From positions 147,966 through 211,965 of the forward strand of contig NZ_ML703264.1 of assembly GCF_008520305.1 (NCBI RefSeq): a DNA stretch of 64,000 nt. Direction: 5' to 3'. The position numbers and the translations under genes are program-made. This stretch comes from Mesorhizobium sp. SARCC-RB16n (GTDB lineage Bacteria > Pseudomonadota > Alphaproteobacteria > Rhizobiales > Rhizobiaceae). The notes beneath the pieces are model-generated. The model was not told the origin of the DNA. It saw nothing but the letters and a program-made list of their open reading frames with translations, and did no database searches. Positions 1 through 64,000 of the stretch are shown here, piece by piece; position 1 is the stretch's first letter; the number at the start of each line of letters is the position of its first letter.

Positions 1-864
1 ATGAATGCCATACCGGCCGTGGTTGCCGGCGTCGAACGTATCGCGATTTGCGTGCCTGCCTCTGGCGGCGCAATACCGCCATTGGTGCTGGTGGCCGCCG
101 ACATAGCCGGCGTGTCCGAAATCTACCGTGTCGGCGGCGCGCAGGCGATCGCTGCATTTGCCTATGGCACCGGGACGATAAAACCCGTCGCCAAGATCGT
201 CGGGCCAGGCAATGCCTATGTCGCCGCGGCCAAAAGGCAGGTGTTCGGCACGGTCGGCATCGATATGATCGCCGGTCCTTCCGAAGTGCTCGTCGTGGCG
301 GACGGTAACAACGATCCGGAGTGGATCGCCGCCGACCTGCTCGCCCAGGCCGAACATGACGTGTCGGCGCAGTCGATCCTGATCACCGACGATCCGGGGT
401 TCGGCAAATCGGTCGAACGGGCGGTCGAGCGTCAGTTGCAAAACTTGTCGCGGGGCGATACGGCGGCGCAGAGCTGGCGCGATTTCGGCGCCGTCATCCT
501 GGTTCCGACGATCGAAGCGTCGCTGCCGCTGGTCGACCGAATCGCGGCCGAGCATGTCGAACTGGCCATCGACGACGCCGAAGGCTTCCTCGCGAAGATG
601 CGCAATGCCGGTGCCGTCTTTCTCGGCCGCCACACGCCGGAAGCTATCGGCGACTACGTCGGCGGCTCCAACCATGTTCTGCCGACGGCGCGCTCGGCGC
701 GCTTCTCATCGGGCCTGTCCGTGCTCGACTTCGTCAAGCGAACCTCGGTCCTGAAGCTCGGGCCGGAGCAGCTGCGCATGCTGGCGCCGGCGGCGATCAC
801 ACTGGCGCAGGCGGAAGGGCTCGACGCGCACGGCCGTTCCGTCGCCATACGGCTGAACATGTAG
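1..864 (+). CDS. hisD: Histidinol dehydrogenase, C-terminal part
   Basis: This is the C-terminal two thirds of histidinol dehydrogenase, the zinc enzyme that oxidises L-histidinol to L-histidine in two NAD-linked steps at the end of histidine biosynthesis. The frame is open from base 1 and the first ATG is an internal methionine. The family is about 430 residues long, so roughly 140 lie left of the window. Visible family blocks are VGPGNAYVAAAKR, DMIAGPSEV, LLAQAEHD and AAEHVEL, the last carrying the Glu-His pair used as active-site base, and SSGLSVLDFVKR near the end. The UPF0262 gene begins 6 nt after the stop, so the two are probably cotranscribed. Confidence 0.97.
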   Translation: MNAIPAVVAGVERIAICVPASGGAIPPLVLVAADIAGVSEIYRVGGAQAIAAFAYGTGTIKPVAKIVGPGNAYVAAAKRQVFGTVGIDMIAGPSEVLVVADGNNDPEWIAADLLAQAEHDVSAQSILITDDPGFGKSVERAVERQLQNLSRGDTAAQSWRDFGAVILVPTIEASLPLVDRIAAEHVELAIDDAEGFLAKMRNAGAVFLGRHTPEAIGDYVGGSNHVLPTARSARFSSGLSVLDFVKRTSVLKLGPEQLRMLAPAAITLAQAEGLDAHGRSVAIRLNM

Positions 865-870
865 GCCGGC

Positions 871-1356
871 ATGACGGGCTCCGATCAAACCCGCGCAAAA
901 CTGATCGATGTCGAACTCGATGAATCGATCGGCCGCTCGACGCCCGACGTCGAGCATGAGCGGGCGGTGGCGATCTTCGACCTGATCGAGGAGAACAGGT
1001 TTCAACCTGTCAACGACAGCGGCACAGGGCCTTACCGGCTGAAGCTGTCGCTGGCCGAGTCCCGTCTGGTTTTCGCCGTGGCGCGCGAGGACGGCGCCTC
1101 CGTCGTCACCCACATCCTGTCGCTGACGCCGCTCAGGCGCATCGTCAAGGATTACTACATGATCTGCGAGAGCTACTACGACGCCATTCGCTCCTCGACG
1201 CCGAGCCATATCGAGGCGATCGACATGGGCCGTCGTGGCCTGCACAATGAGGGCTCGCAGACACTGATGGATCGGCTCTCCGGCAAGATCGACATCGACT
1301 TCGACACGGCGCGACGGCTGTTCACGCTGGTCTGCGTGCTGCACTGGCGGGGCTGA
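871..1356 (+). CDS. UPF0262 family protein
   Basis: This 161-residue cytosolic protein belongs to the uncharacterised UPF0262 family, which is found mainly in alphaproteobacteria. Recognisable stretches are [19 protein letters not shown] near the N-terminus, [20 protein letters not shown] in the middle and [11 protein letters not shown] at the C-terminus. It starts 6 nt after hisD, and its stop codon overlaps the probable start of the phosphatase downstream. Linkage between hisD and a low-molecular-weight phosphatase is typical of rhizobia. No catalytic motif is evident and its function is unknown. Confidence 0.92.
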
Positions 1357-1814
1357 TCCTGGCCCCCGGCGCCCTGCCCCGCTCGATCCTGTTCGTCTGC
1401 GGCATGAATGCCGTGCGCTCGCCGATAGCAGAGCAGTTGGCGCGCCGGATGCTGCCCGCCACCATTTTCGTCGCCTCGGCCGGCGTGCGCGCCGGCGAGC
1501 GCGACCCGTTCGTCGATGCCGTGCTTGCCGAGGACGGCCTGACGCTGGGCGAACGTCATCCACGGACGCTGGACGATCTCGAGGACGACTATTTCGACCT
1601 GATCGTGACGCTCGCGCCGGAGGCGCATCATGCCGCGCTCGAACTCACCCGCTCGCTTGCCGTCGAGGTGGAATACTGGCCGACGCCGGACCCGACCGGT
1701 GCCGGCGGCACGCGCGAACAGATCATGGCCAGCTATCGCGACGTGCGCGAGCGGCTGAAGTTGCGCATAAGCCGACGTTTTTTACTTCCCGAAGCAAAAA
1801 ACGCGACGGATTAA
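1353..1814 (+). CDS. Low-molecular-weight protein-tyrosine-phosphatase family protein
   Basis: This is a cytosolic phosphatase of the arsenate-reductase/LMW-PTP fold. The P-loop CGMNAVR (C-x5-R; Cys codon at 1398, Arg at 1416) lies mostly before the first ATG at 1404. A protein starting at that ATG would lack the catalytic cysteine. The aspartate general acid is seen in the WPTPDPTG block near the C-terminus. Reading upstream in frame I find no ATG, GTG or TTG, only CTG codons. CTG 1353 overlaps the UPF0262 stop as CTGA, so translational coupling is plausible. The start is therefore a choice, not a certainty. With CTG 1353 the product is 153 residues, normal for the family. Confidence 0.8.
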
Positions 1815-1901
1815 GCGTGTTCACAAGCGAACGATTATCATATAGGTTCCGCCGAAATTCCAGCCGGGGCGCTGGAACTGCCATCCAAGCAAAGGTATCG
1901 A

Positions 1902-2120
1902 ATGCCGAAGGAAGAAGTCCTCGAGTTTCCGGGTATCGTCACGGAATTGTTGCCCAACGCGATGTTCAGGGTAAAGCTCGAAAACGAACACGAGATCATC
2001 GCCCATACGGCCGGACGCATGCGCAAGAACCGCATCCGCGTGCTGACCGGCGACAAGGTTCTGGTCGAGATGACGCCATACGACCTGACCAAGGGCCGCA
2101 TCACCTACCGTTTCAAGTAA
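1902..2120 (+). CDS. infA: Translation initiation factor IF-1
   Basis: This 72-residue protein is the S1-type OB-fold factor that binds the 30S A-site during initiation. It matches the family along its whole length: [20 protein letters not shown] at the N-terminus, the [16 protein letters not shown] core and the [10 protein letters not shown] end. The usual N-terminal MAKE is MPKE here. An AAAGG element lies about 6 nt before the ATG. It sits between the phosphatase and maf, the normal rhizobial arrangement. Confidence 0.98.
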
Positions 2121-2138
2121 GATCAAGACCCGAGCGCG

Positions 2139-2765
2139 ATGAGCATTTTGCAAAAGCTGGTGCTTGCCTCGGGTTCGCCGCGCCGCATCGAACTCTTGCA
2201 GCAGGCCGGCATCGAGCCGGACCGTATCCTGCCAGCCGATATCGACGAAACGCCGCTGCGTGCCGAGCATCCGCGTTCGCTGGCCAAACGCCTGTCCAAG
2301 GAAAAGGCCGAGAAGGCGTTCGCGTCGCTGAAGACCGAGACCGACTATGCACCGAGCTTCGTGCTGGCCGCAGACACGGTGGTTGCCGTGGGGCGGCGCA
2401 TCCTGCCCAAGGCCGAAACGCTGGACGATGCCGCCAACTGCCTCGGGCTCCTGTCCGGCCGTTCTCACCGGGTCTATTCAGGCATCTGCCTGATCACGCC
2501 GGGCGGCAAATTGCGCCAGCGGCTGGTCGAGACGCGGGTGCGTTTCAAGCGGCTGCCGCGCGAGGAAATCGACGCCTATGTCGCCTCGGGTGAATGGCGC
2601 GGCAAGGCCGGCGGCTATGCCGTCCAGGGTCTCGCCGGCTCTTTCGTCGTCAAGCTCGTCGGCTCCTACACCAACATCGTCGGCCTCCCGCTCTATGAGA
2701 CGGCGGCGCTGCTCTCGGGCGAAGGTTTCAAGACCCATCAAAACTGGTCGTCCGCGCGGCCATGA
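2139..2765 (+). CDS. maf: Maf-like nucleoside-triphosphate pyrophosphatase
   Basis: This 208-residue Maf/ham1-superfamily enzyme hydrolyses non-canonical or surplus nucleoside triphosphates to monophosphates and pyrophosphate in the cytosol. Maf proteins have been linked to septum inhibition. The family signature ASGSPRR is at residues 10-16. ADIDETP follows, with the catalytic aspartate in LAADTVV around residue 80, then [11 protein letters not shown] and [13 protein letters not shown]. It starts 18 nt after infA, and its TGA overlaps the ATG of yacG. I cannot tell from sequence alone whether it is the dTTP/UTP (YhdE) or the YceF-like subgroup. Confidence 0.95.
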
Positions 2766-2959
2766 GCCTCGACGACAAAGTGACGCCGTTGCGGCCCAAG
2801 CGCCCTTGCCCCGAATGCGGCAAGCCTTCGGCGCGCGAGACCTATCCGTTCTGCTCGACGCGCTGCAAGGACATCGACCTCAACCGTTGGCTGAAGGGCG
2901 CCTATGTCATCTCCGCTCGTGACGACGAGGAAGAACCAGACACCGACGAGCCAAAATGA
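2762..2959 (+). CDS. yacG: DNA gyrase inhibitor YacG
   Basis: This 65-residue zinc protein binds GyrB and inhibits DNA gyrase in E. coli. Four cysteines form the zinc site: CPECGK and CSTRC. They are followed by the conserved [12 protein letters not shown] block and an acidic tail. The gene overlaps maf by 4 nt (ATGA), so translation is coupled. In many rhizobia a tRNA-Phe gene lies close to yacG. Here the tRNA-Phe is 17.6 kb away, beyond two sugar operons. Confidence 0.95.
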
Positions 2960-2966
2960 GACGAGC

Positions 2967-2990
2967 GCCGCCGTCAGGCGGCTTCGTTCT
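2967..2990 (+). terminator. Terminator-like hairpin between convergent yacG and GH4 gene
   Basis: A 6-bp stem GCCGCC/GGCGGC with a 4-nt loop lies just after yacG and is followed by TTCGTTCTT. It overlaps the stop codon of the convergent GH4 gene. It resembles a short rho-independent terminator for yacG, but the T-run is interrupted. Confidence 0.4.
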
Positions 2991-4359
2991 TACGTTTGAC
3001 GCGCGCCCAAGCCGGCAGCCAGTCGCCGTGAGCGGCCAGAAGATCGTCGACCAATGACCAGATCTGGTCGAGGTCGAGTTCGGCCGCGGTGTGCGGGTCC
3101 ATCATCGCCGCATGGTAGATGTGTTCGCGGTTTTCGCTCATCAGCGCCCGCACCGTCAGTTCCTGGACGTTGATGTTGGTGCGGATCAGCGCTGTAAGCT
3201 GCGGCGGCAGGTCGCCTATATAGGTCGGCTGGATGCCGGACGCGTCGACCAGGCACGGCACTTCGGCCGCGCAATCGCGGGGCAGCGAGGTGATGCAGCC
3301 ATTGTTGCGGACATTGCCGTAGATCACAGACGGCTCGCCGGTCCAGACCGAATTCATGATCGAGGAGGCATACTCCTTGGACTCCTCGACCTCGATACGT
3401 TGGGCCGAGCGGTGGGCCTGCGCCTGGTCCTTCCAGCGCTCGATCTGCTCGACGCAGCGCTTGGGGTATTCGTCGAGCGGAATGCCGTATTTCTCGATCA
3501 GATCGGGGCGGCCGTCCTTGATGAAATAGGGTGTGTATTCGGCGAAATGCTCCGAGCTTTCGGTGACGAAATAGCCCAGCCGGGTCAGCATCTCGTAGCG
3601 CACCTTGTTCGGGCAGCGCGGGTTCCAGCCAGGCTTGGGCGCGCGGCCTTCGCGGTAGGAGCGCACGAGGTCGGGATAGAGGTCGCGGTAGGATCCGTCC
3701 GGCTGGCGATGCTCGAATTTCAGGTAGAAGGCCATGTGGTTGATACCGGCCGAGCGGTAACGGATATCCTCGTAGGGAAGGTCGAGATCGTGCGCCAGTT
3801 CCATCGCCGTGCCCTGCACCGAGTGGCACAGCCCGACCTGCCTGATCTCGGGATATTTCTCCGAGATCGCCCAGGTGTTGATCGCCATCGGATTGACATA
3901 TTGCAGCATGATTGCCTGCGGGCAGACGGCAAGCATGTCCTCGCAGATCTTCCACAGATGCGGCACGGTCCTCAGACCCCGCATGATGCCGCCGACGCCG
4001 AGTGTATCGGCGATCGTCTGGCGCAGGCCGTAAGTCTTCGGCACCTCGAAATCCGTGACCGTGCAGGGCTCATAGCCGCCGATCTGGAAGGCTACGACGA
4101 CGAAGTCGGCGCCGCTGAGCGCCTTGCGCTGGTTCGTGTAAGTCTCGGCCTTCGCCTTGACGCCGAGCGTGGCGATCAGCTTGTTGACGACGACGGCGCT
4201 TTCCTCCAGCCGCTGTGCATTGATGTCCATCAGCGCGATCGTCGCGCCCGAAAGTGCCGGGCGCTGCAGCACGTCGCCGACGATATTCTTCATGAACACC
4301 GTCGATCCGGCGCCGATGAAAGTGATCCTGGGGTGTCTTGCCAATGTAACCTCCGGCAT
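2974..4359 (-). CDS. melA: GH4 alpha-galactosidase (MelA type)
   Basis: This 461-residue family 4 glycosidase uses NAD+ and a divalent metal and cleaves by an oxidation-elimination mechanism. FIGAGS near the N-terminus is the dinucleotide loop. NPMAINTWA, CHSVQG and GINHMAFYL carry the metal-binding Cys and His. CHSV is the motif described for alpha-galactosidases within GH4. The start is set at the ATG at 4359 (MPEVTL), 4 nt after the transporter ATPase stop; the 46 codons upstream in frame look non-coding. It is the last gene of the six-gene operon and has no signal peptide, so it would hydrolyse imported melibiose- or raffinose-type sugars in the cytosol. Confidence 0.85.
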   Translation of the reverse strand: MPEVTLARHPRITFIGAGSTVFMKNIVGDVLQRPALSGATIALMDINAQRLEESAVVVNKLIATLGVKAKAETYTNQRKALSGADFVVVAFQIGGYEPCTVTDFEVPKTYGLRQTIADTLGVGGIMRGLRTVPHLWKICEDMLAVCPQAIMLQYVNPMAINTWAISEKYPEIRQVGLCHSVQGTAMELAHDLDLPYEDIRYRSAGINHMAFYLKFEHRQPDGSYRDLYPDLVRSYREGRAPKPGWNPRCPNKVRYEMLTRLGYFVTESSEHFAEYTPYFIKDGRPDLIEKYGIPLDEYPKRCVEQIERWKDQAQAHRSAQRIEVEESKEYASSIMNSVWTGEPSVIYGNVRNNGCITSLPRDCAAEVPCLVDASGIQPTYIGDLPPQLTALIRTNINVQELTVRALMSENREHIYHAAMMDPHTAAELDLDQIWSLVDDLLAAHGDWLPAWARVKRKNEAA

Positions 4360-4363
4360 AAGT

Positions 4364-6031
<1,668 letters not shown>

Positions 6032-6041
6032 CCCGGTCCCC

Positions 6042-7178
6042 TCAATACGGATCGACGGCATCGCGCAGGCCGTCGCCCAGCGCGTTGAAGGCGAAGACGG
6101 TGACGAGCACGAAGCCGACCGGCGACAGGATCCAGGGATAGGTGCCGATGACCGAATAGGTCGCGGTGTCCTGCAGCATCAGGCCCCAGGAGATCAGCGG
6201 CGGCTTGACCGCAAAACCGAGGAACCCGAGGAAGGATTCCAGCAGCACCACCGTCGGGATCGCCAGCGTCACGGCGACGATCACATGGCTCATCACATTG
6301 GGGAAGATGTGCTGCAGGATGATGCGCCGGTCCGTCGCGCCGACCGCCATGGCGGCGCGCACATATTCGATGCGCGCCAGCGCCAGTGTCTTGCCGCGCA
6401 CCTCGCGTGACATCTGTGCCCAGCCGAGCGCCGACATGACGATGATGACGAAGGCGAGGAACACATTGGTCGGCGCGGTGACCGGGATCAGCGTCGTCAG
6501 CGCCAGGTAGAGCGGCAGTTGCGGGAAGGCGAGCACCAGTTCGACGAAGCGCTGCATCCAGACGTCGAACCGGCCGCCGAAATAGCCTGAGACCATGCCG
6601 ACCGTGGTGCCGATGACGGTGATGATGAAGACGACCGTCAGGGCGATCATCAGCGAGACGCGCGAGCCGTGGATGGCGCGCGACAGCACATCTCGGCCGA
6701 ATTTGTCGGTGCCGAGGAAATGCACCGGCTGGCCGTCCGTCGAGGCGAAGAAATGCCGGTTCGCCGGTATCAGTCCGAAAAGCTTGTATGGCGCACCCTC
6801 GACAAAGAAGCCAAGCAGCCTCGGGTGGTCGTAGTCAGGGCCGACGATGGGCTGGAACGTGACCGGATCGAGGTCGGCCGAATCGGACAGTGCATAGACC
6901 CTCGGCCGTGCGACGAAATTGCCGTCCTTGTCGTGGAAGGACGGCAGCTGCGGCGGAGCGAAGCCGACATCGGTCGCCTTCGGGTCCATCGGCGCCAGGA
7001 ATTCGGCGAACACGACCATGACCAAGAGCAGCACGACGAGCCAAAGCCCGGCCATACCGGTCCAGGAGCGTCTCAGCCGGCGCCAGACAAGCGCCATGTA
7101 GCTCTCATTGCCGCGCGCCGGCGGTACTGTTGCTCGCTCGGCCGGCAGTGGCGGCAGTGAAGGATCTCGTGCCAGCAT
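6042..7178 (-). CDS. ABC transporter permease, DppC/OppC type
   Basis: This 378-residue inner-membrane permease begins with a hydrophilic N-terminus, then a membrane helix (LWLVVLLLVMVVFAEFLAP). A periplasmic loop of about 110 residues follows, longer than in DppC. The binding-protein-dependent transport core covers the C-terminal half. HFLGTDKFGRDVLSRAIHGS is the usual DppC entry block, and the ATPase coupling loop is YVRAAMAVGATDRRIILQHI. It begins one base before the stop of the other permease gene, with GGGAGGG in that gene's end. The product ends 10 nt before the ATPase gene. Confidence 0.88.
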   Translation of the reverse strand: MLARDPSLPPLPAERATVPPARGNESYMALVWRRLRRSWTGMAGLWLVVLLLVMVVFAEFLAPMDPKATDVGFAPPQLPSFHDKDGNFVARPRVYALSDSADLDPVTFQPIVGPDYDHPRLLGFFVEGAPYKLFGLIPANRHFFASTDGQPVHFLGTDKFGRDVLSRAIHGSRVSLMIALTVVFIITVIGTTVGMVSGYFGGRFDVWMQRFVELVLAFPQLPLYLALTTLIPVTAPTNVFLAFVIIVMSALGWAQMSREVRGKTLALARIEYVRAAMAVGATDRRIILQHIFPNVMSHVIVAVTLAIPTVVLLESFLGFLGFAVKPPLISWGLMLQDTATYSVIGTYPWILSPVGFVLVTVFAFNALGDGLRDAVDPY

Positions 7179-8186
7179 CTAGCCCTCCCCGAACTGGCGC
7201 ACGCGCGGATCGAGCAGGACGAGCAGCATGTCGGCGATGATGTTGCCGACGATCAGCGTCGCCGACAGCACCATCATGAAGGTGGCGGTGACATAGACGT
7301 CGCCGACCGCCATCGAGCCGACGATCGCCGGACCGACGGTCGGCAGGGCGAAGATGATCGCCGTCTCGATCTCGCCGGTCAGCATGTAGGGCAGCACCAC
7401 GCCCTGGTACATGACGAGCGGATGCAAGGCATTGGGCACGGCGTGGCGCATGACCACGGCGCTGCCGGTCAGGCCCTTGGCCTTGGCCGTCTCGACATAT
7501 TGCGCGTTCAGCGTATCCAGCAGATTGCCGCGCATGACGCGCATATTGTAGGCGAGGCCGCCGAAGGTGGCGATCGCCACCACCGGCCAGACATGCTTGA
7601 CCAGGTCGACGAACTTGGCCCACGACCATGGCGCGCCGCCATATTGCGGCGAGAAGAACGAGCCGATCTCCGACACGTTGAACTGGAAGACCAGGAGATA
7701 GACGATGATCAGCGCCATCAGGAAGCGCGGCACCGTCATGCCGAGGAACGAAATCGCCGACAGAGTCGAGTCGATCCAGGTGTATTGCCGGGTCGCCGCC
7801 CATATGCCGAAGGTGATGCCCAGCACCGAGGCAAGCAGATGGCAGACCAAAGCCAGAAGCAGCGTGCGCGGCAGGCGCTCGCCGACGACGTCGGCCACCG
7901 GCTTGTTGTAATAGAGGCTGTAGCCGAAATCGCCGCGGGTGACGATGCCGCCGATCCAGTTGAGATACTGGACGGGCAGCGGCTTATCGAGGCCGTGTTC
8001 GACGCGATAGGCCTGGGCCTGCGCGTCGGCCTCGGCGAAGGAGGCTCCGCCCTGGTTGATCAGCTGCGAGCGGATGTAATCGGCATAATCGCCAGGCGGC
8101 GCCTGGATGATGGCAAAGGTGACCAGGCTCAGAATAGCGAGAACCGGTATCGCCGACGCTATGCGCATGAGCAGGAATCGCAGCAT
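7179..8186 (-). CDS. ABC transporter permease, DppB/OppB type
   Basis: This 335-residue integral membrane permease has a first helix at about residues 8-28, then a periplasmic loop, then five C-terminal helices. The DppB hallmark GLDKPLPVQYLNWIGGIVTR is present, and the cytoplasmic coupling loop is YVETAKAKGLTGSAVVMRHA. GAGGAAGCGG precedes the ATG. Between it and the upstream binding-protein gene lies a 136-nt spacer with a strong GC hairpin. That layout would let the binding protein be made in excess over the membrane parts. Confidence 0.88.
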   Translation of the reverse strand: MLRFLLMRIASAIPVLAILSLVTFAIIQAPPGDYADYIRSQLINQGGASFAEADAQAQAYRVEHGLDKPLPVQYLNWIGGIVTRGDFGYSLYYNKPVADVVGERLPRTLLLALVCHLLASVLGITFGIWAATRQYTWIDSTLSAISFLGMTVPRFLMALIIVYLLVFQFNVSEIGSFFSPQYGGAPWSWAKFVDLVKHVWPVVAIATFGGLAYNMRVMRGNLLDTLNAQYVETAKAKGLTGSAVVMRHAVPNALHPLVMYQGVVLPYMLTGEIETAIIFALPTVGPAIVGSMAVGDVYVTATFMMVLSATLIVGNIIADMLLVLLDPRVRQFGEG

Positions 8187-8250
8187 GGACGGTCCGCTTC
8201 CTCATCTCGCCGGCCGCTCCCTTGGAGGGGCATTCGGAGGGTTGGTTTGT

Positions 8251-8277
8251 CCCGGCCGCGCCAGCGGCGCGGCCGGG
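8251..8277 (-). promoter_or_regulatory. GC hairpin between binding-protein and permease genes
   Basis: A perfect 12-bp inverted repeat CCCGGCCGCGCC/GGCGCGGCCGGG with a 3-nt loop lies in the spacer after the binding-protein gene. No T-run follows on the minus strand. It probably acts as a partial attenuator or as a 3' mRNA-stabilising structure, not as a full terminator, because the operon continues in the same direction. Confidence 0.55.
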
Positions 8278-8297
8278 TCTCTCTCAGTCAGGGGAGG

Positions 8298-8337
8298 TAA
8301 ACTTACATCGGGGCCCTTAAACTTACATCGGCCCCTT
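8298..8337. repeat. 20-bp tandem duplication over the stop codon of the binding-protein gene
   Basis: TAAACTTACATCG occurs twice, at 8298-8310 and 8318-8330, exactly 20 bp apart. Each copy is followed by a run of G and C that is similar but not identical. The right copy contains the stop codon of the binding-protein gene. The left copy is extra 3'-UTR sequence, so the event leaves the protein intact. Confidence 0.7.
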
Positions 8338-10404
8338 GTCTCCGGGCTTGCCGGGAAGCTCTTCGGGGAACAGTTCGTATTTGGCCTGCTTGTCGGCCGC
8401 GACGAAGACCCGTTCGCGGATGATCGAATCCTCTGCCCAGTTGAACATGAAGATCGGTGTACCCTGCGGAATGTTCGAGAAGCGCTTGTTGATGATCAGC
8501 GCGCCGGGATATTCCGTCAGGCCGATATTGTAGACGTGCTCGGTCGAGATCTTCTGGAAGTCCCGCATCAGACTGGCGCGCTGGTTGTTATCCGCCGACG
8601 AGACGAACTTGTTGACGATGTCGACGAGGTCCTTCTCGAAAGGCATCAGATCGACCTCGCCGCTTTCCGGCGCGCGGTGATCCCAGCTGGTCTTGGGGCC
8701 GACTGGAGCGAGCTGCACGGTGTTCTGCACCACGGAGGTCAGCTCCTGCTCATTGCGCCGGATCAGCCAGTCGAAGCGGCCTGAATATTGCGTGGCATCG
8801 CGCTGGGTACCGTTGAGCCCGTTGAGCACGATCCGGAGGCCAAGCTTCTCCATCTGCGCGACGACGCCTTCGGCGAGGCTCTTGTCGGTCGTGTAGTCGT
8901 TGTTGACCAGCATCACGATCTCGACATTCTTGCCGCCGGCGGTTCCGGCGGGGAAGTTGACGAAACCATCGCCGTCGGTGTCCTTCAGGCCGGCCTTGGC
9001 GAGTTCGGCCTTGGCGCCCTCGAGGTCGAAAGGATAGTAGACGGTGGATTTGCGGTCGTAAAAACTGGTGCCCGATGAGAGGCCGCCCGGATAGATCGCG
9101 GTGAACGGCCCCTTGACGAGGGAATCGCCCAGCGCCTTTCGGTCAAGCGCCATGGTGACAGCCTTGCGGAAATCCTCGTTGCGGTTCAGTTCGCGGATCG
9201 CCTGGCCGCGCTCGTCCGGGTTGCCCCAGCCATTGGCGGAAAAGTTCAGGCGCAGATTGTAGCCGATCAGCCGCGGGCCGAAGGCCAGACGTGCCGGCGC
9301 ATTCGGCTCCGCCGCGCGCTTCAGAGAGGCGACGAAGTTTTCAGGCTGCTCGAGATTGGAGAAGTCGCCTGCGCCGGCGACCGCCTGCACGTCCCGGTCG
9401 GCCCAGGTCGACAGCTTGTAATGCAGCTCGTTGAGATAGGGCAGCTGGTTGCCCTTCTCGTCCACCTTCCAATAGTAGGGATTGCGGCGCATGACGATGA
9501 TGTCGTCGGCCCGATATTCGACCGGCACCCAGGCGCCCATGACAGGTATGTTCATATATTCCGGCGGGAACGCGTTCTTGAACTGGTCGTAGGTGTTCTT
9601 CGAATATTTCGGGTGCTGCGGCTTCAAGATATGCGAGGGACCGGGGCAGAAGGTGCCATAGGCCATTGCGTAGAGGTGCTGTTTCGGGAAGGCGTCCTTG
9701 AAGGTCCACTCGACGGTATAGTCGTCGATCTTCTTGAGCGTCGTGCCGACGCCAAAGGTTTCCTGAGTGGCACCATTGAGCGGCGAGACGTTGGGATCCA
9801 TGACCTCGTCGTCCCAGTAGAACATCACGTCGTCGGCGTTGAATGGCACGCCGTCGGACCATTTGGCGCCTTCGATCAGGTGCATGGTCAGCTTGTGGCC
9901 ATCGGCTGACCAATCCCAACTTTTGGCGAGGTTGGGCAGCGGCTCGGTGTCCTTCGCCTCAACCTGGAACAGCGGCGCGGTGCGTGTCAGGCACTCGGAA
10001 AGGCCGATGTCGATGCCGCCCCAGCCTTGTGTCTGGCCGGCGCCGTAGTTCCAGCCTTCCGGCCGGCCGCCGATGACATGGCGCATCGTATCGCCATAGA
10101 CGCCGATGCCATCCGGCATATTGCCGGTCTTGAAGACCAGCGGCTCTTTCGGCAGCCGGTCTTTCACCGGCGGCAGCTTGCCGGCTTTGACGTATTTTTC
10201 CGTGACCCAGTCGGGCTCGTGATAGGCGGGTAGCGCCTTGAACTCCAGGATGGAGTCGCGCGCCACATACTTGATCTTGCCCTCGGCCGGAAACGTCGCC
10301 GGCACCGGCGGGACGGTCGGTTCGGAAGCGAAAGCGTTAAGCGCCGGAACAGAGACGCTCAGCGCCAGTCCAGCGGCAATGCCAATGCTGCGTAGGTTCC
10401 TCAT
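8323..10404 (-). CDS. agpA: Periplasmic alpha-galactoside-binding protein (AgpA-like, SBP family 5)
   Basis: This 693-residue solute-binding protein is of the oligopeptide family. It is long for peptide-binding members (about 530) but matches the size I recall for the sugar-binding AgpA subgroup of rhizobia. Residues 1-27 form a signal peptide (RSIGIAAGLALSVSVPA, then NAFA). Family blocks include GAKWSDGVPFNADDVMFYWD and EDFRKAVTMALDRKALGD. It lies between two GH4 glycosidase genes and two permeases. Sinorhizobium AgpA, needed for melibiose and raffinose uptake, has the same family membership and neighbourhood. Substrate is inferred from that parallel, not from binding residues. Confidence 0.8.
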   Translation of the reverse strand: MRNLRSIGIAAGLALSVSVPALNAFASEPTVPPVPATFPAEGKIKYVARDSILEFKALPAYHEPDWVTEKYVKAGKLPPVKDRLPKEPLVFKTGNMPDGIGVYGDTMRHVIGGRPEGWNYGAGQTQGWGGIDIGLSECLTRTAPLFQVEAKDTEPLPNLAKSWDWSADGHKLTMHLIEGAKWSDGVPFNADDVMFYWDDEVMDPNVSPLNGATQETFGVGTTLKKIDDYTVEWTFKDAFPKQHLYAMAYGTFCPGPSHILKPQHPKYSKNTYDQFKNAFPPEYMNIPVMGAWVPVEYRADDIIVMRRNPYYWKVDEKGNQLPYLNELHYKLSTWADRDVQAVAGAGDFSNLEQPENFVASLKRAAEPNAPARLAFGPRLIGYNLRLNFSANGWGNPDERGQAIRELNRNEDFRKAVTMALDRKALGDSLVKGPFTAIYPGGLSSGTSFYDRKSTVYYPFDLEGAKAELAKAGLKDTDGDGFVNFPAGTAGGKNVEIVMLVNNDYTTDKSLAEGVVAQMEKLGLRIVLNGLNGTQRDATQYSGRFDWLIRRNEQELTSVVQNTVQLAPVGPKTSWDHRAPESGEVDLMPFEKDLVDIVNKFVSSADNNQRASLMRDFQKISTEHVYNIGLTEYPGALIINKRFSNIPQGTPIFMFNWAEDSIIRERVFVAADKQAKYELFPEELPGKPGDKGPM

Positions 10405-10564
10405 TGTCTCTCCTCCCTCGTGTTCAGACGGTTGCTGCTGCTCGTCTTGTTATGCCCTATGCAATTCCGGACGGAGAGCCGCTTCACACGTCTCCTGGAA
10501 TTGCTCCTGGACGACTGACTGCGATGGACCTGCCTCCCGTGGATCCGCCGCCGCGCCCAATTTT

Positions 10565-12031
10565 TTAGCCGGCCTGTTTCAGCGCGGCTTTTTCGGCGCG
10601 CAACTCCTCGATCGAGCGCACGTTCCGCCGCGCGGCCCCCGCCCATTCCCGCGTCTTGACCGTGGATTTCGACAGCCGCTCCTTGGCCGCCGGAACCGCG
10701 TGGGCATATTGCGGCAACCATTGCGCCTGGGCGACGACCATTTCGTCGACCATCTGCCAGACCTCCTCCGGCGTTGACACGGCGCCGACTAGAGGGTCAT
10801 GCAGCACGGCAAGCTTCAAGAGATCGATGTCGCCGGAGATGGCGGCATGGACCGACATGCGCTGGACGTTGATCGAGGCCATGCAGGTGGCGGCACAGGC
10901 TTCCGGCAGCGTGATGCCGGCTGCCATGTTGATACCGAAGCGGTCGACGAAACCGGGCGACTCGATGACGGCGTCCTGCGGCAGGTTGGTGATTACGCCG
11001 TTATTCTTGACGTTGAAATGGCCCCGATAGACGCGGTTGGTTTCCAGCGCCTCCAATATGTGGCTGGCATGCTCGTTGGAGCGCTTTGACGCATCGATCG
11101 GCTTCGACGCCGCTTCGAGGAATTGCGGGTATTCGGTCTCGAACCAGTTGCGGGTCTCGGTTGAATAGCGGAGGTAGCCGCCGGTCTCACCATGGATCCA
11201 GTCCGACATATCGATCCAGCGCGTGATCTCGTCGGGACGCTTGCGGTACCAGGGAAGATATTCGGAGAGATGGCCGTTGCTCTCGGTGGAATAGACGCCG
11301 AAGCGCTTGAGCACATCGATGCGCAGCTTTTCCTGCTTGGAATAGACTGGGTGCGCCTCGAAGGCGGCGATCAGTTCGTCCTTGCCGATTTCACGGCCGT
11401 TCAGCCGCAGTTCGATGAACCAGGTCTGATGGTTGATGCCCGAACAGACATAGTCGAGTTCCCGCGGCGATTTCGCACCCAGCACCGCGGCGATCTGTTC
11501 GGCGCCGTGCTGGACGCCGTGGCAGAGACCAACCGTGTCGACCTTGCCGTATTCGATCGCCGCCCAGGTGTTCATCGCCATCGGGTTGGCGTAGTTGAGG
11601 AATTTCGCGTTCGTCTCAGCGACCTCGCGAATATCCCGGCAGAAATCGAGGATCACCGGGATATTGCGCTGGCCGTAGAGGATACCGCCAGCGCAGATTG
11701 TGTCGCCGACGCACTGGTCGATACCGTATTTCAAGGGAATGCGGATATCGTCGGCATAGGCTTCGAGGCCGCCGACCCGCACGCAACTGATGATATAACG
11801 CGCGCCCTCGATCGCCTTGCGGCGGTCGGTCGTCGCGGTCACCCTGGTCGGCAATCCATTCGCCTCGACGATCCTGTCGAGGATCGCCTTGATCATCCCG
11901 AGATTGTGCTCGCTGACGTCGGTCAGTGCGAATTCAATGTCCTTGAATTCCGGCACGCACAGAATGTCGGTGAACAGCTTCTTGGTGAAACCGACGCTGC
12001 CGGCGCCGATGATAGCGATTTTGAAACTCAT
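10565..12031 (-). CDS. GH4 family glycosidase, CHG subgroup
   Basis: This 488-residue GH4 enzyme has an N-terminal dinucleotide loop IIGAGSVGFTKKL, NPMAMNTWAA, the metal motif CHGVQHG and SGINHQTWF. The CHG form differs from the CHSV of the second GH4 gene in this operon and is reported for alpha-glucuronidase- and alpha-glucosidase-type members. The two enzymes probably attack different alpha-linked sugars. The start is ATG 12031, with GAGG 8 nt upstream; a GTG at 12040 is an alternative. It is the first gene of the operon and lies 214 nt from the divergent AraC gene, so it probably responds first to the activator. Confidence 0.82.
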   Translation of the reverse strand: MSFKIAIIGAGSVGFTKKLFTDILCVPEFKDIEFALTDVSEHNLGMIKAILDRIVEANGLPTRVTATTDRRKAIEGARYIISCVRVGGLEAYADDIRIPLKYGIDQCVGDTICAGGILYGQRNIPVILDFCRDIREVAETNAKFLNYANPMAMNTWAAIEYGKVDTVGLCHGVQHGAEQIAAVLGAKSPRELDYVCSGINHQTWFIELRLNGREIGKDELIAAFEAHPVYSKQEKLRIDVLKRFGVYSTESNGHLSEYLPWYRKRPDEITRWIDMSDWIHGETGGYLRYSTETRNWFETEYPQFLEAASKPIDASKRSNEHASHILEALETNRVYRGHFNVKNNGVITNLPQDAVIESPGFVDRFGINMAAGITLPEACAATCMASINVQRMSVHAAISGDIDLLKLAVLHDPLVGAVSTPEEVWQMVDEMVVAQAQWLPQYAHAVPAAKERLSKSTVKTREWAGAARRNVRSIEELRAEKAALKQAG

Positions 12032-12091
12032 CACCTTCACCTCGATCCAATCGAATGCTACGCAAGGAGCAGCAAGGGAGGAAAGAGGCTA

Positions 12092-12105
12092 CACGCCTTG
12101 GCGTG
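12092..12105. promoter_or_regulatory. Palindrome CACGCC-TT-GGCGTG in the divergent promoter
   Basis: A 6-bp inverted repeat with a 2-nt centre lies 60 nt upstream of the GH4 start codon, in the region shared with the AraC gene. It may be an operator for a dimeric repressor, for example a LacI-type protein encoded elsewhere, or part of a leader hairpin. No regulator in the window clearly matches it. Confidence 0.3.
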
Positions 12106-12163
12106 CATGCCATTAAAGCCGGAATTCGGCTTTCTCTCCTCCCGCCCGCTCCTCGATCGCGGG

Positions 12164-12204
12164 TTATTCGCGTTCTTCGAGGCGGGATTATGCGCTTATT
12201 CGCG
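12164..12204. promoter_or_regulatory. Direct repeat TTATTCGCG x2, putative AraC half-sites
   Basis: TTATTCGCG occurs at 12164-12172 and 12196-12204, 32 bp apart, or three helical turns. They lie 40 nt before the proposed start of the AraC-type gene and 130 nt from the divergent GH4 start. Helically phased direct repeats in a divergent sugar promoter are what an AraC-family activator normally binds. Confidence 0.4.
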
Positions 12205-12244
12205 GGCGCGGCCAGAGAAGGATTATGCTTTCAGGGGTAATTTT

Positions 12245-13153
12245 GTGCTGCGCGATTTGATCGCCAACGGACAGTCGATGCGGACAGTCTCGCTGCCGCG
12301 CGGCCGCCAGCGCCTGCATGCTATGCCGACGAGCACGGGCTATGAGGTGCGCGAGGACGTGATCTATGACTGGGATGGGCGAAAGCGCGGCCAGACACCG
12401 TTCACCGTGCTCCAGCATACGATCAGCGGTACCGGCCGACTGCGCTACGAGAACCGGGATTACCGCCTGCAGAAGAACGACACGCTGCTGGTGCTGGTGC
12501 CGCACAACCACCGCTACTGGCTGGGCAGGGACGAGCGCTGGGAATATTTCTGGATCTCGATGAATGGCGAGGAGGCGTTGCGCATCCACAAGTCGATCCT
12601 CGACGTATCGGGACCGGTCTTTCGGCTGCAGCCGGCGACCATCGATCATCTTGCCGATTGCAGCCTGCGTCTCATCAAGGGGGCCGCTTCGCCAGGTGCT
12701 GCTTCGGCGATCGCCTACGAGGCGGCAATGGCGCTCTACGACGATGTGTTCGGCTCGCACGCCTTTGCCGAAAAACAGAGCGCCATGCAGCCGGTCATCG
12801 ATCACATCAACGCCAATCTCGACAAGGCGCTGCCGGTGGCGGACCTCGTCCAGATCAGCGGGCTCAGCCGGGCCCATTTCTCACGCTGCTTCGCCGAGAG
12901 CGAAGGCCTGCCGCCTGCTGAGTTCGTGCTGCAGCAGCGGCTGCAGCGGGCGGCGAAACTGCTGACGAAAGCGGACTTCCTGCCGGTGAAGGAAGTGGCC
13001 ATCCTGTGCGGTTTCGAGGACGCGAATTATTTTTCGAAGGTCTTCCGCCGGCTCTACGGCACGACGCCCAGCCAGTTCCGCACCACCGGCATGTATGCCA
13101 GCTTGCAAACCCCGGCCAAGCGCGGCGCCAGGCTGTCGGACGACGAGACCTGA
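12245..13153 (+). CDS. AraC-family transcriptional activator of the alpha-galactoside operon
   Basis: This 302-residue regulator has an N-terminal cupin-type sensing domain (GYEVREDVIYDWDGRKRGQ, GTGRLRYENRDYRLQKND) and a C-terminal pair of helix-turn-helices. HTH1 is ALPVADLVQISGLSRAHFSR and HTH2 is PVKEVAILCGFEDANYFSK, followed by FRRLYGTTPSQFR. The start is GTG 12245, with AGGGG 7 nt upstream; ATG 12278 is the alternative. An open frame extends far upstream but runs antisense to the GH4 gene and is not coding. Its position matches AgpT, the AraC-type activator of agp/mel genes in Sinorhizobium. Confidence 0.82.
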   Translation: MLRDLIANGQSMRTVSLPRGRQRLHAMPTSTGYEVREDVIYDWDGRKRGQTPFTVLQHTISGTGRLRYENRDYRLQKNDTLLVLVPHNHRYWLGRDERWEYFWISMNGEEALRIHKSILDVSGPVFRLQPATIDHLADCSLRLIKGAASPGAASAIAYEAAMALYDDVFGSHAFAEKQSAMQPVIDHINANLDKALPVADLVQISGLSRAHFSRCFAESEGLPPAEFVLQQRLQRAAKLLTKADFLPVKEVAILCGFEDANYFSKVFRRLYGTTPSQFRTTGMYASLQTPAKRGARLSDDET

Positions 13154-13174
13154 CGCCGCTTGGGCCTTGTTCTG

Positions 13175-15202
13175 TCAGGCCGCGTGCAGACTGCCACCAT
13201 CCAGCCACTCGAGTTCGGCGGGCGAAAGCGCGATGTCCAGCGCCCGCAGGCTGTCGTCCAGTTCGCCCAGCGTGCGCGGCCCGATCAACGGAACCGATGG
13301 GAAAGGCTGGTTGAGCACATAGGCCAGCGCGATGTGGATCGGGCTCTTGTGCAACCGGGCGGCGAGTTCGATCGCGCGGTCGCGGCGGCCGAAATTGCGC
13401 TCGGAGTACCAGACCCGCACCAGTTCCTCGCTGTCCAGCCTGTCGCGTCCGGCGCGGTCGGTGAAGAAGCCGCGTCCCTGGCTCGACCATGCGAAGTTCG
13501 GCATCTGCCTGGACGTCAGCCAGGCCTTCCATTCATCAGTGGAGGAGGTGATACAACCCGCCCAGATCGGCTCCAGCATTTCGGCCAGCGAAAAATTGTT
13601 GGAGAGCGCGCCGGGCTTCTGCTTGCCAGTGCGCTCGGCATAGGCAATCGCCTCATCCATGCGCTGCATCGTCCAGTTCGAGCCGCCGAACGGACCGCGA
13701 ATGCGCCCGGCCTTGACCTCGCGGTCCATGGCGTCGACGAATTCGCCGACCGGTACATCCGGATTGTCGCGATGCATGAAATAGATATCGACATGGTCCG
13801 TCTGCAGACGGTCGAGCGACTGGGCGAGTTGCTTGCCGATCACGTCGGGATAGCAGAGCGGCGAGTGCGCGCCCTTGGCGATAACAACCGACTGCTCGCG
13901 CACGCCACGGTTCCTCAGCCATTGGCCGAGCAGTGTCTCGGTGTACCCGCCGCCATAGACATAGCCGGTGTCGAAGAGATTGCCGCCAGCCTCGAAAAAG
14001 GCGTCGAGCAGGATCGACCCGGAGGAAAAGGTGCGAAAATCCTCGAAGCCGAGCGCCACCACGGAGGCCGTTTTCGGCAGGCCCGGAATGCTGCGCTTGC
14101 CGATCGCGGTGCCGCCCGGGCGCAAGGGTCGCCCGGAGATGGTGTTGGTCCGCAGCGAGGCCTTCTCGATTTCATATTCCAGCCCCACCGCCGCGCGCCA
14201 TCGGTCGAGCACGCGCAAGGTGCCGAGGCTGTCGGCCCAGCCCATGCCCGGCCAGGCGAATTCCTGACGCCCGGCGCGGATCGCCTCGCCGGCGGCATCG
14301 ACCTCGAAGGAATAGACGTGGCGCTTCTCGTTGACGCTGATGGTCTCGCGCGTACCGTCGGCGCCGATCACGTCGATCCGGCCGAGGCCGACATCGCGGT
14401 CGCCGCCAGCGAACCAGAAGTCCGGCACCTCAATGCGACCCTTGGTGCCGAAGATACGCAGGACATTGTCCTGGTTGAGCGAGATGCTGCAGGAAACCTC
14501 GGCGACGATACCGCCGGGAAAATGCAGGACAGCGGAGGCCCATTCGTCGACGCCGGATCGACCAAGACGGGCGGCGCCGGCGACCTTGTCGGGTTCGGCG
14601 AATGGCTCTCCTGCGGCAGCGCCGGCAATGAGGCGCACCATCGAAACGGGATAACCGCCGACATCGAGGATGCCGCCGCCGGCGAGATCGTTGGCATAGA
14701 GCCGGTGCTCCGGCATGAAATCAGGCATGGCGAAGCCGAAGCTCGACTTGATCATCCTGATCTCGCCGATGACACCGGACTTGATCATGTCCACCAGCTT
14801 CAACGTCTGCGGGTGCAGCCGGTACATGAAGGCCTCGCCAAGGAAGGTGCCGGCTTTGCGCGCGGCATGCATCATCGCGTCGGCCTCGAAGGCGGTCAGC
14901 GCGAGCGGCTTTTCGCACAGCACATGCTTTCCGGCTTCCGCCGCCCTGATCGCCCATTGCGCGTGGCCCGGATGCGGGACCGCGATATAGATGGCGTCGA
15001 CCTCCGGATCTGCAAGCAGCGCTTCATAACCGTCGACGATGCGCGCGCCGGGGAAGCCCTCGGCCAGGCCCGGCTTGCCGGAATTGCGCGCGCCGATGGC
15101 GACCAGCCTCCCGGTGCGCGAACCGGCGACGCCGCCGGCAAAGGCCTTGGCGATGCCGCCCGGCCCAAGAATTCCCCAACGAATGGGCGTGGTAGAAGTC
15201 AT
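13175..15202 (-). CDS. Fused Gfo/Idh/MocA oxidoreductase and aldo/keto reductase
   Basis: The 675-residue protein joins two NAD(P)-dependent oxidoreductases. Residues 1 to about 330 are a Gfo/Idh/MocA dehydrogenase: WGILGPGGIAKAFAGG is the Rossmann loop, CEKPLA carries the catalytic Lys, and GGGILDVGGYPV is the C-terminal block. Residues about 370-675 are an aldo/keto reductase: FDTGYVYGGGYTE carries Asp and Tyr, VIAKGAHS the Lys and DIYFMHRDNP the His. The first AKR beta-strands are abbreviated. An AAGGAG lies 8 nt before the ATG. It is the distal gene of the second sugar operon, 37 nt after the ATPase, and may interconvert keto- and aldo-forms of the imported sugar. The order of the steps is unknown. 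Confidence 0.85.
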   Translation of the reverse strand: MTSTTPIRWGILGPGGIAKAFAGGVAGSRTGRLVAIGARNSGKPGLAEGFPGARIVDGYEALLADPEVDAIYIAVPHPGHAQWAIRAAEAGKHVLCEKPLALTAFEADAMMHAARKAGTFLGEAFMYRLHPQTLKLVDMIKSGVIGEIRMIKSSFGFAMPDFMPEHRLYANDLAGGGILDVGGYPVSMVRLIAGAAAGEPFAEPDKVAGAARLGRSGVDEWASAVLHFPGGIVAEVSCSISLNQDNVLRIFGTKGRIEVPDFWFAGGDRDVGLGRIDVIGADGTRETISVNEKRHVYSFEVDAAGEAIRAGRQEFAWPGMGWADSLGTLRVLDRWRAAVGLEYEIEKASLRTNTISGRPLRPGGTAIGKRSIPGLPKTASVVALGFEDFRTFSSGSILLDAFFEAGGNLFDTGYVYGGGYTETLLGQWLRNRGVREQSVVIAKGAHSPLCYPDVIGKQLAQSLDRLQTDHVDIYFMHRDNPDVPVGEFVDAMDREVKAGRIRGPFGGSNWTMQRMDEAIAYAERTGKQKPGALSNNFSLAEMLEPIWAGCITSSTDEWKAWLTSRQMPNFAWSSQGRGFFTDRAGRDRLDSEELVRVWYSERNFGRRDRAIELAARLHKSPIHIALAYVLNQPFPSVPLIGPRTLGELDDSLRALDIALSPAELEWLDGGSLHAA

Positions 15203-15239
15203 GTCATTCTCCTTACGGGCTGGGAAAAGGGGCGGCTGG

Positions 15240-16319
<1,080 letters not shown>

Positions 16320-16327
16320 TCTGCTCC

Positions 16328-17164
16328 TTACTTGACCGCGCCGGCGGCGATGCCGGCGATGAAATGACGCTGCAGCAGCACGAAGACGATGAGCATCGGC
16401 ACGGTCAGCATCACGGCGCCCGCCATGATGCCGCCCCACGACACTTTGGTCAGGCCGATCAGCGTGCCCAGCGCCACCGGTGCGGTCATCGAACCCGGCT
16501 GGCTGTTGATCAAAAGCGGCCAGAGATAATTGTTCCAGGAGGCGAGGAACAGGATGATGCAGAGCGCTGCCAGCATCGGCCGCGCCAAGGGCAGTGCGAC
16601 GAAGACGAAGATGCGCCACTCCTTGACGCCCTCGACGCGGGCAGCATCGAACAGGTCGTCCGGCATCATGGAAAAGCTCTGGCGCATGAACAGCACGCCA
16701 AGCGAATTGAACAGCGGCGGCACGATCAGCGCCACCCAGGTGTTGGCGAGCTTGAAGTCGCGCGCCACCATGATGAATTGCGGGATCAGCACCACCGCAT
16801 AGGGCAGCGTGATGGTGCCCAGGATGATGGCGACGACGACGCTTTTGCCGAAGAACTGGTAGCGGGCCAGCGCCCAGCCGGCCATCGAGGTCAAAAGCAC
16901 CGACAGGATGGTGTAGGTCACCGCCACGCAAACGGAGATGATGATAGCGCCGACGAAGTCGGTGTCGCGCTGCAGGTTGTTGAAATTGTCGATGAAATTG
17001 CCGTGCGGCAGCAATTCGATGCCGGGGCTGAAAATGCCGTTGTCGGGCATGGTCGAGAACACCACCATCATCCACAGCGGAAACAGCCAGATCAGCGCCA
17101 GCGGCGTCAGGAAGAGGTGCAGCGCGAGGCTGCGTCTTAGGCGGGACGAGGAGAGCGAGGTCAT
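16328..17164 (-). CDS. Sugar ABC transporter permease, MalG type
   Basis: This 278-residue CUT1 permease has six predicted helices. The first is [20 protein letters not shown]. The coupling loop [20 protein letters not shown] is the EAA motif that contacts the ATPase. The start is ATG 17164, whose ATGA overlaps the stop of the MalF-type gene; an in-frame ATG at 17185 would overlap further and is less likely. It ends 8 nt before the ATPase gene. Confidence 0.92.
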
Positions 17165-18021
17165 TTCGGTTCCCTCGTCAGCCAAAGCTGCACCAGCGTG
17201 ATGGCGATCGCCAGCGCGGCCATCGTGTAGGCAACGGCCGAGGCATAGCCGAAATTGAGCGAACGGAAGCCCTGGCGGTAAAGCAGGAGGCCGAGCGTCT
17301 CGGTGCCGCCGCCCGGCCCGCCACGTTCGGTGATCAGGAACGGCTCGGTGAACAACTGCATGGTGCCGATGATCGACAGCACGGCGCAGAAGACGATCAC
17401 CGGCTTCAGCAGCGGCAGAGTGATATAGAAGAATTGCTTGAGCTTGCTCACCCGGTCGAGCGTCGCCGCTTCATAGACATCCTCGGGAATGGATTGCATG
17501 CCGGCCAGCAGGATGATGGCGTTGTAGCCGGCCCAGCGCCAGGTGACCGCGATCATGATCAGCGCCATGGCCGGCGTAACATTTGAGAACCAGTCGACCT
17601 TGGGCAGGCCGATGCTGTTCAGGAGCTTGTCGACGACGCCGAAATCGAGGCTGAACATCAGCCGGAAAACGGCCGAATAGGCGACCTCGCCGACCACGAC
17701 CGGAGCGAAGAAGGCGAAACGGTAAAGCCCCCTCGCCTTCAAGAGCGGCGAGTTCAGAAGAACCGCCATCACCATGGCCAGCGCGATCATCACCGGGACC
17801 TGGATGACCAGGATCAGCAGCGTGTTCTTCAGCGCGTTGAAGAAGGCGGGGTCGCCGATCAGGCGGCCCCAGTTGAAGCCGGGCGCGAAGCGCCAGGGCA
17901 CGGTGCGCGTCGCCTGGAACGAGATCAGGAACGAGGAAATGATCGGCCATACCCAGAAGATGGCGAAGATCAGGAGATAGGGCGTGAGGAAGCGATAGGC
18001 CGTGGCATTGCGGTTGCGCAT
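17161..18021 (-). CDS. Sugar ABC transporter permease, MalF type
   Basis: This 286-residue CUT1 permease starts with [20 protein letters not shown] as its first membrane helix. It has the EAA loop [20 protein letters not shown] and ends after six helices in [11 protein letters not shown]. The ATG at 18021 is preceded by a long GGAGGAGGAGGAG purine run, so the longer frame to 18096 is not needed. It overlaps the MalG-type gene by 4 nt, and the binding-protein gene lies 132 nt upstream across a palindromic repeat. Confidence 0.92.
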
Positions 18022-18086
18022 CTTTTCTCCTCCTCCTCCTTTCCGCTTTTCTGTTTTGTGCAAGCAGCAATTGCCGAAGCGGGCTC

Positions 18087-18140
18087 CGCCCCTCATCCGC
18101 CTGCCGGCACCTTCTCCCCGTATAGGGACGGGGAGAAGGA
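18087..18140. repeat. RIME/REP-like palindromic intergenic element
   Basis: The spacer between the binding-protein and permease genes holds CCTTCTCCCCGT/ACGGGGAGAAGG, a perfect 12-bp stem with a 6-nt loop (18110-18139). It is preceded by CCCTCATCCGCCTGCCGG. This pattern is characteristic of rhizobial intergenic palindromes (RIME-like elements) spread over these genomes. Between a binding protein and its permeases it may stabilise the upstream mRNA or attenuate transcription. Confidence 0.65.
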
Positions 18141-18153
18141 AGCTGTCAGCACC

Positions 18154-19425
18154 TCAGGACTTGATCGGCAGCCCGGTCGCCGAAGCGATCTGGCTGGCGG
18201 CATCGTCGAGTGCCGCCTTGGCGTCGGGATAGCCGCCGGCGAGATACTTGGTCTGCACCGCGCGCACGATGATCTCGGCATCGCTCTGGAACTGCGTGCC
18301 GCGGCTCGGAACGACCTTGGGCAAGGTGCCCAGAATGTCCTTCCACACCGCCTGGCCACCCCAGTAGGGCAGGCCCTGGCCGACATAGGGGTCGTTCAGC
18401 GCCGAGACCAGGGAGGGGACGAGGCCGAACTCCTTCAGCATGGTGATCTGGCCTTCATTGGTGCCGAGCGTGTATTTCAAATACTCGTAGGCCGCTTGCT
18501 TGTTTTTCGACGCCGAAGTGATGGCGAGCGAGGAGCCACCGAGATTGGCGGCGCGCGGACCGTCCGTGGTCAGGCTCGGCATCAGGTAGACGCCCCATTT
18601 GCCGTTTTCGCCCGCCGATTCGGTGCGGATGGTGCCTTCGTACCAGCCGCCATAGATCTGGGTGGCGACGGTTCCGGCGGTGTTGTTGGTGATCTTGGTG
18701 CTCCAGTCTGCTGACGAGATGATGCCGGCGTCCTTCATCTCCTTGACCTTGGTCATGGCGTCGACGCATTTGGGCTGGTTGACCGTGATCGACTGGCCGT
18801 CCTCGGCGAAATAGGCACAGCCCTGCTCGTTGGAGATCATGCGGAAGAATTCACTGTCGCCGTTGAAATCGGCGTTGGTCATCGAGACCCCCGGGTTGGC
18901 GGCCTGGATCTTCTTGCCGGCTGCGATGAAATCGTCCCAGGTCTTGATCGATGCCGGGTCGACGCCGGCCTTCTCATAGAAGTCGCGGCGATAGAAAGCG
19001 GCGACCGGGCCGGAATCCCACGGCATGGCATAGGCCTTGTCGCCGACTTCGAGTTCGGTGCGCTTGAAATCGGGGAATTTCTTCTGGTCCTCAGCCGTGT
19101 AGCCCAGCGTATGCAGGTCGACGAAACAGTCGGGGAACTGGCTCCAGTAATTCTCGGCCTCGCCATTCTCGATGGTGACGATATCGGGCAGGCCGACGCC
19201 GCCCGCGGCACAGCCCGCGATCGACTTGTCGTAGGTCGGCTGGTTGCCGAGATCCTGGACCGTGACCTTGATGTCGGGATGAGCCTTGTTGAAGCCGGCA
19301 ACCGTTGCTTTCAGGGATGAAGCGGCGATATTCCAGCTCCAGATCGTGATTTCGCCAGATTGCGCGAAGGCCGGGGCGGAGCCCAGGGCAAGCGCTAGCG
19401 CGGCGCAGGACAGTGTGATGCGCAT
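18154..19425 (-). CDS. Sugar ABC transporter substrate-binding protein (SBP family 1)
   Basis: This 423-residue periplasmic protein has a signal peptide at residues 1-22 (RITLSCAALALALGSAPAFA). The mature form begins QSGEITIWSWN. Family 1 features are the GFNKAHPDIKVTV strand and the hinge segment AYAMPWDSGPVAAFYRRD. GGGAGGA lies before the ATG. It is the first gene of the operon and lies divergent from an AraC-family gene 104 nt away. The family includes binders of disaccharides, glycerol phosphate and sugar alcohols. The specific ligand cannot be read from the sequence. Confidence 0.92.
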   Translation of the reverse strand: MRITLSCAALALALGSAPAFAQSGEITIWSWNIAASSLKATVAGFNKAHPDIKVTVQDLGNQPTYDKSIAGCAAGGVGLPDIVTIENGEAENYWSQFPDCFVDLHTLGYTAEDQKKFPDFKRTELEVGDKAYAMPWDSGPVAAFYRRDFYEKAGVDPASIKTWDDFIAAGKKIQAANPGVSMTNADFNGDSEFFRMISNEQGCAYFAEDGQSITVNQPKCVDAMTKVKEMKDAGIISSADWSTKITNNTAGTVATQIYGGWYEGTIRTESAGENGKWGVYLMPSLTTDGPRAANLGGSSLAITSASKNKQAAYEYLKYTLGTNEGQITMLKEFGLVPSLVSALNDPYVGQGLPYWGGQAVWKDILGTLPKVVPSRGTQFQSDAEIIVRAVQTKYLAGGYPDAKAALDDAASQIASATGLPIKS

Positions 19426-19529
19426 TGAAATCCTCCCATTTCATTTGCTCTCTCTGCGAGCCTGGCTAGACTAGGCACCGGCAAAGGCCTGTCCCCGACA
19501 AAGGGAATACGAAATTGGCGGAAAGTAAG

Positions 19530-20402
19530 ATGCCCGAACGGCCGTTTTACCAGCCCGGCGCCAGCAGCGTGGAAGGCCTGCCGCTGCTGTTGCAGATGTT
19601 TCACACCAATCCGCTGGTGATGTTGAAGCCGCACTGGCACGCCCAGGTCGAGGTGAATTTCATCGTCCGCGGCACCGTCCATTACCGCATGAACGAGCAC
19701 GAAATATCGCTTTCGGCCGGCGAGATGTGCCTGTTCTGGGGCGGCTTGCCGCACCAGATGGACGATTTGAGCGACGACGCCGTCTATGCCGGCGCGCATC
19801 TGCCGCTGGTGCATTTCTTCCGGCTGCATCTGCCGGCCGACATACGCCACCGGCTGATGACGGGTGCGACCCTGGTGACCAGCGCCACCGATCAATCCGA
19901 CAACGACAATTTCGCCCGCTGGAACGCCTACGCCCGCTCTGGCGATCCGGCCAAGGCCGAGCACGCCGTCAACGAACTCCTGCTGCGGCTGGAGCGGGTG
20001 CGGTTCGAGCCCTACCGGCTGGTGCCGGAGAACGCCGCCGAGCAGGAAGCCGGCAGCCCTTTCGATCAGCAGTCGTCGCGCAATGTCGGGCGCATGTGCG
20101 ATTTCATCGCCGAGAATTTCCTCTACGACATCGATTGCGTGAACATAGCGGCGGCCGCCGACATCCACCCGAAATACGCCATGAGCCTGTTCAAGAAGTC
20201 GACGGGCATGACGCTCAACGAATATGTCAACCTGTTGCGGCTGAGCTATGCGCAGGCGCTGTTGATGCATCAGGACGCCAATGTGTTGCGCGTGGCCATG
20301 GATAGTGGCTTCGGCTCGCTCAGCGCCTTCAACAAATCCTTCCGCAAACTGGCCGGCATGACGCCGTCCGACTTCCGCAAGGGGCTGGCAAGCGCCAGAT
20401 AG
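19530..20402 (+). CDS. AraC-family regulator divergent from the CUT1 sugar operon
   Basis: This 290-residue regulator has an N-terminal cupin fold (HTNPLVMLKPHWHAQVEVNF, MCLFWGGLPHQM) with a cluster of histidines. The C-terminal AraC domain has VNIAAAADIHPKYAMSLFKK and VLRVAMDSGFGSLSAFNKSF as its two helix-turn-helices. The overall form resembles MelR-type activators. The start is the ATG at 19530, after GCGGAAAG; a TTG at 19515 is possible. It most likely controls the transporter and fused oxidoreductase genes it is divergent from. Confidence 0.88.
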   Translation: MPERPFYQPGASSVEGLPLLLQMFHTNPLVMLKPHWHAQVEVNFIVRGTVHYRMNEHEISLSAGEMCLFWGGLPHQMDDLSDDAVYAGAHLPLVHFFRLHLPADIRHRLMTGATLVTSATDQSDNDNFARWNAYARSGDPAKAEHAVNELLLRLERVRFEPYRLVPENAAEQEAGSPFDQQSSRNVGRMCDFIAENFLYDIDCVNIAAAADIHPKYAMSLFKKSTGMTLNEYVNLLRLSYAQALLMHQDANVLRVAMDSGFGSLSAFNKSFRKLAGMTPSDFRKGLASAR

Positions 20403-20574
20403 GCGGGCGCACGGCATGGAAACCAGCCCGTCGGGCGGCATTTCTTTTCCTGCAGGAAATCCACATCTGGGCGCTGGACAGTCCGAATTCCCGTGCTATA
20501 ACCCACGCGCTTTCAAGGGGCGCCCACGGCGTCGCCATGAAATCCGGAATACGAGTTTTCGTTAGCCGGAACAG

Positions 20575-20650
<76 letters not shown>

Positions 20651-20805
20651 TTTCCCCTTCTCCCGACGTTCCCGCGTTGGCTTTGTGTCTCAACCTTTAC
20701 CTGATCCTTTGGCAGCCGCTGGGTCGGCCGGCTTTGCGCTTGCGCAGCTCACGGCTGAATGCTTCCTGACGGCACATTGGCCGTCGCGGCTGCTCCGAAG
20801 CCTTG

Positions 20806-22557
20806 TCAGCCCGAAGCGCGACGGCTTTCGTCCACGAGATCGATACCGGCAATTGCCGGCAGCGGGAAGCGGCGGCGGGATCCGGTTCCCTTGCGAAAGA
20901 AGCCCCTCCCAGGTGACATCGCCGCCATCGAGCCAGCGGGAGATTGCCTCTCGCATGCCGTTGTCCAAGACCGCCGGCTCGACTTCGGCCCGCACTTGCT
21001 CCAGGCCGTGGGCGAGGCTGCCCAGCCAACCGGCGAGCGCCTCCTTCGACAGGCAAAAAAAGGCCGCTCGCCGCAGCTTGTGGGGCCGTCCAGCGGCGAG
21101 CGTGAAGGAGATATCCGGCAGCGAAGCCGATTGGTCTCGCCGCAGCCATTGCAACAGGGCGTCGGCCGATGCGGCCAACTCCGCATCGTCCTCGCCGGAG
21201 AGCAGGAAGGGCAGCGGATGCTCGTGTCCGTCTTCGCTTCGCGCAGGCGCTTCGCCGAGCACGACATGCGCGTTGCAGCCGCCCAGCCCATAGGCATGGA
21301 CACCGGCCAGGAAGGGCCTGCGCGACGACAGCTCACCGATATCGGTGTTGCCGCAAAGCACGCTCACCGCGCCGGGGCGCAGCGCCGCATCCTCGACCAA
21401 ATGACGATAGTCGCGCGTTGCCGGCATGGCGCCGTGTCGCATCGCCATGACCACCTTGATGACCTGCGACATGCCGCCGGCCGCTTCGAGAAAGCCGATA
21501 TTGCCTTTCACGGAGCCGATGCGAAGCCCCTCGCCGAAGATGTCCTGGAACGCCAGCAGCTCGCTGAGATCGCCGCCGCCGCCATTGCCATGCGCCTCGA
21601 CATAGGCGGCGGCGTGCGGATCGAGGCCATGGCGCGCCCAGGTCCTGGCGATCAGCTCGGCCTGCGCGGACGCGCTCGGGCGCGTCAGGCCCCCCGATGC
21701 CGCGCCCTGGTGGTTGACGCCGCTGCCATGGATGACGGCATGGATCGTATCGCGGTCGCTGAGCGCGTTTTCCAGCGGCTTGAGCACCAGCGCCGCCGCG
21801 CCCTCGCCCAGCACCTGCCCGCGCGACTCCCTGTCAAAGGGCGCGCTTTCGCCGGTCACGCTGAGCAGTCCCAGCTCCTGCAGCCTGACCAGCCGGCTGG
21901 GCTCCAACAGAAGGCTCACGCCGCCGACGATCGCCTGTTCGCACTCACCGCTCCTGATCGCCTCGACGGCGCGGTGGATGGCGACAAGCGCGCTGGAGCA
22001 GGCCGTGTCCACCACCTCGCTTGGCCCCTTGAGGTCGAAGACATAGGAGATCCGGTTCGGCACCATCCTGTGCGCCGCGCCGGTGGCGAGATACATGCGC
22101 GAGATCTCGTCCCAGTCACCTTCGCGCGCGTAAAACTGGAAGTCGGGATTGTAGACGGAGACGAACACCCCGGTCGTTTTTTGCCGGAAATGCTCCAGCC
22201 GGTAGCCGGTGTTCTCGATCGCCAGCCATGCCTCTTCCAGCATGACGCGCTGATGGGGATCGATCGTCTCTGCCTCGCGCGGCGAGATGCGAAAAGCACG
22301 TTGTCGAACTCAAACACATCGGCCAGCGCCCCAACCTTGGGCACAGCGATGCGGTCGTCGGCGCACCAGGACCAGCGGTGGCGCGGCGGCGGCGAGAACA
22401 GGTCGTGCCCTTCGATCAGCGTTCGGTGATAGTCATCCGGTCCTTCGCTGCCAGGAAAGCGGCACGAAATGCCGACGATCGCGATCGGCGCCGGCCGGAC
22501 GGCCGAGTGCTCTTGGGGGCCAGCGCTGTATTTCGTCCGCAGGCTCATAACGCTCAC
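20806..22557 (-). pseudogene. Frameshifted polyketide ketosynthase (KS) gene
   Basis: The gene encodes a modular-PKS-type ketosynthase. APIAIVGISCRFPG begins in one frame. Near 22290 the reading passes to a second frame that continues RISPREAETIDPHQRVMLEEA. One C is missing in the coding strand between TTC and GCATC. The active-site Cys (VDTACSSALVAIHRA) and first His (EAHGNGG) are present, but the usual NIGH is NIGF. After the KS, LPA leads to a second frame break near 20850, where LVDESRR and a TGA at 20806 resemble the normal post-KS linker. No acyltransferase or carrier domain follows. Its GTG start overlaps the stop of the monooxygenase gene (GTGA). Sequencing error remains possible. Confidence 0.8.
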
Positions 22558-23596
22558 GCTTCGACGGTCTCGAAGCTGTGCTTCAGTTCAGCTAGGAAAG
22601 GCAGGTTGGCGCGGATGTCGGCGACCGAGGGGCCGTAGTCGAGCAGGCAGGCGATCTCGTCCACGCCGGCCTCTTTGGCGGCAAGCGCGAACGCGCGCGT
22701 CTCGGCCACCGTGCCGAACAATGCCGCGGTGCTGAAATAGCGCTCGAAGGAATACTCCGCCATCTGGTCGATCTCTTGGGCCGAAAGCTGGCGGCCGACA
22801 TCGACAGCACCGCCTTGGAGATGGCTCATCAAGCTGGTCTTGATGTAGTCGAGGAACGGCCCGCGCACCGCCCGATGCACCGTCGCGATATCCTCATGCA
22901 CGAAGGTGTGCAGCATCAGCGTGACCGTGCCTGTATCGGGATCGTGGCCGGCGCTCCTGCGGCCTTCCCGGTAGAGCGCCGTCTTCTGCGCCAATTGCTC
23001 CAGCGAGATGCCGGCAAGCATGGTCAGAACGTTCATGCCGAGCTCGCCGGCGCGGCGGAAGGTTTCCGGCTGCTTGGTCGCGGTCAGCCACAATTGAGTT
23101 CCGCCTGCAGCGGGCGTGGATAGGTGAGGATCGATGTCGGCTTGCCGGCGTCGTTGGGGTAGATCACCGGCTGGCCCCGCCACAGGGCGCGGATATCCTC
23201 GATGCGCTCGAACCACAGATCGCGCAGGTTCGGATAGGCCGAGGGCGCCAGCACGAAGTCGTTGACGTTCCAGCCGCTCGCCAGTGCAAGGTCGACACGG
23301 CCATTGGAGAGATTGTCGACTACCGACCAAGATTCCACGATGCTTGCGGGGTGGTGAAGCGGCACCACAGTGCTTCCTGCCCGCAAGCGGATGTTGGAGG
23401 TGATCGAAGCAAGGTAGGCGGCGATCACCGCCGGGTTCGGATAGATGCCGCCCATGGTGTGGAAGTGACGCTCGGGTATCCAGACGGCTTCGAAGCCGTG
23501 CCGGTCGCCATAACGCGCCATCTCCGAGATCACGGCATAGGCGCCCCCCGCCTCTTGCGGATAGGAGTTGGAAAAGAAGATCAGGCTGAACTTCAT
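22554..23596 (-). pseudogene. Frameshifted luciferase-like FMN monooxygenase (MupA/Atu3671 type)
   Basis: The first 170 residues (MKFSLIFFSNSYPQEAGGAY, AVWIPERHFHTMGGIYPNP, GRVDLALASGWNVNDFVLAP) end at a TGA at about 23084. The remainder, QLWLTATKQPETFRRAGELG to the end, continues in another frame. One base is missing near 23092, where GAACTC-AATTG would read through if it were GAACTGCAATTG. This luciferase-like group occurs in or beside NRPS/PKS assembly lines. The gene has a good GAGGACC site before ATG 23596 and overlaps the KS gene by 4 nt, so the two once formed an operon. In the present sequence no full-length enzyme can be made. Confidence 0.8.
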
Positions 23597-23714
23597 GGTC
23601 GGTCCTCGTCGGCCGCCCGCCGGATTCGCCATGCCCGGCAGTGACGCAGCCTGTCATCCAGTCGCCGCGAAGCAACGAGAGAGGCCGGCCCGGGCAACCG
23701 GGCCGGCCGCGCGA

Positions 23715-24641
23715 TCAGAATGCCGGTTCGACCGAGCCGACATTGTCCTTGGTGACGACGGTCAGCGGGATCGGCAGCCGGTCCTTGACCGCCTTGCCGT
23801 CGATAATCTCGGCCATGGTGTTGATCGCCAGGCGGCCGTCCTCGACGGGCGACTGCACGATGGTCGAGTACATCTCACCGCTCTTGATGGACTCGAAAGC
23901 GTCCTTCTGGCCGTTGATGCCGACGATCGGCGGAGCCGCCTTGGACGGATTGGCTTCCTTCCAGGCGTCGATGAAACCGCGCGCCATGGTGTCGTCATTG
24001 GCGTAGACGCCGTTGATCTGGTCGCCGAAGCGGGTGATCAGATCGCGGCTCACCACCAGTGCCTTCTGCTGATCGAAGTCGGCGTTGACGGTGTCCAGCA
24101 CTTTGATGTCGGCATTGGCTTCCTTGAGGCGGTCGTTGAAGCCGCTGACACGGCCGATGGTGGTGCCGTTGCCGGCCTGGCCGGCGATGATGACCACGGA
24201 GCCCTTGCCGCCCAGCGCCTTGCTCAGCGAATCCGCCGCCATCTTGCCTTCCTCATAGACGTCCGGCCCGGTGAAGGACTTGATGAAAGGCTTGGCGTCG
24301 TCGCTCATCGGCGAATTGATGAGGATCGCCGGGATGTTGGCCTGCTGCGCGCGGGCGAGGCCCGGAATATAGGCCTGCGGGTCGAGCGGCCACAGGATGA
24401 TGCCGTCGACCTTGCGCGCCACGCAGGTGTTGAGCTGCTCGGTGCCCTTCTGGACGTCGAAGTCCTGGCTGAGGCTCAACACCTCGACGCCAAGCTCCTT
24501 GGCGCGCGCCTCGAGCGCCTTGTTGGCCGGCGTCGCATAGGCATGCGAATCCGCCGCCGTCACGTAGCAGACGGTTTTTGCGCTTGCCCACCCGGTCGAA
24601 GCCAGAAGCGCCACGGCGGCAATCTTGAGCATGCTTCTCAT
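23715..24641 (-). CDS. Sugar ABC transporter substrate-binding protein (RbsB type)
   Basis: This 308-residue periplasmic binding protein (family 4) has a signal peptide SMLKIAAVALLAS ending in WASA. It shows the ribose-binder pattern AKELGVEVLSLSQDFDVQKG, IILWPLDPQAYIPGLARAQQ and GVYANDDTMARGFIDAW. Three in-frame ATG codons (24677, 24659, 24641) each have the same GGAGGAAAAG site because an 18-bp unit is repeated three times. I chose 24641 because it gives the shortest signal peptide. It is the last gene of the transport operon, an unusual place for a binding protein. Ligand is unknown; the cluster suggests a deoxy sugar. Confidence 0.88.
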   Translation of the reverse strand: MRSMLKIAAVALLASTGWASAKTVCYVTAADSHAYATPANKALEARAKELGVEVLSLSQDFDVQKGTEQLNTCVARKVDGIILWPLDPQAYIPGLARAQQANIPAILINSPMSDDAKPFIKSFTGPDVYEEGKMAADSLSKALGGKGSVVIIAGQAGNGTTIGRVSGFNDRLKEANADIKVLDTVNADFDQQKALVVSRDLITRFGDQINGVYANDDTMARGFIDAWKEANPSKAAPPIVGINGQKDAFESIKSGEMYSTIVQSPVEDGRLAINTMAEIIDGKAVKDRLPIPLTVVTKDNVGSVEPAF

Positions 24642-24691
24642 ACTTTTCCTCCCAATCATACTTTTCCTCCCAGTCATACTTTTCCTCCTTG
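24638..24691 (-). repeat. Three tandem 18-bp copies of a ribosome site plus start codon
   Basis: Three adjacent 18-bp units (24638-24655, 24656-24673, 24674-24691) each read GGAGGAAAAGTATGA on the coding strand. Each supplies a strong Shine-Dalgarno sequence and an ATG 5 nt after it. All three ATGs are in the frame of the binding-protein gene. The first overlaps the permease stop as ATGA. The differences between copies are limited to the 3 bases at each join. Confidence 0.9.
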
Positions 24692-25672
24692 AGTGATTGG
24701 ATCGTCGCGAACGAGCGCCGGGCGTGTGCCCGGAGCCCTCCCCTTGGTGGTAACGACCCGATCGAGCACGACGAGCAGGATCAGGATCAGCCCGGACACG
24801 ACCTGCTGGACGTATGCGGGTATGGACTGGAACTCCATCGCGATGGTCAGCGAGCCGATCGTCAGCACGCCGCCCAGCGTGCCGAGCGCGGATCCCCTGC
24901 CGCCTTCGAGACGGGTTCCGCCGACGACGACGGCAGCGATGACGGCGACCGTCAGCTCCGAGCCGAAGACGGGCGAGCCGGTGTTGGTGACGAGGCTCTG
25001 CAGGACGCCTGCGAGCCCGGCCAGCATGCCGGCGAAAACGAAGCCGAGAAAGACGATGCGGTCCGAGGCGATGCCGCTTTCCTTGGCGGCGGCCGGATTG
25101 GAGCCGACGGCAAAGACGTTGCGGCCGGGAATGCTGCGCGTCAGCCAGACATGCAAGAGCACGATCAGGATGATGAACAGCGCGCTGCGGATGGTGAAGA
25201 TTTCGAGATAGATCTTGGCCAGCGCCAGCGACAGCATGATGTCGGTGCCGGTCACCGGTTGGCTGTTGGTGATCCAGTGCGCGAGCGAGCGGAAGATCAG
25301 CATCGTGGCCAGCGTCAGCACCAACGAGTTGACCTTCAGCCCGACGACCAGGGCGCCGTTGATCGCGCCGGCAACGGTGCCGACCAGAATGCCGACGATC
25401 GCGGCGGGCAGGATGCCAATCTCACGCTGCAGGATGACCGAGATGATGCCGGCCAGCGCGAACACCGCGCCGCCGGAGAGGTCGATCTGGCCGGCGATCA
25501 GAAGCACCGTCAGGCCGATGGCGATCAGGCCGATCGTGGCGGCGCGGTCGAGGCCGAGGCTCAGCGTCGAGGCCGACAGATAGCCAGGCACGACCAACGC
25601 CGAGATGACGAGCGTCAGGCCGAGGATGATCACGACGCGGTACTGCGAAGCAAGGACGAGCGCGCGCGTCAT
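24674..25672 (-). CDS. Sugar ABC transporter permease, RbsC type (second)
   Basis: This 332-residue permease of the ribose/xylose (CUT2) family has eight to ten helices. Family blocks are IGLTVLLIAGQIDLSGGAVF, NSLVLTLATMLIFRSLAHWI, VFAVGSNPAAAKESGI and VVVGGTRLEGGRGSALGTLG. ATG 25672 overlaps the stop of the preceding permease (ATGA). It ends in the repeat that carries the binding-protein start. With the other permease it would form a heterodimeric channel. Confidence 0.92.
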   Translation of the reverse strand: MTRALVLASQYRVVIILGLTLVISALVVPGYLSASTLSLGLDRAATIGLIAIGLTVLLIAGQIDLSGGAVFALAGIISVILQREIGILPAAIVGILVGTVAGAINGALVVGLKVNSLVLTLATMLIFRSLAHWITNSQPVTGTDIMLSLALAKIYLEIFTIRSALFIILIVLLHVWLTRSIPGRNVFAVGSNPAAAKESGIASDRIVFLGFVFAGMLAGLAGVLQSLVTNTGSPVFGSELTVAVIAAVVVGGTRLEGGRGSALGTLGGVLTIGSLTIAMEFQSIPAYVQQVVSGLILILLVVLDRVVTTKGRAPGTRPALVRDDPITQGGKV

Positions 25673-26667
25673 ACCACTCCCCGCTTGCGCAGTGCTGCAT
25701 CCATGCCGACGGCGCCGACGATCAGTATGCCGAGCACAAAACCCTGGATCGGCGTACGCACGCCTTGCAGCACCATGACGTTGGTGAGCAACTGTACGAA
25801 TATGAGGCCGGCGATCGCCCTCGGCACCGAGCCGAAGCCGCCGATGATCGAGACGCCGCCGACGACCACGGCGGTGATGGCGCTGAATTCGTAGCCGGAG
25901 CCGATCAGCGGCCGCGCGCTTTGCAAGGTCAGGCCAAGCAGGCCGCCGCTGACGCCGGACGCCAGCGCCGTGATGACGAAGGCGCCGGCCTTGACCGCCT
26001 TGACCGGCACCGCGCTCGCCTCGGCGGCGTTGTAATTGCCGCCGGTCGCCAGCGTCCAGCGCCCCCAGAAGGATCTCGACAGAACGAAATGGCCGATCAG
26101 CGCGATGACCAGGAAGATCAGCACCACGACCGGAATGCCGAGCAGCCGGCCCTTGGCGAATTCTGCGGACGCCGTGTTCGAGCCGTAGACGATGACGCCG
26201 CCGACCGCTGCCTGGACGATGCCAAGGCCGATGGTGCCAACGCCGAGGGTGGCGATGATCGGATTGATGCCGACATAGCCGACGAGGACGCCATTGAGCA
26301 GGCCGATCAGTCCGGCCAGCGCCACCGCCAGGACGAAGGCCGGCACCGGGCCGATTAATGGCTGCAGCCCGAGCGAAAGGATCGCGCCGCAGGCGATGGT
26401 GGCGGGCACCGAAAGGTCCGCCAGGCCGCCGACGACGAGCACGAAAGTCATGCCGACCACGACGATGCCGACGATCGACATCGAGGTCAGCACGTTGAGG
26501 AGGTTGCCGGTGGTGAAGAAGGCCGGGCTGGCGAACGATCCGTAGGCGACGACCGCCAGGATCGCCAGCAAAAGTCCAGTCTTCGACAGCGCATCGACAA
26601 GCCTGCTGCCGCGGGTAAAACGGTCGTTGCGGTTCAAGCCGCTGATCTCCATGGCCGCGTCCGTCAC
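25669..26667 (-). CDS. Sugar ABC transporter permease, RbsC type (first)
   Basis: This 332-residue CUT2 permease has GIVVVGMTFVLVVGGLADLS, NPIIATLGVGTIGLGIVQAA, YNAAEASAVPVKAVKAGAFV and VVVGGVSIIGGFGSVPRAIA, the usual RbsC landmarks. The start is GTG 26667, overlapping the ATPase stop as GTGA. An ATG five codons later is the alternative. It lies between the ATPase and the second permease with 4-nt overlaps on both sides, so all three were translated together. Confidence 0.91.
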   Translation of the reverse strand: MTDAAMEISGLNRNDRFTRGSRLVDALSKTGLLLAILAVVAYGSFASPAFFTTGNLLNVLTSMSIVGIVVVGMTFVLVVGGLADLSVPATIACGAILSLGLQPLIGPVPAFVLAVALAGLIGLLNGVLVGYVGINPIIATLGVGTIGLGIVQAAVGGVIVYGSNTASAEFAKGRLLGIPVVVLIFLVIALIGHFVLSRSFWGRWTLATGGNYNAAEASAVPVKAVKAGAFVITALASGVSGGLLGLTLQSARPLIGSGYEFSAITAVVVGGVSIIGGFGSVPRAIAGLIFVQLLTNVMVLQGVRTPIQGFVLGILIVGAVGMDAALRKRGVV

Positions 26668-28150
26668 GCCGCTTCCTCCCCGGTGGCAAGCGCCATGATG
26701 CGCTCCTCGCTGAACTCGGCGCGGGTCAGCGGCTGCGATGCGCGACCGTCTCGCATCACCACTACGCGGTCGCAGACGCCGAGGATTTCAGGCAGCTCGG
26801 ACGAGATCATCACCACCGCCATGCCGTCGGCGACGAGCTGGCCGATAATGTGATGGATCTCAGCCTTAGCGCCGACATCGACGCCGCGCGTCGGCTCATC
26901 GAGGATGAGTACTGCCGGCTTTGCCGCGAGCCATTTGGCGATGACCGCCTTCTGCTGGTTGCCACCTGACAGAAGATTGATGCGCCGCTCGCCATCCGGC
27001 GGCGAGATGGAGAACTGCTTGACATAAAGGGCCGACAGCGAGCGGTCGGCGCTGCCCCGGATGCGGCCGAAGCTGGTCAGCCGGCGCAGGATGGGCAGGC
27101 TGATGTTCTCGCGCACCGACATGCCCGGCACGATGCCGTCGCCCTTGCGGTCTTCTGGAACATAAGCGATGCCGGCCCGCACCGCCGCCGATGGCGAAGA
27201 GATGACGACCTTGCGGCCATTGATGCTGACGCTGCCCTCGACGATCCGCGACAGGCCGAAAATGGCGCGCGCCACCTCGGAGCGTGCGGCGCCAACGAGA
27301 CCGGTGAGGCCAAGGATCTCGCCGGCCCGCACGTCGAAGCTGACATCGCGGAAACTCGCGCCGTCGCCGATGCGCTCGACGCGCAGCACCGAGGCGCCGA
27401 TCTCGGCCGCGCTCTTTGGAAAAACGTTGCTCACCTCGCGCCCGACCATCAGCCTGATCATCGCGCCGGCGGTGATCCCCTCGATGGGCCGCGTCTCGAT
27501 CATCGAGCCGTCGCGCAGCACGGTGACCTCGTCGGCGATCTCGAGCACCTCTTTCAACCGATGGCTGATGTAGACGATGGCGATGCCGTCGTCGCGCATC
27601 TTGCGCAGGATCCGGAACAGCGCCGCCGTCTCGTGTTCGCTGAGCGACGATGTCGGCTCGTCGAGGACGATGATGCGCGGCTGGGCAGCATAGGCCTTGG
27701 CGATCTCGACCAGCTGCTGCTGGCTGATCGACAGATTGCCGAGACGCTCGCGCGGATTGATCGCGGCGCCAAGCTCATCAAGCACGGCCGCCGCCTTGCG
27801 GACCATCTCGCCCTTACGCAGATAGCTCCACTTGCCGGGCATGCGGCCGAGATAGACGTTCTCGGCGACGGTCAGGTCGGGGACAAGATTGATCTCCTGA
27901 TGCACCATGCGGATGCCAAGCGCCTGCGCATGCGGACCTCGGCGCCGCCGACCCTGATCGTGCCGCTGGTCGGCGCATAGGATCCGTTGAGCACTTTCAT
28001 GAGGGTGGATTTGCCGGCGCCGTTCTCGCCGACGACCGCGTGAACAGTGCCGAACTTCACGGCGAAATTGACGTTCGAGAGCGCCTTCACGCCCGGAAAC
28101 GTTTTGCTGATGCCCCGCATGTCCAGGGCACAATCCGCCACCGCAGTCAT
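26664..28150 (-). pseudogene. Frameshifted two-domain sugar ABC ATPase (RbsA/MglA type)
   Basis: The N-terminus, ATG 28150 onward, reads [20 protein letters not shown] and Walker [10 protein letters not shown], then leaves frame near 27930. The rest, [20 protein letters not shown] to the end, is in the next frame and is intact. It has LSISQQQLVEIAKAYA, Walker B IIVLDEPTSSL, a second domain with LSGGNQQKAVIAKWL and LILDEPTRGVDVGAK. One G seems lost: ATGCGCAG where ATGGCGCAG would read through. As it stands, only an ATPase without its first Walker A could be made. The two permeases and binding protein downstream are intact. Either the transporter is dead, it borrows another ATPase, or the base is a sequencing error. 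Confidence 0.82.
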
Positions 28151-28322
28151 TCCGGCTTGGTCCTCCCTGGCAAGACGGCCCCGGTGCGCCCCGGCACGGG
28201 ATCGACGGTCATTTGAAGCGCACAGCCGGCCCCTCAAACCGACCGCGGGGCCTCTCCGCGCAACCGCGCTTCGGCACCCCGCAAACTCCTCCGCCGCGAC
28301 GTTTATATCGCGACGGCGGGCA

Positions 28323-28342
28323 CTATTGCACTAATATAACAG
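28323..28342. promoter_or_regulatory. GntR operator site 1 (transport operon promoter)
   Basis: CTATTGCACT-AATATAACAG lies 173 nt before the ATPase start. The 9-mer CTAATATAA is shared with three other sites in the same cluster and stands out in this GC-rich region. It is one of two copies in the space between the transport operon and the GntR gene. Confidence 0.55.
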
Positions 28343-28407
28343 TTCAAGCTGGTTTTCGGCGACTTTTTAGCGGGGGACAGGTCGCCACATCTCCTGGTGC
28401 ATTCTGG

Positions 28408-28427
28408 TTGACATTCTAATATAACTT
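28408..28427. promoter_or_regulatory. GntR operator site 2 (own promoter)
   Basis: TTGACATTCT-AATATAACTT lies 35 nt before the proposed ATG of the GntR gene, where it would overlap the promoter and suit autoregulation. It shares the CTAATATAA core. The 313 nt between the ATPase and GntR starts otherwise hold no gene. Confidence 0.55.
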
Positions 28428-28462
28428 TATCAATTGGCAGTGGACGAAGGATGGGATTTTTC

Positions 28463-29137
28463 ATGGATCTAGACCCCTCGACCCTCAATCGGGCGCTGCC
28501 GCTGCGCGACCAGATCTACAACAAGATCCGCAACATGATCGTCGTCGGACGGCTAAAGCCGGGCGAGATCATTAACGAGGTCGCCATCGCCGAGGCGCTC
28601 GGCGTTTCGCGCACGCCGGTGCGGGAGGCGGTCAAGCGCATCAGCGACGAAGGGCTAGTCAAGATCCTGGCGCAGACCGGGACCTATGTCGCGCCGATCA
28701 GCCGGGCCGATCTTGAAGAGGCCTATGTCATCCGCCGGGCGCTGGAGATGGAAAGCGCAAGGCGCGCCGCCGTCAAGCTGACGCCGCAGGCGGCGGAACT
28801 CCTGGAAGACAACATGGCCGCGCACAAGCTTGCCATTGCGCGAGGACGTTACGCGGTGGCGATCCAGCTCGACGACGTCTTCCATCGTACCATCGCCGAA
28901 ATCTGCGGCCTGCCGATGATCTGGCGGGCGGTCGACATCTCCAAGGCGCAGATGGACCGCGGCCGTTACATGGCCATCCCCAAGCCCGGCTATGGCGAAC
29001 AGACCATCGAGCAGCACGAGGCTATCCTCGACGCCCTGAAGCGCCACGACTCCGAGGGCGCTGCGCAGGCGATGGAGAGCCATCTGGAGACGTCGTTCCG
29101 CAACACGCTCGAAGTCGCCGCTGAACTGCTCGACTGA
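28463..29137 (+). CDS. GntR-family regulator with FCD ligand domain
   Basis: This 224-residue regulator has an N-terminal winged helix (LRDQIYNKIRNMIVVGRLKP, then VAIAEALGVSRTPVREAVKR) and a C-terminal FCD domain. The FCD domain (AYVIRRALEMESARR, FHRTIAEICG, QHEAILDALKRHD) binds a small acid or sugar, often with a metal. ATG 28463 has GGGA 7 nt upstream; the ATG at 28451 has no room for a ribosome site. It lies divergent from the transport operon and is followed by the mutarotase gene after 35 nt. The CTAATATAA sites are its likely targets. Confidence 0.88.
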   Translation: MDLDPSTLNRALPLRDQIYNKIRNMIVVGRLKPGEIINEVAIAEALGVSRTPVREAVKRISDEGLVKILAQTGTYVAPISRADLEEAYVIRRALEMESARRAAVKLTPQAAELLEDNMAAHKLAIARGRYAVAIQLDDVFHRTIAEICGLPMIWRAVDISKAQMDRGRYMAIPKPGYGEQTIEQHEAILDALKRHDSEGAAQAMESHLETSFRNTLEVAAELLD

Positions 29138-29172
29138 ACGACCGCGCGTCCACAACCAGGCGAGACCAGCCT

Positions 29173-29502
29173 ATGAAGCGAATGGGGCTTTGCATCGGCC
29201 TGAAGGCCGAGGCGATCGAAGAGTACAAACGTGTCCACGCCGCCGTGTGGCCCGAGGTGCTCGACGCCATCAGCCGCGCCAACATCAAGAATTATTCCAT
29301 CTTCCTGCGCGAGCCGGAGAACCTGCTTTTCGCCTGTTGGGAGTATCATGGCGACGATTTCGCGTCGGACGCCGCGCACATGGGCGAATCGCCGGCAATG
29401 CGCAAATGGTGGGAGCTGTGCGATCCGATGCAGCAGCCGCTGCCGACCCGCATGCAAGGCGAGTGGTGGGCGGCGATGGAGGAAGTTTTCCACCTGGACT
29501 GA
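29173..29502 (+). CDS. rhaM: L-rhamnose mutarotase family protein
   Basis: This 109-residue cytosolic enzyme interconverts the alpha and beta anomers of a 6-deoxy sugar. Family markers are GLCIGLKAEAIEEYKRVHAA, YSIFLREPENLLFACWEYHG, the MRKWWELCDPMQ block and EWWAAMEEVFHLD. The conserved His of VHAAVWPEV is present. It follows the GntR gene by 35 nt. The neighbouring dehydratase, aldose dehydrogenase-like gene and SDR suggest that the sugar here may be L-fucose or a related sugar and not L-rhamnose; rhaI is about 33 kb away. Confidence 0.9.
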   Translation: MKRMGLCIGLKAEAIEEYKRVHAAVWPEVLDAISRANIKNYSIFLREPENLLFACWEYHGDDFASDAAHMGESPAMRKWWELCDPMQQPLPTRMQGEWWAAMEEVFHLD

Positions 29503-29673
29503 GCGTTGGCCGCGCCAATCGGGATCGATCGAGCCATCCACTCCGTGACGAGCGCGAGCCGCTTCCGAGCCGTTCGTGACCGCATCTCCAGCGACCGAGC
29601 ACAAGGCAAAGTCCACAGCCTTGATCCCAACCTTGAGGCCTATGTCTGGCGTCGCGGCTTGACCACTGACATT

Positions 29674-29693
29674 CTATTATATTAGTATTCCGA
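29674..29693. promoter_or_regulatory. GntR operator site 3 (dehydratase promoter)
   Basis: On the minus strand the site reads TCGGAATACT-AATATAATAG, with the CTAATATAA core. It lies 50 nt before the UxaA-family ATG, in the 240-nt spacer after the mutarotase gene. That places a separate promoter for the dehydratase here. Confidence 0.5.
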
Positions 29694-29743
29694 TTCACCG
29701 ATATCTCGCCGCGGGACTGGCGAGCGCTTCTTCAGAGATTGTA

Positions 29744-31255
29744 ATGGCACGCTTCATCAGGCTATCGCCCGCCGACAACATCGTCCTGGCGGTAGACCCA
29801 CTGGCGGCCGGCGAGAAGGCCGGCGACATCGCCGCGAGGGCGCGCATACCGCGCGGCCACAAGATGGCCATGCGCGACATCCCCGCGGACGAACCGATCG
29901 TGAAATACGGCCAGACCATCGGCTTCGCACGCGGATCGATCACGGCCGGGGACTGGGTGCACGAGCACAATGTTTATTTGCGCGATTTCGAACGTGACTA
30001 CGGCTATGGCGAAACCGCCAGGCAGACACCTGTTCTTCCGGACGACGAGCGGGCAAATTTCATGGGTTATCGCAGGCCGAACGGCAAAGTCGGCACGCGC
30101 AACTACATCGCCGTCCTGACCTCGGTGAACTGCTCGGCCAGCGTTGCACGGTTCATCGTCGAGGAGGTCAACCGCTCCGGCATCCTGCGCGACTATTCCA
30201 ATATCGACGGCATCATTTCGCTCGTACACGGCACCGGCTGTGGTATCGACACCAAGGGTCCGGCCTACGATCTGTTGAAGCGCACGCAATGGGGGTTTGC
30301 CACCAATCCCAATGTCGGCGGCGTGCTGATGGTCGGGCTCGGCTGCGAGGCCTTCCAGATCCCGCGCTGGATGCAATCCTACAACATCGAGGAAAGCACC
30401 ACCTTCCGTACGATGACGATCCAGGAGACCGGCGGAACACGCAAGACCGTCGATGCCGGCGTGAGGGCCATCGTCGAGATGCTGCCGACAGTCAACGCCG
30501 CTGAGCGCACGCCGCAGCTGGCCTCCGAACTGGTGCTGGCGCTGCAATGCGGCGGCTCGGACGGCTATTCCGGCATCAGCGCCAATCCGGCGCTTGGCGC
30601 CGCGGTCGACCTGCTCGTCGCGCAAGGCGGAACCGCAGTGCTGTCGGAGACGCCGGAGATCTACGGCGCCGAGCATCTTTTGACGCGACGCGCCGAAAGC
30701 CATGCCGTCGGCGAAAAACTGATCGAGCGCATCCGCTGGTGGGAGGATTACACCGCCCGGCACGACATGGAGATGAACAACAATCCCTCGCCCGGCAATA
30801 AGCTCGGCGGATTGACGACGATCCTGGAAAAGTCACTCGGCGCGTCGGCCAAGGGCGGCACCACCAACCTGCGCGCTGTGCTGGAATATGCCGAGCCGAT
30901 CAACGAGCGCGGCCTCGTCTTCATGGACACGCCCGGCTACGATCCGGTCTCGGCAACCGGCCAGGTGGCCCGCGGCGCCAACATATTGTGCTTCACCACG
31001 GGGCGCGGCTCGGCCTTCGGCTGCAAGCCGACGCCGTCGATCAAGCTCGCCTCGAACTCGTACATCTTCGAGCAGATGCACGAGGACATGGACATCAATT
31101 GCGGCGACATACTGGACGGCGTGACGTTGGCTGAGAAGGGCCAGGAGATCTTCCAAGAAATCTTGCGCGTCGCCTCCGGCGGGCGCACCAAGTCGGAAGC
31201 GCTGGGCTATGGCGACAACGAGTTCGTGCCGTGGAGCCTTGGCGCGACCATGTAG
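29744..31255 (+). CDS. UxaA-family sugar-acid dehydratase
   Basis: This 503-residue protein is of the altronate/galactarate dehydratase family. It has an N-terminal SAF domain (residues about 5-95; NIVLAVDPLAAGEKAGDI, HEHNVYLRDFERDYG) and a large catalytic domain. The latter contains GYRRPNGKVGTRNYIAVLTS, HGTGCGIDTKG, LALQCGGSDGYSGISANPAL and NNNPSPGNKLGG. The family removes water from aldonic acids with iron or another divalent metal. It has its own GntR-type operator. Among the surrounding genes it probably dehydrates L-fuconate or a related aldonate to its 2-keto-3-deoxy form. Altronate remains an alternative. Confidence 0.88.
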   Translation: MARFIRLSPADNIVLAVDPLAAGEKAGDIAARARIPRGHKMAMRDIPADEPIVKYGQTIGFARGSITAGDWVHEHNVYLRDFERDYGYGETARQTPVLPDDERANFMGYRRPNGKVGTRNYIAVLTSVNCSASVARFIVEEVNRSGILRDYSNIDGIISLVHGTGCGIDTKGPAYDLLKRTQWGFATNPNVGGVLMVGLGCEAFQIPRWMQSYNIEESTTFRTMTIQETGGTRKTVDAGVRAIVEMLPTVNAAERTPQLASELVLALQCGGSDGYSGISANPALGAAVDLLVAQGGTAVLSETPEIYGAEHLLTRRAESHAVGEKLIERIRWWEDYTARHDMEMNNNPSPGNKLGGLTTILEKSLGASAKGGTTNLRAVLEYAEPINERGLVFMDTPGYDPVSATGQVARGANILCFTTGRGSAFGCKPTPSIKLASNSYIFEQMHEDMDINCGDILDGVTLAEKGQEIFQEILRVASGGRTKSEALGYGDNEFVPWSLGATM

Positions 31256-31295
31256 CGCCCGCAACGATCCGGCTCCGCGCCGGGCCGGGGCGCGG

Positions 31296-32319
31296 TCAGG
31301 AAATCAGCCTCTTGCTCTCCAGCGCCTGCCACAGTTCGTCCGGCAGCGCCCGCTCGAACCAGCCGATGTTCTGCCGCACCCGGTCCGGATGCTTGGCGCC
31401 GATCAGCACCGAGGTCACCGCGCGGTGCTTGTGAGGAAACTGGATGGCGGCCGCGGCGGGCGGCACGTCGAAGGCGGCGCAGGCTGCGGCCAGTTCATCG
31501 ACCTTGCGGGCGACGTCCTGCGGCACGTCCTGGTAGTCGAACTTGCGGTTGCCGCTGTTGCCGGCGGCAAGGATGCCGGAATTGAAGACACCGCCAATGA
31601 CGATCGACATGCCTTCGGCCAGCGCCTTCGCCAGGAGTGCGTCGGCGTTCTGCTCCAGCAGCGTGTGACGGCCAGCAAGCAAGGTGCAGTCGGGGCGCGC
31701 CTCGTTCATGGCGTCGACCACCACTTCGGCCTCGTTCACGCCGAGCCCGAAACCGCCGATGATGCCGGCATCGCGCAAGTCCGACAGCGCCCGGAAGCCA
31801 CCGCCCTTGGTCAGGGCCGACCAGTGGAAGGCGGCGGCATCCGCGTGGGTGATCCGGCCGATGTCGTGGACGAACAGCATGTCGATCCATGCCCGCCCCA
31901 TGCGCTGCTGGCTGTCGTCGAAGCTGCGCATGATGGCGTCGTAGGAGTAGTCGAAGACTTCGCGCAACGGCAGGCCGTTGTGCCAGCCGGCATCGAGCGG
32001 ATTCTTCTCGGCTTCCGGCGGCAGCGGTCGGCCTGGCCGCGCGCGCCATCAACCGGCCAACCTTGGTGCTGACGACGACTGGCGCTTGCGGTGCACGCTC
32101 GCGCAGGAAGAAGCCAAGCATGTGCTCGGCCCGGCCGAGGCCATACATCGGCGCGGCATCGAAATAGCCGATGCCGGCATCGAGTGCTGCCTGCAGCGTC
32201 GCCATCGAGGTCTCGGCATCGACCGGCGCGTAAAGCCCGCCGAGCGATGCACAGCCCATGCCCAGCGCCGTCAATTCCAACCCCGTGGTGCCCACGGCGC
32301 GCCGCTCAGTAACCTTCAC
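31296..32319 (-). pseudogene. Frameshifted aldo/keto reductase (D-threo-aldose/L-fucose dehydrogenase type)
   Basis: The N-terminal third (GTG 32319, preceded by AGGAGG; LELTALGMGCASLGGLYAPV, YFDAAPMYGLGRAEHMLG, STKVGRLM) is in one frame. From about 32040 the coding moves to another frame with PLPPEAEKNPLDAGWHNGLP, RAWIDMLFVHDIGR and GGVFNSGILA to the end. The break lies in a GCGCGCGCGG tract and fits a gain of one base or a loss of two. The catalytic Asp, Tyr and Lys are in the first part and the His in the second. The best family match by eye is D-threo-aldose 1-dehydrogenase, which oxidises L-fucose to its lactone. Confidence 0.8.
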
Positions 32320-32371
32320 GCGATCCTCCTTCGCCCGGTCCGCAAAATTCCGGGTATGATGGTTGCGAGGC

Positions 32372-32391
32372 TTGTTACACTAATATAACAA
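32372..32391. promoter_or_regulatory. GntR operator site 4 (divergent AKR/SDR promoter)
   Basis: TTGTTACACT-AATATAACAA is the most symmetrical of the four sites. Its outer arms TTGTTA/TAACAA pair perfectly and 8 of 10 half-site positions match. It lies 53 nt before the aldo/keto reductase start and 110 nt before the SDR start, so one operator could control both. Confidence 0.6.
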
Positions 32392-32501
32392 AGCCAGGCA
32401 ACTCGGATCGAAGCCCGGACAGGCCACCTGTTCCGGCGCATCGCAACTGGTGTTTGTCACCTGGGAATCCGCGACAAACTGGACGGGAGGAAACGCTCGA
32501 C

Positions 32502-33248
32502 ATGAACAGGATCGATCTGGACGGTCAGCACGCGATGGTGACCGGCGGCGCCCAGGGACTTGGCTTCGCCATGGCCAAGCGCTTTGTCGCCTCGGGCGCC
32601 ACCGTGACGCTCTGGGATATGGACGAAGCACGTCTCGAAGCCGCGAGGAAAGAACTCGGCAAGGCCGCGACCACGGTGGTGGTCGACATCTCAGACTGGG
32701 ACGCAGTGAATGCTGCCCGGGCCAGGACCGAGGAGATCGCCGACAAGATTTCCATCGTCGTGAATTCCGCCGGCATCGCCGGGCCGGCCGTGCCGCTCGA
32801 CGTCTATGACATCGATACGTGGAAGAAGATCATCGACATCAACGTCAACGGCACCTTCTACGTCAACCGCGCCGTCGTTCCCGGCATGAAGGAGCGCAAT
32901 TACGGCCGCATCGTCAACATCGCTTCCGTGGCGGGCAAGGAAGGCAACCCGAATGCCGCCGCCTATTCGGCCTCGAAGGCGGCCGTCATCGGCCTGACCA
33001 AGTCGCTCGGCAAGGAGCTCGCGCAATATGACATCGCGGTGAACTGCATTTCGCCCGCTACCGCCCAGACCCGCATCCTCGAACAGCTCACGCCCGAGCA
33101 TATCGAATATATGCGCTCGCGCATTCCGCGTGGCCGGCTGCTCGAAGTCGATGAGGCTGCCGCGATGGTCGCCTGGTTGGTCTCGAAGGAGAACAGCTTC
33201 ACCACCGCCTCGACATTCGACCTGTCGGGCGGACGCACCACCTATTAG
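32502..33248 (+). CDS. SDR-family dehydrogenase, probable 2-keto-3-deoxy-sugar-acid dehydrogenase
   Basis: This 248-residue short-chain dehydrogenase has the cofactor loop TGGAQGLGFAM, the structural NSAGIAG motif, Ser in NIASVAG and YSASK for the catalytic Tyr and Lys. It ends STFDLSGGRTTY. WDMDEARLEA after the second strand suggests NAD preference. GGGAGG lies 11 nt before the ATG. Next to a dehydratase and an aldose dehydrogenase, a role in oxidising 2-keto-3-deoxy-L-fuconate or a similar intermediate is likely. The gene stops 6 nt before the start of a PKS fragment that has no start codon of its own. Confidence 0.88.
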   Translation: MNRIDLDGQHAMVTGGAQGLGFAMAKRFVASGATVTLWDMDEARLEAARKELGKAATTVVVDISDWDAVNAARARTEEIADKISIVVNSAGIAGPAVPLDVYDIDTWKKIIDINVNGTFYVNRAVVPGMKERNYGRIVNIASVAGKEGNPNAAAYSASKAAVIGLTKSLGKELAQYDIAVNCISPATAQTRILEQLTPEHIEYMRSRIPRGRLLEVDEAAAMVAWLVSKENSFTTASTFDLSGGRTTY

Positions 33249-33254
33249 CTGTAA

Positions 33255-34286
33255 TTGCAGGCGCATATCAGCCTCGACTTTTTCGTCGTGTTCTCGTCGC
33301 TAGCTTCGCTGGGTCTCGCCGGTGGCAGCGATTATGCCTATGGCTGCGCCTTCCAGAACGCTTTCGCAGACTGGCGTGGCAGAGCCGTGGCGGCCGGGCA
33401 AAGACACGGCGCCAGCCACGCCATCAACTGGTCGCGCTGGCGGTGGGACAAATACGTCACCGCCAGTTTCGACGACTGGTTCGCATCGCTAGGCTATTCG
33501 TTCCTCGACATCGATACCGGGCTCGACGCCTGGCGCGCGATGATGCAGGGCGCGGGCACTGAAATCTTCGCCCTCAATGGTTGGCCGGATCGCATCTTCG
33601 ACCACCTCGATGTCGAGGCCGGATTGCTTCGTTCGACCCAAGCGGTGGACAACCCCGAGATAGCGAAGCATGCGCCGCGCGAACCCAACCCGAGGGACGC
33701 TGCCGTCGCCCTGACATCCGACCCCGCGAAGAGTTCCGTGCCGCCACGGCAAGGCAGCGCCGCGGTGGCGCCGCTCGCCGGCGAGCCGACCGGCGGACTT
33801 CAAGATACCCTGGCGGGAATCGTCCGCGACCTGCTCAAGCTCGACGCGCTCAATCCGCAGACCCCCTTCCCCAGCCGCGGCCTCGATTCCGTCATGGCGA
33901 TCCGGCTGATCGTTCTCGTCGAACAAAGGCTGTCGCGGCGTCTGACACCGAAGGAACTGCTGCAATATCCGTCGGTAGCCGCTTTGGCCGACTACATGCT
34001 TTCGGCCGAACCAAGGAGCGGAAATCCGGATCTCGCGCCTGTCGAGGAACTGGACGCTATCACGACCTATCTGGCGTCGAGCCTGAAGCGGATGCTGCAG
34101 GCCGATGAGATCGCGGCCGACGCCAAGTTCGGGCAGATCGGCGTGGATTCGATCATAGCCGTCAAGCTGGCCTCGGAGTTCGACAAGCGCTTTGCGATCG
34201 GCATCTCGCCGCGCTGGTTCATCGACTTCCCGTCCATAGACCGCATGGCGCATGAGATCGAAAAACGCCGGTCCGTCAGGCAGTGA
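33255..34286 (+). pseudogene. PKS remnant: ketoreductase tail and two carrier-protein domains
   Basis: The frame opens right after a stop codon (33252), 4 nt beyond the SDR gene. It begins inside a PKS ketoreductase: LDFFVVFSSLASLGLAGG and YAYGCAFQNAFADWR carry the Ser and Tyr, but the cofactor-binding half is absent. Two acyl-carrier domains follow, with phosphopantetheine serines in GLDSVMAIRL (near residue 209) and GVDSIIAVKL (near 295). A normal C-terminal end comes after them. There is no ribosome site or plausible start, so this is the 3' end of a much larger synthase gene, cut off by rearrangement. The strand is opposite to the KS gene at 20.8-22.6 kb. Confidence 0.82.
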
Positions 34287-34422
34287 CGCGCAGGGTAATT
34301 CCGCCCACAGCCGATTGATGCCCCGACGGGTTCATTCGCAGGCCTGATTGGGTCTATAAAGGGCGGCGCGCCAGTCCGGCGCGGACAATCGCCAGCCTGT
34401 CACGCACAACAGGAAAGATCGC

Positions 34423-35691
34423 ATGCCGGAATTGCCCTTTACGTCGTCGAGCTCCGGGGCCTGGCGCGATGCGCCGTGGCATCGTTCCTGGTTGAAGAAG
34501 CGGGCCGATATCCTGTTCGATCTTTTCGATCCGGTCGCCATCAACCCGCAAGGCGGTTTCTTCGATCTCGACCCGACCGGCAATCCGCTGCCGGGCAGCG
34601 CCGTCAGGCAGATCCACACCACCGCGCGAGCCGTCCATTGCTACGTTATCGCCAGCCTACTCGGCCGGCCCGGAAGCGACCGGATGATCGATCACGGCAT
34701 GCGCTCTCTCTGGCAGTCGCATCGCGACGCGAAGCATGGCGGCTATATGTGGTCACTCGACGACGGGGGACCGAGAGACGCAAGCAAACAGGGCTACGGC
34801 CACGCCTTCGTGCTGCTTGCGGCCTCGAGCGCGAAGCTGGTGGGCCATCCTTTGGCCGACGGCATGCTGGGCGACGTCACGACGATTCTCAACGACCGGT
34901 TCTGGGAAGAACAGCACGGCGCCATTACGGAAGAGTTCGAGCGCGACTGGAGGCCGATGCGCGGCTACCGAGGCCAGAATTCAAACATGCATCTGACCGA
35001 GGCGTTGATGGCCGCCTATGAGGCGACCGCAGATCAGGACTATCTGCGCAAGGCGGAGCGCATCGCGGATCTGATCATCAACCGCCGTGCCCGCGAATGC
35101 GATTTCCGCGTCGCGGAGCATTTCGACGAGCAATGGGCGATCGACCGCTCCTACAAGGCGGTCAACGAGATGTTTCGCCCGTCAGGCACGACGCCGGGTC
35201 ACTGGCTGGAATGGGCGAGGCTGACCCTCCAGCTATGGGTGCTGGGCGGCAAAAAACAGGACTGGATGCTGGAGGCCGCGGAGACGCTGTTCCGGCGCTC
35301 AGTGGAATTGGGATGGGATGAAGCCAAGGGCGGCTTCTTCTACACGCTAGACTGGGCCGATAAGCCGGCATTCCGGTTCAAGCCCTGGTGGCCGATCGCC
35401 GAGGCCGCGGGCGCGGCCTCCTTCCTGGTCGAGCACCGCCCGAGCGCCTTCCATGAAGAATGGTACCGGCGCATCTGGAACACGATCGCCGAGGCCTATA
35501 TCGACCGCGAGCATGGCGGGTGGTTCGAGGAGCTGGATGAGGGATTGCAGCCGGCGCATTCGCTGTTTGTCGGCAAGGCCGATTTGTACCACGCACTGCA
35601 GGCCTGCCTGATACCGCTCTATCCGGCGCAAGGGAGCCTAACGAACGTGATCCGCAAACGATATGACGCTCCCTCAACAAGGATTTCTTAG
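34423..35691 (+). CDS. AGE-family sugar epimerase/isomerase
   Basis: This 422-residue (alpha/alpha)6-barrel protein is of the N-acylglucosamine 2-epimerase family, which includes aldose-ketose isomerases of mannose and sulfoquinovose pathways. Family stretches are GGFFDLDPTGNPLPG, KHGGYMWSLDDGGPRDASKQ, YGHAFVLLAASSAKLVG, RGYRGQNSNMHLTEALMAAY with the conserved N-x-x-MH, and KPWWPIAEAAGAASFLVEHR with its catalytic-type His region. AGGAAAG precedes the ATG. It follows the PKS remnant by 136 nt and is convergent with the RND operon. The exact sugar is not predictable. Confidence 0.82.
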   Translation: MPELPFTSSSSGAWRDAPWHRSWLKKRADILFDLFDPVAINPQGGFFDLDPTGNPLPGSAVRQIHTTARAVHCYVIASLLGRPGSDRMIDHGMRSLWQSHRDAKHGGYMWSLDDGGPRDASKQGYGHAFVLLAASSAKLVGHPLADGMLGDVTTILNDRFWEEQHGAITEEFERDWRPMRGYRGQNSNMHLTEALMAAYEATADQDYLRKAERIADLIINRRARECDFRVAEHFDEQWAIDRSYKAVNEMFRPSGTTPGHWLEWARLTLQLWVLGGKKQDWMLEAAETLFRRSVELGWDEAKGGFFYTLDWADKPAFRFKPWWPIAEAAGAASFLVEHRPSAFHEEWYRRIWNTIAEAYIDREHGGWFEELDEGLQPAHSLFVGKADLYHALQACLIPLYPAQGSLTNVIRKRYDAPSTRIS

Positions 35692-35893
35692 ACCGCGGCT
35701 GAATCCGCCAAGGCGTCCGACGCAGGCCGCTCGAAGAGGGCCCAACGCCGCCTCCAGCATGAAGGACTGTTCGGGCAGCGGTTCGGCGTTGCCGGATGGC
35801 CGGGCTCTGGACGGTTGAGGAAAGCATCCGCGGCCAGAATCCCCGCGCCCGCGGCTCCGTGCGCCCGCCGGATCGAAAGCGGATAGCCTCGCG

Positions 35894-38800
35894 TCATCGC
35901 TGTTCGACATCGCGCGGTATCCTGAACCAGGTGACATAGAGAGCAGGCAGGAACAGGAGGGTCAGAACCGTTCCTACGATGATGCCGCCCATCATCGCGT
36001 AGGCCATGGGTCCCCAGAATACCTCGCGAGAGATCGGGATGAGGGCAAGGGTGGCCGCGGCCGCGGTCAGCATGATGGGTCGCATACGATGCTCGGTCGC
36101 TTCCACCACCGCCTTCCATGGCGGCGTTCCCGCAATCCGCAGCTCTTCGATCTGGACGATCAGAATGACCGAGTTGCGGATGAGAATCCCAATGAGAGCC
36201 AATATGCCCAGCAGCGCAACAAAGCCGAGCGGCGCCTTGCTGAGAAGCAGTGCCGCAACAACGCCGATGAGTGCCAATGGCGCGACCGCGAAGACCAGGA
36301 ACAAGCGGTGGAAGCTCTGGAGCTGGATCATCAGAAGCGTTGCCATGGCGAAGAGCATAATCGGCGCGACGGCAACGATGGGTCCTTGCGCTTCGCCGCT
36401 TTGCTCGACGGATCCACCGACTTCGACGGAATATCCCGCAGGCAAGGTCTTCTTGAAAGCCTCGACCCTGTCTGCCAGCGCCGCCACGATGGTCGCCGGC
36501 TGAGTCGCACCGCTCACGCCAGCTTTGATCGTGATGGTCGGAATCCGGTCGCGCCGCCAGATTGTCGGTTGCTCGAGCTCGTAGCGGAACCTGGCTACCG
36601 AGGAGAGCGGGACCGTCTGACCGCTACTGCTTGCCAATTGGAGGTCGAGCAGTGTGTCGATCGATCCGCGCTCCTTCGCCTCGGCTCGGTCAATCACGTC
36701 GACCAGATAGATGTCATCCCGGACCTTTGTTACGGTGTCGCCTTCGACAACACCATTCAAGGCCGTGGCAATATCCTGCGAGGACACGCCAAGCTGTCTT
36801 GCCTTGTCCTGAAGAACGTCGATCTTCACCACGCGCGCCGGCTCGCTCCAGTTGGATGCAAGATTGGTCAACAATGGATGCGAGCCAACGATCAGCCCAA
36901 GTTTCTGCGCAAGGTTGCGCACGGTCTGAAGGTCGGGGCCGGACACACGATACTGAACCGGCTTGCCAACCGGCGGCCCGATGTCGAGGAGCTTCACATA
37001 GGCGTCGGTCCCAGGGAAGGTTTTCTGCAGATACTCCTGGAGTTCCCGCCTGAGCTTGTCGCGGACGTCGAGACCTTTGGTCACAATGATCGTCTGTCCG
37101 ACAGAGACATCGGACGGCTGGACATCGAACGACAGGATGAACCGGGGGGCTCCCATCCCAACGTAAGTCGACCAATGGTCGATATCGCGATTGCCCGCGA
37201 GCTTCTCGCGCTCGAACTGCGCCATCTGCCGGCTCGTCTCGCTGATGGAGCTGTTTTGTGGAAGGTTCCAGTCAACGATGAGTTCGGGACGGTCCGAGTT
37301 CGGAAAGAACTGCTGCTGCACCAGCGACATGCCACCGAGCGATATGGCGAAGACGAGCACGGTCGCAGCGATCGTCAGCCATCGCCACCTTAGGCAGAAC
37401 TGAAGCAAGCGTGAAAACACCCTCGCGAACCACCCCTTCCGCTCGGCGTGCTTTTTCATCGTCTTCGGCAGTATCGTCACGCCGAGGAGCGGCGTGAACA
37501 CCACCGCGACCACCCATGAGACAACAAGGGACACCGCAACGACGACGAAAAGGGTGAAGACGAACTCGCCGGCGCTGCTTTTGTTGAACGCCACCGGGAT
37601 GAAGCCTGCCACAGTGACGAGCGTGCCGGTCAGCATCGGAAAGGCCGTCGACGTATAGACATGGGTGGCGGCCTTCCTCAGGCTGTCCCCCATTTCCAGG
37701 CGCGCCACCATCATTTCGGTGGCGATCATCGCATCATCGACCAGAAGACCAAGAGCGATGATAAGCGCCCCAAGCGAGATTCGTTGAAGCGAAACGCCGG
37801 TATACAGCATCACCACGAAAGTGATGGCGAGAACGAGCGGGATGGAGATCGCCACGATCAGACCAGCTCTCATGCCCAAGCTGATGAAGCTTATGACAAG
37901 CACGATGGCGATCGCCTCGAACAAGGCGTGCGTGAAGCCCGACACCGCTTCGTCCACCACGGCTGGCTGGTCAGAAACCTGGTCCACGGACACGCCGGCC
38001 GGCAGCTCCTGAGCGATGCCGTGCATCGTCTTTTTGAGCGACTCGCCGAACTCCAGGAGATTGCCGCCTGCTTTCATGCCGACTGCAAGAGCAATCGCCG
38101 GCTTGCCGTTGAAGCGAAACAGGGAGGTCGGAGGATCGACATATCCACGCGTGATCGTGGCTACGTCCGTCAGTGGAAAGAACCGGTCATTCACTCTCAG
38201 GTTGATCGCTCGCAGCCCTTCCTCGGAAACGAAACTGCCACCGACGCGCAGCGCAATGCGTTCGGCTCCGGTATCGATGAAGCCGGACTGGGTGATGGCG
38301 TTCTGGGCCTGCAGCGTCGAGATGAGCGCAGAGCGATCGATGCCGAGAGCCGCCATTTTGCGCGTCGAGAATTCGAGATAGATCGCCTCGTCCTGTGCTC
38401 CGACGATGTCGATTTTGCCAACATTCGCGACCGTAAGGACCTTCGTTCGGGCATCCTCCACCAGATCGCGCAGCTGGCGTTGGCTCAGTCCATCGGCGGA
38501 GAAGGCGAAGATATTGCCGTAGACGTCGCCAAACTGGTCGTTGAAGAATGGACCGACCACGCCAGAGGGGAGGTCATTGTGAATGTCGGCGATCATGTTG
38601 CGCACGCGCGACCATGTGGGGCGGACATCCCTGGCCTTGGTATCCGCCAGCAGATCGACAAAAATAACGGTCTGGCCAGCTGTGGTGATGCTGCGGGTAT
38701 GATCGAGATTGTCGAGTTCCTGCAGCTTCTTCTCGATGCGATCGGTGACCTGTTGCGTGATCTCCTGCGCGGAGGCTCCCGGCCATTGTGCCTGGATCAC

Positions 38801-38944
38801 CATCGTCTTGATGGTGAAGGAAGGATCTTCTTCGCGCCCGAGCTGGACATACGCGAGGGCGCCAGCCAGCGCGAAGGCGACCATGAAGTACCAGACCAGC
38901 GAGCGATGCTCGAGCGCCCAGTCAGAGAGGTTGAATTTTTTCAC
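35894..38944 (-). CDS. RND efflux pump inner-membrane subunit
   Basis: This 1016-residue proton-driven RND pump has twelve predicted helices and two large periplasmic loops. After the first helix comes QLGREEDPSFTIKTMVIQAQ. GLLVDDAMIATEMMVARLEM carries the paired Asp residues of helix 4. The second half begins about LRWRWLTIAATVLVFAISLG. The start is GTG 38944, overlapping the adaptor stop as GTGA. It is the last gene of a three-gene operon with two adaptors. It has the HAE1-like single-component length but closer wording to the TriC-type pumps. No outer-membrane factor is encoded in this operon; the NodT-type gene at 51.5 kb could serve. Confidence 0.9.
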   Translation of the reverse strand: MKKFNLSDWALEHRSLVWYFMVAFALAGALAYVQLGREEDPSFTIKTMVIQAQWPGASAQEITQQVTDRIEKKLQELDNLDHTRSITTAGQTVIFVDLLADTKARDVRPTWSRVRNMIADIHNDLPSGVVGPFFNDQFGDVYGNIFAFSADGLSQRQLRDLVEDARTKVLTVANVGKIDIVGAQDEAIYLEFSTRKMAALGIDRSALISTLQAQNAITQSGFIDTGAERIALRVGGSFVSEEGLRAINLRVNDRFFPLTDVATITRGYVDPPTSLFRFNGKPAIALAVGMKAGGNLLEFGESLKKTMHGIAQELPAGVSVDQVSDQPAVVDEAVSGFTHALFEAIAIVLVISFISLGMRAGLIVAISIPLVLAITFVVMLYTGVSLQRISLGALIIALGLLVDDAMIATEMMVARLEMGDSLRKAATHVYTSTAFPMLTGTLVTVAGFIPVAFNKSSAGEFVFTLFVVVAVSLVVSWVVAVVFTPLLGVTILPKTMKKHAERKGWFARVFSRLLQFCLRWRWLTIAATVLVFAISLGGMSLVQQQFFPNSDRPELIVDWNLPQNSSISETSRQMAQFEREKLAGNRDIDHWSTYVGMGAPRFILSFDVQPSDVSVGQTIIVTKGLDVRDKLRRELQEYLQKTFPGTDAYVKLLDIGPPVGKPVQYRVSGPDLQTVRNLAQKLGLIVGSHPLLTNLASNWSEPARVVKIDVLQDKARQLGVSSQDIATALNGVVEGDTVTKVRDDIYLVDVIDRAEAKERGSIDTLLDLQLASSSGQTVPLSSVARFRYELEQPTIWRRDRIPTITIKAGVSGATQPATIVAALADRVEAFKKTLPAGYSVEVGGSVEQSGEAQGPIVAVAPIMLFAMATLLMIQLQSFHRLFLVFAVAPLALIGVVAALLLSKAPLGFVALLGILALIGILIRNSVILIVQIEELRIAGTPPWKAVVEATEHRMRPIMLTAAAATLALIPISREVFWGPMAYAMMGGIIVGTVLTLLFLPALYVTWFRIPRDVEQR

Positions 38945-40059
38945 GGACGCTGTCCCTTTTCGAGTTTTACTTCCTGACCGGCGCTGAGTTCGTTGACGCC
39001 GGCGATAGCCACCACTTCGCCCGCCCTGAGGCCCGACAGGACGCGGACTTTTGGAGCGTTGGCGGACCAGCCCTCGATCTGGACGGACCGCAAGGAGACA
39101 GTCTGGCTGGCGGGATCGATGACCCAGACATTGCTGGCGCCGTTCTTCAGGAGGATTGCGGTGGCCGGGAGTGCGATTGCGTCTTCTCTTTGCATGCCGG
39201 CGGCGGTCGTCGTCACGACCGAACCGAGCCGAAACACGTCAGGCGATTCATCCAAGCCGATCTTCAGCCGGTGCGTGCGGGTAGCGGTGTCAGCCTCCGG
39301 CCCAATTTCGCGCAGAGACCCGGATGTGCGGAGCGCGCTATTGAGCTGGAGAGCGATGTCGAAACGGGTTCCGAAGCGCAATGCGCCGAGCTGCGCTTCG
39401 GGAACGTCGACCACTACATCGAGCTGTCCCAGATACGCCACCTTCAAAACGGACTGGCCGCCTGTCACCATCTGTCCGACTTCGACCGAGGTCGCTGTAA
39501 CGACGCCGTCGAACTCGGCTTTCAACTCGGCATAGCCTAGCTGCGCGCGCGCCTTGTCGAGACTGCCGCGCGCTTTCGCAACGCTGGCCTTGGCCGACTT
39601 CAATCCTTGCTCAGCAAGTTCCAGGTCGGCGGCGCTCCCCGCGTTCATGAGGGCGAGTGCCTGCTTACGCTTCTGAGTGATCTCGGCGTATTGAAGCTGC
39701 GCCGTCGCATTGCGCAGGTCCGCCTCTGAACTTCTTACGGCAAGCTGGAGAGCCAGAGGATCGATTTCGGCCAGGACGTCGCCCTTGTGAACCAAATCCC
39801 CGATTTCGACCTTGCGCGAAACCACACGCCCCAATGTCCGGAAAGCGAGCTCGGTTTCGGTCCGCGCTTGCACGACACCGGCAAAAGTTGCGCCACTCGG
39901 CTGGTCCGTCTTGGCAACAGCCGACTTGATCAGGCGTGGAGGGGTGGCAGGTTGCGCATCGGCTGGCCGATCGTTTGCAACAGAAGCAAATGCCAAGCTA
40001 AGCGCGAAGATGACGAAGGACAGGCCGACCGCAAGCCCGATGAATGAGCCGCGGGTCAT
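38941..40059 (-). CDS. RND efflux periplasmic adaptor, proximal to the pump gene
   Basis: This 372-residue membrane fusion protein has an N-terminal anchor or signal (LAVGLSFVIFALSLAFASVA). A lipoyl-type half motif is VVSRKVEIGDLVHKGDVLAE, followed by a coiled-coil hairpin (AQLQYAEITQKRKQALALMN to DKARAQLGYAELKAEFDGVV) and the matching lipoyl half VEVGQMVTGGQSVLKVA. The C-terminal barrel includes SVVTTTAAGMQREDAIALPA. It overlaps the pump gene and the second adaptor gene by 4 nt each. It would link the inner-membrane pump to an outer-membrane channel. Confidence 0.9.
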   Translation of the reverse strand: MTRGSFIGLAVGLSFVIFALSLAFASVANDRPADAQPATPPRLIKSAVAKTDQPSGATFAGVVQARTETELAFRTLGRVVSRKVEIGDLVHKGDVLAEIDPLALQLAVRSSEADLRNATAQLQYAEITQKRKQALALMNAGSAADLELAEQGLKSAKASVAKARGSLDKARAQLGYAELKAEFDGVVTATSVEVGQMVTGGQSVLKVAYLGQLDVVVDVPEAQLGALRFGTRFDIALQLNSALRTSGSLREIGPEADTATRTHRLKIGLDESPDVFRLGSVVTTTAAGMQREDAIALPATAILLKNGASNVWVIDPASQTVSLRSVQIEGWSANAPKVRVLSGLRAGEVVAIAGVNELSAGQEVKLEKGQRP

Positions 40060-41120
40060 GACTTGTTCTCCCAGGCCACCACTCGGCCATCCTCAAGAAA
40101 TTTTCCACCCTCTATGACAACCAAATCTTCGGGACGTATCCCGTCGGTCACGATGAAGTCTTTGGTTCGATATCGAGCGACTGTGATCTTTCGCATCGAG
40201 ACCGAACTGTTCTTCCTGTCGATGACCCACACGGCCGGTTCGCCTCCGTCAGACGCCATGGCGCTGGACGGCAGGATGATCCCCTCCTGCGGCGGAGCCC
40301 TGAATTCTCCGACCACGGGGGTACCGAGCGGCCAGTCCGCAGACTCCGGGAGCGCCACCTTTACGCGGACCGTTCCCGCCTTCGTATCGATGGTGGGAGA
40401 GATTTCCCCGATTATTGCCTGCGCCTTGCGCGTCCGATCACCGATCGGCGCGATATCGACGTCGACCGCGGGCCGCCCTTCCAGGAAGAAGGCTTCAAAC
40501 ACGTTGAACACAGCGTCTCGCGGACCATCATGGGCAAGCGCAAAGGCCGCCTGCGCGGCGGAAACCACCTGCCCAATCTCGATGTTGCGCGAGGTGATGA
40601 CACCGTCGGCGTCGGCCTTGAGTTCGGTATAGGAGAAGGCGTCGAGCGCGGTAGCAAGCGAGGCTTCTGCCAGTTGCAAAGACGCTTGTGCGGTCAGCAG
40701 GTCGTTTTGCGCCTGATCGTAGGTTGCTCTTGCGACGGCCTGTGTTCGAAGCAGCGCCTCGTAGCGGTTGAAGGCGAGCGTCTTCTGTTCGAGCGTCGCC
40801 TTGGCCGAATCGAGCCCAGCTTGAGCGATGCCCACATCGGCCAGCTGCTCGGTGTTGTCGATGCGGGCCAGGATTTCGCCCTTGCGCACATGGGACCCTA
40901 CGTCCACCCGTCGCTCGATAACCTTTCCGCCGGTGCGGAAAGAGAGGTCGGTTTGGATTCGTGCTTTGACCTCGCCGGTGATCTCTGCCCCCGGCTGATA
41001 GTGAGTCTGCGACACGCCGACGGCACGTACTTGTTGCGGCAGTGCCGTGCTGCCTGCCGCGTTGGCGCCGGCCGAAAAAAGCCAAGCGAATGCGAATACC
41101 GTTGGTCGAAAAAGTTGCAT
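40056..41120 (-). CDS. RND efflux periplasmic adaptor, first gene of the operon
   Basis: This 354-residue adaptor has a signal peptide QLFRPTVFAFAWLFSAGANA. Lipoyl half motifs are KVIERRVDVGSHVRKGEILA and ADGVITSRNIEIGQVVSAAQ on either side of a coiled-coil hairpin. ATG 41120 is used because the frame upstream crosses the operator region. It overlaps the second adaptor gene (ATGA). Two adaptors in tandem with one pump are known from TriABC of Pseudomonas aeruginosa, where both are needed. The two proteins here are diverged, so they are not a recent duplication. Confidence 0.88.
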   Translation of the reverse strand: MQLFRPTVFAFAWLFSAGANAAGSTALPQQVRAVGVSQTHYQPGAEITGEVKARIQTDLSFRTGGKVIERRVDVGSHVRKGEILARIDNTEQLADVGIAQAGLDSAKATLEQKTLAFNRYEALLRTQAVARATYDQAQNDLLTAQASLQLAEASLATALDAFSYTELKADADGVITSRNIEIGQVVSAAQAAFALAHDGPRDAVFNVFEAFFLEGRPAVDVDIAPIGDRTRKAQAIIGEISPTIDTKAGTVRVKVALPESADWPLGTPVVGEFRAPPQEGIILPSSAMASDGGEPAVWVIDRKNSSVSMRKITVARYRTKDFIVTDGIRPEDLVVIEGGKFLEDGRVVAWENKS

Positions 41121-41168
41121 AGGCTTCACCACCCGTTTGCAATTGCGAGAATGACAGGCTACTATCAC

Positions 41169-41186
41169 TGACTATCGGGTTAGTCA
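41169..41186. promoter_or_regulatory. TetR operator 1, TGACTA-N6-TAGTCA
   Basis: A perfect 6-bp inverted repeat with a 6-nt spacer lies 49 nt before the first adaptor gene. The same arms recur 26 bp further right in operator 2. It is placed to block transcription of the efflux operon. Confidence 0.72.
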
Positions 41187-41194
41187 ACAGTCAA

Positions 41195-41208
41195 TGACTA
41201 TCTAGTCA
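41195..41208. promoter_or_regulatory. TetR operator 2, TGACTA-TC-TAGTCA
   Basis: The same perfect arms as in operator 1, here with only a 2-nt centre, lie 40 nt before the tetR-type gene. Repression of both divergent promoters by the TetR protein is the simplest reading. The spacer difference suggests two distinct affinities. Confidence 0.72.
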
Positions 41209-41247
41209 GTCAGCCTGCATTTTGGGGCCAGACGGAAGGAGAACGGA

Positions 41248-41880
41248 ATGGAAAAAATCGGAACAAAGCTCTCGCGCGCAGAACAGAAGGCCCGACGCCC
41301 CCAGGAAATCCTGGAGGCCGCGTTCGAGGAATTCACCGCGAACGGTTATGCAGCTACGCGCGTGGAGGACGTGGCCGCCCGCCTCGGAGTGACCAAGGGA
41401 ACGATCTATTTGTACTTCCCCACGAAGGATGAGCTCTTTGAGGCGATGCACCGACAGATGTCGGCACCCTTCTCCGACCTGCGCGCTTCGGTCGCGGTCT
41501 TGGAGGGGTCATGCTCTGAACGTCTGAGGGCCTTGGTTCGCCTCGCCTACGAAAAGGTTGCAAACGACAGAAGGATAAGGGAATTGCTGCGTCTGGTCTT
41601 AGCCGAGGGCGCACGTTTCCCCCACATGGTCGATCGGCACTATGAGGAGTTCATCGCTCCGGTGGAGGACGCTATAGGCGCACTTGTCCGGGAAGGGGTA
41701 TCATCGGGAGAATTCCGCCGAACGGCCGTTGCGGTCGCACCAGCCGTGTTGGTTAGCCCTGTCCTGCACGCGACCTTCTTGCGCCTGATGTTCGCGGATC
41801 GAAGGCCCTTTGACGAGACCACCTTCATGGAGGCGCATATTGATCTCGTCCTCAATGGTCTGCTGATGCGGAACGGTTGA
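41248..41880 (+). CDS. TetR/AcrR-family repressor of the adjacent RND pump
   Basis: This 210-residue repressor has its helix-turn-helix at residues about 20-65: ILEAAFEEFTANGYAATRVE, then VAARLGVTKGTIYLYFPTKD. The C-terminal ligand domain follows a TetR_C-like form (LRALVRLAYEKVANDRRIRE, MEAHIDLVLNGLLMRNG). GGAGAACGG precedes the ATG. It lies divergent from the three-gene efflux operon, with two palindromic operators in between. The inducer would be a pump substrate. Confidence 0.92.
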   Translation: MEKIGTKLSRAEQKARRPQEILEAAFEEFTANGYAATRVEDVAARLGVTKGTIYLYFPTKDELFEAMHRQMSAPFSDLRASVAVLEGSCSERLRALVRLAYEKVANDRRIRELLRLVLAEGARFPHMVDRHYEEFIAPVEDAIGALVREGVSSGEFRRTAVAVAPAVLVSPVLHATFLRLMFADRRPFDETTFMEAHIDLVLNGLLMRNG

Positions 41881-41961
41881 GCCAGATCTCAACCTCAGCC
41901 TTCCGCGAGTTCGAACGGCGGCGGCACGAACGGATGTCATGGGCGGTAGGCCAACGATCGA

Positions 41962-43107
41962 TCACCTGAAAAGCGGGCTGGTTTTCCATACGGTTCCTGC
42001 AGCGCCCTCGTCATATCCGAGCTTATAGACCGTCCGCATATAGTTGGTGTTGAACGGATCGGACATCGAATATGGCACCTGCGCGTCGATCGATGCGAGA
42101 TGGAAATGTGCCCCGGTCAGTTTTGAATAGTTGTAGAGGGCAGTTAGTGCGCTCTGTGTCTGCGACTTGACGAAGATCGTGTATGCCCGCGCGATCACGG
42201 ACAGGGTCTTGTCTGGCGTGGCGGCAAATTCCGGCATGAGTGCGTTGTTGACGATCACGTAGAAATTGACGCTTTGTCGTTTGCTTGCCAGGCGGGCGCT
42301 GCCTGTCAGGAAGACCTGCGGAAAGGTCAGGATCTGTGACGCGGAGCCGCCGTCGGAATGCATCTCCTCGAAGGAGCGCCCCGCAGACGCGGCCTTGATC
42401 ATGACCGCTGGATAAACCCCTGGAATGCTTGCCGACGCCACCAGGATGTCCTGAAAGAGCTTCAGCGCATCCGGACGGCCGCTGTTGGCGATGACGCCCA
42501 TGTTCCACACCACGGCGCGCTGGGTATCCAGGTTGGTCGTCAAGATGAGGAGGCGACGGCCTTTGCGGTGTTCGGCAGCGACCTGCTGGAGAACATTTGG
42601 CGTAATGTAGCGCTCTATCATCCGTCGCAACGGGTCGTCTTTCAGCAGGCTTGCTCCAAACAGTCCACCAAGGCGTTTGCTTCCGACAAGGTCTTCGGCC
42701 ACGCCGCTGGTATAGAGATGCACCAGCGTGTCGTCATAGGCCGAGCCCAGGAATGCGAAAGGCGCGATCAAGGCTCCCGTGCTTACACCGGTGACGACAT
42801 CGAACCGTGGGCGGGTCCTGGCCGCGCTCCATGCCGCAAGCACGCCGACACTGAAGGCGCCGCCGGCGCCGCCGCCAGAAAGCATGAGGCCATCGATCTT
42901 GTCCCGCTTTGTCGCCGGAAACCAGTCGACGGCATTGCGTGGCACCTCGTCGAGCCGGGCGTCGAGGTAGGAACGGATTTCACCATAGCCGGCGATCGAG
43001 GCTTTTTCCGCCTCGCCTGCGTCATGAGCTCTGTCCAGTGTCTGCACGCAGCCGGCCAGGATGAAGGCGACCGGAACCAGGACTGAAAATACTCGCATTG
43101 GGCACAT
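41962..43107 (-). CDS. Patatin-like phospholipase lipoprotein
   Basis: This 381-residue protein has a lipoprotein signal (FSVLVPVAFILAGC, lipobox LAGC). The catalytic parts of a patatin domain are all present: LMLSGGGAGGAFSVG for the oxyanion hole, TGVSTGALIAPF with the nucleophile Ser in G-x-S-x-G, and EEMHSDGGSAS with the Asp of the dyad. It is probably exported and anchored to a membrane. Two starts, ATG 43107 and ATG 43098, are possible, and neither has a strong ribosome site. It follows a small membrane ORF and an RND pump on the same strand, so it may remodel phospholipids when envelope stress induces the pump. Confidence 0.85.
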   Translation of the reverse strand: MCPMRVFSVLVPVAFILAGCVQTLDRAHDAGEAEKASIAGYGEIRSYLDARLDEVPRNAVDWFPATKRDKIDGLMLSGGGAGGAFSVGVLAAWSAARTRPRFDVVTGVSTGALIAPFAFLGSAYDDTLVHLYTSGVAEDLVGSKRLGGLFGASLLKDDPLRRMIERYITPNVLQQVAAEHRKGRRLLILTTNLDTQRAVVWNMGVIANSGRPDALKLFQDILVASASIPGVYPAVMIKAASAGRSFEEMHSDGGSASQILTFPQVFLTGSARLASKRQSVNFYVIVNNALMPEFAATPDKTLSVIARAYTIFVKSQTQSALTALYNYSKLTGAHFHLASIDAQVPYSMSDPFNTNYMRTVYKLGYDEGAAGTVWKTSPLFR

Positions 43108-43109
43108 TT

Positions 43110-43337
43110 TCAAAAACTTGCTGATCTGCAGGGGAGACTTGGCGTTGATCCCGCCGTGACGGGTTCGCTCGGATCCATGAGAATTGCCGGGAGGCTGACG
43201 TGGGTCGCGAATGTACCAGACCTTGCGATCCCGCCTTGATCCCACCGCCTCACTTTCGGCAGCCAAACCTTCGAAAACGCCAGAAGGATCATGATGCAGA
43301 TAAGAGTAACGGCAAGCACGCTGCGAAGGTTGATCAT
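43110..43337 (-). CDS. Small putative membrane protein between pump and patatin genes
   Basis: This 75-residue ORF starts with ATGA overlapping the stop of the RND pump gene and ends just before the patatin start. Residues 2-26 (INLRSVLAVTLICIMILLAF and on) form one hydrophobic helix. The rest is basic and proline-rich with no recognised family. Its exact fit between two genes supports it, but the ribosome site is poor (AAGG next to the ATG). It may equally be a coupling leader. Confidence 0.4.
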   Translation of the reverse strand: MINLRSVLAVTLICIMILLAFSKVWLPKVRRWDQGGIARSGTFATHVSLPAILMDPSEPVTAGSTPSLPCRSASF

Positions 43338-46300
43338 CCTTGCGCATGCTCTCGCTTCGTAGCGCCACGATCAAACGCGATGACTTGCCAATCTCCTGAG
43401 GGATGCGGTTCGTTGTCGGCTGGTTCGACACTCGGCTCGCTCCAGCGCACGAGCCGCTTTAGCGCCATCAGCAGGTCGTCGACGAATGTGAAGATGACCG
43501 GGATGACGATGAGGCTGAGCAGCGTCGAGGTCATCACCCCGCCGATCACCACGATGGCCATCGGCTGGCGGAAGCTGGAATCTCCGCCTACCAGGCTAAG
43601 AGCGACAGGGAGCATGCCCGATGCCATCGCAACGGTGGTCATGACGATGGGCCGTGCGCGCTTGTGGCAGGCATCGATGAGCGCGTCGAACCTAGCCATC
43701 CCCTGGCGCCGCGACATGATCGCATATTCGACAAGAAGGATCGAGTTCTTGGTCACGACGCCCATCAGCATGAGCAGCCCGATAACGACCGACATCGAGA
43801 AGCTGGTCCCGCTTATTACCAGCGGCAGCAGCGCACCACCGAGCGAGAGCGGCAGAGCCATCAGGATGGTGAATGGCTGCAGGAAATCATGGAAGAGCAG
43901 GACGAGGACTGCGTAGATGCAGAACACGCCGATGGCCATTGCAAGGCTGAAGCTCTGGAACAGTTCCGAACTGCGCTGAAGTTCGCCTTGCTCCACAAGG
44001 GTCACGCCCGGCGGCAAGTGGTGGAGGGCCGGCAGTGCCTGTGCCTCTTTGTGAACATCGCCAAGGATGCGGCCGTTGAGTTCGACGGAGACGGTGACAT
44101 TGCGCATTCGATCGATGCGGTCAATCTGGGAGGGACTGCCGCCGATGCGGATATCGGCGATCGATCCGAGATCGACGCTACCGTTCGCGCCGGCCACCCT
44201 GATGTTCCTGATGTCGTCTAGGTTTCTGCGCGTTTCCGGGCTGAAGCGGACGACGATGGGGACCTGGCGTTGCGGCAGATTGAGTTTTGGCAAGTCGGAA
44301 GAATATTCGCCGCCTGTCGCCACACGCACCGCGTCGGCGATAGAGCTTGACGTCACGCCAAGTGCTGCCGCGCGCGCAAAATCGGGGGTGATCTGAATCT
44401 CGGGCGCCTGCCTGGATGCGGTCGACGTCACCGCTCCGATGCCGTGCAGCGTGCGCAGTTGCTCCTCGAGCGCGGAGCCTGCTCCATCGAGAGCGCTGGG
44501 ATCGTCACTGGCAAGGGTGATCTCGAGCTTGGTTCCGTTGGCGCCGCCACCGACTGCGATCTGCACGCCGGGCACGACGGAAAGAGCCTGCCGGATATCG
44601 TTTTCGATTTCGGACTGCTTGCGTTTGCGTTCTTCGATCGGCGTCAGCATGACGACGAGCGTTGCCGTGTTGACACTGGTCGTGGTCGCTACGTCGGGAC
44701 CGCCGCCGGAAGACGCCGAACCAACCGACGCGTAGACATGCGTCACGTTGTGAAGCTTGCCGATGATCTCCGCGGCCTTGCCGCTCACGGCCTGCGTCTG
44801 CTCGATCGTGGCGCCGGGCTGCAGGGTCAGCGTGACCTGGGTTCGCGCATCGTCGGCGGCGGGCAGGAAACCCGATTTCAGGAAAGGGACGGTGGAAAGT
44901 GAAAGTGCGACGGCAACAATGGTCACGAGAACCGTGGTCTTCCTGTGATTGAGGGACGCCTTCACGATTGCCATGTAGGCGCGCATGATACGGCCGTCCC
45001 TTTGCTCGGTTGCCTTGGCCTTCATGAGATAGGCGGCCATCATCGGCGTCAGCAGACGTGCGACGACGAGCGACGCCACGACGGCGACAGCAGCCGTGAC
45101 GCCGAACTGGCGAAAGAGAAGCCCCGGTATACCGCTCATGAAGGCGGTCGGCAGGAAGACAGCGACCAGTGTGAACGTGGTGGCGATGACCGCCAGGCCG
45201 ATCTCGTTGGCCGCTTCGAGCGCGGCATCGATAGGCCGCTTGCCCATCCGAAGGTGTCGGGCGATGTTCTCGATCTCGACGATGGCGTCGTCGACGAGGA
45301 TACCGACCACCAGCGACAGCGCAAGCAGTGTGACGATGTTCAGGGTGAAGCCGGCCAGATACATGACCAGGAAGGTCGGTATGACCGACAGGGGCAGCGC
45401 CACCGCCGATAGGATTGTTGCGCGCCAGTCCCGCAGGAAGAGCCAGACGACGATGATCGCCAGGATCGCCCCCTCGAGCAGCATGTGCATCGAACCATTG
45501 TAGTTGTCGATGATCGGGCCAACGGTACTGTAGGCTTCGTCGATCTGTACGTTGGGATGCGCGGCCGTGAACCGTTCCATCACCTTCCTGACATCGGCCG
45601 CGACGCTGCTGTCCGAGAATCCGTTCGAACGCTTGATCTCGACCGCAATGACGGCCTGGCCATTCAGAAATGCCATCGCCGAGCGTTCGGCGAAGCTGTC
45701 CTTGACGGAGGCTATGTCGTCGAGACGAACCTGCTGTCCATTGGCGAGGGGAATTCGGAGATCCTTCAGATCCTCGACCGATGCAACGGCACCGAGTGTC
45801 CGCAATGTCTGCCGGGTGCCGCCAACCTCGCCAAGGCCGCCCGACGTGTCCGCCTGGACCGACTTCAGTTGCGCCGAGACCGTGGCCGCGGTGACGCCGA
45901 GCGAGGCCATGGTGGCGGGATCGAGGTCGATATGAACCTCGCGATCGACACCGCCGACACGGCTGACTTGTCCCACTCCAGGCACCGAGAGGAGCGCCTT
46001 GGTCATGTCGTTGTCGACAAACCAGGAGAGCTCGGTCTCATTGAGAGCGGTTGAACGGATTGCATAGGTGACCAGCGCGGCATTCTGCACCGTGACCTTG
46101 GTGACGCTGGGTGTCTGCATCTGCGCGGGCAGATCGGCCTTGGCGCTGTCCACGGCATTGCGGACTTCGTTCAGGGCTTCTTCGCTGTTCTTTTCCAGTT
46201 TGAAGGAGACGCGGATCGACACGGTGCCGTCGGTGACCGTCGTGGTGATGTGGTCGAGGTAGCTCAACGAGGCGAGGTTGTCCTCGATAATGCGAGCGAC

Positions 46301-46486
46301 CTCCGTCTCGAGCTGCGCGGGAGCCGCACCGTCGAGTGTGGCGGTGACGCTGATGGTCGGAAGGTCCATATCGGGAAAGTTCTGGACGGCCAGATGCTTG
46401 AATGCCAACAATCCGCCGACAGTAAGCATTGCGAACAGCAATATCGCCGGTACTGGATTGCGGATGGACCATGCCGAGAAGTTCAT
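43334..46486 (-). CDS. RND efflux pump inner-membrane subunit (second system)
   Basis: This 1050-residue pump has the HAE1-type pattern. The first helix is in NPVPAILLFAMLTVGGLLAF, followed by FPDMDLPTISVTATLDGAAP. The proton-relay Asp pair is in GILVDDAIVEIENIARHLRM, and LLFHDFLQPFTILMALPLSL lies in the second half. It overlaps the adaptor gene by 4 nt and the small ORF by 4 nt. It differs clearly from the pump at 35.9-38.9 kb, so the two are not recent copies. Its promoter lies in the region shared with a response-regulator gene. Confidence 0.92.
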   Translation of the reverse strand: MNFSAWSIRNPVPAILLFAMLTVGGLLAFKHLAVQNFPDMDLPTISVTATLDGAAPAQLETEVARIIEDNLASLSYLDHITTTVTDGTVSIRVSFKLEKNSEEALNEVRNAVDSAKADLPAQMQTPSVTKVTVQNAALVTYAIRSTALNETELSWFVDNDMTKALLSVPGVGQVSRVGGVDREVHIDLDPATMASLGVTAATVSAQLKSVQADTSGGLGEVGGTRQTLRTLGAVASVEDLKDLRIPLANGQQVRLDDIASVKDSFAERSAMAFLNGQAVIAVEIKRSNGFSDSSVAADVRKVMERFTAAHPNVQIDEAYSTVGPIIDNYNGSMHMLLEGAILAIIVVWLFLRDWRATILSAVALPLSVIPTFLVMYLAGFTLNIVTLLALSLVVGILVDDAIVEIENIARHLRMGKRPIDAALEAANEIGLAVIATTFTLVAVFLPTAFMSGIPGLLFRQFGVTAAVAVVASLVVARLLTPMMAAYLMKAKATEQRDGRIMRAYMAIVKASLNHRKTTVLVTIVAVALSLSTVPFLKSGFLPAADDARTQVTLTLQPGATIEQTQAVSGKAAEIIGKLHNVTHVYASVGSASSGGGPDVATTTSVNTATLVVMLTPIEERKRKQSEIENDIRQALSVVPGVQIAVGGGANGTKLEITLASDDPSALDGAGSALEEQLRTLHGIGAVTSTASRQAPEIQITPDFARAAALGVTSSSIADAVRVATGGEYSSDLPKLNLPQRQVPIVVRFSPETRRNLDDIRNIRVAGANGSVDLGSIADIRIGGSPSQIDRIDRMRNVTVSVELNGRILGDVHKEAQALPALHHLPPGVTLVEQGELQRSSELFQSFSLAMAIGVFCIYAVLVLLFHDFLQPFTILMALPLSLGGALLPLVISGTSFSMSVVIGLLMLMGVVTKNSILLVEYAIMSRRQGMARFDALIDACHKRARPIVMTTVAMASGMLPVALSLVGGDSSFRQPMAIVVIGGVMTSTLLSLIVIPVIFTFVDDLLMALKRLVRWSEPSVEPADNEPHPSGDWQVIAFDRGATKREHAQG

Positions 46487-47559
46487 AGACCCTGCTCCGC
46501 AATGGTCACGAGGTCGTTGTCCGACAGAAAGGCTCCGCCGGAGGTCACAACCTTCGAGGATTGGTCGATTCCGGAGACGATTTCGACTTCGCCGCCTTGG
46601 CGGCGGCCGGTCTCCACCCGCACCCTTCGCGCTCGCTTGTCGGGATCAACGACAAAGACATAGTTGATGCCGTCGCGAAATACGATTGCGGTGTCAGCGA
46701 TGGTCAGAGCTGGGGTGGTCTGGAACTCGATGCTGCCGGTCACGTAAAGCCCGACGCGCGGCCGGATGTCGGCGGGAAGCGCGACATAGACGATGGCACG
46801 GCCGGTGTTGGCGCTGATCGAAGGTCCGACAAGCCTCACCTTGCCCTGAATGGCACGATCGGCCAGGCCGTTGATACCGACACTCAACCCTTCCGAAATA
46901 TGGGAAAGATAGCGAGCCGAGACTTCCGCCTGCCACTCGACACGCTGCTGGCGCACCAGGCGGAACAGTTCGGTACCGGAGGAGACGACGGCGCCAAGCT
47001 CGGCCGAACGGGAGGTGATCAGGCCATCGTCGATGGCAGATATGGTCGTCTGGTCGAGTTTGATCTTCTGGCTGTCGAGAGCCGCTTCTTCCGACGCAAG
47101 GCTCGCCTGCGCCGTCTGCTCGTCCGTCAACCGTTCGGTGATGCTCTGATCTGAAATGGCACCGGTCTTGCCAAGTTGCCGGGCCCGGTCCGCATTCGCC
47201 CTGGCTTTCGCCAGATTCGCCTTGGCCGTCTGGACCGCAGCCTCCTGCTTTCGAATATCTGCAAGCACGCTGTCCTGCGACAGCAAGACAAGCGTCTGCC
47301 CTTTCGTCACGACGGATCCGACATCCGCCATGACGTCGGTGATGCGGAGGCCGCTCGTCTCGGAGGCGATGATCGCTTCCTGCCATGGCTTCAGCCAGCC
47401 GCTCGCGGGAACGGTCTGCGGCCATTGCCGCTGTTTCGGCGTTGCCAGGGAGACCGTGAGGGCGGGTGCCTGATGCTGATCCGCCACTGCAGTGTGGAAG
47501 GGAAGCAGCAGCGCTGCCCCAACAAGGGCGGTCTTCAATACGATGGACAGTCTTCGCAA
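46483..47559 (-). CDS. RND efflux periplasmic adaptor (second system)
   Basis: This 358-residue membrane fusion protein starts, as chosen here, at TTG 47559, with AAGGA 8 nt upstream. That gives a clean signal peptide RRLSIVLKTALVGAALLLPF ending before DQHQAP. An ATG at 47688 gives 43 more residues that read like promoter DNA and would nearly reach the regulator-binding array. Lipoyl halves are DVMADVGSVVTKGQTLVLLS and SAELGAVVSSGTELFRLV, around a long coiled coil. The C-terminal part is NYVFVVDPDKRARRVRVETG. It overlaps the pump gene (ATGA). Confidence 0.85.
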   Translation of the reverse strand: MRRLSIVLKTALVGAALLLPFHTAVADQHQAPALTVSLATPKQRQWPQTVPASGWLKPWQEAIIASETSGLRITDVMADVGSVVTKGQTLVLLSQDSVLADIRKQEAAVQTAKANLAKARANADRARQLGKTGAISDQSITERLTDEQTAQASLASEEAALDSQKIKLDQTTISAIDDGLITSRSAELGAVVSSGTELFRLVRQQRVEWQAEVSARYLSHISEGLSVGINGLADRAIQGKVRLVGPSISANTGRAIVYVALPADIRPRVGLYVTGSIEFQTTPALTIADTAIVFRDGINYVFVVDPDKRARRVRVETGRRQGGEVEIVSGIDQSSKVVTSGGAFLSDNDLVTIAEQGL

Positions 47560-47704
47560 CGTTACGATCCTTGAAGTTCGCTCACCAGCGCTTTCCCCAA
47601 TCCGCAAATCGGCAGACATTTCTCTGGTGATAGCGCAGCCGTCGGGGCGAGCCGTTTCCAGCCCACAACCGATGTCATCAGGTTTCAAGGCTAGCCGAAC
47701 GAAC

Positions 47705-47741
47705 GTTAAGTGCCGTCAAGTTCATGTTAAGCTGGGTAAAA
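47705..47741 (+). promoter_or_regulatory. Four-hexamer direct-repeat array at the pump/regulator promoter
   Basis: GTTAAG (47705), GTCAAG (47715), GTTAAG (47726) and GTAAAA (47736) start 10, 11 and 10 bp apart, so all lie on one face of the helix. Such phased direct repeats are what dimers of OmpR/PhoB-family regulators bind. GTAAA-N5-GTAAA is the box described for CpxR. The array lies 62 nt before the response-regulator gene and 146 nt before the adaptor gene. Confidence 0.65.
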
Positions 47742-47802
47742 TCCTGCCGCTGACCGGTGTCCATGGTGTACAGGAGGCCGGAATGAATGACGGACAAAGC
47801 AG

Positions 47803-48489
47803 ATGAACAGAGTTCTCCTCATCGACGATGATGTCGAGCTGACGACACTTCTGCAGGAATACCTGACGGAAGAAGGCTATGAGGTCGTAACCGAAACGGA
47901 CGGTCGCGCAGCCATAGCCGCTGCTGCCGGCAATTCGGCGGACATCATCGTGCTCGATATCATGATGCCGCGAATGAACGGCATCGAAGTCCTCCAGAGG
48001 ATCAGGAAAGTGAGCCGGATCCCAGTGCTCATGCTGACGGCAAGAGGCGACGACATTGATCGGATTTCGGGCCTGAATCTCGGCGCTGATGACTATGTGC
48101 CAAAGCCCTGTTCACCGGGAGAGCTCGCGGCCAGGCTGCGCGCCATCCTTCGTCGTGCGAGCCAGCCCGCGGCCGGTGCATCCACTGATGTGCTGAAGGC
48201 TGGGCGGCTGGTGATCCATCCCGGCAGAAGGAGTGCGGAGTGGGACGGACAGGTTTTGGATCTCACCGGCACCGAGTTCACCCTGCTCGAAGTGCTCGCT
48301 CGCAATGCCGGGCAGTTGGTATCGAAGCAGGACATCTCGAAACGTGCCTTCGGAAAGCCTTTGACTCCGTTCGACCGCCGCATCGATGTCCATATCAGCA
48401 GTGTTCGCCAGAAGCTCGGGCTGAGAGATGACGGGCAATCCTGGATCCAGTCTGTCCGCGGGCAAGGCTACCAACTTCTGGTGGATTGA
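47803..48489 (+). CDS. OmpR-family response regulator (CpxR-like)
   Basis: This 228-residue regulator has a receiver domain with acidic pocket DDD (residues 8-10), the phospho-acceptor Asp52 in VLDIMMP, Thr in MLTARG and Lys in VPKPCS. It has a C-terminal winged helix (LDLTGTEFTLLEVLARNAGQ to VRGQGYQLLVD) that includes RRIDVHISSVRQKLG. The kinase gene begins 2 nt after its stop. It is divergent from an RND efflux operon. The GTWAAR arrays here and at 49.85 kb are its probable binding sites. The overall type is closest to CpxR. Confidence 0.92.
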   Translation: MNRVLLIDDDVELTTLLQEYLTEEGYEVVTETDGRAAIAAAAGNSADIIVLDIMMPRMNGIEVLQRIRKVSRIPVLMLTARGDDIDRISGLNLGADDYVPKPCSPGELAARLRAILRRASQPAAGASTDVLKAGRLVIHPGRRSAEWDGQVLDLTGTEFTLLEVLARNAGQLVSKQDISKRAFGKPLTPFDRRIDVHISSVRQKLGLRDDGQSWIQSVRGQGYQLLVD

Positions 48490-48491
48490 TC

Positions 48492-49790
48492 ATGCCGCGG
48501 CTGTTTTGGAAGTTTTTCACGATAATCTGGCTGACGCTTGCCGCGGTTGTCGTGGTCACAATCCTGTTCGTCAATGCCTTCCTGACACCTCCCTTCGTTC
48601 CGCAACTGGAGCATCAGAAGCGCCAACTCGTTCTCGACCTGGCGCAAAACGTGCTTGCAAGGGATGGCGAAGACGCAGCGGCGCATTTTGTCGGCACGAG
48701 CGAAGATACGGCACCGCTTGGCCTCACGATTTCCAGGGTCGCGGACTCCGGCGCTTGCCCTGACCAGAATACAATTGAGACAAGAGCCGTCTTGAAAGAC
48801 GGCGTCTGTTACCGGATCTCCGTCTCCGAACAATCCGGCGTCATTCTTGAGAGACTTGCCCAGTTGATGCCCTGGCTCGCTATCATGGTCTCAAGCGCAA
48901 TAGCGGCGGCGGCACTTGCCCGATATCTCATCCGTCCCGTCGTGCACCTTCGCGACGGGTTGAGCGCGCTAGCCCACGGTCGTTTCGATGTTCGCATCGG
49001 TGACAGGATGGCGGGCCGCAGGGACGAAGTCACCGCACTCGCGCATGATTTCGATGCCACCGCCACGCGACTGCAGGAGCTCCAGGATACACAGCAGCGG
49101 CTCTTTCACGACGTGTCTCACGAACTGCGTTCGCCTTTGTCGCGGCTACAGGCCGTTGTGGGCGTGCTACGGCAAAATCCGACGAAACTCGAAGCCATGC
49201 TGGACCGCATGGACCGGGAAGTCGAACGGCTCGATGCGCTGGTCGGAGAAGTCCTGACACTCGCAAGGCTGACAATGAAATCGGGCCTTCCGCTGCAAAC
49301 GCAGATGTTGGACGTGGTAGATCTCCTGAACGAAATCCTGGGGGATGCAGCGTTCGAGGCACAGGCAAGGGAGGTCTCTATCACGACGAGTGTCGACGGC
49401 GTTTTCCTAGCCGAGATCGAAGGTGAACTGATCTACCGCGCATTTGAAAACGTCGTCCGAAACGCCGTCAAATACACGGCCAAGTTTTCTCAAATATCCG
49501 TGCTTTGCGAGATGACAGACGATCTCCTGACGGTTCGCGTCGTGGATCAGGGACCAGGCGTCGGGCGAGACGAACTCGAACGGATCTTCCAGCCGTTCTC
49601 GCGCGGCAGCCACGCGATGCCGAGAGGCGGGTATGGTCTCGGCCTTGCGATCACGAGGCAGGCGGTCGAGCGTCACGGCGGGCGTGCCTTCGCTTCGCTT
49701 CCACATGGGGGCGGCCTGGCCATTACCCTGGAGGTCCCTCGCAAGCCGACCGGGCATGGCCTGGAAGGCAAGCTTGCAAGGAGCGCTTAA
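48492..49790 (+). CDS. Sensor histidine kinase (CpxA-like)
   Basis: This 432-residue membrane kinase has helix 1 at residues about 8-30 (FFTIIWLTLAAVVVVTILFV). A periplasmic loop of about 90 residues contains two Cys (GACPDQN, DGVCYRI). Helix 2 follows (LAIMVSSAIAAAALARYLI), then HAMP (RPVVHLRDGLSALAHGRFDV). The H-box is FHDVSHELRSPLSRLQ, the N-box FENVVRNAVKYTA, and the G-boxes are VVDQGPGVG and GGYGLGLAI. ATG 48492 is 2 nt past the regulator stop. It probably senses envelope damage through the periplasmic loop; the Cys pair might add redox input. Confidence 0.92.
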   Translation: MPRLFWKFFTIIWLTLAAVVVVTILFVNAFLTPPFVPQLEHQKRQLVLDLAQNVLARDGEDAAAHFVGTSEDTAPLGLTISRVADSGACPDQNTIETRAVLKDGVCYRISVSEQSGVILERLAQLMPWLAIMVSSAIAAAALARYLIRPVVHLRDGLSALAHGRFDVRIGDRMAGRRDEVTALAHDFDATATRLQELQDTQQRLFHDVSHELRSPLSRLQAVVGVLRQNPTKLEAMLDRMDREVERLDALVGEVLTLARLTMKSGLPLQTQMLDVVDLLNEILGDAAFEAQAREVSITTSVDGVFLAEIEGELIYRAFENVVRNAVKYTAKFSQISVLCEMTDDLLTVRVVDQGPGVGRDELERIFQPFSRGSHAMPRGGYGLGLAITRQAVERHGGRAFASLPHGGGLAITLEVPRKPTGHGLEGKLARSA

Positions 49791-49850
49791 GAGCCCCTTT
49801 CCACATGGAATCATCAGTTGAAGGCCGGACAAGCCGCGAAGCCTTTCAAG

Positions 49851-49887
49851 TTTTACCCAACTTTACACTTCCTTTACGGCCATTAAC
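49851..49887 (-). promoter_or_regulatory. Four-hexamer direct-repeat array before the DUF3313 gene
   Basis: Read on the minus strand: GTTAAT (49882-49887), GTAAAG (49872-49877), GTAAAG (49861-49866) and GTAAAA (49851-49856). Steps are 10, 11 and 10 bp, the same as in the array at 47705, and the last hexamer is identical. The array lies 51 nt before the DUF3313 ATG. It suggests that the two-component system also drives this operon. Confidence 0.65.
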
Positions 49888-49937
49888 GCTGGCATCGCTA
49901 AAGCTGAACCCAAGATCCCTGTTCAGAAGATTGGCAA

Positions 49938-50774
49938 ATGACCTTCAGGTTCCAGCTACGTGAAACGTGCGCGCGGGCGACGCTCTGTATCGCCCTATGC
50001 GTATCGATTGCTTCTTGCGCCAGCGTTCCCCTTCGTCAGGGGACGTCGCTTGGTTCCTATGAAGGAATGGCAAAGTCGGGCGGCACGCAGACGAAGGCAA
50101 AGCTGCGCGTGGACTCGGGATCAGTCCTTACCGCAAAGACGGTACGTATCATGCCAACCTCGGCACAGACCGTCGGCACCTTCGATCCCAAGGATCTGGC
50201 GCTGGTCGACAACGCGATCGATCGATCGCTTTGCACAAGCCTCAGCGATCGCTTCAAGGTCGTGGCTGCGGACCAACCGGCGGACCTCGTGGTCCATGCA
50301 ACGATCACCGATATCGTGGCGACAAACAAGCTGGCCGCGGCGACATCCACCGTCGCCTCGCTCGGCGCTTCGGTGGTGTCCGTCCCAATGCCGCGGCTCC
50401 CGATCGGCCTCGGCGGGATGGCCATCGAAGCCGAGGCGGTCGGCCAGGACGGATCACAGAAGGCGGCCATGTTGTGGTCGCGCGGCGCGAACATGCTCAC
50501 GACAAAGGCCCGGGTATCCACGGTCGGCGATGCCTATTCACTCTCTTCCGCCTTTGGTTCCGACTTCGGCCGCATGCTGGTCAAGGGCCAGGATCCGTTC
50601 AAGGAGACGGTGGTGATGCCGTCCATGCAAAAGATTAAGGCATCGCTTGGCGGCAATCCAAAATACGAGGCCTGCAAGGCATTTGGATCGGCCCCCGGCA
50701 TCAAAGGCGCCGTCGCTGGTCAGCTCGGGCTGCCGCCGGGCTGGACCGACAAGGGTGCGGCAGCCCGCCAGTAG
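49938..50774 (+). CDS. DUF3313-type lipoprotein
   Basis: This 278-residue protein has a lipoprotein signal (ATLCIALCVSIASC, lipobox IASC). The mature domain (LGSYEGMAKSG, PKDLALVDNAIDRSLCTSLS, FKVVAADQPADLVVHATITD, GGMAIEAEAVGQDGSQKAAM) matches the DUF3313 family of exported proteins of unknown function. It lies after the regulator-kinase pair and a phased repeat array. It starts a likely operon with a small secreted protein and a NodT-type outer-membrane factor. A role in envelope upkeep is inferred from position only. Confidence 0.78.
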   Translation: MTFRFQLRETCARATLCIALCVSIASCASVPLRQGTSLGSYEGMAKSGGTQTKAKLRVDSGSVLTAKTVRIMPTSAQTVGTFDPKDLALVDNAIDRSLCTSLSDRFKVVAADQPADLVVHATITDIVATNKLAAATSTVASLGASVVSVPMPRLPIGLGGMAIEAEAVGQDGSQKAAMLWSRGANMLTTKARVSTVGDAYSLSSAFGSDFGRMLVKGQDPFKETVVMPSMQKIKASLGGNPKYEACKAFGSAPGIKGAVAGQLGLPPGWTDKGAAARQ

Positions 50775-50876
50775 AAACCACGGCGCCGGCCGAGGCAGCA
50801 CCCGCGCCTCTACCGTCCTGTCCACTCACCCGCGGCAACTGCTCGCCGCACTTCCGAAATCAGCCAGGAGACCGAA

Positions 50877-51236
50877 ATGAAGATGAAACTACTCGCGGCA
50901 GCAACGTCAGTGCCGCTGCTTGCCTCAGGCGCATCGTTTGCCGCACAGGAACAGGCTTTCCTGGCTCCGCAGAAGGCTGCCGCCATACTGGCCGACGGCT
51001 CTCCGTGGTCGGCCGATACGCCTGATGGCAAGACGCTCAAATTCACCCTCAAGAAGGATGGCACCGGAAGCATACGCGGCCCCATGCCGTTCACGCTTTC
51101 CATCACCTGGACGGTCCGGGGCGACGCGATGTGCATCACCGGGAAGATGGGCACCAAGTGCCTTCGGTTTCGCGACGTCCCCAGAGGGCTTCAGGGTTGG
51201 GACGGCGACAAGCCTGACCTGAAATTCAGCCGCTGA
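50877..51236 (+). CDS. Small secreted protein of unknown function
   Basis: This 119-residue protein has a signal peptide KLLAAATSVPLLASGASFAA. The mature part (DGSPWSADTPDGKTLKFTLK, FTLSITWTVRGDAMCITGKM, GTKCLRFRDV) looks like a small beta-rich fold with two Cys that could form a disulphide. AGGAGACCGAA is just before the ATG. It lies between a DUF3313 gene and an outer-membrane factor gene, 102 nt and 253 nt away. No family was recognised with confidence. Confidence 0.75.
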   Translation: MKMKLLAAATSVPLLASGASFAAQEQAFLAPQKAAAILADGSPWSADTPDGKTLKFTLKKDGTGSIRGPMPFTLSITWTVRGDAMCITGKMGTKCLRFRDVPRGLQGWDGDKPDLKFSR

Positions 51237-51489
51237 AGGCTTCAGGTCTCACTGACCTTCAACTCCAAACGATTCGCTTCTCATTGAAGCCGAACAGGAA
51301 TGCCGCCGTTCATAATACCGCCACCGCCCCCCACCGCTATCCGAATATCGGCCCCAATGTCGGAACGTCCCTCACGACACGAGGACTGGTGCGCGGACCG
51401 CTATCAGGGCGGCATCGGCCCAGGGGCGACGTAGCGTCCTTGACCAACACCTCACACTTGCAAAGCCACAACTGTCGAGATCCGACCCT

Positions 51490-53007
51490 ATGACCATCGT
51501 CTCTGCCTGCAGAAAAGCTTCGTCCCTTCGAACCGGGGCAATCAAGGTTGCGATCTGCCTCTTGAGCACCTCGACCTTCACTGGATGTGTCGTCGGGCCG
51601 GACTACCAGCAACCGGCACTGACGATGCCTGCAACCTGGGACGGCCAGAAGGCCGCCAAGCCGGCCGGGCCGGCGCAGTTGTCGAAATGGTGGGAGCGAC
51701 TGCGCGACCCGGAACTCAACGCGCTTGTCGAGGAAGCAGTTGCCGGCAATCTCGATGTTGCCACCGGAAAAGCCAGGGTCCGCGAAGCAAGGGCGAGCTA
51801 CCGCCAAAGCGCAGGAACATTGTTCCCGTCTGTCGACGGCTCGGCGTCCGTAACACGCACCAAGGCGAACGCAATCTCATCGGCCGGCACCACCAGCGAT
51901 GCGTACAGTCAGTACCAATCCGGCTTCGACGCCAGCTGGGAGTTGGACCTGTTCGGCGCCAACCGCAAGGCCGTCGAGGTCGCTCGCTACGGGGTGGACG
52001 CGGCCCAGGAGGAACTGCGGTCGACCTTGCTGACATTGGTCGGCGATGTCGTGTCCAATTATGCGCAGGCGCGCGGCTATCAGGCGCGCGTCGCGCTCGC
52101 CCGGCGTTCGGCAGCCTCGGAGAAGGAGACCGCCGAGCTGACCCGCGCGGTGGCTGCAGCCGGTACAGCGACGGCGGCGGACGTCGCCAAGGCGACCGGA
52201 CAGGCCAGCAGCACGGAGGCCGCCATCCCCACGCTGGAAGCGAGCTATGCCGAAGCCGTGCATCGCCTTTCGGTGCTCACCGGCCGGCCGCCGGCGGCGC
52301 TCGACGAGCGGTTGAAGCGCGGCGCGCCAATCCCGGCGCCGCGCCTGCCGATCCCTGCGGGTATTCCGGCCGACATCTTGCTTGCCCGGCCGGATGTGCG
52401 CATGGCCGAGCGGCAGTACGCGCAGTATACGGCCAAGATAGGCCAGGCTGAAGCGGCGCGCTATCCTTCGGTCAGCCTGACAGGGAATATCAGCACGACA
52501 GCCTACAAGCTTGGCGATATCGGCAAGAACTCCACGGTCGGCTGGTCGTTCGGGCCGACGCTCAGTGTGCCGCTCTTCGATGCCGGCCAGCTCAAGGCCG
52601 CGATCGATGTCGCCAAGGCCCAGCGCGACCAGTATTTCGTCGCCTACCAGGCCTCCGTGCTGAGCGCGCTGGAGAACGTCGAAAACGCGCTCGTCTCCCT
52701 GGCGCAGGAGCGCATCCGGAGCGGCAAGCTCGCCGCCTCGGCAAAAGCCTACAGCGAGGCGGCCGGGCTGGAGCGCACGCTCTACAAGGGCGGCGAGACA
52801 AACCTTCTCGACGTGCTTGACGCTGAACGGTCGGCCTATTCGGCCGAGGACACGCTGCTGCAAAGCCGCGTCCTGATCGCGACCGATTATATCGCCCTCA
52901 ACAAGGCGTTGGGCGGTGGCTGGGATGGCACGATCGACAGCGCCAAGCCCGAAATCGTCGACTTCAAGCAAGGTCCAAGGTTGGCGGCGCAAGCAGCGAC
53001 ACAATGA
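51490..53007 (+). CDS. NodT-type RND outer-membrane factor lipoprotein
   Basis: This 505-residue outer-membrane channel is of the TolC/OprM superfamily. The lipoprotein signal ends in TSTFTGC, and the mature form starts CVVGPDYQQPALTMPATW, the NodT/CusC style. The two OEP repeats are seen in WWERLRDPELNALVEEAVAG and the second half around RLPIPAGIPADILLARPDVR. LLDVLDAERSAYSAEDTLLQ is near the end. It is the only outer-membrane factor in the window and could serve either of the two RND pumps, both of which lack their own. The 253-nt gap before it holds no gene. Confidence 0.92.
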   Translation: MTIVSACRKASSLRTGAIKVAICLLSTSTFTGCVVGPDYQQPALTMPATWDGQKAAKPAGPAQLSKWWERLRDPELNALVEEAVAGNLDVATGKARVREARASYRQSAGTLFPSVDGSASVTRTKANAISSAGTTSDAYSQYQSGFDASWELDLFGANRKAVEVARYGVDAAQEELRSTLLTLVGDVVSNYAQARGYQARVALARRSAASEKETAELTRAVAAAGTATAADVAKATGQASSTEAAIPTLEASYAEAVHRLSVLTGRPPAALDERLKRGAPIPAPRLPIPAGIPADILLARPDVRMAERQYAQYTAKIGQAEAARYPSVSLTGNISTTAYKLGDIGKNSTVGWSFGPTLSVPLFDAGQLKAAIDVAKAQRDQYFVAYQASVLSALENVENALVSLAQERIRSGKLAASAKAYSEAAGLERTLYKGGETNLLDVLDAERSAYSAEDTLLQSRVLIATDYIALNKALGGGWDGTIDSAKPEIVDFKQGPRLAAQAATQ

Positions 53008-53057
53008 ACGACCTTGATCGCCAACTCTCCGTTTCATGATGTCCTTGAGGCAACGAG

Positions 53058-53744
53058 ATGTCCCAAATTTACGACCTTGTATCCGCTCTGGTGCGGCGCA
53101 TCTACGAAAGACGTATCGACGCGCCGGCGATCCTCGATACTACCACCGACTTTCCCAACGCGACAAAATTCACGGCCGCCTGGCAGGCGATCCGCAGTGA
53201 AGCGCTTGCCGTGCACCTGGGCAAGGTGCCTCGCTTTCACGATATCATGCCGGAGCAAGCCGAGATCTCGGCCAATGACGGTCTTGATTGGCGAATGTTC
53301 GTACTCAAAGCCTACGACATTGCAGTGTCCGAAAACCTTGCGCGAATGCCCGTCCTTGCCCGGCTGCTTGCCGAATGCCCCGAGGTGAAGTCGGCGGCGA
53401 TTTCGTTCCTCGCCCCGCGAAAGCACATTCCCAGCCATCGCGGACCCTTTAGGGGCATAATGCGATTTCATCTTGGCTTGGCCATTCCGCGACAGGCGGA
53501 TGGCCGCCCGGCGACTGTCATGAGGATCAACCATCAAGAGAAGCGGATCGCCGATGGAGAGTGCATGCTATGGGATGACACCTTTCCTCATGAGGTTACA
53601 AATCATGCCGATCAGGCTCGTGTCGCCCTGCTTCTGGATGTCTGGCGCCCAAGGATGCCGCCGGACATGGAGCTTCTCTCTCGGCTGATCGTCCGCGGAG
53701 TGCAGGTCGGGATGCGCCGTAGAGGCGTGTCCTTCACCGGTTGA
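53058..53744 (+). CDS. Aspartyl/asparaginyl beta-hydroxylase-like dioxygenase (LpxO-like)
   Basis: This 228-residue Fe(II)/2-oxoglutarate dioxygenase shows the family blocks APRKHIPSHRGPFRGIMRFH, with its first iron His and the Arg that binds 2-oxoglutarate, and CMLWDDTFPHEVTNHADQAR with the second His. It ends VALLLDVWRP. The family hydroxylates peptidyl Asp/Asn or, as LpxO, the secondary acyl chain of lipid A. It follows the outer-membrane factor by 50 nt. A lipid-A or other membrane target fits the envelope genes around it but is an inference. ATGTCC at 53058 is preceded by GAGGCAACG. Confidence 0.82.
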   Translation: MSQIYDLVSALVRRIYERRIDAPAILDTTTDFPNATKFTAAWQAIRSEALAVHLGKVPRFHDIMPEQAEISANDGLDWRMFVLKAYDIAVSENLARMPVLARLLAECPEVKSAAISFLAPRKHIPSHRGPFRGIMRFHLGLAIPRQADGRPATVMRINHQEKRIADGECMLWDDTFPHEVTNHADQARVALLLDVWRPRMPPDMELLSRLIVRGVQVGMRRRGVSFTG

Positions 53745-54560
53745 GCTGCGTCGGGAGCGATCGTACCGCAAGCCCCAGAGTAACCCGAATCCTCGCTTCG
53801 GCGGACCAGCCACACGGCCACCCCCTGGCCGCGCGCAACCCGCCGGATGACGCAGCCGAACCGGAGGTCTGCTTCTCTGCACGGCAGACACTTCTCGCCA
53901 CCGCCTTCCCCGCAATGGCGACAACTCCGGCCGGCTGCGCCGGCCGGCCGGGTCATACCCAATCACCGGCCGGCCGGTGTTCTTTAGAAGCGGCAAGCAC
54001 GTTCGTCGCTTCCGCTCAAATCGAGCACCGGGATTCGCGATGATGTGGGAAACCTTGATGATACCGCGGCGACTAGTGTCTTTCGGCGTTGGCTCTGGCG
54101 GTCGGCCGCCACACTCACCGCGTGCCGCCAGCCCCGCCCATTAATTACCCGCAGATGAGCTCTGCTCAACCGCAGCAACGAATCCTGAACTCGCAAGTCG
54201 TTGGGTGGGGGAGCAAAATCCTGCTCCAGCGAGATTCTTGGCTTTGAGGCAGGCATGACGCGCCTTTGTCGAAGCAATCTGTGTCTCATATGGCAACAGA
54301 CGCCGCGCAAGGCTCATGGCCGATCTGCCGATCGAACGCTGATACCGGCGAACTGCTGTAGCGCAACTCGCTTTGTCTTATAGATGACTGTCGCTTCAAT
54401 TTCCCGCCGCCGGTCTGCCAAATGGGCAACCAGATGATATCTAGACCAATCTGCGAAAGACGTTCACGGACAATTAGTAGACATCAATTAACATGGCGGC
54501 GATCTTAGCTCATTGCTTGCAAAATTGTTTTGCTCGGCAGGCGGAATTGGAGAACGCTAC
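53745..54560. other. 816-bp intergenic region without a supported gene
   Basis: Apart from the CCGGCCGG hairpins near 53.95 kb I find no gene. The GC content drops in the right half (about 54400-54520). Short open frames here have no ribosome site or recognisable protein. One ORF starting at ATG 54493 (29 codons) runs across the start region of the GGDEF-EAL gene in a different frame. Confidence 0.6.
53927..53978. repeat. CCGGCCGG hairpin and adjacent palindrome
   Basis: CCGGCCGGC-TGC-GCCGGCCGG (53927-53947) is a perfect 9-bp stem with a 3-nt loop. Seventeen bases later ACCGGCCGGCCGGT (53965-53978) is a perfect 14-bp palindrome. They lie about 180 nt after the hydroxylase gene. They may end its transcript, though no T-run follows. 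Confidence 0.6.
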
Positions 54561-57263
54561 TTGGTCGCGGAATCGTCAGTAGCCGCTGTGGAGACAGCCG
54601 GTCAGACGCATCTGGCCGCGCTATCGCAGCTGGCCGTTGCCTCCTATGAAACCCTGGAGCGCGAGCTCAGGGCCACGATTGCCGTGCTCGAAGCCCAGGC
54701 ACGACGCTTCGAGATGGCAATCGACAATATCCCGCAAGGCATTTGCTTTTTCGACGTCGATGAGCGGCTGATCCTGTGCAACCGCCGCTACGTCCAAATA
54801 TACGGCATCGCGCCTGACAAGCTGCAGGCGGGCATTACACTTGCCGACGTCGTCGAACAACTGCTCGCTGCGGGAACATCCGCGATGGACGGCCCGGCCT
54901 ATCTGGCTTTCGCCCGCTCGATCAGTTCCAGCACCGGGCCGAGGATCTGGATCGCCGAACTCAAGGACGGTCGCATCATCCAGGTTGGCCGTCAGCCGAT
55001 TCCCGGCGGGGGCTGGGTGTCGACACATGAGGACGTCACCGAACTCGCCGCCAGCCGTGTGATGGTCAGCGAACGCGTTTCGCTGCAGGCGCTGATCGAC
55101 TGGGTTCCCGACTATCTATGGGTCAAGGATTCCGAAAGCCGCTTCGTCGTGGCCAACAGGGCCCTCGCCGCGGACCATGGCAGGCAGGACCCGAGCGAGA
55201 TGATCGGCCTCAACGACTTCGACCTGCACGCGCCCGAACTCGCACGGGTGTTCCGTGCCAACGAGCAGGACCTGCTGCGCAGCGGTCAGCCGATTGTCGA
55301 CAAGGAGGAATTCATCGTCGATGCTTCGGGGACCGGCAAATGGCTGTCATCGACGAAAGTACCCCTGCGAAACGCCGAGGACGAAATTTTCGGCCTGGTT
55401 GGCATCGCCCGCGACATCACGGCGCGCAAGCAAGCGGACGATCTGCGGCATGGACAGGCGCATATCCTGGAGATGATCGCGACAAGTGCGCCGCTTCCCG
55501 AGGTGCTCGAACGTCTGATGCGCCTCATCGAGTCGCAACTGAGCGGTATAGTCGGCTCGGTGCTGCTGCTCGACAAGGACGGCACTCATCTGCACCACGG
55601 TGCGGCGCCCAGCTTGGCGAGGGAGTACACCCACGCCATCGACGGCACCCGCATCGGCCCCAAGGTCGGCTCCTGCGGCACCGCCGCCTATCGGCGCGAG
55701 CCTGTCATCGTCACCGATATTGTGAGCGATCCCCTATGGGAGGATTTTCGCGATCTGGTGAGGCCCTATGGCTACCGTTCCTGCTGGTCGACGCCGATCC
55801 TGTCGCATACCGGCGTGGTGCTCGGCGTCTTTGCCATGTATTCGAAGACGGTGCGCGAGCCGACAAAGGCCGAGAGCAATCTCATCGATTTCACCACCCG
55901 CATCGCCGGCATCGCCATCGAGCGCAAGCTTGCCGAAGACCGTATCCATTTCATGGCCAACCACGACACGCTGACCGGGCTGCCCAACCGCGCCCTGCTC
56001 GGCGACAGGCTCTCGCAGGCCATCCTCTATGCCCAGCGCTACGGCCGCTGGGTGAGCGTGGTGTTCATCGATCTGGACAATTTCAAGCTTGTCAACGATA
56101 CGCTCGGTCACAACGCCGGAGACATGCTGTTGAAGGCCGTCGCCAGCCGCATGGTCGAATGCGTCAGGGCGACCGATACCGTCGTGCGGCTAGGCGGCGA
56201 CGAATTCGTCGTCGTCCTCTTCGACCAGGATCCGAATGTCGACCTCATTGCCGCGACTTTGCAGAAGATCCGGACGGCAATCGCCGAGCCCGTTTGCCTG
56301 GGTGAGCATCACATCAGGGCAACGGTCAGTATGGGCGTCGCTAATTACCCCGATGACGGCGCCACGACGGATGTGCTGCTGGCCAACGCCGATGCCGCTA
56401 TGTACCGCGCCAAGGAGCTCGGCCGCGACAATTTCCAGTTCTATGCGCCCGAATTCAACGCGACGGCCCAGGAGAAATTCCTGCTGCAGGAGGAGTTGCG
56501 CAACGCGCTGGCGCGCGCCGAGTTCACACTGCTCTATCAGCCGCAGGTCGATCTTCGCTCCGGCAACGTCTTTGCCGTCGAGGCGCTGATCCGCTGGAAC
56601 CATCCGAGCCTCGGACTGATCGCGCCGATGAAGTTTATCCCAATGGCCGAGGAGACCGGCCTGATCGTGCCGATCGGCAACTGGGTGCTGCACGAAGCCT
56701 GCAGACAGAACAAGGCCTGGCAGGACGCAGGCCTGCCGCCGCTGGTGGTGTGCGTGAACGTATCGGCAAGGCAGTTCAAGGAAAAGAATCTGATCGGCCA
56801 CGTGGTCGATGCGCTGACGGACAGCGGCCTGGAGGCGAAATACCTCGAACTCGAACTGACCGAGAGCCTGATCATGCAGAATGTCGAGATGGCAGTGGCG
56901 ACGATGAACCAACTGCAGAGCCTTGGCGTGCAGATCTCGATCGACGATTTCGGCACCGGCTATTCCAGCCTCAGCGCACTGAAGACCTTTCCGGTGGCGC
57001 GGCTGAAGATCGATAAATCCTTCATCAACGATCTCGCTACCGATGAGAACGACCAGGCCGTCGCCAGCGCCGTGATCTCGCTTGGACAGAAGCTCAATCT
57101 GCGTGTAATCGCGGAAGGCGTCGAAACAGACAATCAGATAGCGTTCCTGCGCAAAAATAACTGTGACGAGATGCAGGGCTATCATTTCAGTAAGCCGGTC
57201 TCCGCCAATGGGATCGCGAGACTGCTCGACAAGGAGCAAGGTGGTCACACTTCGCCAGAATGA
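54561..57263 (+). CDS. PAS-PAS-GAF-GGDEF-EAL cyclic-di-GMP protein
   Basis: This protein of about 900 residues starts with a short coiled region, then PAS 1 (AIDNIPQGICFFDVDERLIL), PAS 2 (LIDWVPDYLWVKDSESRFVV), GAF (GSVLLLDKDGTHLHHGAAPS, GSCGTAAYRREPVIV), GGDEF and EAL. The GGDEF site is complete, with the product-inhibition site RATD five residues before it. The EAL part has FAVEALIRW, DDFGTGYSS, LKIDKSFI and AEGVET, so both activities look possible. There is no membrane helix. TTG 54561 has GGAG 8 nt upstream; an in-frame TTG at 54513 is the alternative and no ATG is near. It stands alone, flanked by long AT-richer gaps. Confidence 0.88.
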   Translation: MVAESSVAAVETAGQTHLAALSQLAVASYETLERELRATIAVLEAQARRFEMAIDNIPQGICFFDVDERLILCNRRYVQIYGIAPDKLQAGITLADVVEQLLAAGTSAMDGPAYLAFARSISSSTGPRIWIAELKDGRIIQVGRQPIPGGGWVSTHEDVTELAASRVMVSERVSLQALIDWVPDYLWVKDSESRFVVANRALAADHGRQDPSEMIGLNDFDLHAPELARVFRANEQDLLRSGQPIVDKEEFIVDASGTGKWLSSTKVPLRNAEDEIFGLVGIARDITARKQADDLRHGQAHILEMIATSAPLPEVLERLMRLIESQLSGIVGSVLLLDKDGTHLHHGAAPSLAREYTHAIDGTRIGPKVGSCGTAAYRREPVIVTDIVSDPLWEDFRDLVRPYGYRSCWSTPILSHTGVVLGVFAMYSKTVREPTKAESNLIDFTTRIAGIAIERKLAEDRIHFMANHDTLTGLPNRALLGDRLSQAILYAQRYGRWVSVVFIDLDNFKLVNDTLGHNAGDMLLKAVASRMVECVRATDTVVRLGGDEFVVVLFDQDPNVDLIAATLQKIRTAIAEPVCLGEHHIRATVSMGVANYPDDGATTDVLLANADAAMYRAKELGRDNFQFYAPEFNATAQEKFLLQEELRNALARAEFTLLYQPQVDLRSGNVFAVEALIRWNHPSLGLIAPMKFIPMAEETGLIVPIGNWVLHEACRQNKAWQDAGLPPLVVCVNVSARQFKEKNLIGHVVDALTDSGLEAKYLELELTESLIMQNVEMAVATMNQLQSLGVQISIDDFGTGYSSLSALKTFPVARLKIDKSFINDLATDENDQAVASAVISLGQKLNLRVIAEGVETDNQIAFLRKNNCDEMQGYHFSKPVSANGIARLLDKEQGGHTSPE

Positions 57264-57282
57264 GATCCATTGGCGAAGCCGC

Positions 57283-57492
57283 CTATTTGCCGTACCTCTC
57301 TTCCAGCGCGTTGGCGAAGCGCTCGCAAAGCAGTTCTCCGGTCGCCGCAGTTAAGTGAAGGCGCAGGCGGCTCCCTTGGAGATCCACCAAAGTCATGACA
57401 ATTCCTCGATCGGAATATCCGGCCTCCTCAAGGACGTCGGTGACAACGAAATCCTGTATCTCACGGGCCCGCTGTGTATCTTTCGGCATCAT
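57283..57492 (-). CDS. Small hypothetical protein
   Basis: This ORF of about 69 residues is convergent with the GGDEF-EAL gene, ending 20 nt from its stop. It reads MMPKDTQRAREIQDFVVTDV, then EEAGYSDRGIVMTLVDLQGS and ERFANALEERYGK. The mixed charged and hydrophobic order looks like a folded protein. GGAAAC lies upstream of the ATG pair at 57492/57489; an ATG at 57504 lacks a ribosome site. No family is recognised. Confidence 0.55.
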   Translation of the reverse strand: MMPKDTQRAREIQDFVVTDVLEEAGYSDRGIVMTLVDLQGSRLRLHLTAATGELLCERFANALEERYGK

Positions 57493-57983
57493 TGTTTCCA
57501 GCATCGAACTGATCGTGGGCAGAAGCCTCCGTCAGTCTGTCAGACTTGCGACTGCCTAAATTAGCAGATCAGCCAACCACCCGTCGATACATTAGTGATA
57601 ACTAATTGTCTTTGATCGTTACGGACAAGTAAGAGCTCCGAAGATCCCTGCACCAAAAAGTGTGGAGGAGAGGACGATCTTGCTAGCTCACGTGCTAAGA
57701 ACTATCGGCATCTAGGATATAATTCAGGTGCATCGGCACGGGAAATGACAGTGCGACATTCGGGAGCAAGAACCAACCCACAGAAATATTTTGTTGGTAT
57801 TTCTGTTGGCTAGCATCGCCACCTTGCCAGTCGCAACCATCTGAAAAGAAGGAGAATTTCTTTCTTTTTTAATTCCGCTTCTGGCACCATCATTTAAAAA
57901 AGAAAATCAAGTGCTTGTGGAGTGATCCCCTGATCGCTCTCGTACCGCATGCGCGTGTTGCAGGCGCATGCGCGTGTCGTCGC
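57493..57983. other. AT-richer intergenic region
   Basis: This 490-bp stretch holds no supported gene. It has a CAGAAATA/TATTTCTG hairpin (57781-57805), a purine run followed by a T-rich tract (about 57845-57870) and, right after it, a degenerate copy of the tRNA-Phe 3' end (57872-57890). GC content is clearly below the neighbouring genes. Confidence 0.5.
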
Positions 57984-58145
57984 TTAGGTTTTCTTGTCGC
58001 CATTGGGGTTTGGTGCCGGCGCCTCTCGCACGTCTCGCGGTGGCGGATCGACATGCTCAAGCTCTGACGGTGCTTCCTCGTCCGGCCGACTGACGGGCGG
58101 CTGCGGGCCGGGGTTCGGCTGTGGTTCCTTGATCTTGGCTGGCAT
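57984..58145 (-). CDS. 53-residue proline-rich acidic protein
   Basis: This small ORF reads MPAKIKEPQPNPGPQPPVSR, PDEEAPSELEHVDPPPRDVR and EAPAPNPNGDKKT, with 14 prolines. Codon use follows the host's GC-rich third positions. There is no signal peptide or helix, so the product is probably disordered. The ribosome site is weak (GGAT next to the ATG). No family is known to me. Similar short Pro/Glu-rich proteins are common but unstudied in rhizobia. Confidence 0.5.
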   Translation of the reverse strand: MPAKIKEPQPNPGPQPPVSRPDEEAPSELEHVDPPPRDVREAPAPNPNGDKKT

Positions 58146-58362
58146 ATCCAGTTAACCGGAATCCATGGGTCCTTGTTCCCTTTTGCCTTAAAAGAACCCG
58201 GAGGCCGAAGCCGCCGAGCCAAAACGTGTCACGGTGAAACAAGCAGATCACAGGTTTGCGATAGTCGGGATGAATGGTGGTCCGAAAAGCGTTTCAATTT
58301 TAGTCGCCGGGTGCTCACAAGACCCCGAGCACTCAAAATCAAACGCGTTTGGGAGAAGGATC

Positions 58363-58659
58363 ATGAAACATCTCCTCATTCCGATGATGGCAGGCTTGCT
58401 CATAGGTTCCACCGGCATGGCCTTGGCCACAAATGTCCACACGGTGACGGGCACGACAGGTCAGCCCGGCCAAACCATCGGAACTCCTCAAACAGGAAGC
58501 GCGACCCCTGGGCACGCCAGCTCTGCTCCGGGCTCAGCCTTCAACCCGGATGGAAATGCTGGAACGCATTACGCTGGCACCCAGCCACAAAACTCGAAAA
58601 ATCCGAAGAGCGTATCTCAGTACGACGTGGCCGGCTTCCAGCAGTCCCATAATCATTAG
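58363..58659 (+). CDS. Small secreted Gly/Thr/Gln-rich protein
   Basis: This 98-residue protein has a signal peptide KHLLIPMMAGLLIGSTGMAL ending in ALA. The mature part is low-complexity: VTGTTGQPGQTIGTPQTGSA, TPGHASSAPGSAFNP, HYAGTQPQNSKNPKSVSQYD. It ends in QQSHNH. GGGAGAAGGA lies just before the ATG, a very strong ribosome site. It is probably exported and unstructured. Function is unknown. Confidence 0.72.
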   Translation: MKHLLIPMMAGLLIGSTGMALATNVHTVTGTTGQPGQTIGTPQTGSATPGHASSAPGSAFNPDGNAGTHYAGTQPQNSKNPKSVSQYDVAGFQQSHNH

Positions 58660-58685
58660 GTGACAGCACGGTGCGCGGAACAACA

Positions 58686-58711
58686 GGCCCGGCCGCCGAA
58701 GCAGCCGGGCC
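58686..58711 (+). terminator. Hairpin after the small secreted protein gene
   Basis: GGCCCGGC/GCCGGGCC, an 8-bp perfect stem with a 10-nt loop, starts 27 nt after the stop of the gene at 58363. No T-run follows. It is probably the transcript 3' end or a protective structure. The rest of the 334-nt gap to the next gene shows nothing else. Confidence 0.4.
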
Positions 58712-58993
58712 GACGCATCCGCCAAGTTTGACGCCACTTGTCGGCGTGGTCCAGGCGTCGGGGAATTCGTCACCACCACGCAAAAATGCGGCGAATCTGC
58801 TGCCCCCGAACGTTTTCTAACCCTCTGATTTCGGATTTTATCGGGATTAGGCCCTTTCCTTCGGCTTGGTGGGGGCTGTTACAAAGGTCGATAGACGGAA
58901 CGACTTTGCTCTCGCCGTGCGTCTGGTAGATTCAATTTGCTTGGTGATCCACCAACCCTAGGGCAAACTTCCCGCGGGGCTGCAGGAGGTGAA

Positions 58994-59434
58994 ATGAAAG
59001 CACGCGCAGCAACGCTTGGGGATCTCGAGGATGTCTTCCATGGCCTGTCCAAGCGGATGTCGGACGAGTACGCGGCGGCCGGCAAGGACAGCAAGATCGC
59101 CTACGACAATCTGATGATGAACTTGAAGGAAGGCCGGGCGCATGCGCTGGTCGAGGACGAGAAGGCCGTGGCGATCATCGCCTGGCATGAAAACAGCGAT
59201 GCCGCCGATACGCTGTTTGCCGCGCAGGAGGATTTCTTCCGCGCCTCGACCGTCCGTTTCTGCAAGCGGCATATCAGGCACATCCAGGCGCTCGCCGGCA
59301 ACCTTCCCATCCACTCGCGCAGCTGGCTGCAGGGGCCTGACGTCGCCAGATGGTTCGGCATCATCGGCTATGTCGAACGCGGTCAGGAAAACGGCGCCAA
59401 TCTGTTCGAACTGCCGCCGGCCCGCCTCGGCTAA
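58994..59434 (+). CDS. Hypothetical GNAT-like protein, possibly phage-derived
   Basis: This 146-residue protein begins KARAATLGDLEDVFHGLSKR and contains LKEGRAHALVEDEKAVAIIA, then VRFCKRHIRHIQALAG, WFGIIGYVERGQENGANLFE and a short end. The order (acceptor helix, strands with AVAIIAWHE, late RWFGIIGY strand) recalls the acyltransferase-like fold of T7-type internal virion proteins. That is a weak, by-eye resemblance. AGGAGGT is placed 6 nt before the ATG, so translation should be strong. No phage genes lie around it. Confidence 0.7.
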   Translation: MKARAATLGDLEDVFHGLSKRMSDEYAAAGKDSKIAYDNLMMNLKEGRAHALVEDEKAVAIIAWHENSDAADTLFAAQEDFFRASTVRFCKRHIRHIQALAGNLPIHSRSWLQGPDVARWFGIIGYVERGQENGANLFELPPARLG

Positions 59435-59682
59435 GGAACCCTGGCTGGCGGTAGGTGTTCCTCCTTGCCGCGAACGCCGACTGTATCTCGCCATCGCCCG
59501 CGCAAATCGGGTCACCGTATTCGCCTCCAATCGCTTTAACTCGGCGGCCTTGCGAATTGCACACTCGGCCGCCTTATGGACTGCCTCAGCAAGCGGCTTG
59601 CGCAGGGCGAGATTTGGCGGGATGTTGCTGGAGGGCAACCGGGGCCAAACCGGCAGGCCGAGATCGATATGGCTGCTGTAAA

Positions 59683-60171
59683 ATGTCGCGAGCTTGCTTC
59701 GCCTTTCTTACCTTTGTTGCCTTGCTGACGCCGGTAGAGGCAAGCGAGCGTATGTCTCATCTGTTTGACCGCTCCAACCTGCCGGTCGCCTATTTTCGCG
59801 AATCGGATCTTGTGACCGCATACACGACTGCAATGGCGCGCTTCCGTCTGCAGCTCGCAGGGCGTGCCGGCGAAACCAATCTTGCGATCCCTCTCGAACC
59901 ATTGCTTTTGCGGGCGGAATTCCGTGCGCGGACATGGCGCTCGGCGGACGGCAGCTTGTTGCAAGGCTTCGCCGGCAAGGGCGGCTTCCGGTTGACTATC
60001 GGTAACTGCCTGGCGCGTATTTGCGCAGCCAGCGAATGCAGCGATGCCGGTTGGCCGGTTTACGCCTGCAGCGACGGACGCAAGCGCAAGATGTCCGTCA
60101 CAGATTTTGTGACGGCAAGATTTGATGGCATCCCCTATCGTCGACTGAGCGCCTCCCCTTCACAGGAATGA
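59683..60171 (+). CDS. Secreted hypothetical protein
   Basis: This 162-residue protein has a signal peptide SRACFAFLTFVALLTPVEAS. The mature part starts ERMSHLFDRSNLPVAYFRES. Four Cys lie in a row of short loops near the C-terminus (GNCLARICAASECSDAGWPV, YACSDGRKRK, counting five in all), which suggests disulphides. The frame continues 76 codons upstream, but that part is Cys/Pro-rich shadow without a ribosome site. No family recognised. Confidence 0.65.
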   Translation: MSRACFAFLTFVALLTPVEASERMSHLFDRSNLPVAYFRESDLVTAYTTAMARFRLQLAGRAGETNLAIPLEPLLLRAEFRARTWRSADGSLLQGFAGKGGFRLTIGNCLARICAASECSDAGWPVYACSDGRKRKMSVTDFVTARFDGIPYRRLSASPSQE

Positions 60172-60453
60172 TGGCGCGAGGTGCCTCTTACCGAGGCAGG
60201 TGTTCAGCAAGGGGGGTATTCCTTTGCCGCACCGCGAAAGCCGCCTGTACCGCGCGGTTAACCGTCGCCGGCAGGGATCGGAGGCCACAAACCCAAGAAG
60301 GCAGGTGACGCGATCCGGCAACAGCTCCAGAAATCCGTCAGCAAACCATCCCCGAAAGGGCCTGAAGGCGGTGCAGGGCGCATCCGCCACAGCGCGATCG
60401 GGTTGCGCTCGGCAGGCGTTGATGGTTTGTTGCCGGTCAGCGGAGAACCAGTG

Positions 60454-60789
60454 ATGCGAGAATCCATGGGTCAAGACGAATACGGGTCTTTCGATCCGGA
60501 CGATCTGCCGAATCTGAATGCAATCGGGCCAGCCATGGGCAGCGGCAACGACTTCGAGAAATACGCGGTCGCCGTGATCATCGTGTTCGGCGCCCTGATC
60601 ATCGGCGGGCTGATGGCCGCGTCGATGACTTTCGGCCATCGCAACGGTTTCCTGTTCGCTCTGGGCGGTGCCACGTCGGCCTGGATATCGGGAAACGCGC
60701 TGCTGCTCGACCGGCCACGCATCTATGCGCTGTTCGTCGGCATCGCCGCCTTGATGCTGATTGCATCGACCATCACGCTGGTGACCTGA
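60454..60789 (+). CDS. Small two-helix membrane protein
   Basis: This 111-residue protein has an acidic N-terminus (DEYGSFDPDDLPNLNAI) and hydrophobic stretches AVAVIIVFGALIIGGLMAAS, FLFALGGATSAWISGNALLL and ALFVGIAALMLIASTITLVT, so two to three membrane helices. GGAG lies 8 nt before ATG 60454; in-frame starts upstream at 60403 are less likely. It lies convergent with the gamma-glutamyltransferase gene. Function unknown. Confidence 0.7.
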   Translation: MRESMGQDEYGSFDPDDLPNLNAIGPAMGSGNDFEKYAVAVIIVFGALIIGGLMAASMTFGHRNGFLFALGGATSAWISGNALLLDRPRIYALFVGIAALMLIASTITLVT

Positions 60790-60873
60790 TGGTTCCTGCC
60801 AGGCCATGAGACGGAGCCCGGTCCCGAAGGGCGGAATCCGGCCTCGTCCGGCAAGGAACAGGCTTGCGGCCTG

Positions 60874-62613
60874 TCAATATCCAAGCGCTTCGCCCGATGC
60901 CGCGCGGCTGTCGATGGCGCCATTGTAGCGCGCGCCGCCCCCCTTCTCGATTTCCGCCAGGCTCTTGCCGCCAACGAGAATGCCCGCCGCCTGGCCCCAG
61001 CTCTGGTCAGCGAGATCGAGGTGATAGCCCATCCCGGCCAACAGCCTTTCTGTATCGGGCGAAAGGCCGAACGGCTCGATGTAGACAGTGTCGGGCAGCC
61101 ACTGGTGATGGATACGCGGCGCGTCGATCGCCTCCTGGATGTTCATGCCGTGGTCGATCACGTTGACGATCGCTTCCAGCGTGATGGTGATGATACGCGA
61201 GCCGCCGGGGCTGCCGATGACCATGAACGGCTTGCCATCCTTGGCCACCACGGTCGGGCTCATCGAGGATAGCGGCGTCTTCTTCGGCTGGATGGCGTTG
61301 GCTTCGCCCTGGACGAGGCCATAGAGGTTGGGCACGCCGGGTTTCTGAGTGAAGTCGTCCATCTCGTTGTTGAGCAGGATGCCGGTGCCGTCGGCGACAA
61401 CGCCGGCGCCGAACGAGCCGTTCAGCGTGTAGGTGACCGCGACCGCGTTGCCGTCCTTGTCGATGATCGAATAGTGGGTCGTTTCCTTGCTCTCGCCAAA
61501 GCCCTTCGGCATCAGGTCTTGCGACACGCCGGCGCGGAACGGATCGATCTTGTCGCGGATGTCCTTGGCATAGGCTTTATCCAGCAGCTTGGAGACCGGG
61601 TTGTCGACGAAATCGGGATCGCCGAGCGCAGAATTGCGGTCGACATAGGCATGGCGCATCGCCTCGACCATGACATGGACGGTCTCGGCCGAGCCGGCGC
61701 CGAGATAGGACAGCGGATAGCCTTCCAGCACGTTGAGGATTTCGCAGATGATGACGCCGCCCGAGCTCGGCGGCGGCGAAGAGATGATCTCGTAGCCGCG
61801 ATAGGAGCAGGTGACGGGTTTCAGCTCGCGCACTGAATATTGCTCGAAATCGCCCTTGGCAAGAATGCCGCCCTTGGCGCCGCTCGCCTTGACGATCGCA
61901 TCGGCGATGGCGCCTTTGTAGAAGGCATCGGGACCTCTCTCGGAAATGGCCGAGAGCGACGCGGCAAGGTCGGGCTGAACCAGTTTCTCGCCGATGCCAT
62001 AGGGCTTGCCGTCCGGTTTCAGGAAGGCGGCGGCCGCCGCTGGGTCCTTCGCCAATCTTTCAGCGCTGCCGGCGAATGAGGCCGCATCGCCCTGGTTGAG
62101 GACGAACCCGTCCTTGGCGTAGGCGATTGCCGGGGCCATCAGGTCCTGCCTGGACAAGGTGCCGTATTTCTCGCGTGCCATCTCGAAACCGGCCACGGAA
62201 CCGGGTATGCCGACCGCCAGATAGCCGTCGAGGCTGGCGCCCTTCACCGGGTTGCCGTCCTTGTCGAGATACATGGTCTTGGTCGCGGCAAGCGGCGCTC
62301 GCTCGCGGAAATCGAGGAAAATCGATTTGCCGTCCTTGAAGCGGATGGTCATGAAGCCGCCGCCGCCGATATTGCCGGCATTGGGGTAGACGACGGCCAA
62401 GGCATAGCCGACGGCGACCGCGGCATCGACGGCGTTGCCACCCTTTTTCAGAACCTCTACGCCGACTTCAGAGGCCAGATGCTGGGCCGTGACGACCATA
62501 CCGTTCTCGCCCTTAGCCGGTGCTGGAGAGGCAGCAAAAACGGCCGTCAGGGGCCCAAGGGCGAAGGTCAGCGAAAGGCTGGCGGCGATCAGTGTGCGAC
62601 GGGTGAAATGCAT
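60874..62613 (-). CDS. ggt: Gamma-glutamyltransferase
   Basis: This 579-residue periplasmic Ntn-hydrolase cleaves glutathione and transfers gamma-glutamyl groups. It self-cleaves before the Thr of ETTHYSIIDKDGNAV to form large and small subunits. GNIGGGGFMTIRFKDG, DFRERAP (with the substrate-binding Arg) and GSPGGSRIITITLE are present. The signal HFTRRTLIAASLSLTFALGP has a twin-arginine-like TRRTLI. ATG 62613 has GGAGACC before it; a longer frame to 62694 is not supported. Length is normal for the family. Confidence 0.95.
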   Translation of the reverse strand: MHFTRRTLIAASLSLTFALGPLTAVFAASPAPAKGENGMVVTAQHLASEVGVEVLKKGGNAVDAAVAVGYALAVVYPNAGNIGGGGFMTIRFKDGKSIFLDFRERAPLAATKTMYLDKDGNPVKGASLDGYLAVGIPGSVAGFEMAREKYGTLSRQDLMAPAIAYAKDGFVLNQGDAASFAGSAERLAKDPAAAAAFLKPDGKPYGIGEKLVQPDLAASLSAISERGPDAFYKGAIADAIVKASGAKGGILAKGDFEQYSVRELKPVTCSYRGYEIISSPPPSSGGVIICEILNVLEGYPLSYLGAGSAETVHVMVEAMRHAYVDRNSALGDPDFVDNPVSKLLDKAYAKDIRDKIDPFRAGVSQDLMPKGFGESKETTHYSIIDKDGNAVAVTYTLNGSFGAGVVADGTGILLNNEMDDFTQKPGVPNLYGLVQGEANAIQPKKTPLSSMSPTVVAKDGKPFMVIGSPGGSRIITITLEAIVNVIDHGMNIQEAIDAPRIHHQWLPDTVYIEPFGLSPDTERLLAGMGYHLDLADQSWGQAAGILVGGKSLAEIEKGGGARYNGAIDSRAASGEALGY

Positions 62614-62728
62614 GGCAGGTCTCCGGGCGGGGACACCTAGAAAACCCTCTCGGAGAGACCGAGTCCATTCACAAAATGGGCTCCCACGAAGCACGTCGTG
62701 AGGGGAACATCCTCAGTCGAAACCCGCC

Positions 62729-64000
62729 TCAGACAATCCCACCCGAGCCACCGGCAACCGCCGGCCGTTCCGCCGCGACCTTGGCCCGGTAGCCCGCCGC
62801 CCGGTAGGCAGCGATCGGATCGATGGCGCCGCCGGTCTTGAGCCGCGCCATGGCCAGGATCGGCTCGACATCTGTGCGGTAAGCCGCCTTCAGCGCCTGC
62901 GTCGCCATCAGCGCGTCATTGCCATCCTGAAAACCTTCGAGCGCCTTGCGGTCGACCAGCAGCGCCTGCGCATAGGCGCGCTGCACCTCGACCGCCGACA
63001 GCATCAGGCTTTCGATGGGGTCAGTGACGTTGTGGCTCTGGTCGAGCATATGGGCGGGATCAAAGCCCTCGGCGCCGGAAAGCTCGGCATCGACCAGCTC
63101 ATTGAAGACCAGGAACAGCCGGTAGGGGTCGATGGAGCCTGCGTCGAGGTCGTCGTCGCCATATTTCGAATCGTTGAAGTGGAAGCCGCCGAGCTTTTTG
63201 AACTGGATAAGCCGCGACACGATCATCTCGATGTTGACGTTGGGCGCGTGATGGCCGAGGTCGACGAGGCAGAACGCCTTGTCGCCGAGCTCCTTGGCGA
63301 TGATATAATTGGTGCCCCAGTCCTGGACGACTGTGGAATAGAAGGCGGGCTCGTACATCTTGTGTTCGGTGAAGAGCTTCCAGTCGTCCGGCAGCCCGGC
63401 ATAGACCTCCCGCATGGCGTCGAGATAGCGCTCGAATGCCTTGGCGAAATTGACCTGGCCGGGGAAGTTGGAGCCGTCGCCGATCCAGACCGTCAGCGCC
63501 CTGGAGCCCAGCGTCTTGCCGATTTCGATGCATTCGAGATTGTGCTCGATTGCCTGGCGACGCGTGCCGGCATCGGCATGCGACAGCGAGCCGAACTTGT
63601 AGGACAGCGTCTGGTCCTTCGCATCGGAGAAGGTATTGGAGTTCATCGCATCGAAACCGAGACCGAAGCGGGAGGCCGCCTGTTTCAGCCGGTTCGGATC
63701 GGCCTTGTCCCATGGAATGTGCAGCGAGACGGTCGGGGTCGCCTGCGTCAACTGCTTGATGACGGCGCAATCCTCGATCTTGTCGAAGATATCGCGCGGC
63801 TCGCCGGCGCCGGGAAAGCGCGCAAAGCGCGTACCGCCGGTGCCGACGCCCCAGGAGGGAATCGCGACGGCGAATTTCTCGACCTTGTCGCGGATGGCAT
63901 CGATGGCGATGCCGCGCCGGTCGAGGCGCTCGCCGAGTGAGGCGTAATCGCGCTCGAGGTTGGCTTTGTGCGCGGCGTTGTCCTTGTCGACGACGCCGGC
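62729..64000 (-). CDS. rhaI: L-rhamnose isomerase, RhaI type (start beyond window)
   Basis: The frame runs off the right edge with 423 codons plus stop visible, so only a few N-terminal residues are missing. RhaI enzymes of rhizobia are TIM-barrel metal-dependent isomerases that turn L-rhamnose into L-rhamnulose. Typical stretches are AIPSWGVGTGGTRFARFPG, VSLHIPWDKADPN, TVWIGDGSNFPGQ, LVDLGHHAPNVNIEM and GGFHFNDSKYGDDDLDAGS with metal ligands. The TTG at 63751 is internal. It is likely part of a rhamnose operon to the right. ggt lies 115 nt downstream and is probably unrelated. Confidence 0.95.
   Translation of the reverse strand, partial: AGVVDKDNAAHKANLERDYASLGERLDRRGIAIDAIRDKVEKFAVAIPSWGVGTGGTRFARFPGAGEPRDIFDKIEDCAVIKQLTQATPTVSLHIPWDKADPNRLKQAASRFGLGFDAMNSNTFSDAKDQTLSYKFGSLSHADAGTRRQAIEHNLECIEIGKTLGSRALTVWIGDGSNFPGQVNFAKAFERYLDAMREVYAGLPDDWKLFTEHKMYEPAFYSTVVQDWGTNYIIAKELGDKAFCLVDLGHHAPNVNIEMIVSRLIQFKKLGGFHFNDSKYGDDDLDAGSIDPYRLFLVFNELVDAELSGAEGFDPAHMLDQSHNVTDPIESLMLSAVEVQRAYAQALLVDRKALEGFQDGNDALMATQALKAAYRTDVEPILAMARLKTGGAIDPIAAYRAAGYRAKVAAERPAVAGGSGGIV

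Follow-up and report, generated by a model that had tools for sequence, protein, structure and literature searches.

Paired four-half-site arrays as the predicted operators of a CpxR-like regulator of efflux and envelope genes in Mesorhizobium and related bacteria

The window, a stretch of 64,000 nucleotides from Mesorhizobium sp. SARCC-RB16n, contains two arrays of four direct repeats each, and the genes for a CpxR-like response regulator and a CpxA-like sensor kinase lie between them. Each array is a predicted operator of this regulator, which would activate the pump operon, the DUF3313 unit and, via array 1, its own gene; we assign this reading a probability of about 0.85. Many related soil and nodule bacteria preserve both the cores of the repeats and the distances between them. 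The arrays and genes of the locus are:

41962..43431, minus strand: patatin-like protein, encoded downstream of the pump, whose start resembles that of a lipoprotein (PF01734, 78 bits)
43334..46486, minus strand: RND pump permease (ACR_tran, 764 bits)
46483..47619, minus strand: periplasmic adaptor of the RND pump (ORF 46483-47688, with the ATG at 47619 as the likely start; TIGR01730, 206 bits; HlyD_3, HlyD_D23)
47705..47741, plus strand: array 1, half-sites S1 GTTAAG (47705-47710), S2 GTCAAG (47715-47720), S3 GTTAAG (47726-47731) and S4 GTAAAA (47736-47741), 16/16 on four GTNAA cores
47803..48489, plus strand: CpxR-like response regulator, ortholog type of Rhizobium etli RetPC57
48486..49790, plus strand: CpxA-like sensor histidine kinase (HAMP, HisKA, HATPase_c)
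49851..49887, minus strand: array 2, half-sites S1 GTTAAT (49882-49887), S2 GTAAAG (49872-49877), S3 GTAAAG (49861-49866) and S4 GTAAAA (49851-49856), 16/16 on four GTNAA cores
49938..50774, plus strand: DUF3313 lipoprotein (PF11769, 91 bits)
50877..51236, plus strand: orf119, a small, probably exported protein of 119 aa that matches no family in Pfam or NCBIfam
51490..53007, plus strand: NodT-family outer-membrane efflux factor, OMF (TIGR01845, 385 bits; OEP)
53058..53744, plus strand: OlsC/LpxO-like acyl hydroxylase (NF052565, 122 bits, cut-off 450; LpxO, 90 bits, cut-off 500)

The initial annotation had described two arrays of identical half-site order and phasing that run opposite to their target genes. 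This is confirmed: the start-to-start spacing is 10, 11 and 10 in both arrays, each attains the maximum of 16 in a score that measures the match to four GTNAA cores at this spacing, and the pump adaptor is encoded on the minus strand and the DUF3313 protein on the plus strand. After these, the highest values in the window are a single 13 and a pair of 12s, with the remainder at 11 or below; the 13 and one of the 12s represent a shifted register over array 1, and the other 12 overlaps array 2. Scores above 12 were absent from 40 first-order Markov windows with the same dinucleotide make-up. Across 52 sources (836,648 bases), 118 exact arrays of four GTNAA cores were found at 10/11/10, against three matches at the other 215 spacings, namely two at 10/10/10 and one at 11/10/8 (a shifted register within a genuine array, in locus L020), the remaining 213 of the 216 spacings yielding none; eleven altered cores tried at 10/11/10 in the same sources produced no matches. 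Conservation of the phasing in close relatives, which the initial annotation had named as a point to be checked, is borne out by these 118 exact arrays and by the presence of the exact array in 50 of 51 orthologous loci, which were gathered with a single kinase query plus peptide patterns and belong mostly to Rhizobium. Exceptions to this phasing exist: the spacing is 10/10/10 upstream of the regulator gene in L039, L041 and L133, and more distant loci carry variants. Among the loci of 18 distant kinase relatives (identity ≤39%), none scored as high as 13 at 10/11/10.

A promoter-like element accompanies the arrays at a fixed place. In 112 distinct arrays (the 118 minus one without enough flank and five duplicates), the positions +12/+13 past S1 are occupied by T (98%) and A (99%), resembling a -10 element; the same TA is found in 11 of the 12 arrays scoring at least 14 in nine loci outside the model training, which were reached through kinase and model matches, and TA is missing from the exact place in L002 and L042. 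With the operator in the -35 place and a -10 at a fixed distance in the 112 arrays, the TA past S1 is best read as class II geometry at predicted promoters. Apart from TA, the -10 elements on the pump and envelope side are weak. The predicted elements in the window are:

47689..47694, minus strand: predicted pump -10 region, TA at +12/+13 past S1 (as in 46/48 pump-side arrays)
47767..47772, plus strand: predicted response-regulator -10, TGTACA, 26 bases past S4
49898..49903, plus strand: predicted DUF3313 -10 region, TA at 49899-49900, at the fixed position
49904..49926, plus strand: inverted repeat CTGAAC...GTTCAG in the leader, close to where the 5' end of the mRNA is predicted

At the place of the regulator -10, xGTA or xTTA is present in 45/48 pump-adjacent and 5/6 pump-less loci. 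A stem of at least six pairs in the searched stretch was detected in 50 of 55 leaders of the DUF3313-leader class, compared with 20 of 47 adaptor leaders. A promoter and terminator scan of the window was uninformative, returning one promoter-like and four terminator-like sites, fewer than in shuffled sequences.

The S1 side faces one of the searched locus genes within 350 bases in 88 of the 118 arrays (30 are unassigned): 36 adaptor, 28 OMF and 21 DUF3313 genes, along with one each for LpxO, the kinase and orf119, of which the last two assignments rest on a crude start estimate. The S4 side faces the regulator gene in 46/118 arrays and no other searched gene. Array 1 is probably a shared operator between the pump adaptor and response regulator genes, and array 2 is best read as the predicted operator of the DUF3313 transcription unit; relatives carry arrays equivalent to array 2 before DUF3313, OMF or LpxO genes. 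The regulon that had been predicted for this locus held up in part: the pump and DUF3313 genes have arrays, whereas the OMF and LpxO-like genes have none of their own in the window, and no array lies directly upstream of the patatin gene. For the OMF and LpxO/OlsC-like genes, arrays of their own occur in relatives.

Array 1 would probably also serve the promoter of the regulator gene itself. We compared 54 regulator-upstream regions, a count that omits L006, whose regulator gene lies at the edge of its contig, as well as the divergent loci L131, L132, L134, L136-L139 and L146. In all 48 regions with the pump next door, S1-S4 are perfect and the middle spacing is 11, with TA retained in 46. In the six pump-less loci, S1 is perfect in three, S2 in three, S3 in six and S4 in five, and TA in none; that is, the pump-side half-sites or the spacing have changed and the pump-side TA is lost, and the regulator-side pair is mostly kept. 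These six loci may represent two events, five sharing one arrangement and L001 being separate; L001 keeps an adaptor-like fragment (44%) beside the regulator gene, and its middle spacing, scored as 10 in this count, is 11 when read as 9/11/10. The simpler idea that the regulator-upstream array is absent where the pump is missing is wrong, a relaxed scan having found 10/10/10 or eroded arrays there. Some loci outside this count argue in part against a strict rule: S2 is damaged (14/16) in L131, where the pump adjoins, no array was found before the regulator gene in L132, and a relic in genome G907 keeps TA without a pump.

For the regulator at the arrays, we infer direct binding, two dimers, phosphorylation and the activation class. 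Once phosphorylated, the regulator would occupy S1-S2 and S3-S4 as a pair of dimers arranged head to tail, each half-site pair forming a CpxR-type box with a 10-base period and the two pairs being set 11 bases apart. The S1 end would replace the -35 element and hold RNA polymerase on the weak -10, with its TA 12-13 bases on, so that the pump operon and the DUF3313 unit would be switched on from the S1 side. Array 1 would be used twice: its S4 end would lie just upstream of a second promoter reading the regulator and kinase genes, and because it would abut this promoter, the same complex would also give positive autoregulation of a class I-like kind. The target set would comprise the efflux pump, the outer-membrane factor, envelope lipoproteins and lipid-modifying enzymes.

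A further reading, which we advance tentatively and consider somewhat more apt to fail than to hold, is that of a two-faced operator, the inner spacing of which helps set the promoter that the array serves. With 11, the array would serve the pump or envelope genes from S1 (class II) and the abutting regulator promoter at S4 (class I); with 10, it would serve mainly the regulator, and once the pump was lost from the neighborhood, the S1-S2 pair, the phase of 11 bases and the -10 of the pump promoter would be free to decay. This decay pattern is seen in Mesorhizobium-type loci and in L001. The odds are lowered by L138 (genome G117) and the Variovorax locus L160, the latter also with a damaged S1, because in both the pump operon adjoins, yet the middle spacing is 10, which misfits a strict rule.

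Among the alternatives to two regulator dimers per array, S3-S4 alone might be the regulator box, with S1-S2 serving another protein or RNA polymerase directly; consistent with this, the regulator-side pair survives best in pump-less loci, and S2 is GTCAA in 47/47 adaptor arrays, unlike the other half-sites. We consider this unlikely, given that the GTNAA core is common to all four half-sites and that, in the DUF3313/OMF-type arrays (n = 53), S3 is GTAAA in all and S2 is GTAAA in 69%.

The assignment of the arrays to the regulator encoded between them draws on protein comparisons. For the response regulator, CpxR is the best of 101 NCBIfam models (260 bits, below the cut-off of 341), and for the kinase, two CpxA models rank best in NCBIfam (216 and 197 bits, below the cut-offs of 800 and 486); the best solved relative of the DNA-binding domain is a chain named CPXR (4uht, 107.6 bits; the next, 58.4). 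The Cpx consensus is given as GTAAAN5GTAAA in the available text of one report (PMC2912261) and quoted as GTAAA-(N)4-8-GTAAA in that of another (PMC5063474), and the array consists of two tandem GTAAA-type pairs with a 10-base period and the looser core GTNAA. Together with the conserved phasing, these matches support the initial proposal that the arrays are CpxR-type boxes, doubled to four sites, that belong to the two-component system encoded beside them.

The distribution of the arrays follows that of the kinase within the order sample, to which exact co-occurrence is confined. Arrays (E ≤ 1e-3) are found in 8/249 genomes of this sample, the same eight that carry the kinase at E ≤ 1e-40; with three genomes set aside, namely G001 and G008 (the source of training arrays for the model) and G140 (arrays letter-identical to training locus L006), arrays are present in 5/5 genomes with the kinase versus 0/241 without it. 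In the family sample, two of the six kinase-bearing genomes (G117 and G119) had no match at E ≤ 1e-3, and nothing array-like precedes the regulator gene in G119. In the class and phylum samples there are many CpxA-like kinases of greater divergence that have no arrays; 9 of the 11 kinase-bearing genomes of the class sample (36-44% identity) gave no array match. Of the phylum sample, G907 has arrays and its system is deleted, and G896 yields only a weak match of 21 bits next to a 34% kinase. These samples overlap, and the large-sample searches used stricter filters, with weak matches lost. Across 12 genomes the model gave 37 matches, of which 36 lie no more than 15 kb from a kinase gene, and in these relatives the regulon looks compact and centered on the locus, not like a global Cpx response. 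The count of 37 is a lower bound because model R1 (trained on 52 arrays, with at most 150 candidates scored per genome and single-box sites invisible to it) missed two arrays found by pattern, L140:3488 and L140:13689; the former precedes a secretin gene, has no TA and is probably unrelated.

The closest point of comparison is RetPC57-RetPC58 (RHE_PC00057/58) of R. etli CE3 (PMC7769827), which has the same kind of regulator and shares the conserved order adaptor-permease / regulator-kinase / OMF or DUF3313, with adaptor and permease divergent from regulator-kinase and the OMF downstream; unlike the RetPC57 cluster as compared here, the window cluster adds DUF3313, orf119 and the OlsC/LpxO-like gene. 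According to the available text of that report, RetPC57 activates the pump, the OMF and itself: reporter values with the cumate-induced regulator rose from 29 to 190 for RetPC56 (adaptor), from 43 to 1099 for nodTc and from 204 to 793 for the RetPC57 promoter, the adaptor and regulator fusions being one 928-bp intergenic fragment cloned both ways. In the regulator mutant on roots, the pump genes and nodTc were lower; the mutant also lowers nodA, nodB, rmrA and rmrR and raises mexE1, mexF1, nif and fix genes (PMC7769827). Our scan of R. etli p42c (E ≤ 0.1) produced only two model matches, in the RetPC56/RetPC57 gap and before nodTc, both exact arrays, and the three promoters activated by RetPC57 face these two arrays. 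The available part of PMC7769827 mentions neither "binding site" nor "GTAAA" and describes no such site. No published description of a four-half-site array was found in the open-access literature searched.

Several OmpR-family regulators bind direct repeats with a period of about 10 bases, which would suit arrays that belong to another widespread member of the family, for example ChvI, the Cpx-like pair being a mere neighbor. Such regulators are numerous in these bacteria, 18 being encoded by R. etli CE3 (PMC7769827). A widespread regulator would, however, leave sites elsewhere, so the restriction of the arrays to exactly the kinase-bearing genomes of the order sample makes this very unlikely, and induced RetPC57 activates array-bearing promoters (PMC7769827). 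Less probable still is action of the Cpx-like regulator as a repressor of the divergent pump: the array overlaps the pump -35 place, where a bound protein could block polymerase, but the R. etli pump and nodTc promoters rise on induction and the genes fall in the mutant on roots (PMC7769827). Short A/T-rich hexamers do recur by chance, but a chance origin of the arrays is rejected by the Markov windows and the 118 versus 3 spacing count, and these controls, with the promoter-bound placement in divergent genomes, leave a chance or mobile repeat element a negligible probability.

At PhoB/OmpR-type class II promoters, such as those with tandem pho boxes, head-to-tail half-sites at 10-11 bases replace the -35 element. 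The predicted operators of the CpxR-like regulator resemble these in the head-to-tail half-sites in the -35 place and the -10 at a fixed distance, and differ in the 10/11/10 phase, in the GTNAA core and in having one array serve a divergent promoter as well. With CpxR-CpxA of E. coli and Pseudomonas, the system shares the CpxR-type DNA-binding domain and paired GTAAA boxes, and P. aeruginosa CpxR is described as activating an RND pump (PMC5063474), like the role proposed here. Unlike in those systems, there are two boxes, a near-fixed phase, a fixed TA and a regulon that looks local, and CpxP and NlpE homologs are reported missing in the rhizobial relatives, in the available text of PMC7769827. 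Sinorhizobium meliloti SMb21560-SMb21562, compared by its published description, comprises CpxA/CpxR homologs with a GTAAAN5GTAAA match upstream and, unlike the window system, is grouped with a CpxP homolog (PMC2912261, as available in part).

With these arrays, the rhizobial symbiosis regulator RetPC57 gains a precise candidate target site, and the array pattern predicts candidate direct targets from genome sequence. In the predicted regulon, efflux is tied to lipoproteins of the outer membrane and to enzymes that modify lipids. Loci without the pump next door amount to a natural experiment on the way in which an operator of four sites may share its work between two promoters, a problem usually approached by mutagenesis.

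Both arrays between 47705 and 49887, for which the initial annotation had claimed four repeats with identical phasing, are borne out by scoring. The four GTNAA half-sites (S1 to S4) of each array reach the perfect score of 16/16 with start-to-start spacings of 10/11/10, against a top score of 12 in simulated windows (n=40):

47705..47741, plus strand: array 1, between the pump adaptor and response regulator genes
49851..49887, minus strand: array 2, before the DUF3313 lipoprotein gene

In gene orientation, the array consensus is TTTTAC-N4-CTTTAC-N5-CTTTAC-N4-nTTAAC. The minus strand of the locus encodes a patatin, an RND permease and the adaptor, and the plus strand encodes the response regulator, its kinase, the DUF3313 lipoprotein, a 119-aa protein, a NodT-family outer-membrane factor and an OlsC/LpxO-like hydroxylase. 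The top NCBIfam matches, CpxR for the regulator and two CpxA models for the kinase, all score under their cut-offs; when the DNA-binding domain of the regulator is taken alone, its best match by a wide margin is a chain named CPXR. Because the best model falls below its cut-off and the DNA-binding domain matches CPXR, the regulator works like CpxR without being filed as such. Two further features of the window are a second efflux-type unit adjoining this one (38941-41880; two HlyD-type adaptors and a divergent TetR gene) and a 916-aa ORF (54513-57263) that, by eye, resembles a PAS/GAF/GGDEF/EAL signalling protein.

The phasing is kept in close relatives, an outcome in favour of the initial annotation, which had named its loss there as a refutation. 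One genome scan with a kinase query produced 69 loci, 51 of which (L001-L050 and L054) show 66-78% kinase identity and a related setting; at least one exact array is present in 50 of these 51, and the sole exception, L041, carries two arrays at 15/16. Among the distant kinase relatives in the remaining 18 loci, none scores 13 or more. Across 52 sources, 118 exact arrays were found at 10/11/10 vs 3 across all other spacings tried; the two 10/10/10 cases are real and precede the regulator gene of L039 and of L041. Arrays are also retained by divergent relatives with 44-58% kinase identity (15-16/16 in G211, G255, G377, G062, G096 and G456; 14/16 in G259). Upstream of more distant CpxR-like regulators (48-49%; L149, L150, L151 and L153), there are 14/16 matches at 11/11/11, ending in three of the four loci with two GTAAAA 11 bases apart; this is perhaps an older two-site form.

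A sequence-only profile built from 52 arrays (R1) yielded 37 matches over 12 genomes (1-8 per genome), 36 of them no more than 15 kb from a kinase gene, with G011:C1:548906 (25.6 bits) as the single exception. In the family sample, arrays occur in 4 and the kinase in 6 of 151 genomes, all four array genomes being kinase-bearing; in the order sample, the same 8 of 249 genomes have both; in the class sample (279 genomes), both array genomes are among the 11 with the kinase. Six of the 299 genomes in the phylum sample carry arrays, and 81 of the 86 with the kinase (E<=1e-40) lack them; kinase identity is 71-76% in four of the array genomes and 34% in G896, where the array is weak. In G907 (L175:5585-5786), two exact arrays and one 14/16 array at 10/10/10 are retained and a deletion fuses the regulator start to the kinase end; this is a degraded, lost system with relic operators. 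A plasmid of the betaproteobacterial Variovorax sp. PDNC026 encompasses a related regulator (~62%), kinase, pump and array (L160), which suggests horizontal transfer.

In an alignment of 112 distinct arrays with flanks, the positions beyond S1 include a -10-like TA (T at +12 in 98%, A at +13 in 99%); outside the array, no other position of this pooled set exceeds 90% except G at +10 (95%). The TA is kept in 11 of 12 arrays scoring at least 14 from nine loci outside the model training. In many loci, a promoter-like block (by eye, ~TTGGCC, 18 bases, TGTATG) adjoins S4 of array 1 and reads into the regulator gene; its -10 part lies at a constant distance in 45 of 48 loci, and the -35 part is poor in the window.

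In the boldest reading, the array is an operator with two faces, and its inner spacing, 11 or 10, helps to set which promoter is served. Where a pump adjoins, S1-S4 are perfect and the middle spacing is 11 in 48/48 counted regulator-upstream arrays, and the pump-side TA is present in 46. The six pump-less loci, which may reflect just two independent events, have no TA (0/6), with S1, S2, S3 and S4 perfect in 3, 3, 6 and 5, respectively. The middle spacing is 10 in five of them (L036, L039, L040, L041 and L133); for the sixth, L001, the script gave 10, but 9/11/10 fits better. Before their downstream genes, these five loci keep 10/11/10 arrays, so spacing can vary among the promoters of one regulator. 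This count takes in L129 and L130 and leaves out L131, L132, L134, L136-L139, L146 and L160-L163. Among the loci left out, a gene for an outer-membrane factor or an adaptor stands opposite a 10/11/10 array in L139 (15/16), L146 (16/16) and the three Agrobacterium plasmid loci L161-L163 (16, 15 and 16 of 16); L131 has a pump opposite, yet a damaged S2 (14/16); L134 and L136 have other genes opposite a 10/11/10 array; and no array was found upstream of the regulator in L132 and L137. L138 (G117) is a 10/10/9-10 variant with a pump opposite, and L160 combines a damaged S1 and intact S2-S4 at 10/10/10 (14/16) with an outer-membrane factor and pump opposite. Among the close loci the link between pump and 11-base phase is strong; further out it is loose. 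L138 and L160 bring the probability of the boldest reading, with its role for the inner spacing, down from 0.45 to 0.35.

An inverted repeat, CTGAACC-N9-GGTTCAG, lies at 49904-49926 near the predicted mRNA 5' end, before the start codon. Such repeats, at ~+17 to +39, are frequent in leaders of the DUF3313/outer-membrane-factor type, where stems of 6 or more pairs occur within the searched stretch in 50/55 cases vs 20/47 adaptor leaders; no hairpin was visible by eye in the aligned L132, L134 and L135 leaders. In an alignment of 37 leaders, 86.3% of cells pair vs at most 47.1% when slid. Both sides change in 4 of 6 pairs; since 28 of 500 shuffles did as well, the support from covariation is modest. 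The repeat may be a hairpin that stabilises the 5' end, or another operator.

In relatives, arrays also precede other genes. The ORFs of PEMT/ICMT-type membrane methyltransferases start 56 and 67 bases from the array; those of an OlsC/LpxO-like hydroxylase, a methyltransferase and a VTT-domain protein start 88, 113 and 188 bases from it. Less certain are the genes of a TetR (177 bases), an EAL (277) and a GNAT protein (348, past a short ORF). The GNAT protein belongs to the Acetyltransf_5 family, which also includes OlsB. The theme of these genes is efflux and envelope lipid change. At L016:1-1560 (pRL10 ~295.2-295.6 kb), an array has no downstream gene in the pRL10 gene table, itself incomplete. 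A small ORF follows the array here and in ten other R. leguminosarum-group loci; in 11/11 it starts with (V/L/M)SKA(H/P)RNI and ends with DISIGGTG, and the middle varies in length with the frame kept, making it a candidate regulon gene for a small, unannotated protein.

Experimental evidence comes from Rhizobium etli CE3 (PMC7769827). There, the regulator ortholog RetPC57 acts as an activator of the adaptor gene, of nodTc and of its own gene; a fourth fusion, within the operon before the kinase gene RetPC58, is inactive. Without RetPC57, nodulation is reduced and the pump is less expressed on bean roots, and nod, rmr, mexEF, nif and fix genes also change in the mutant. The passages covered mention no binding site. 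For R. etli CFN 42, the p42c record, outside the R1 training set though close to training loci, contains just two R1 sites at E<=0.1, both exact arrays, one between adaptor and regulator and the other before nodTc, facing the three responsive fusions. The arrays are a real, conserved operator, very probably that of the adjacent Cpx-like regulator; it is a variant of an already known kind and, as far as searches of open-access literature reach, new as a described site. The regulator probably controls its own gene and very probably activates the pump and envelope units through the arrays.
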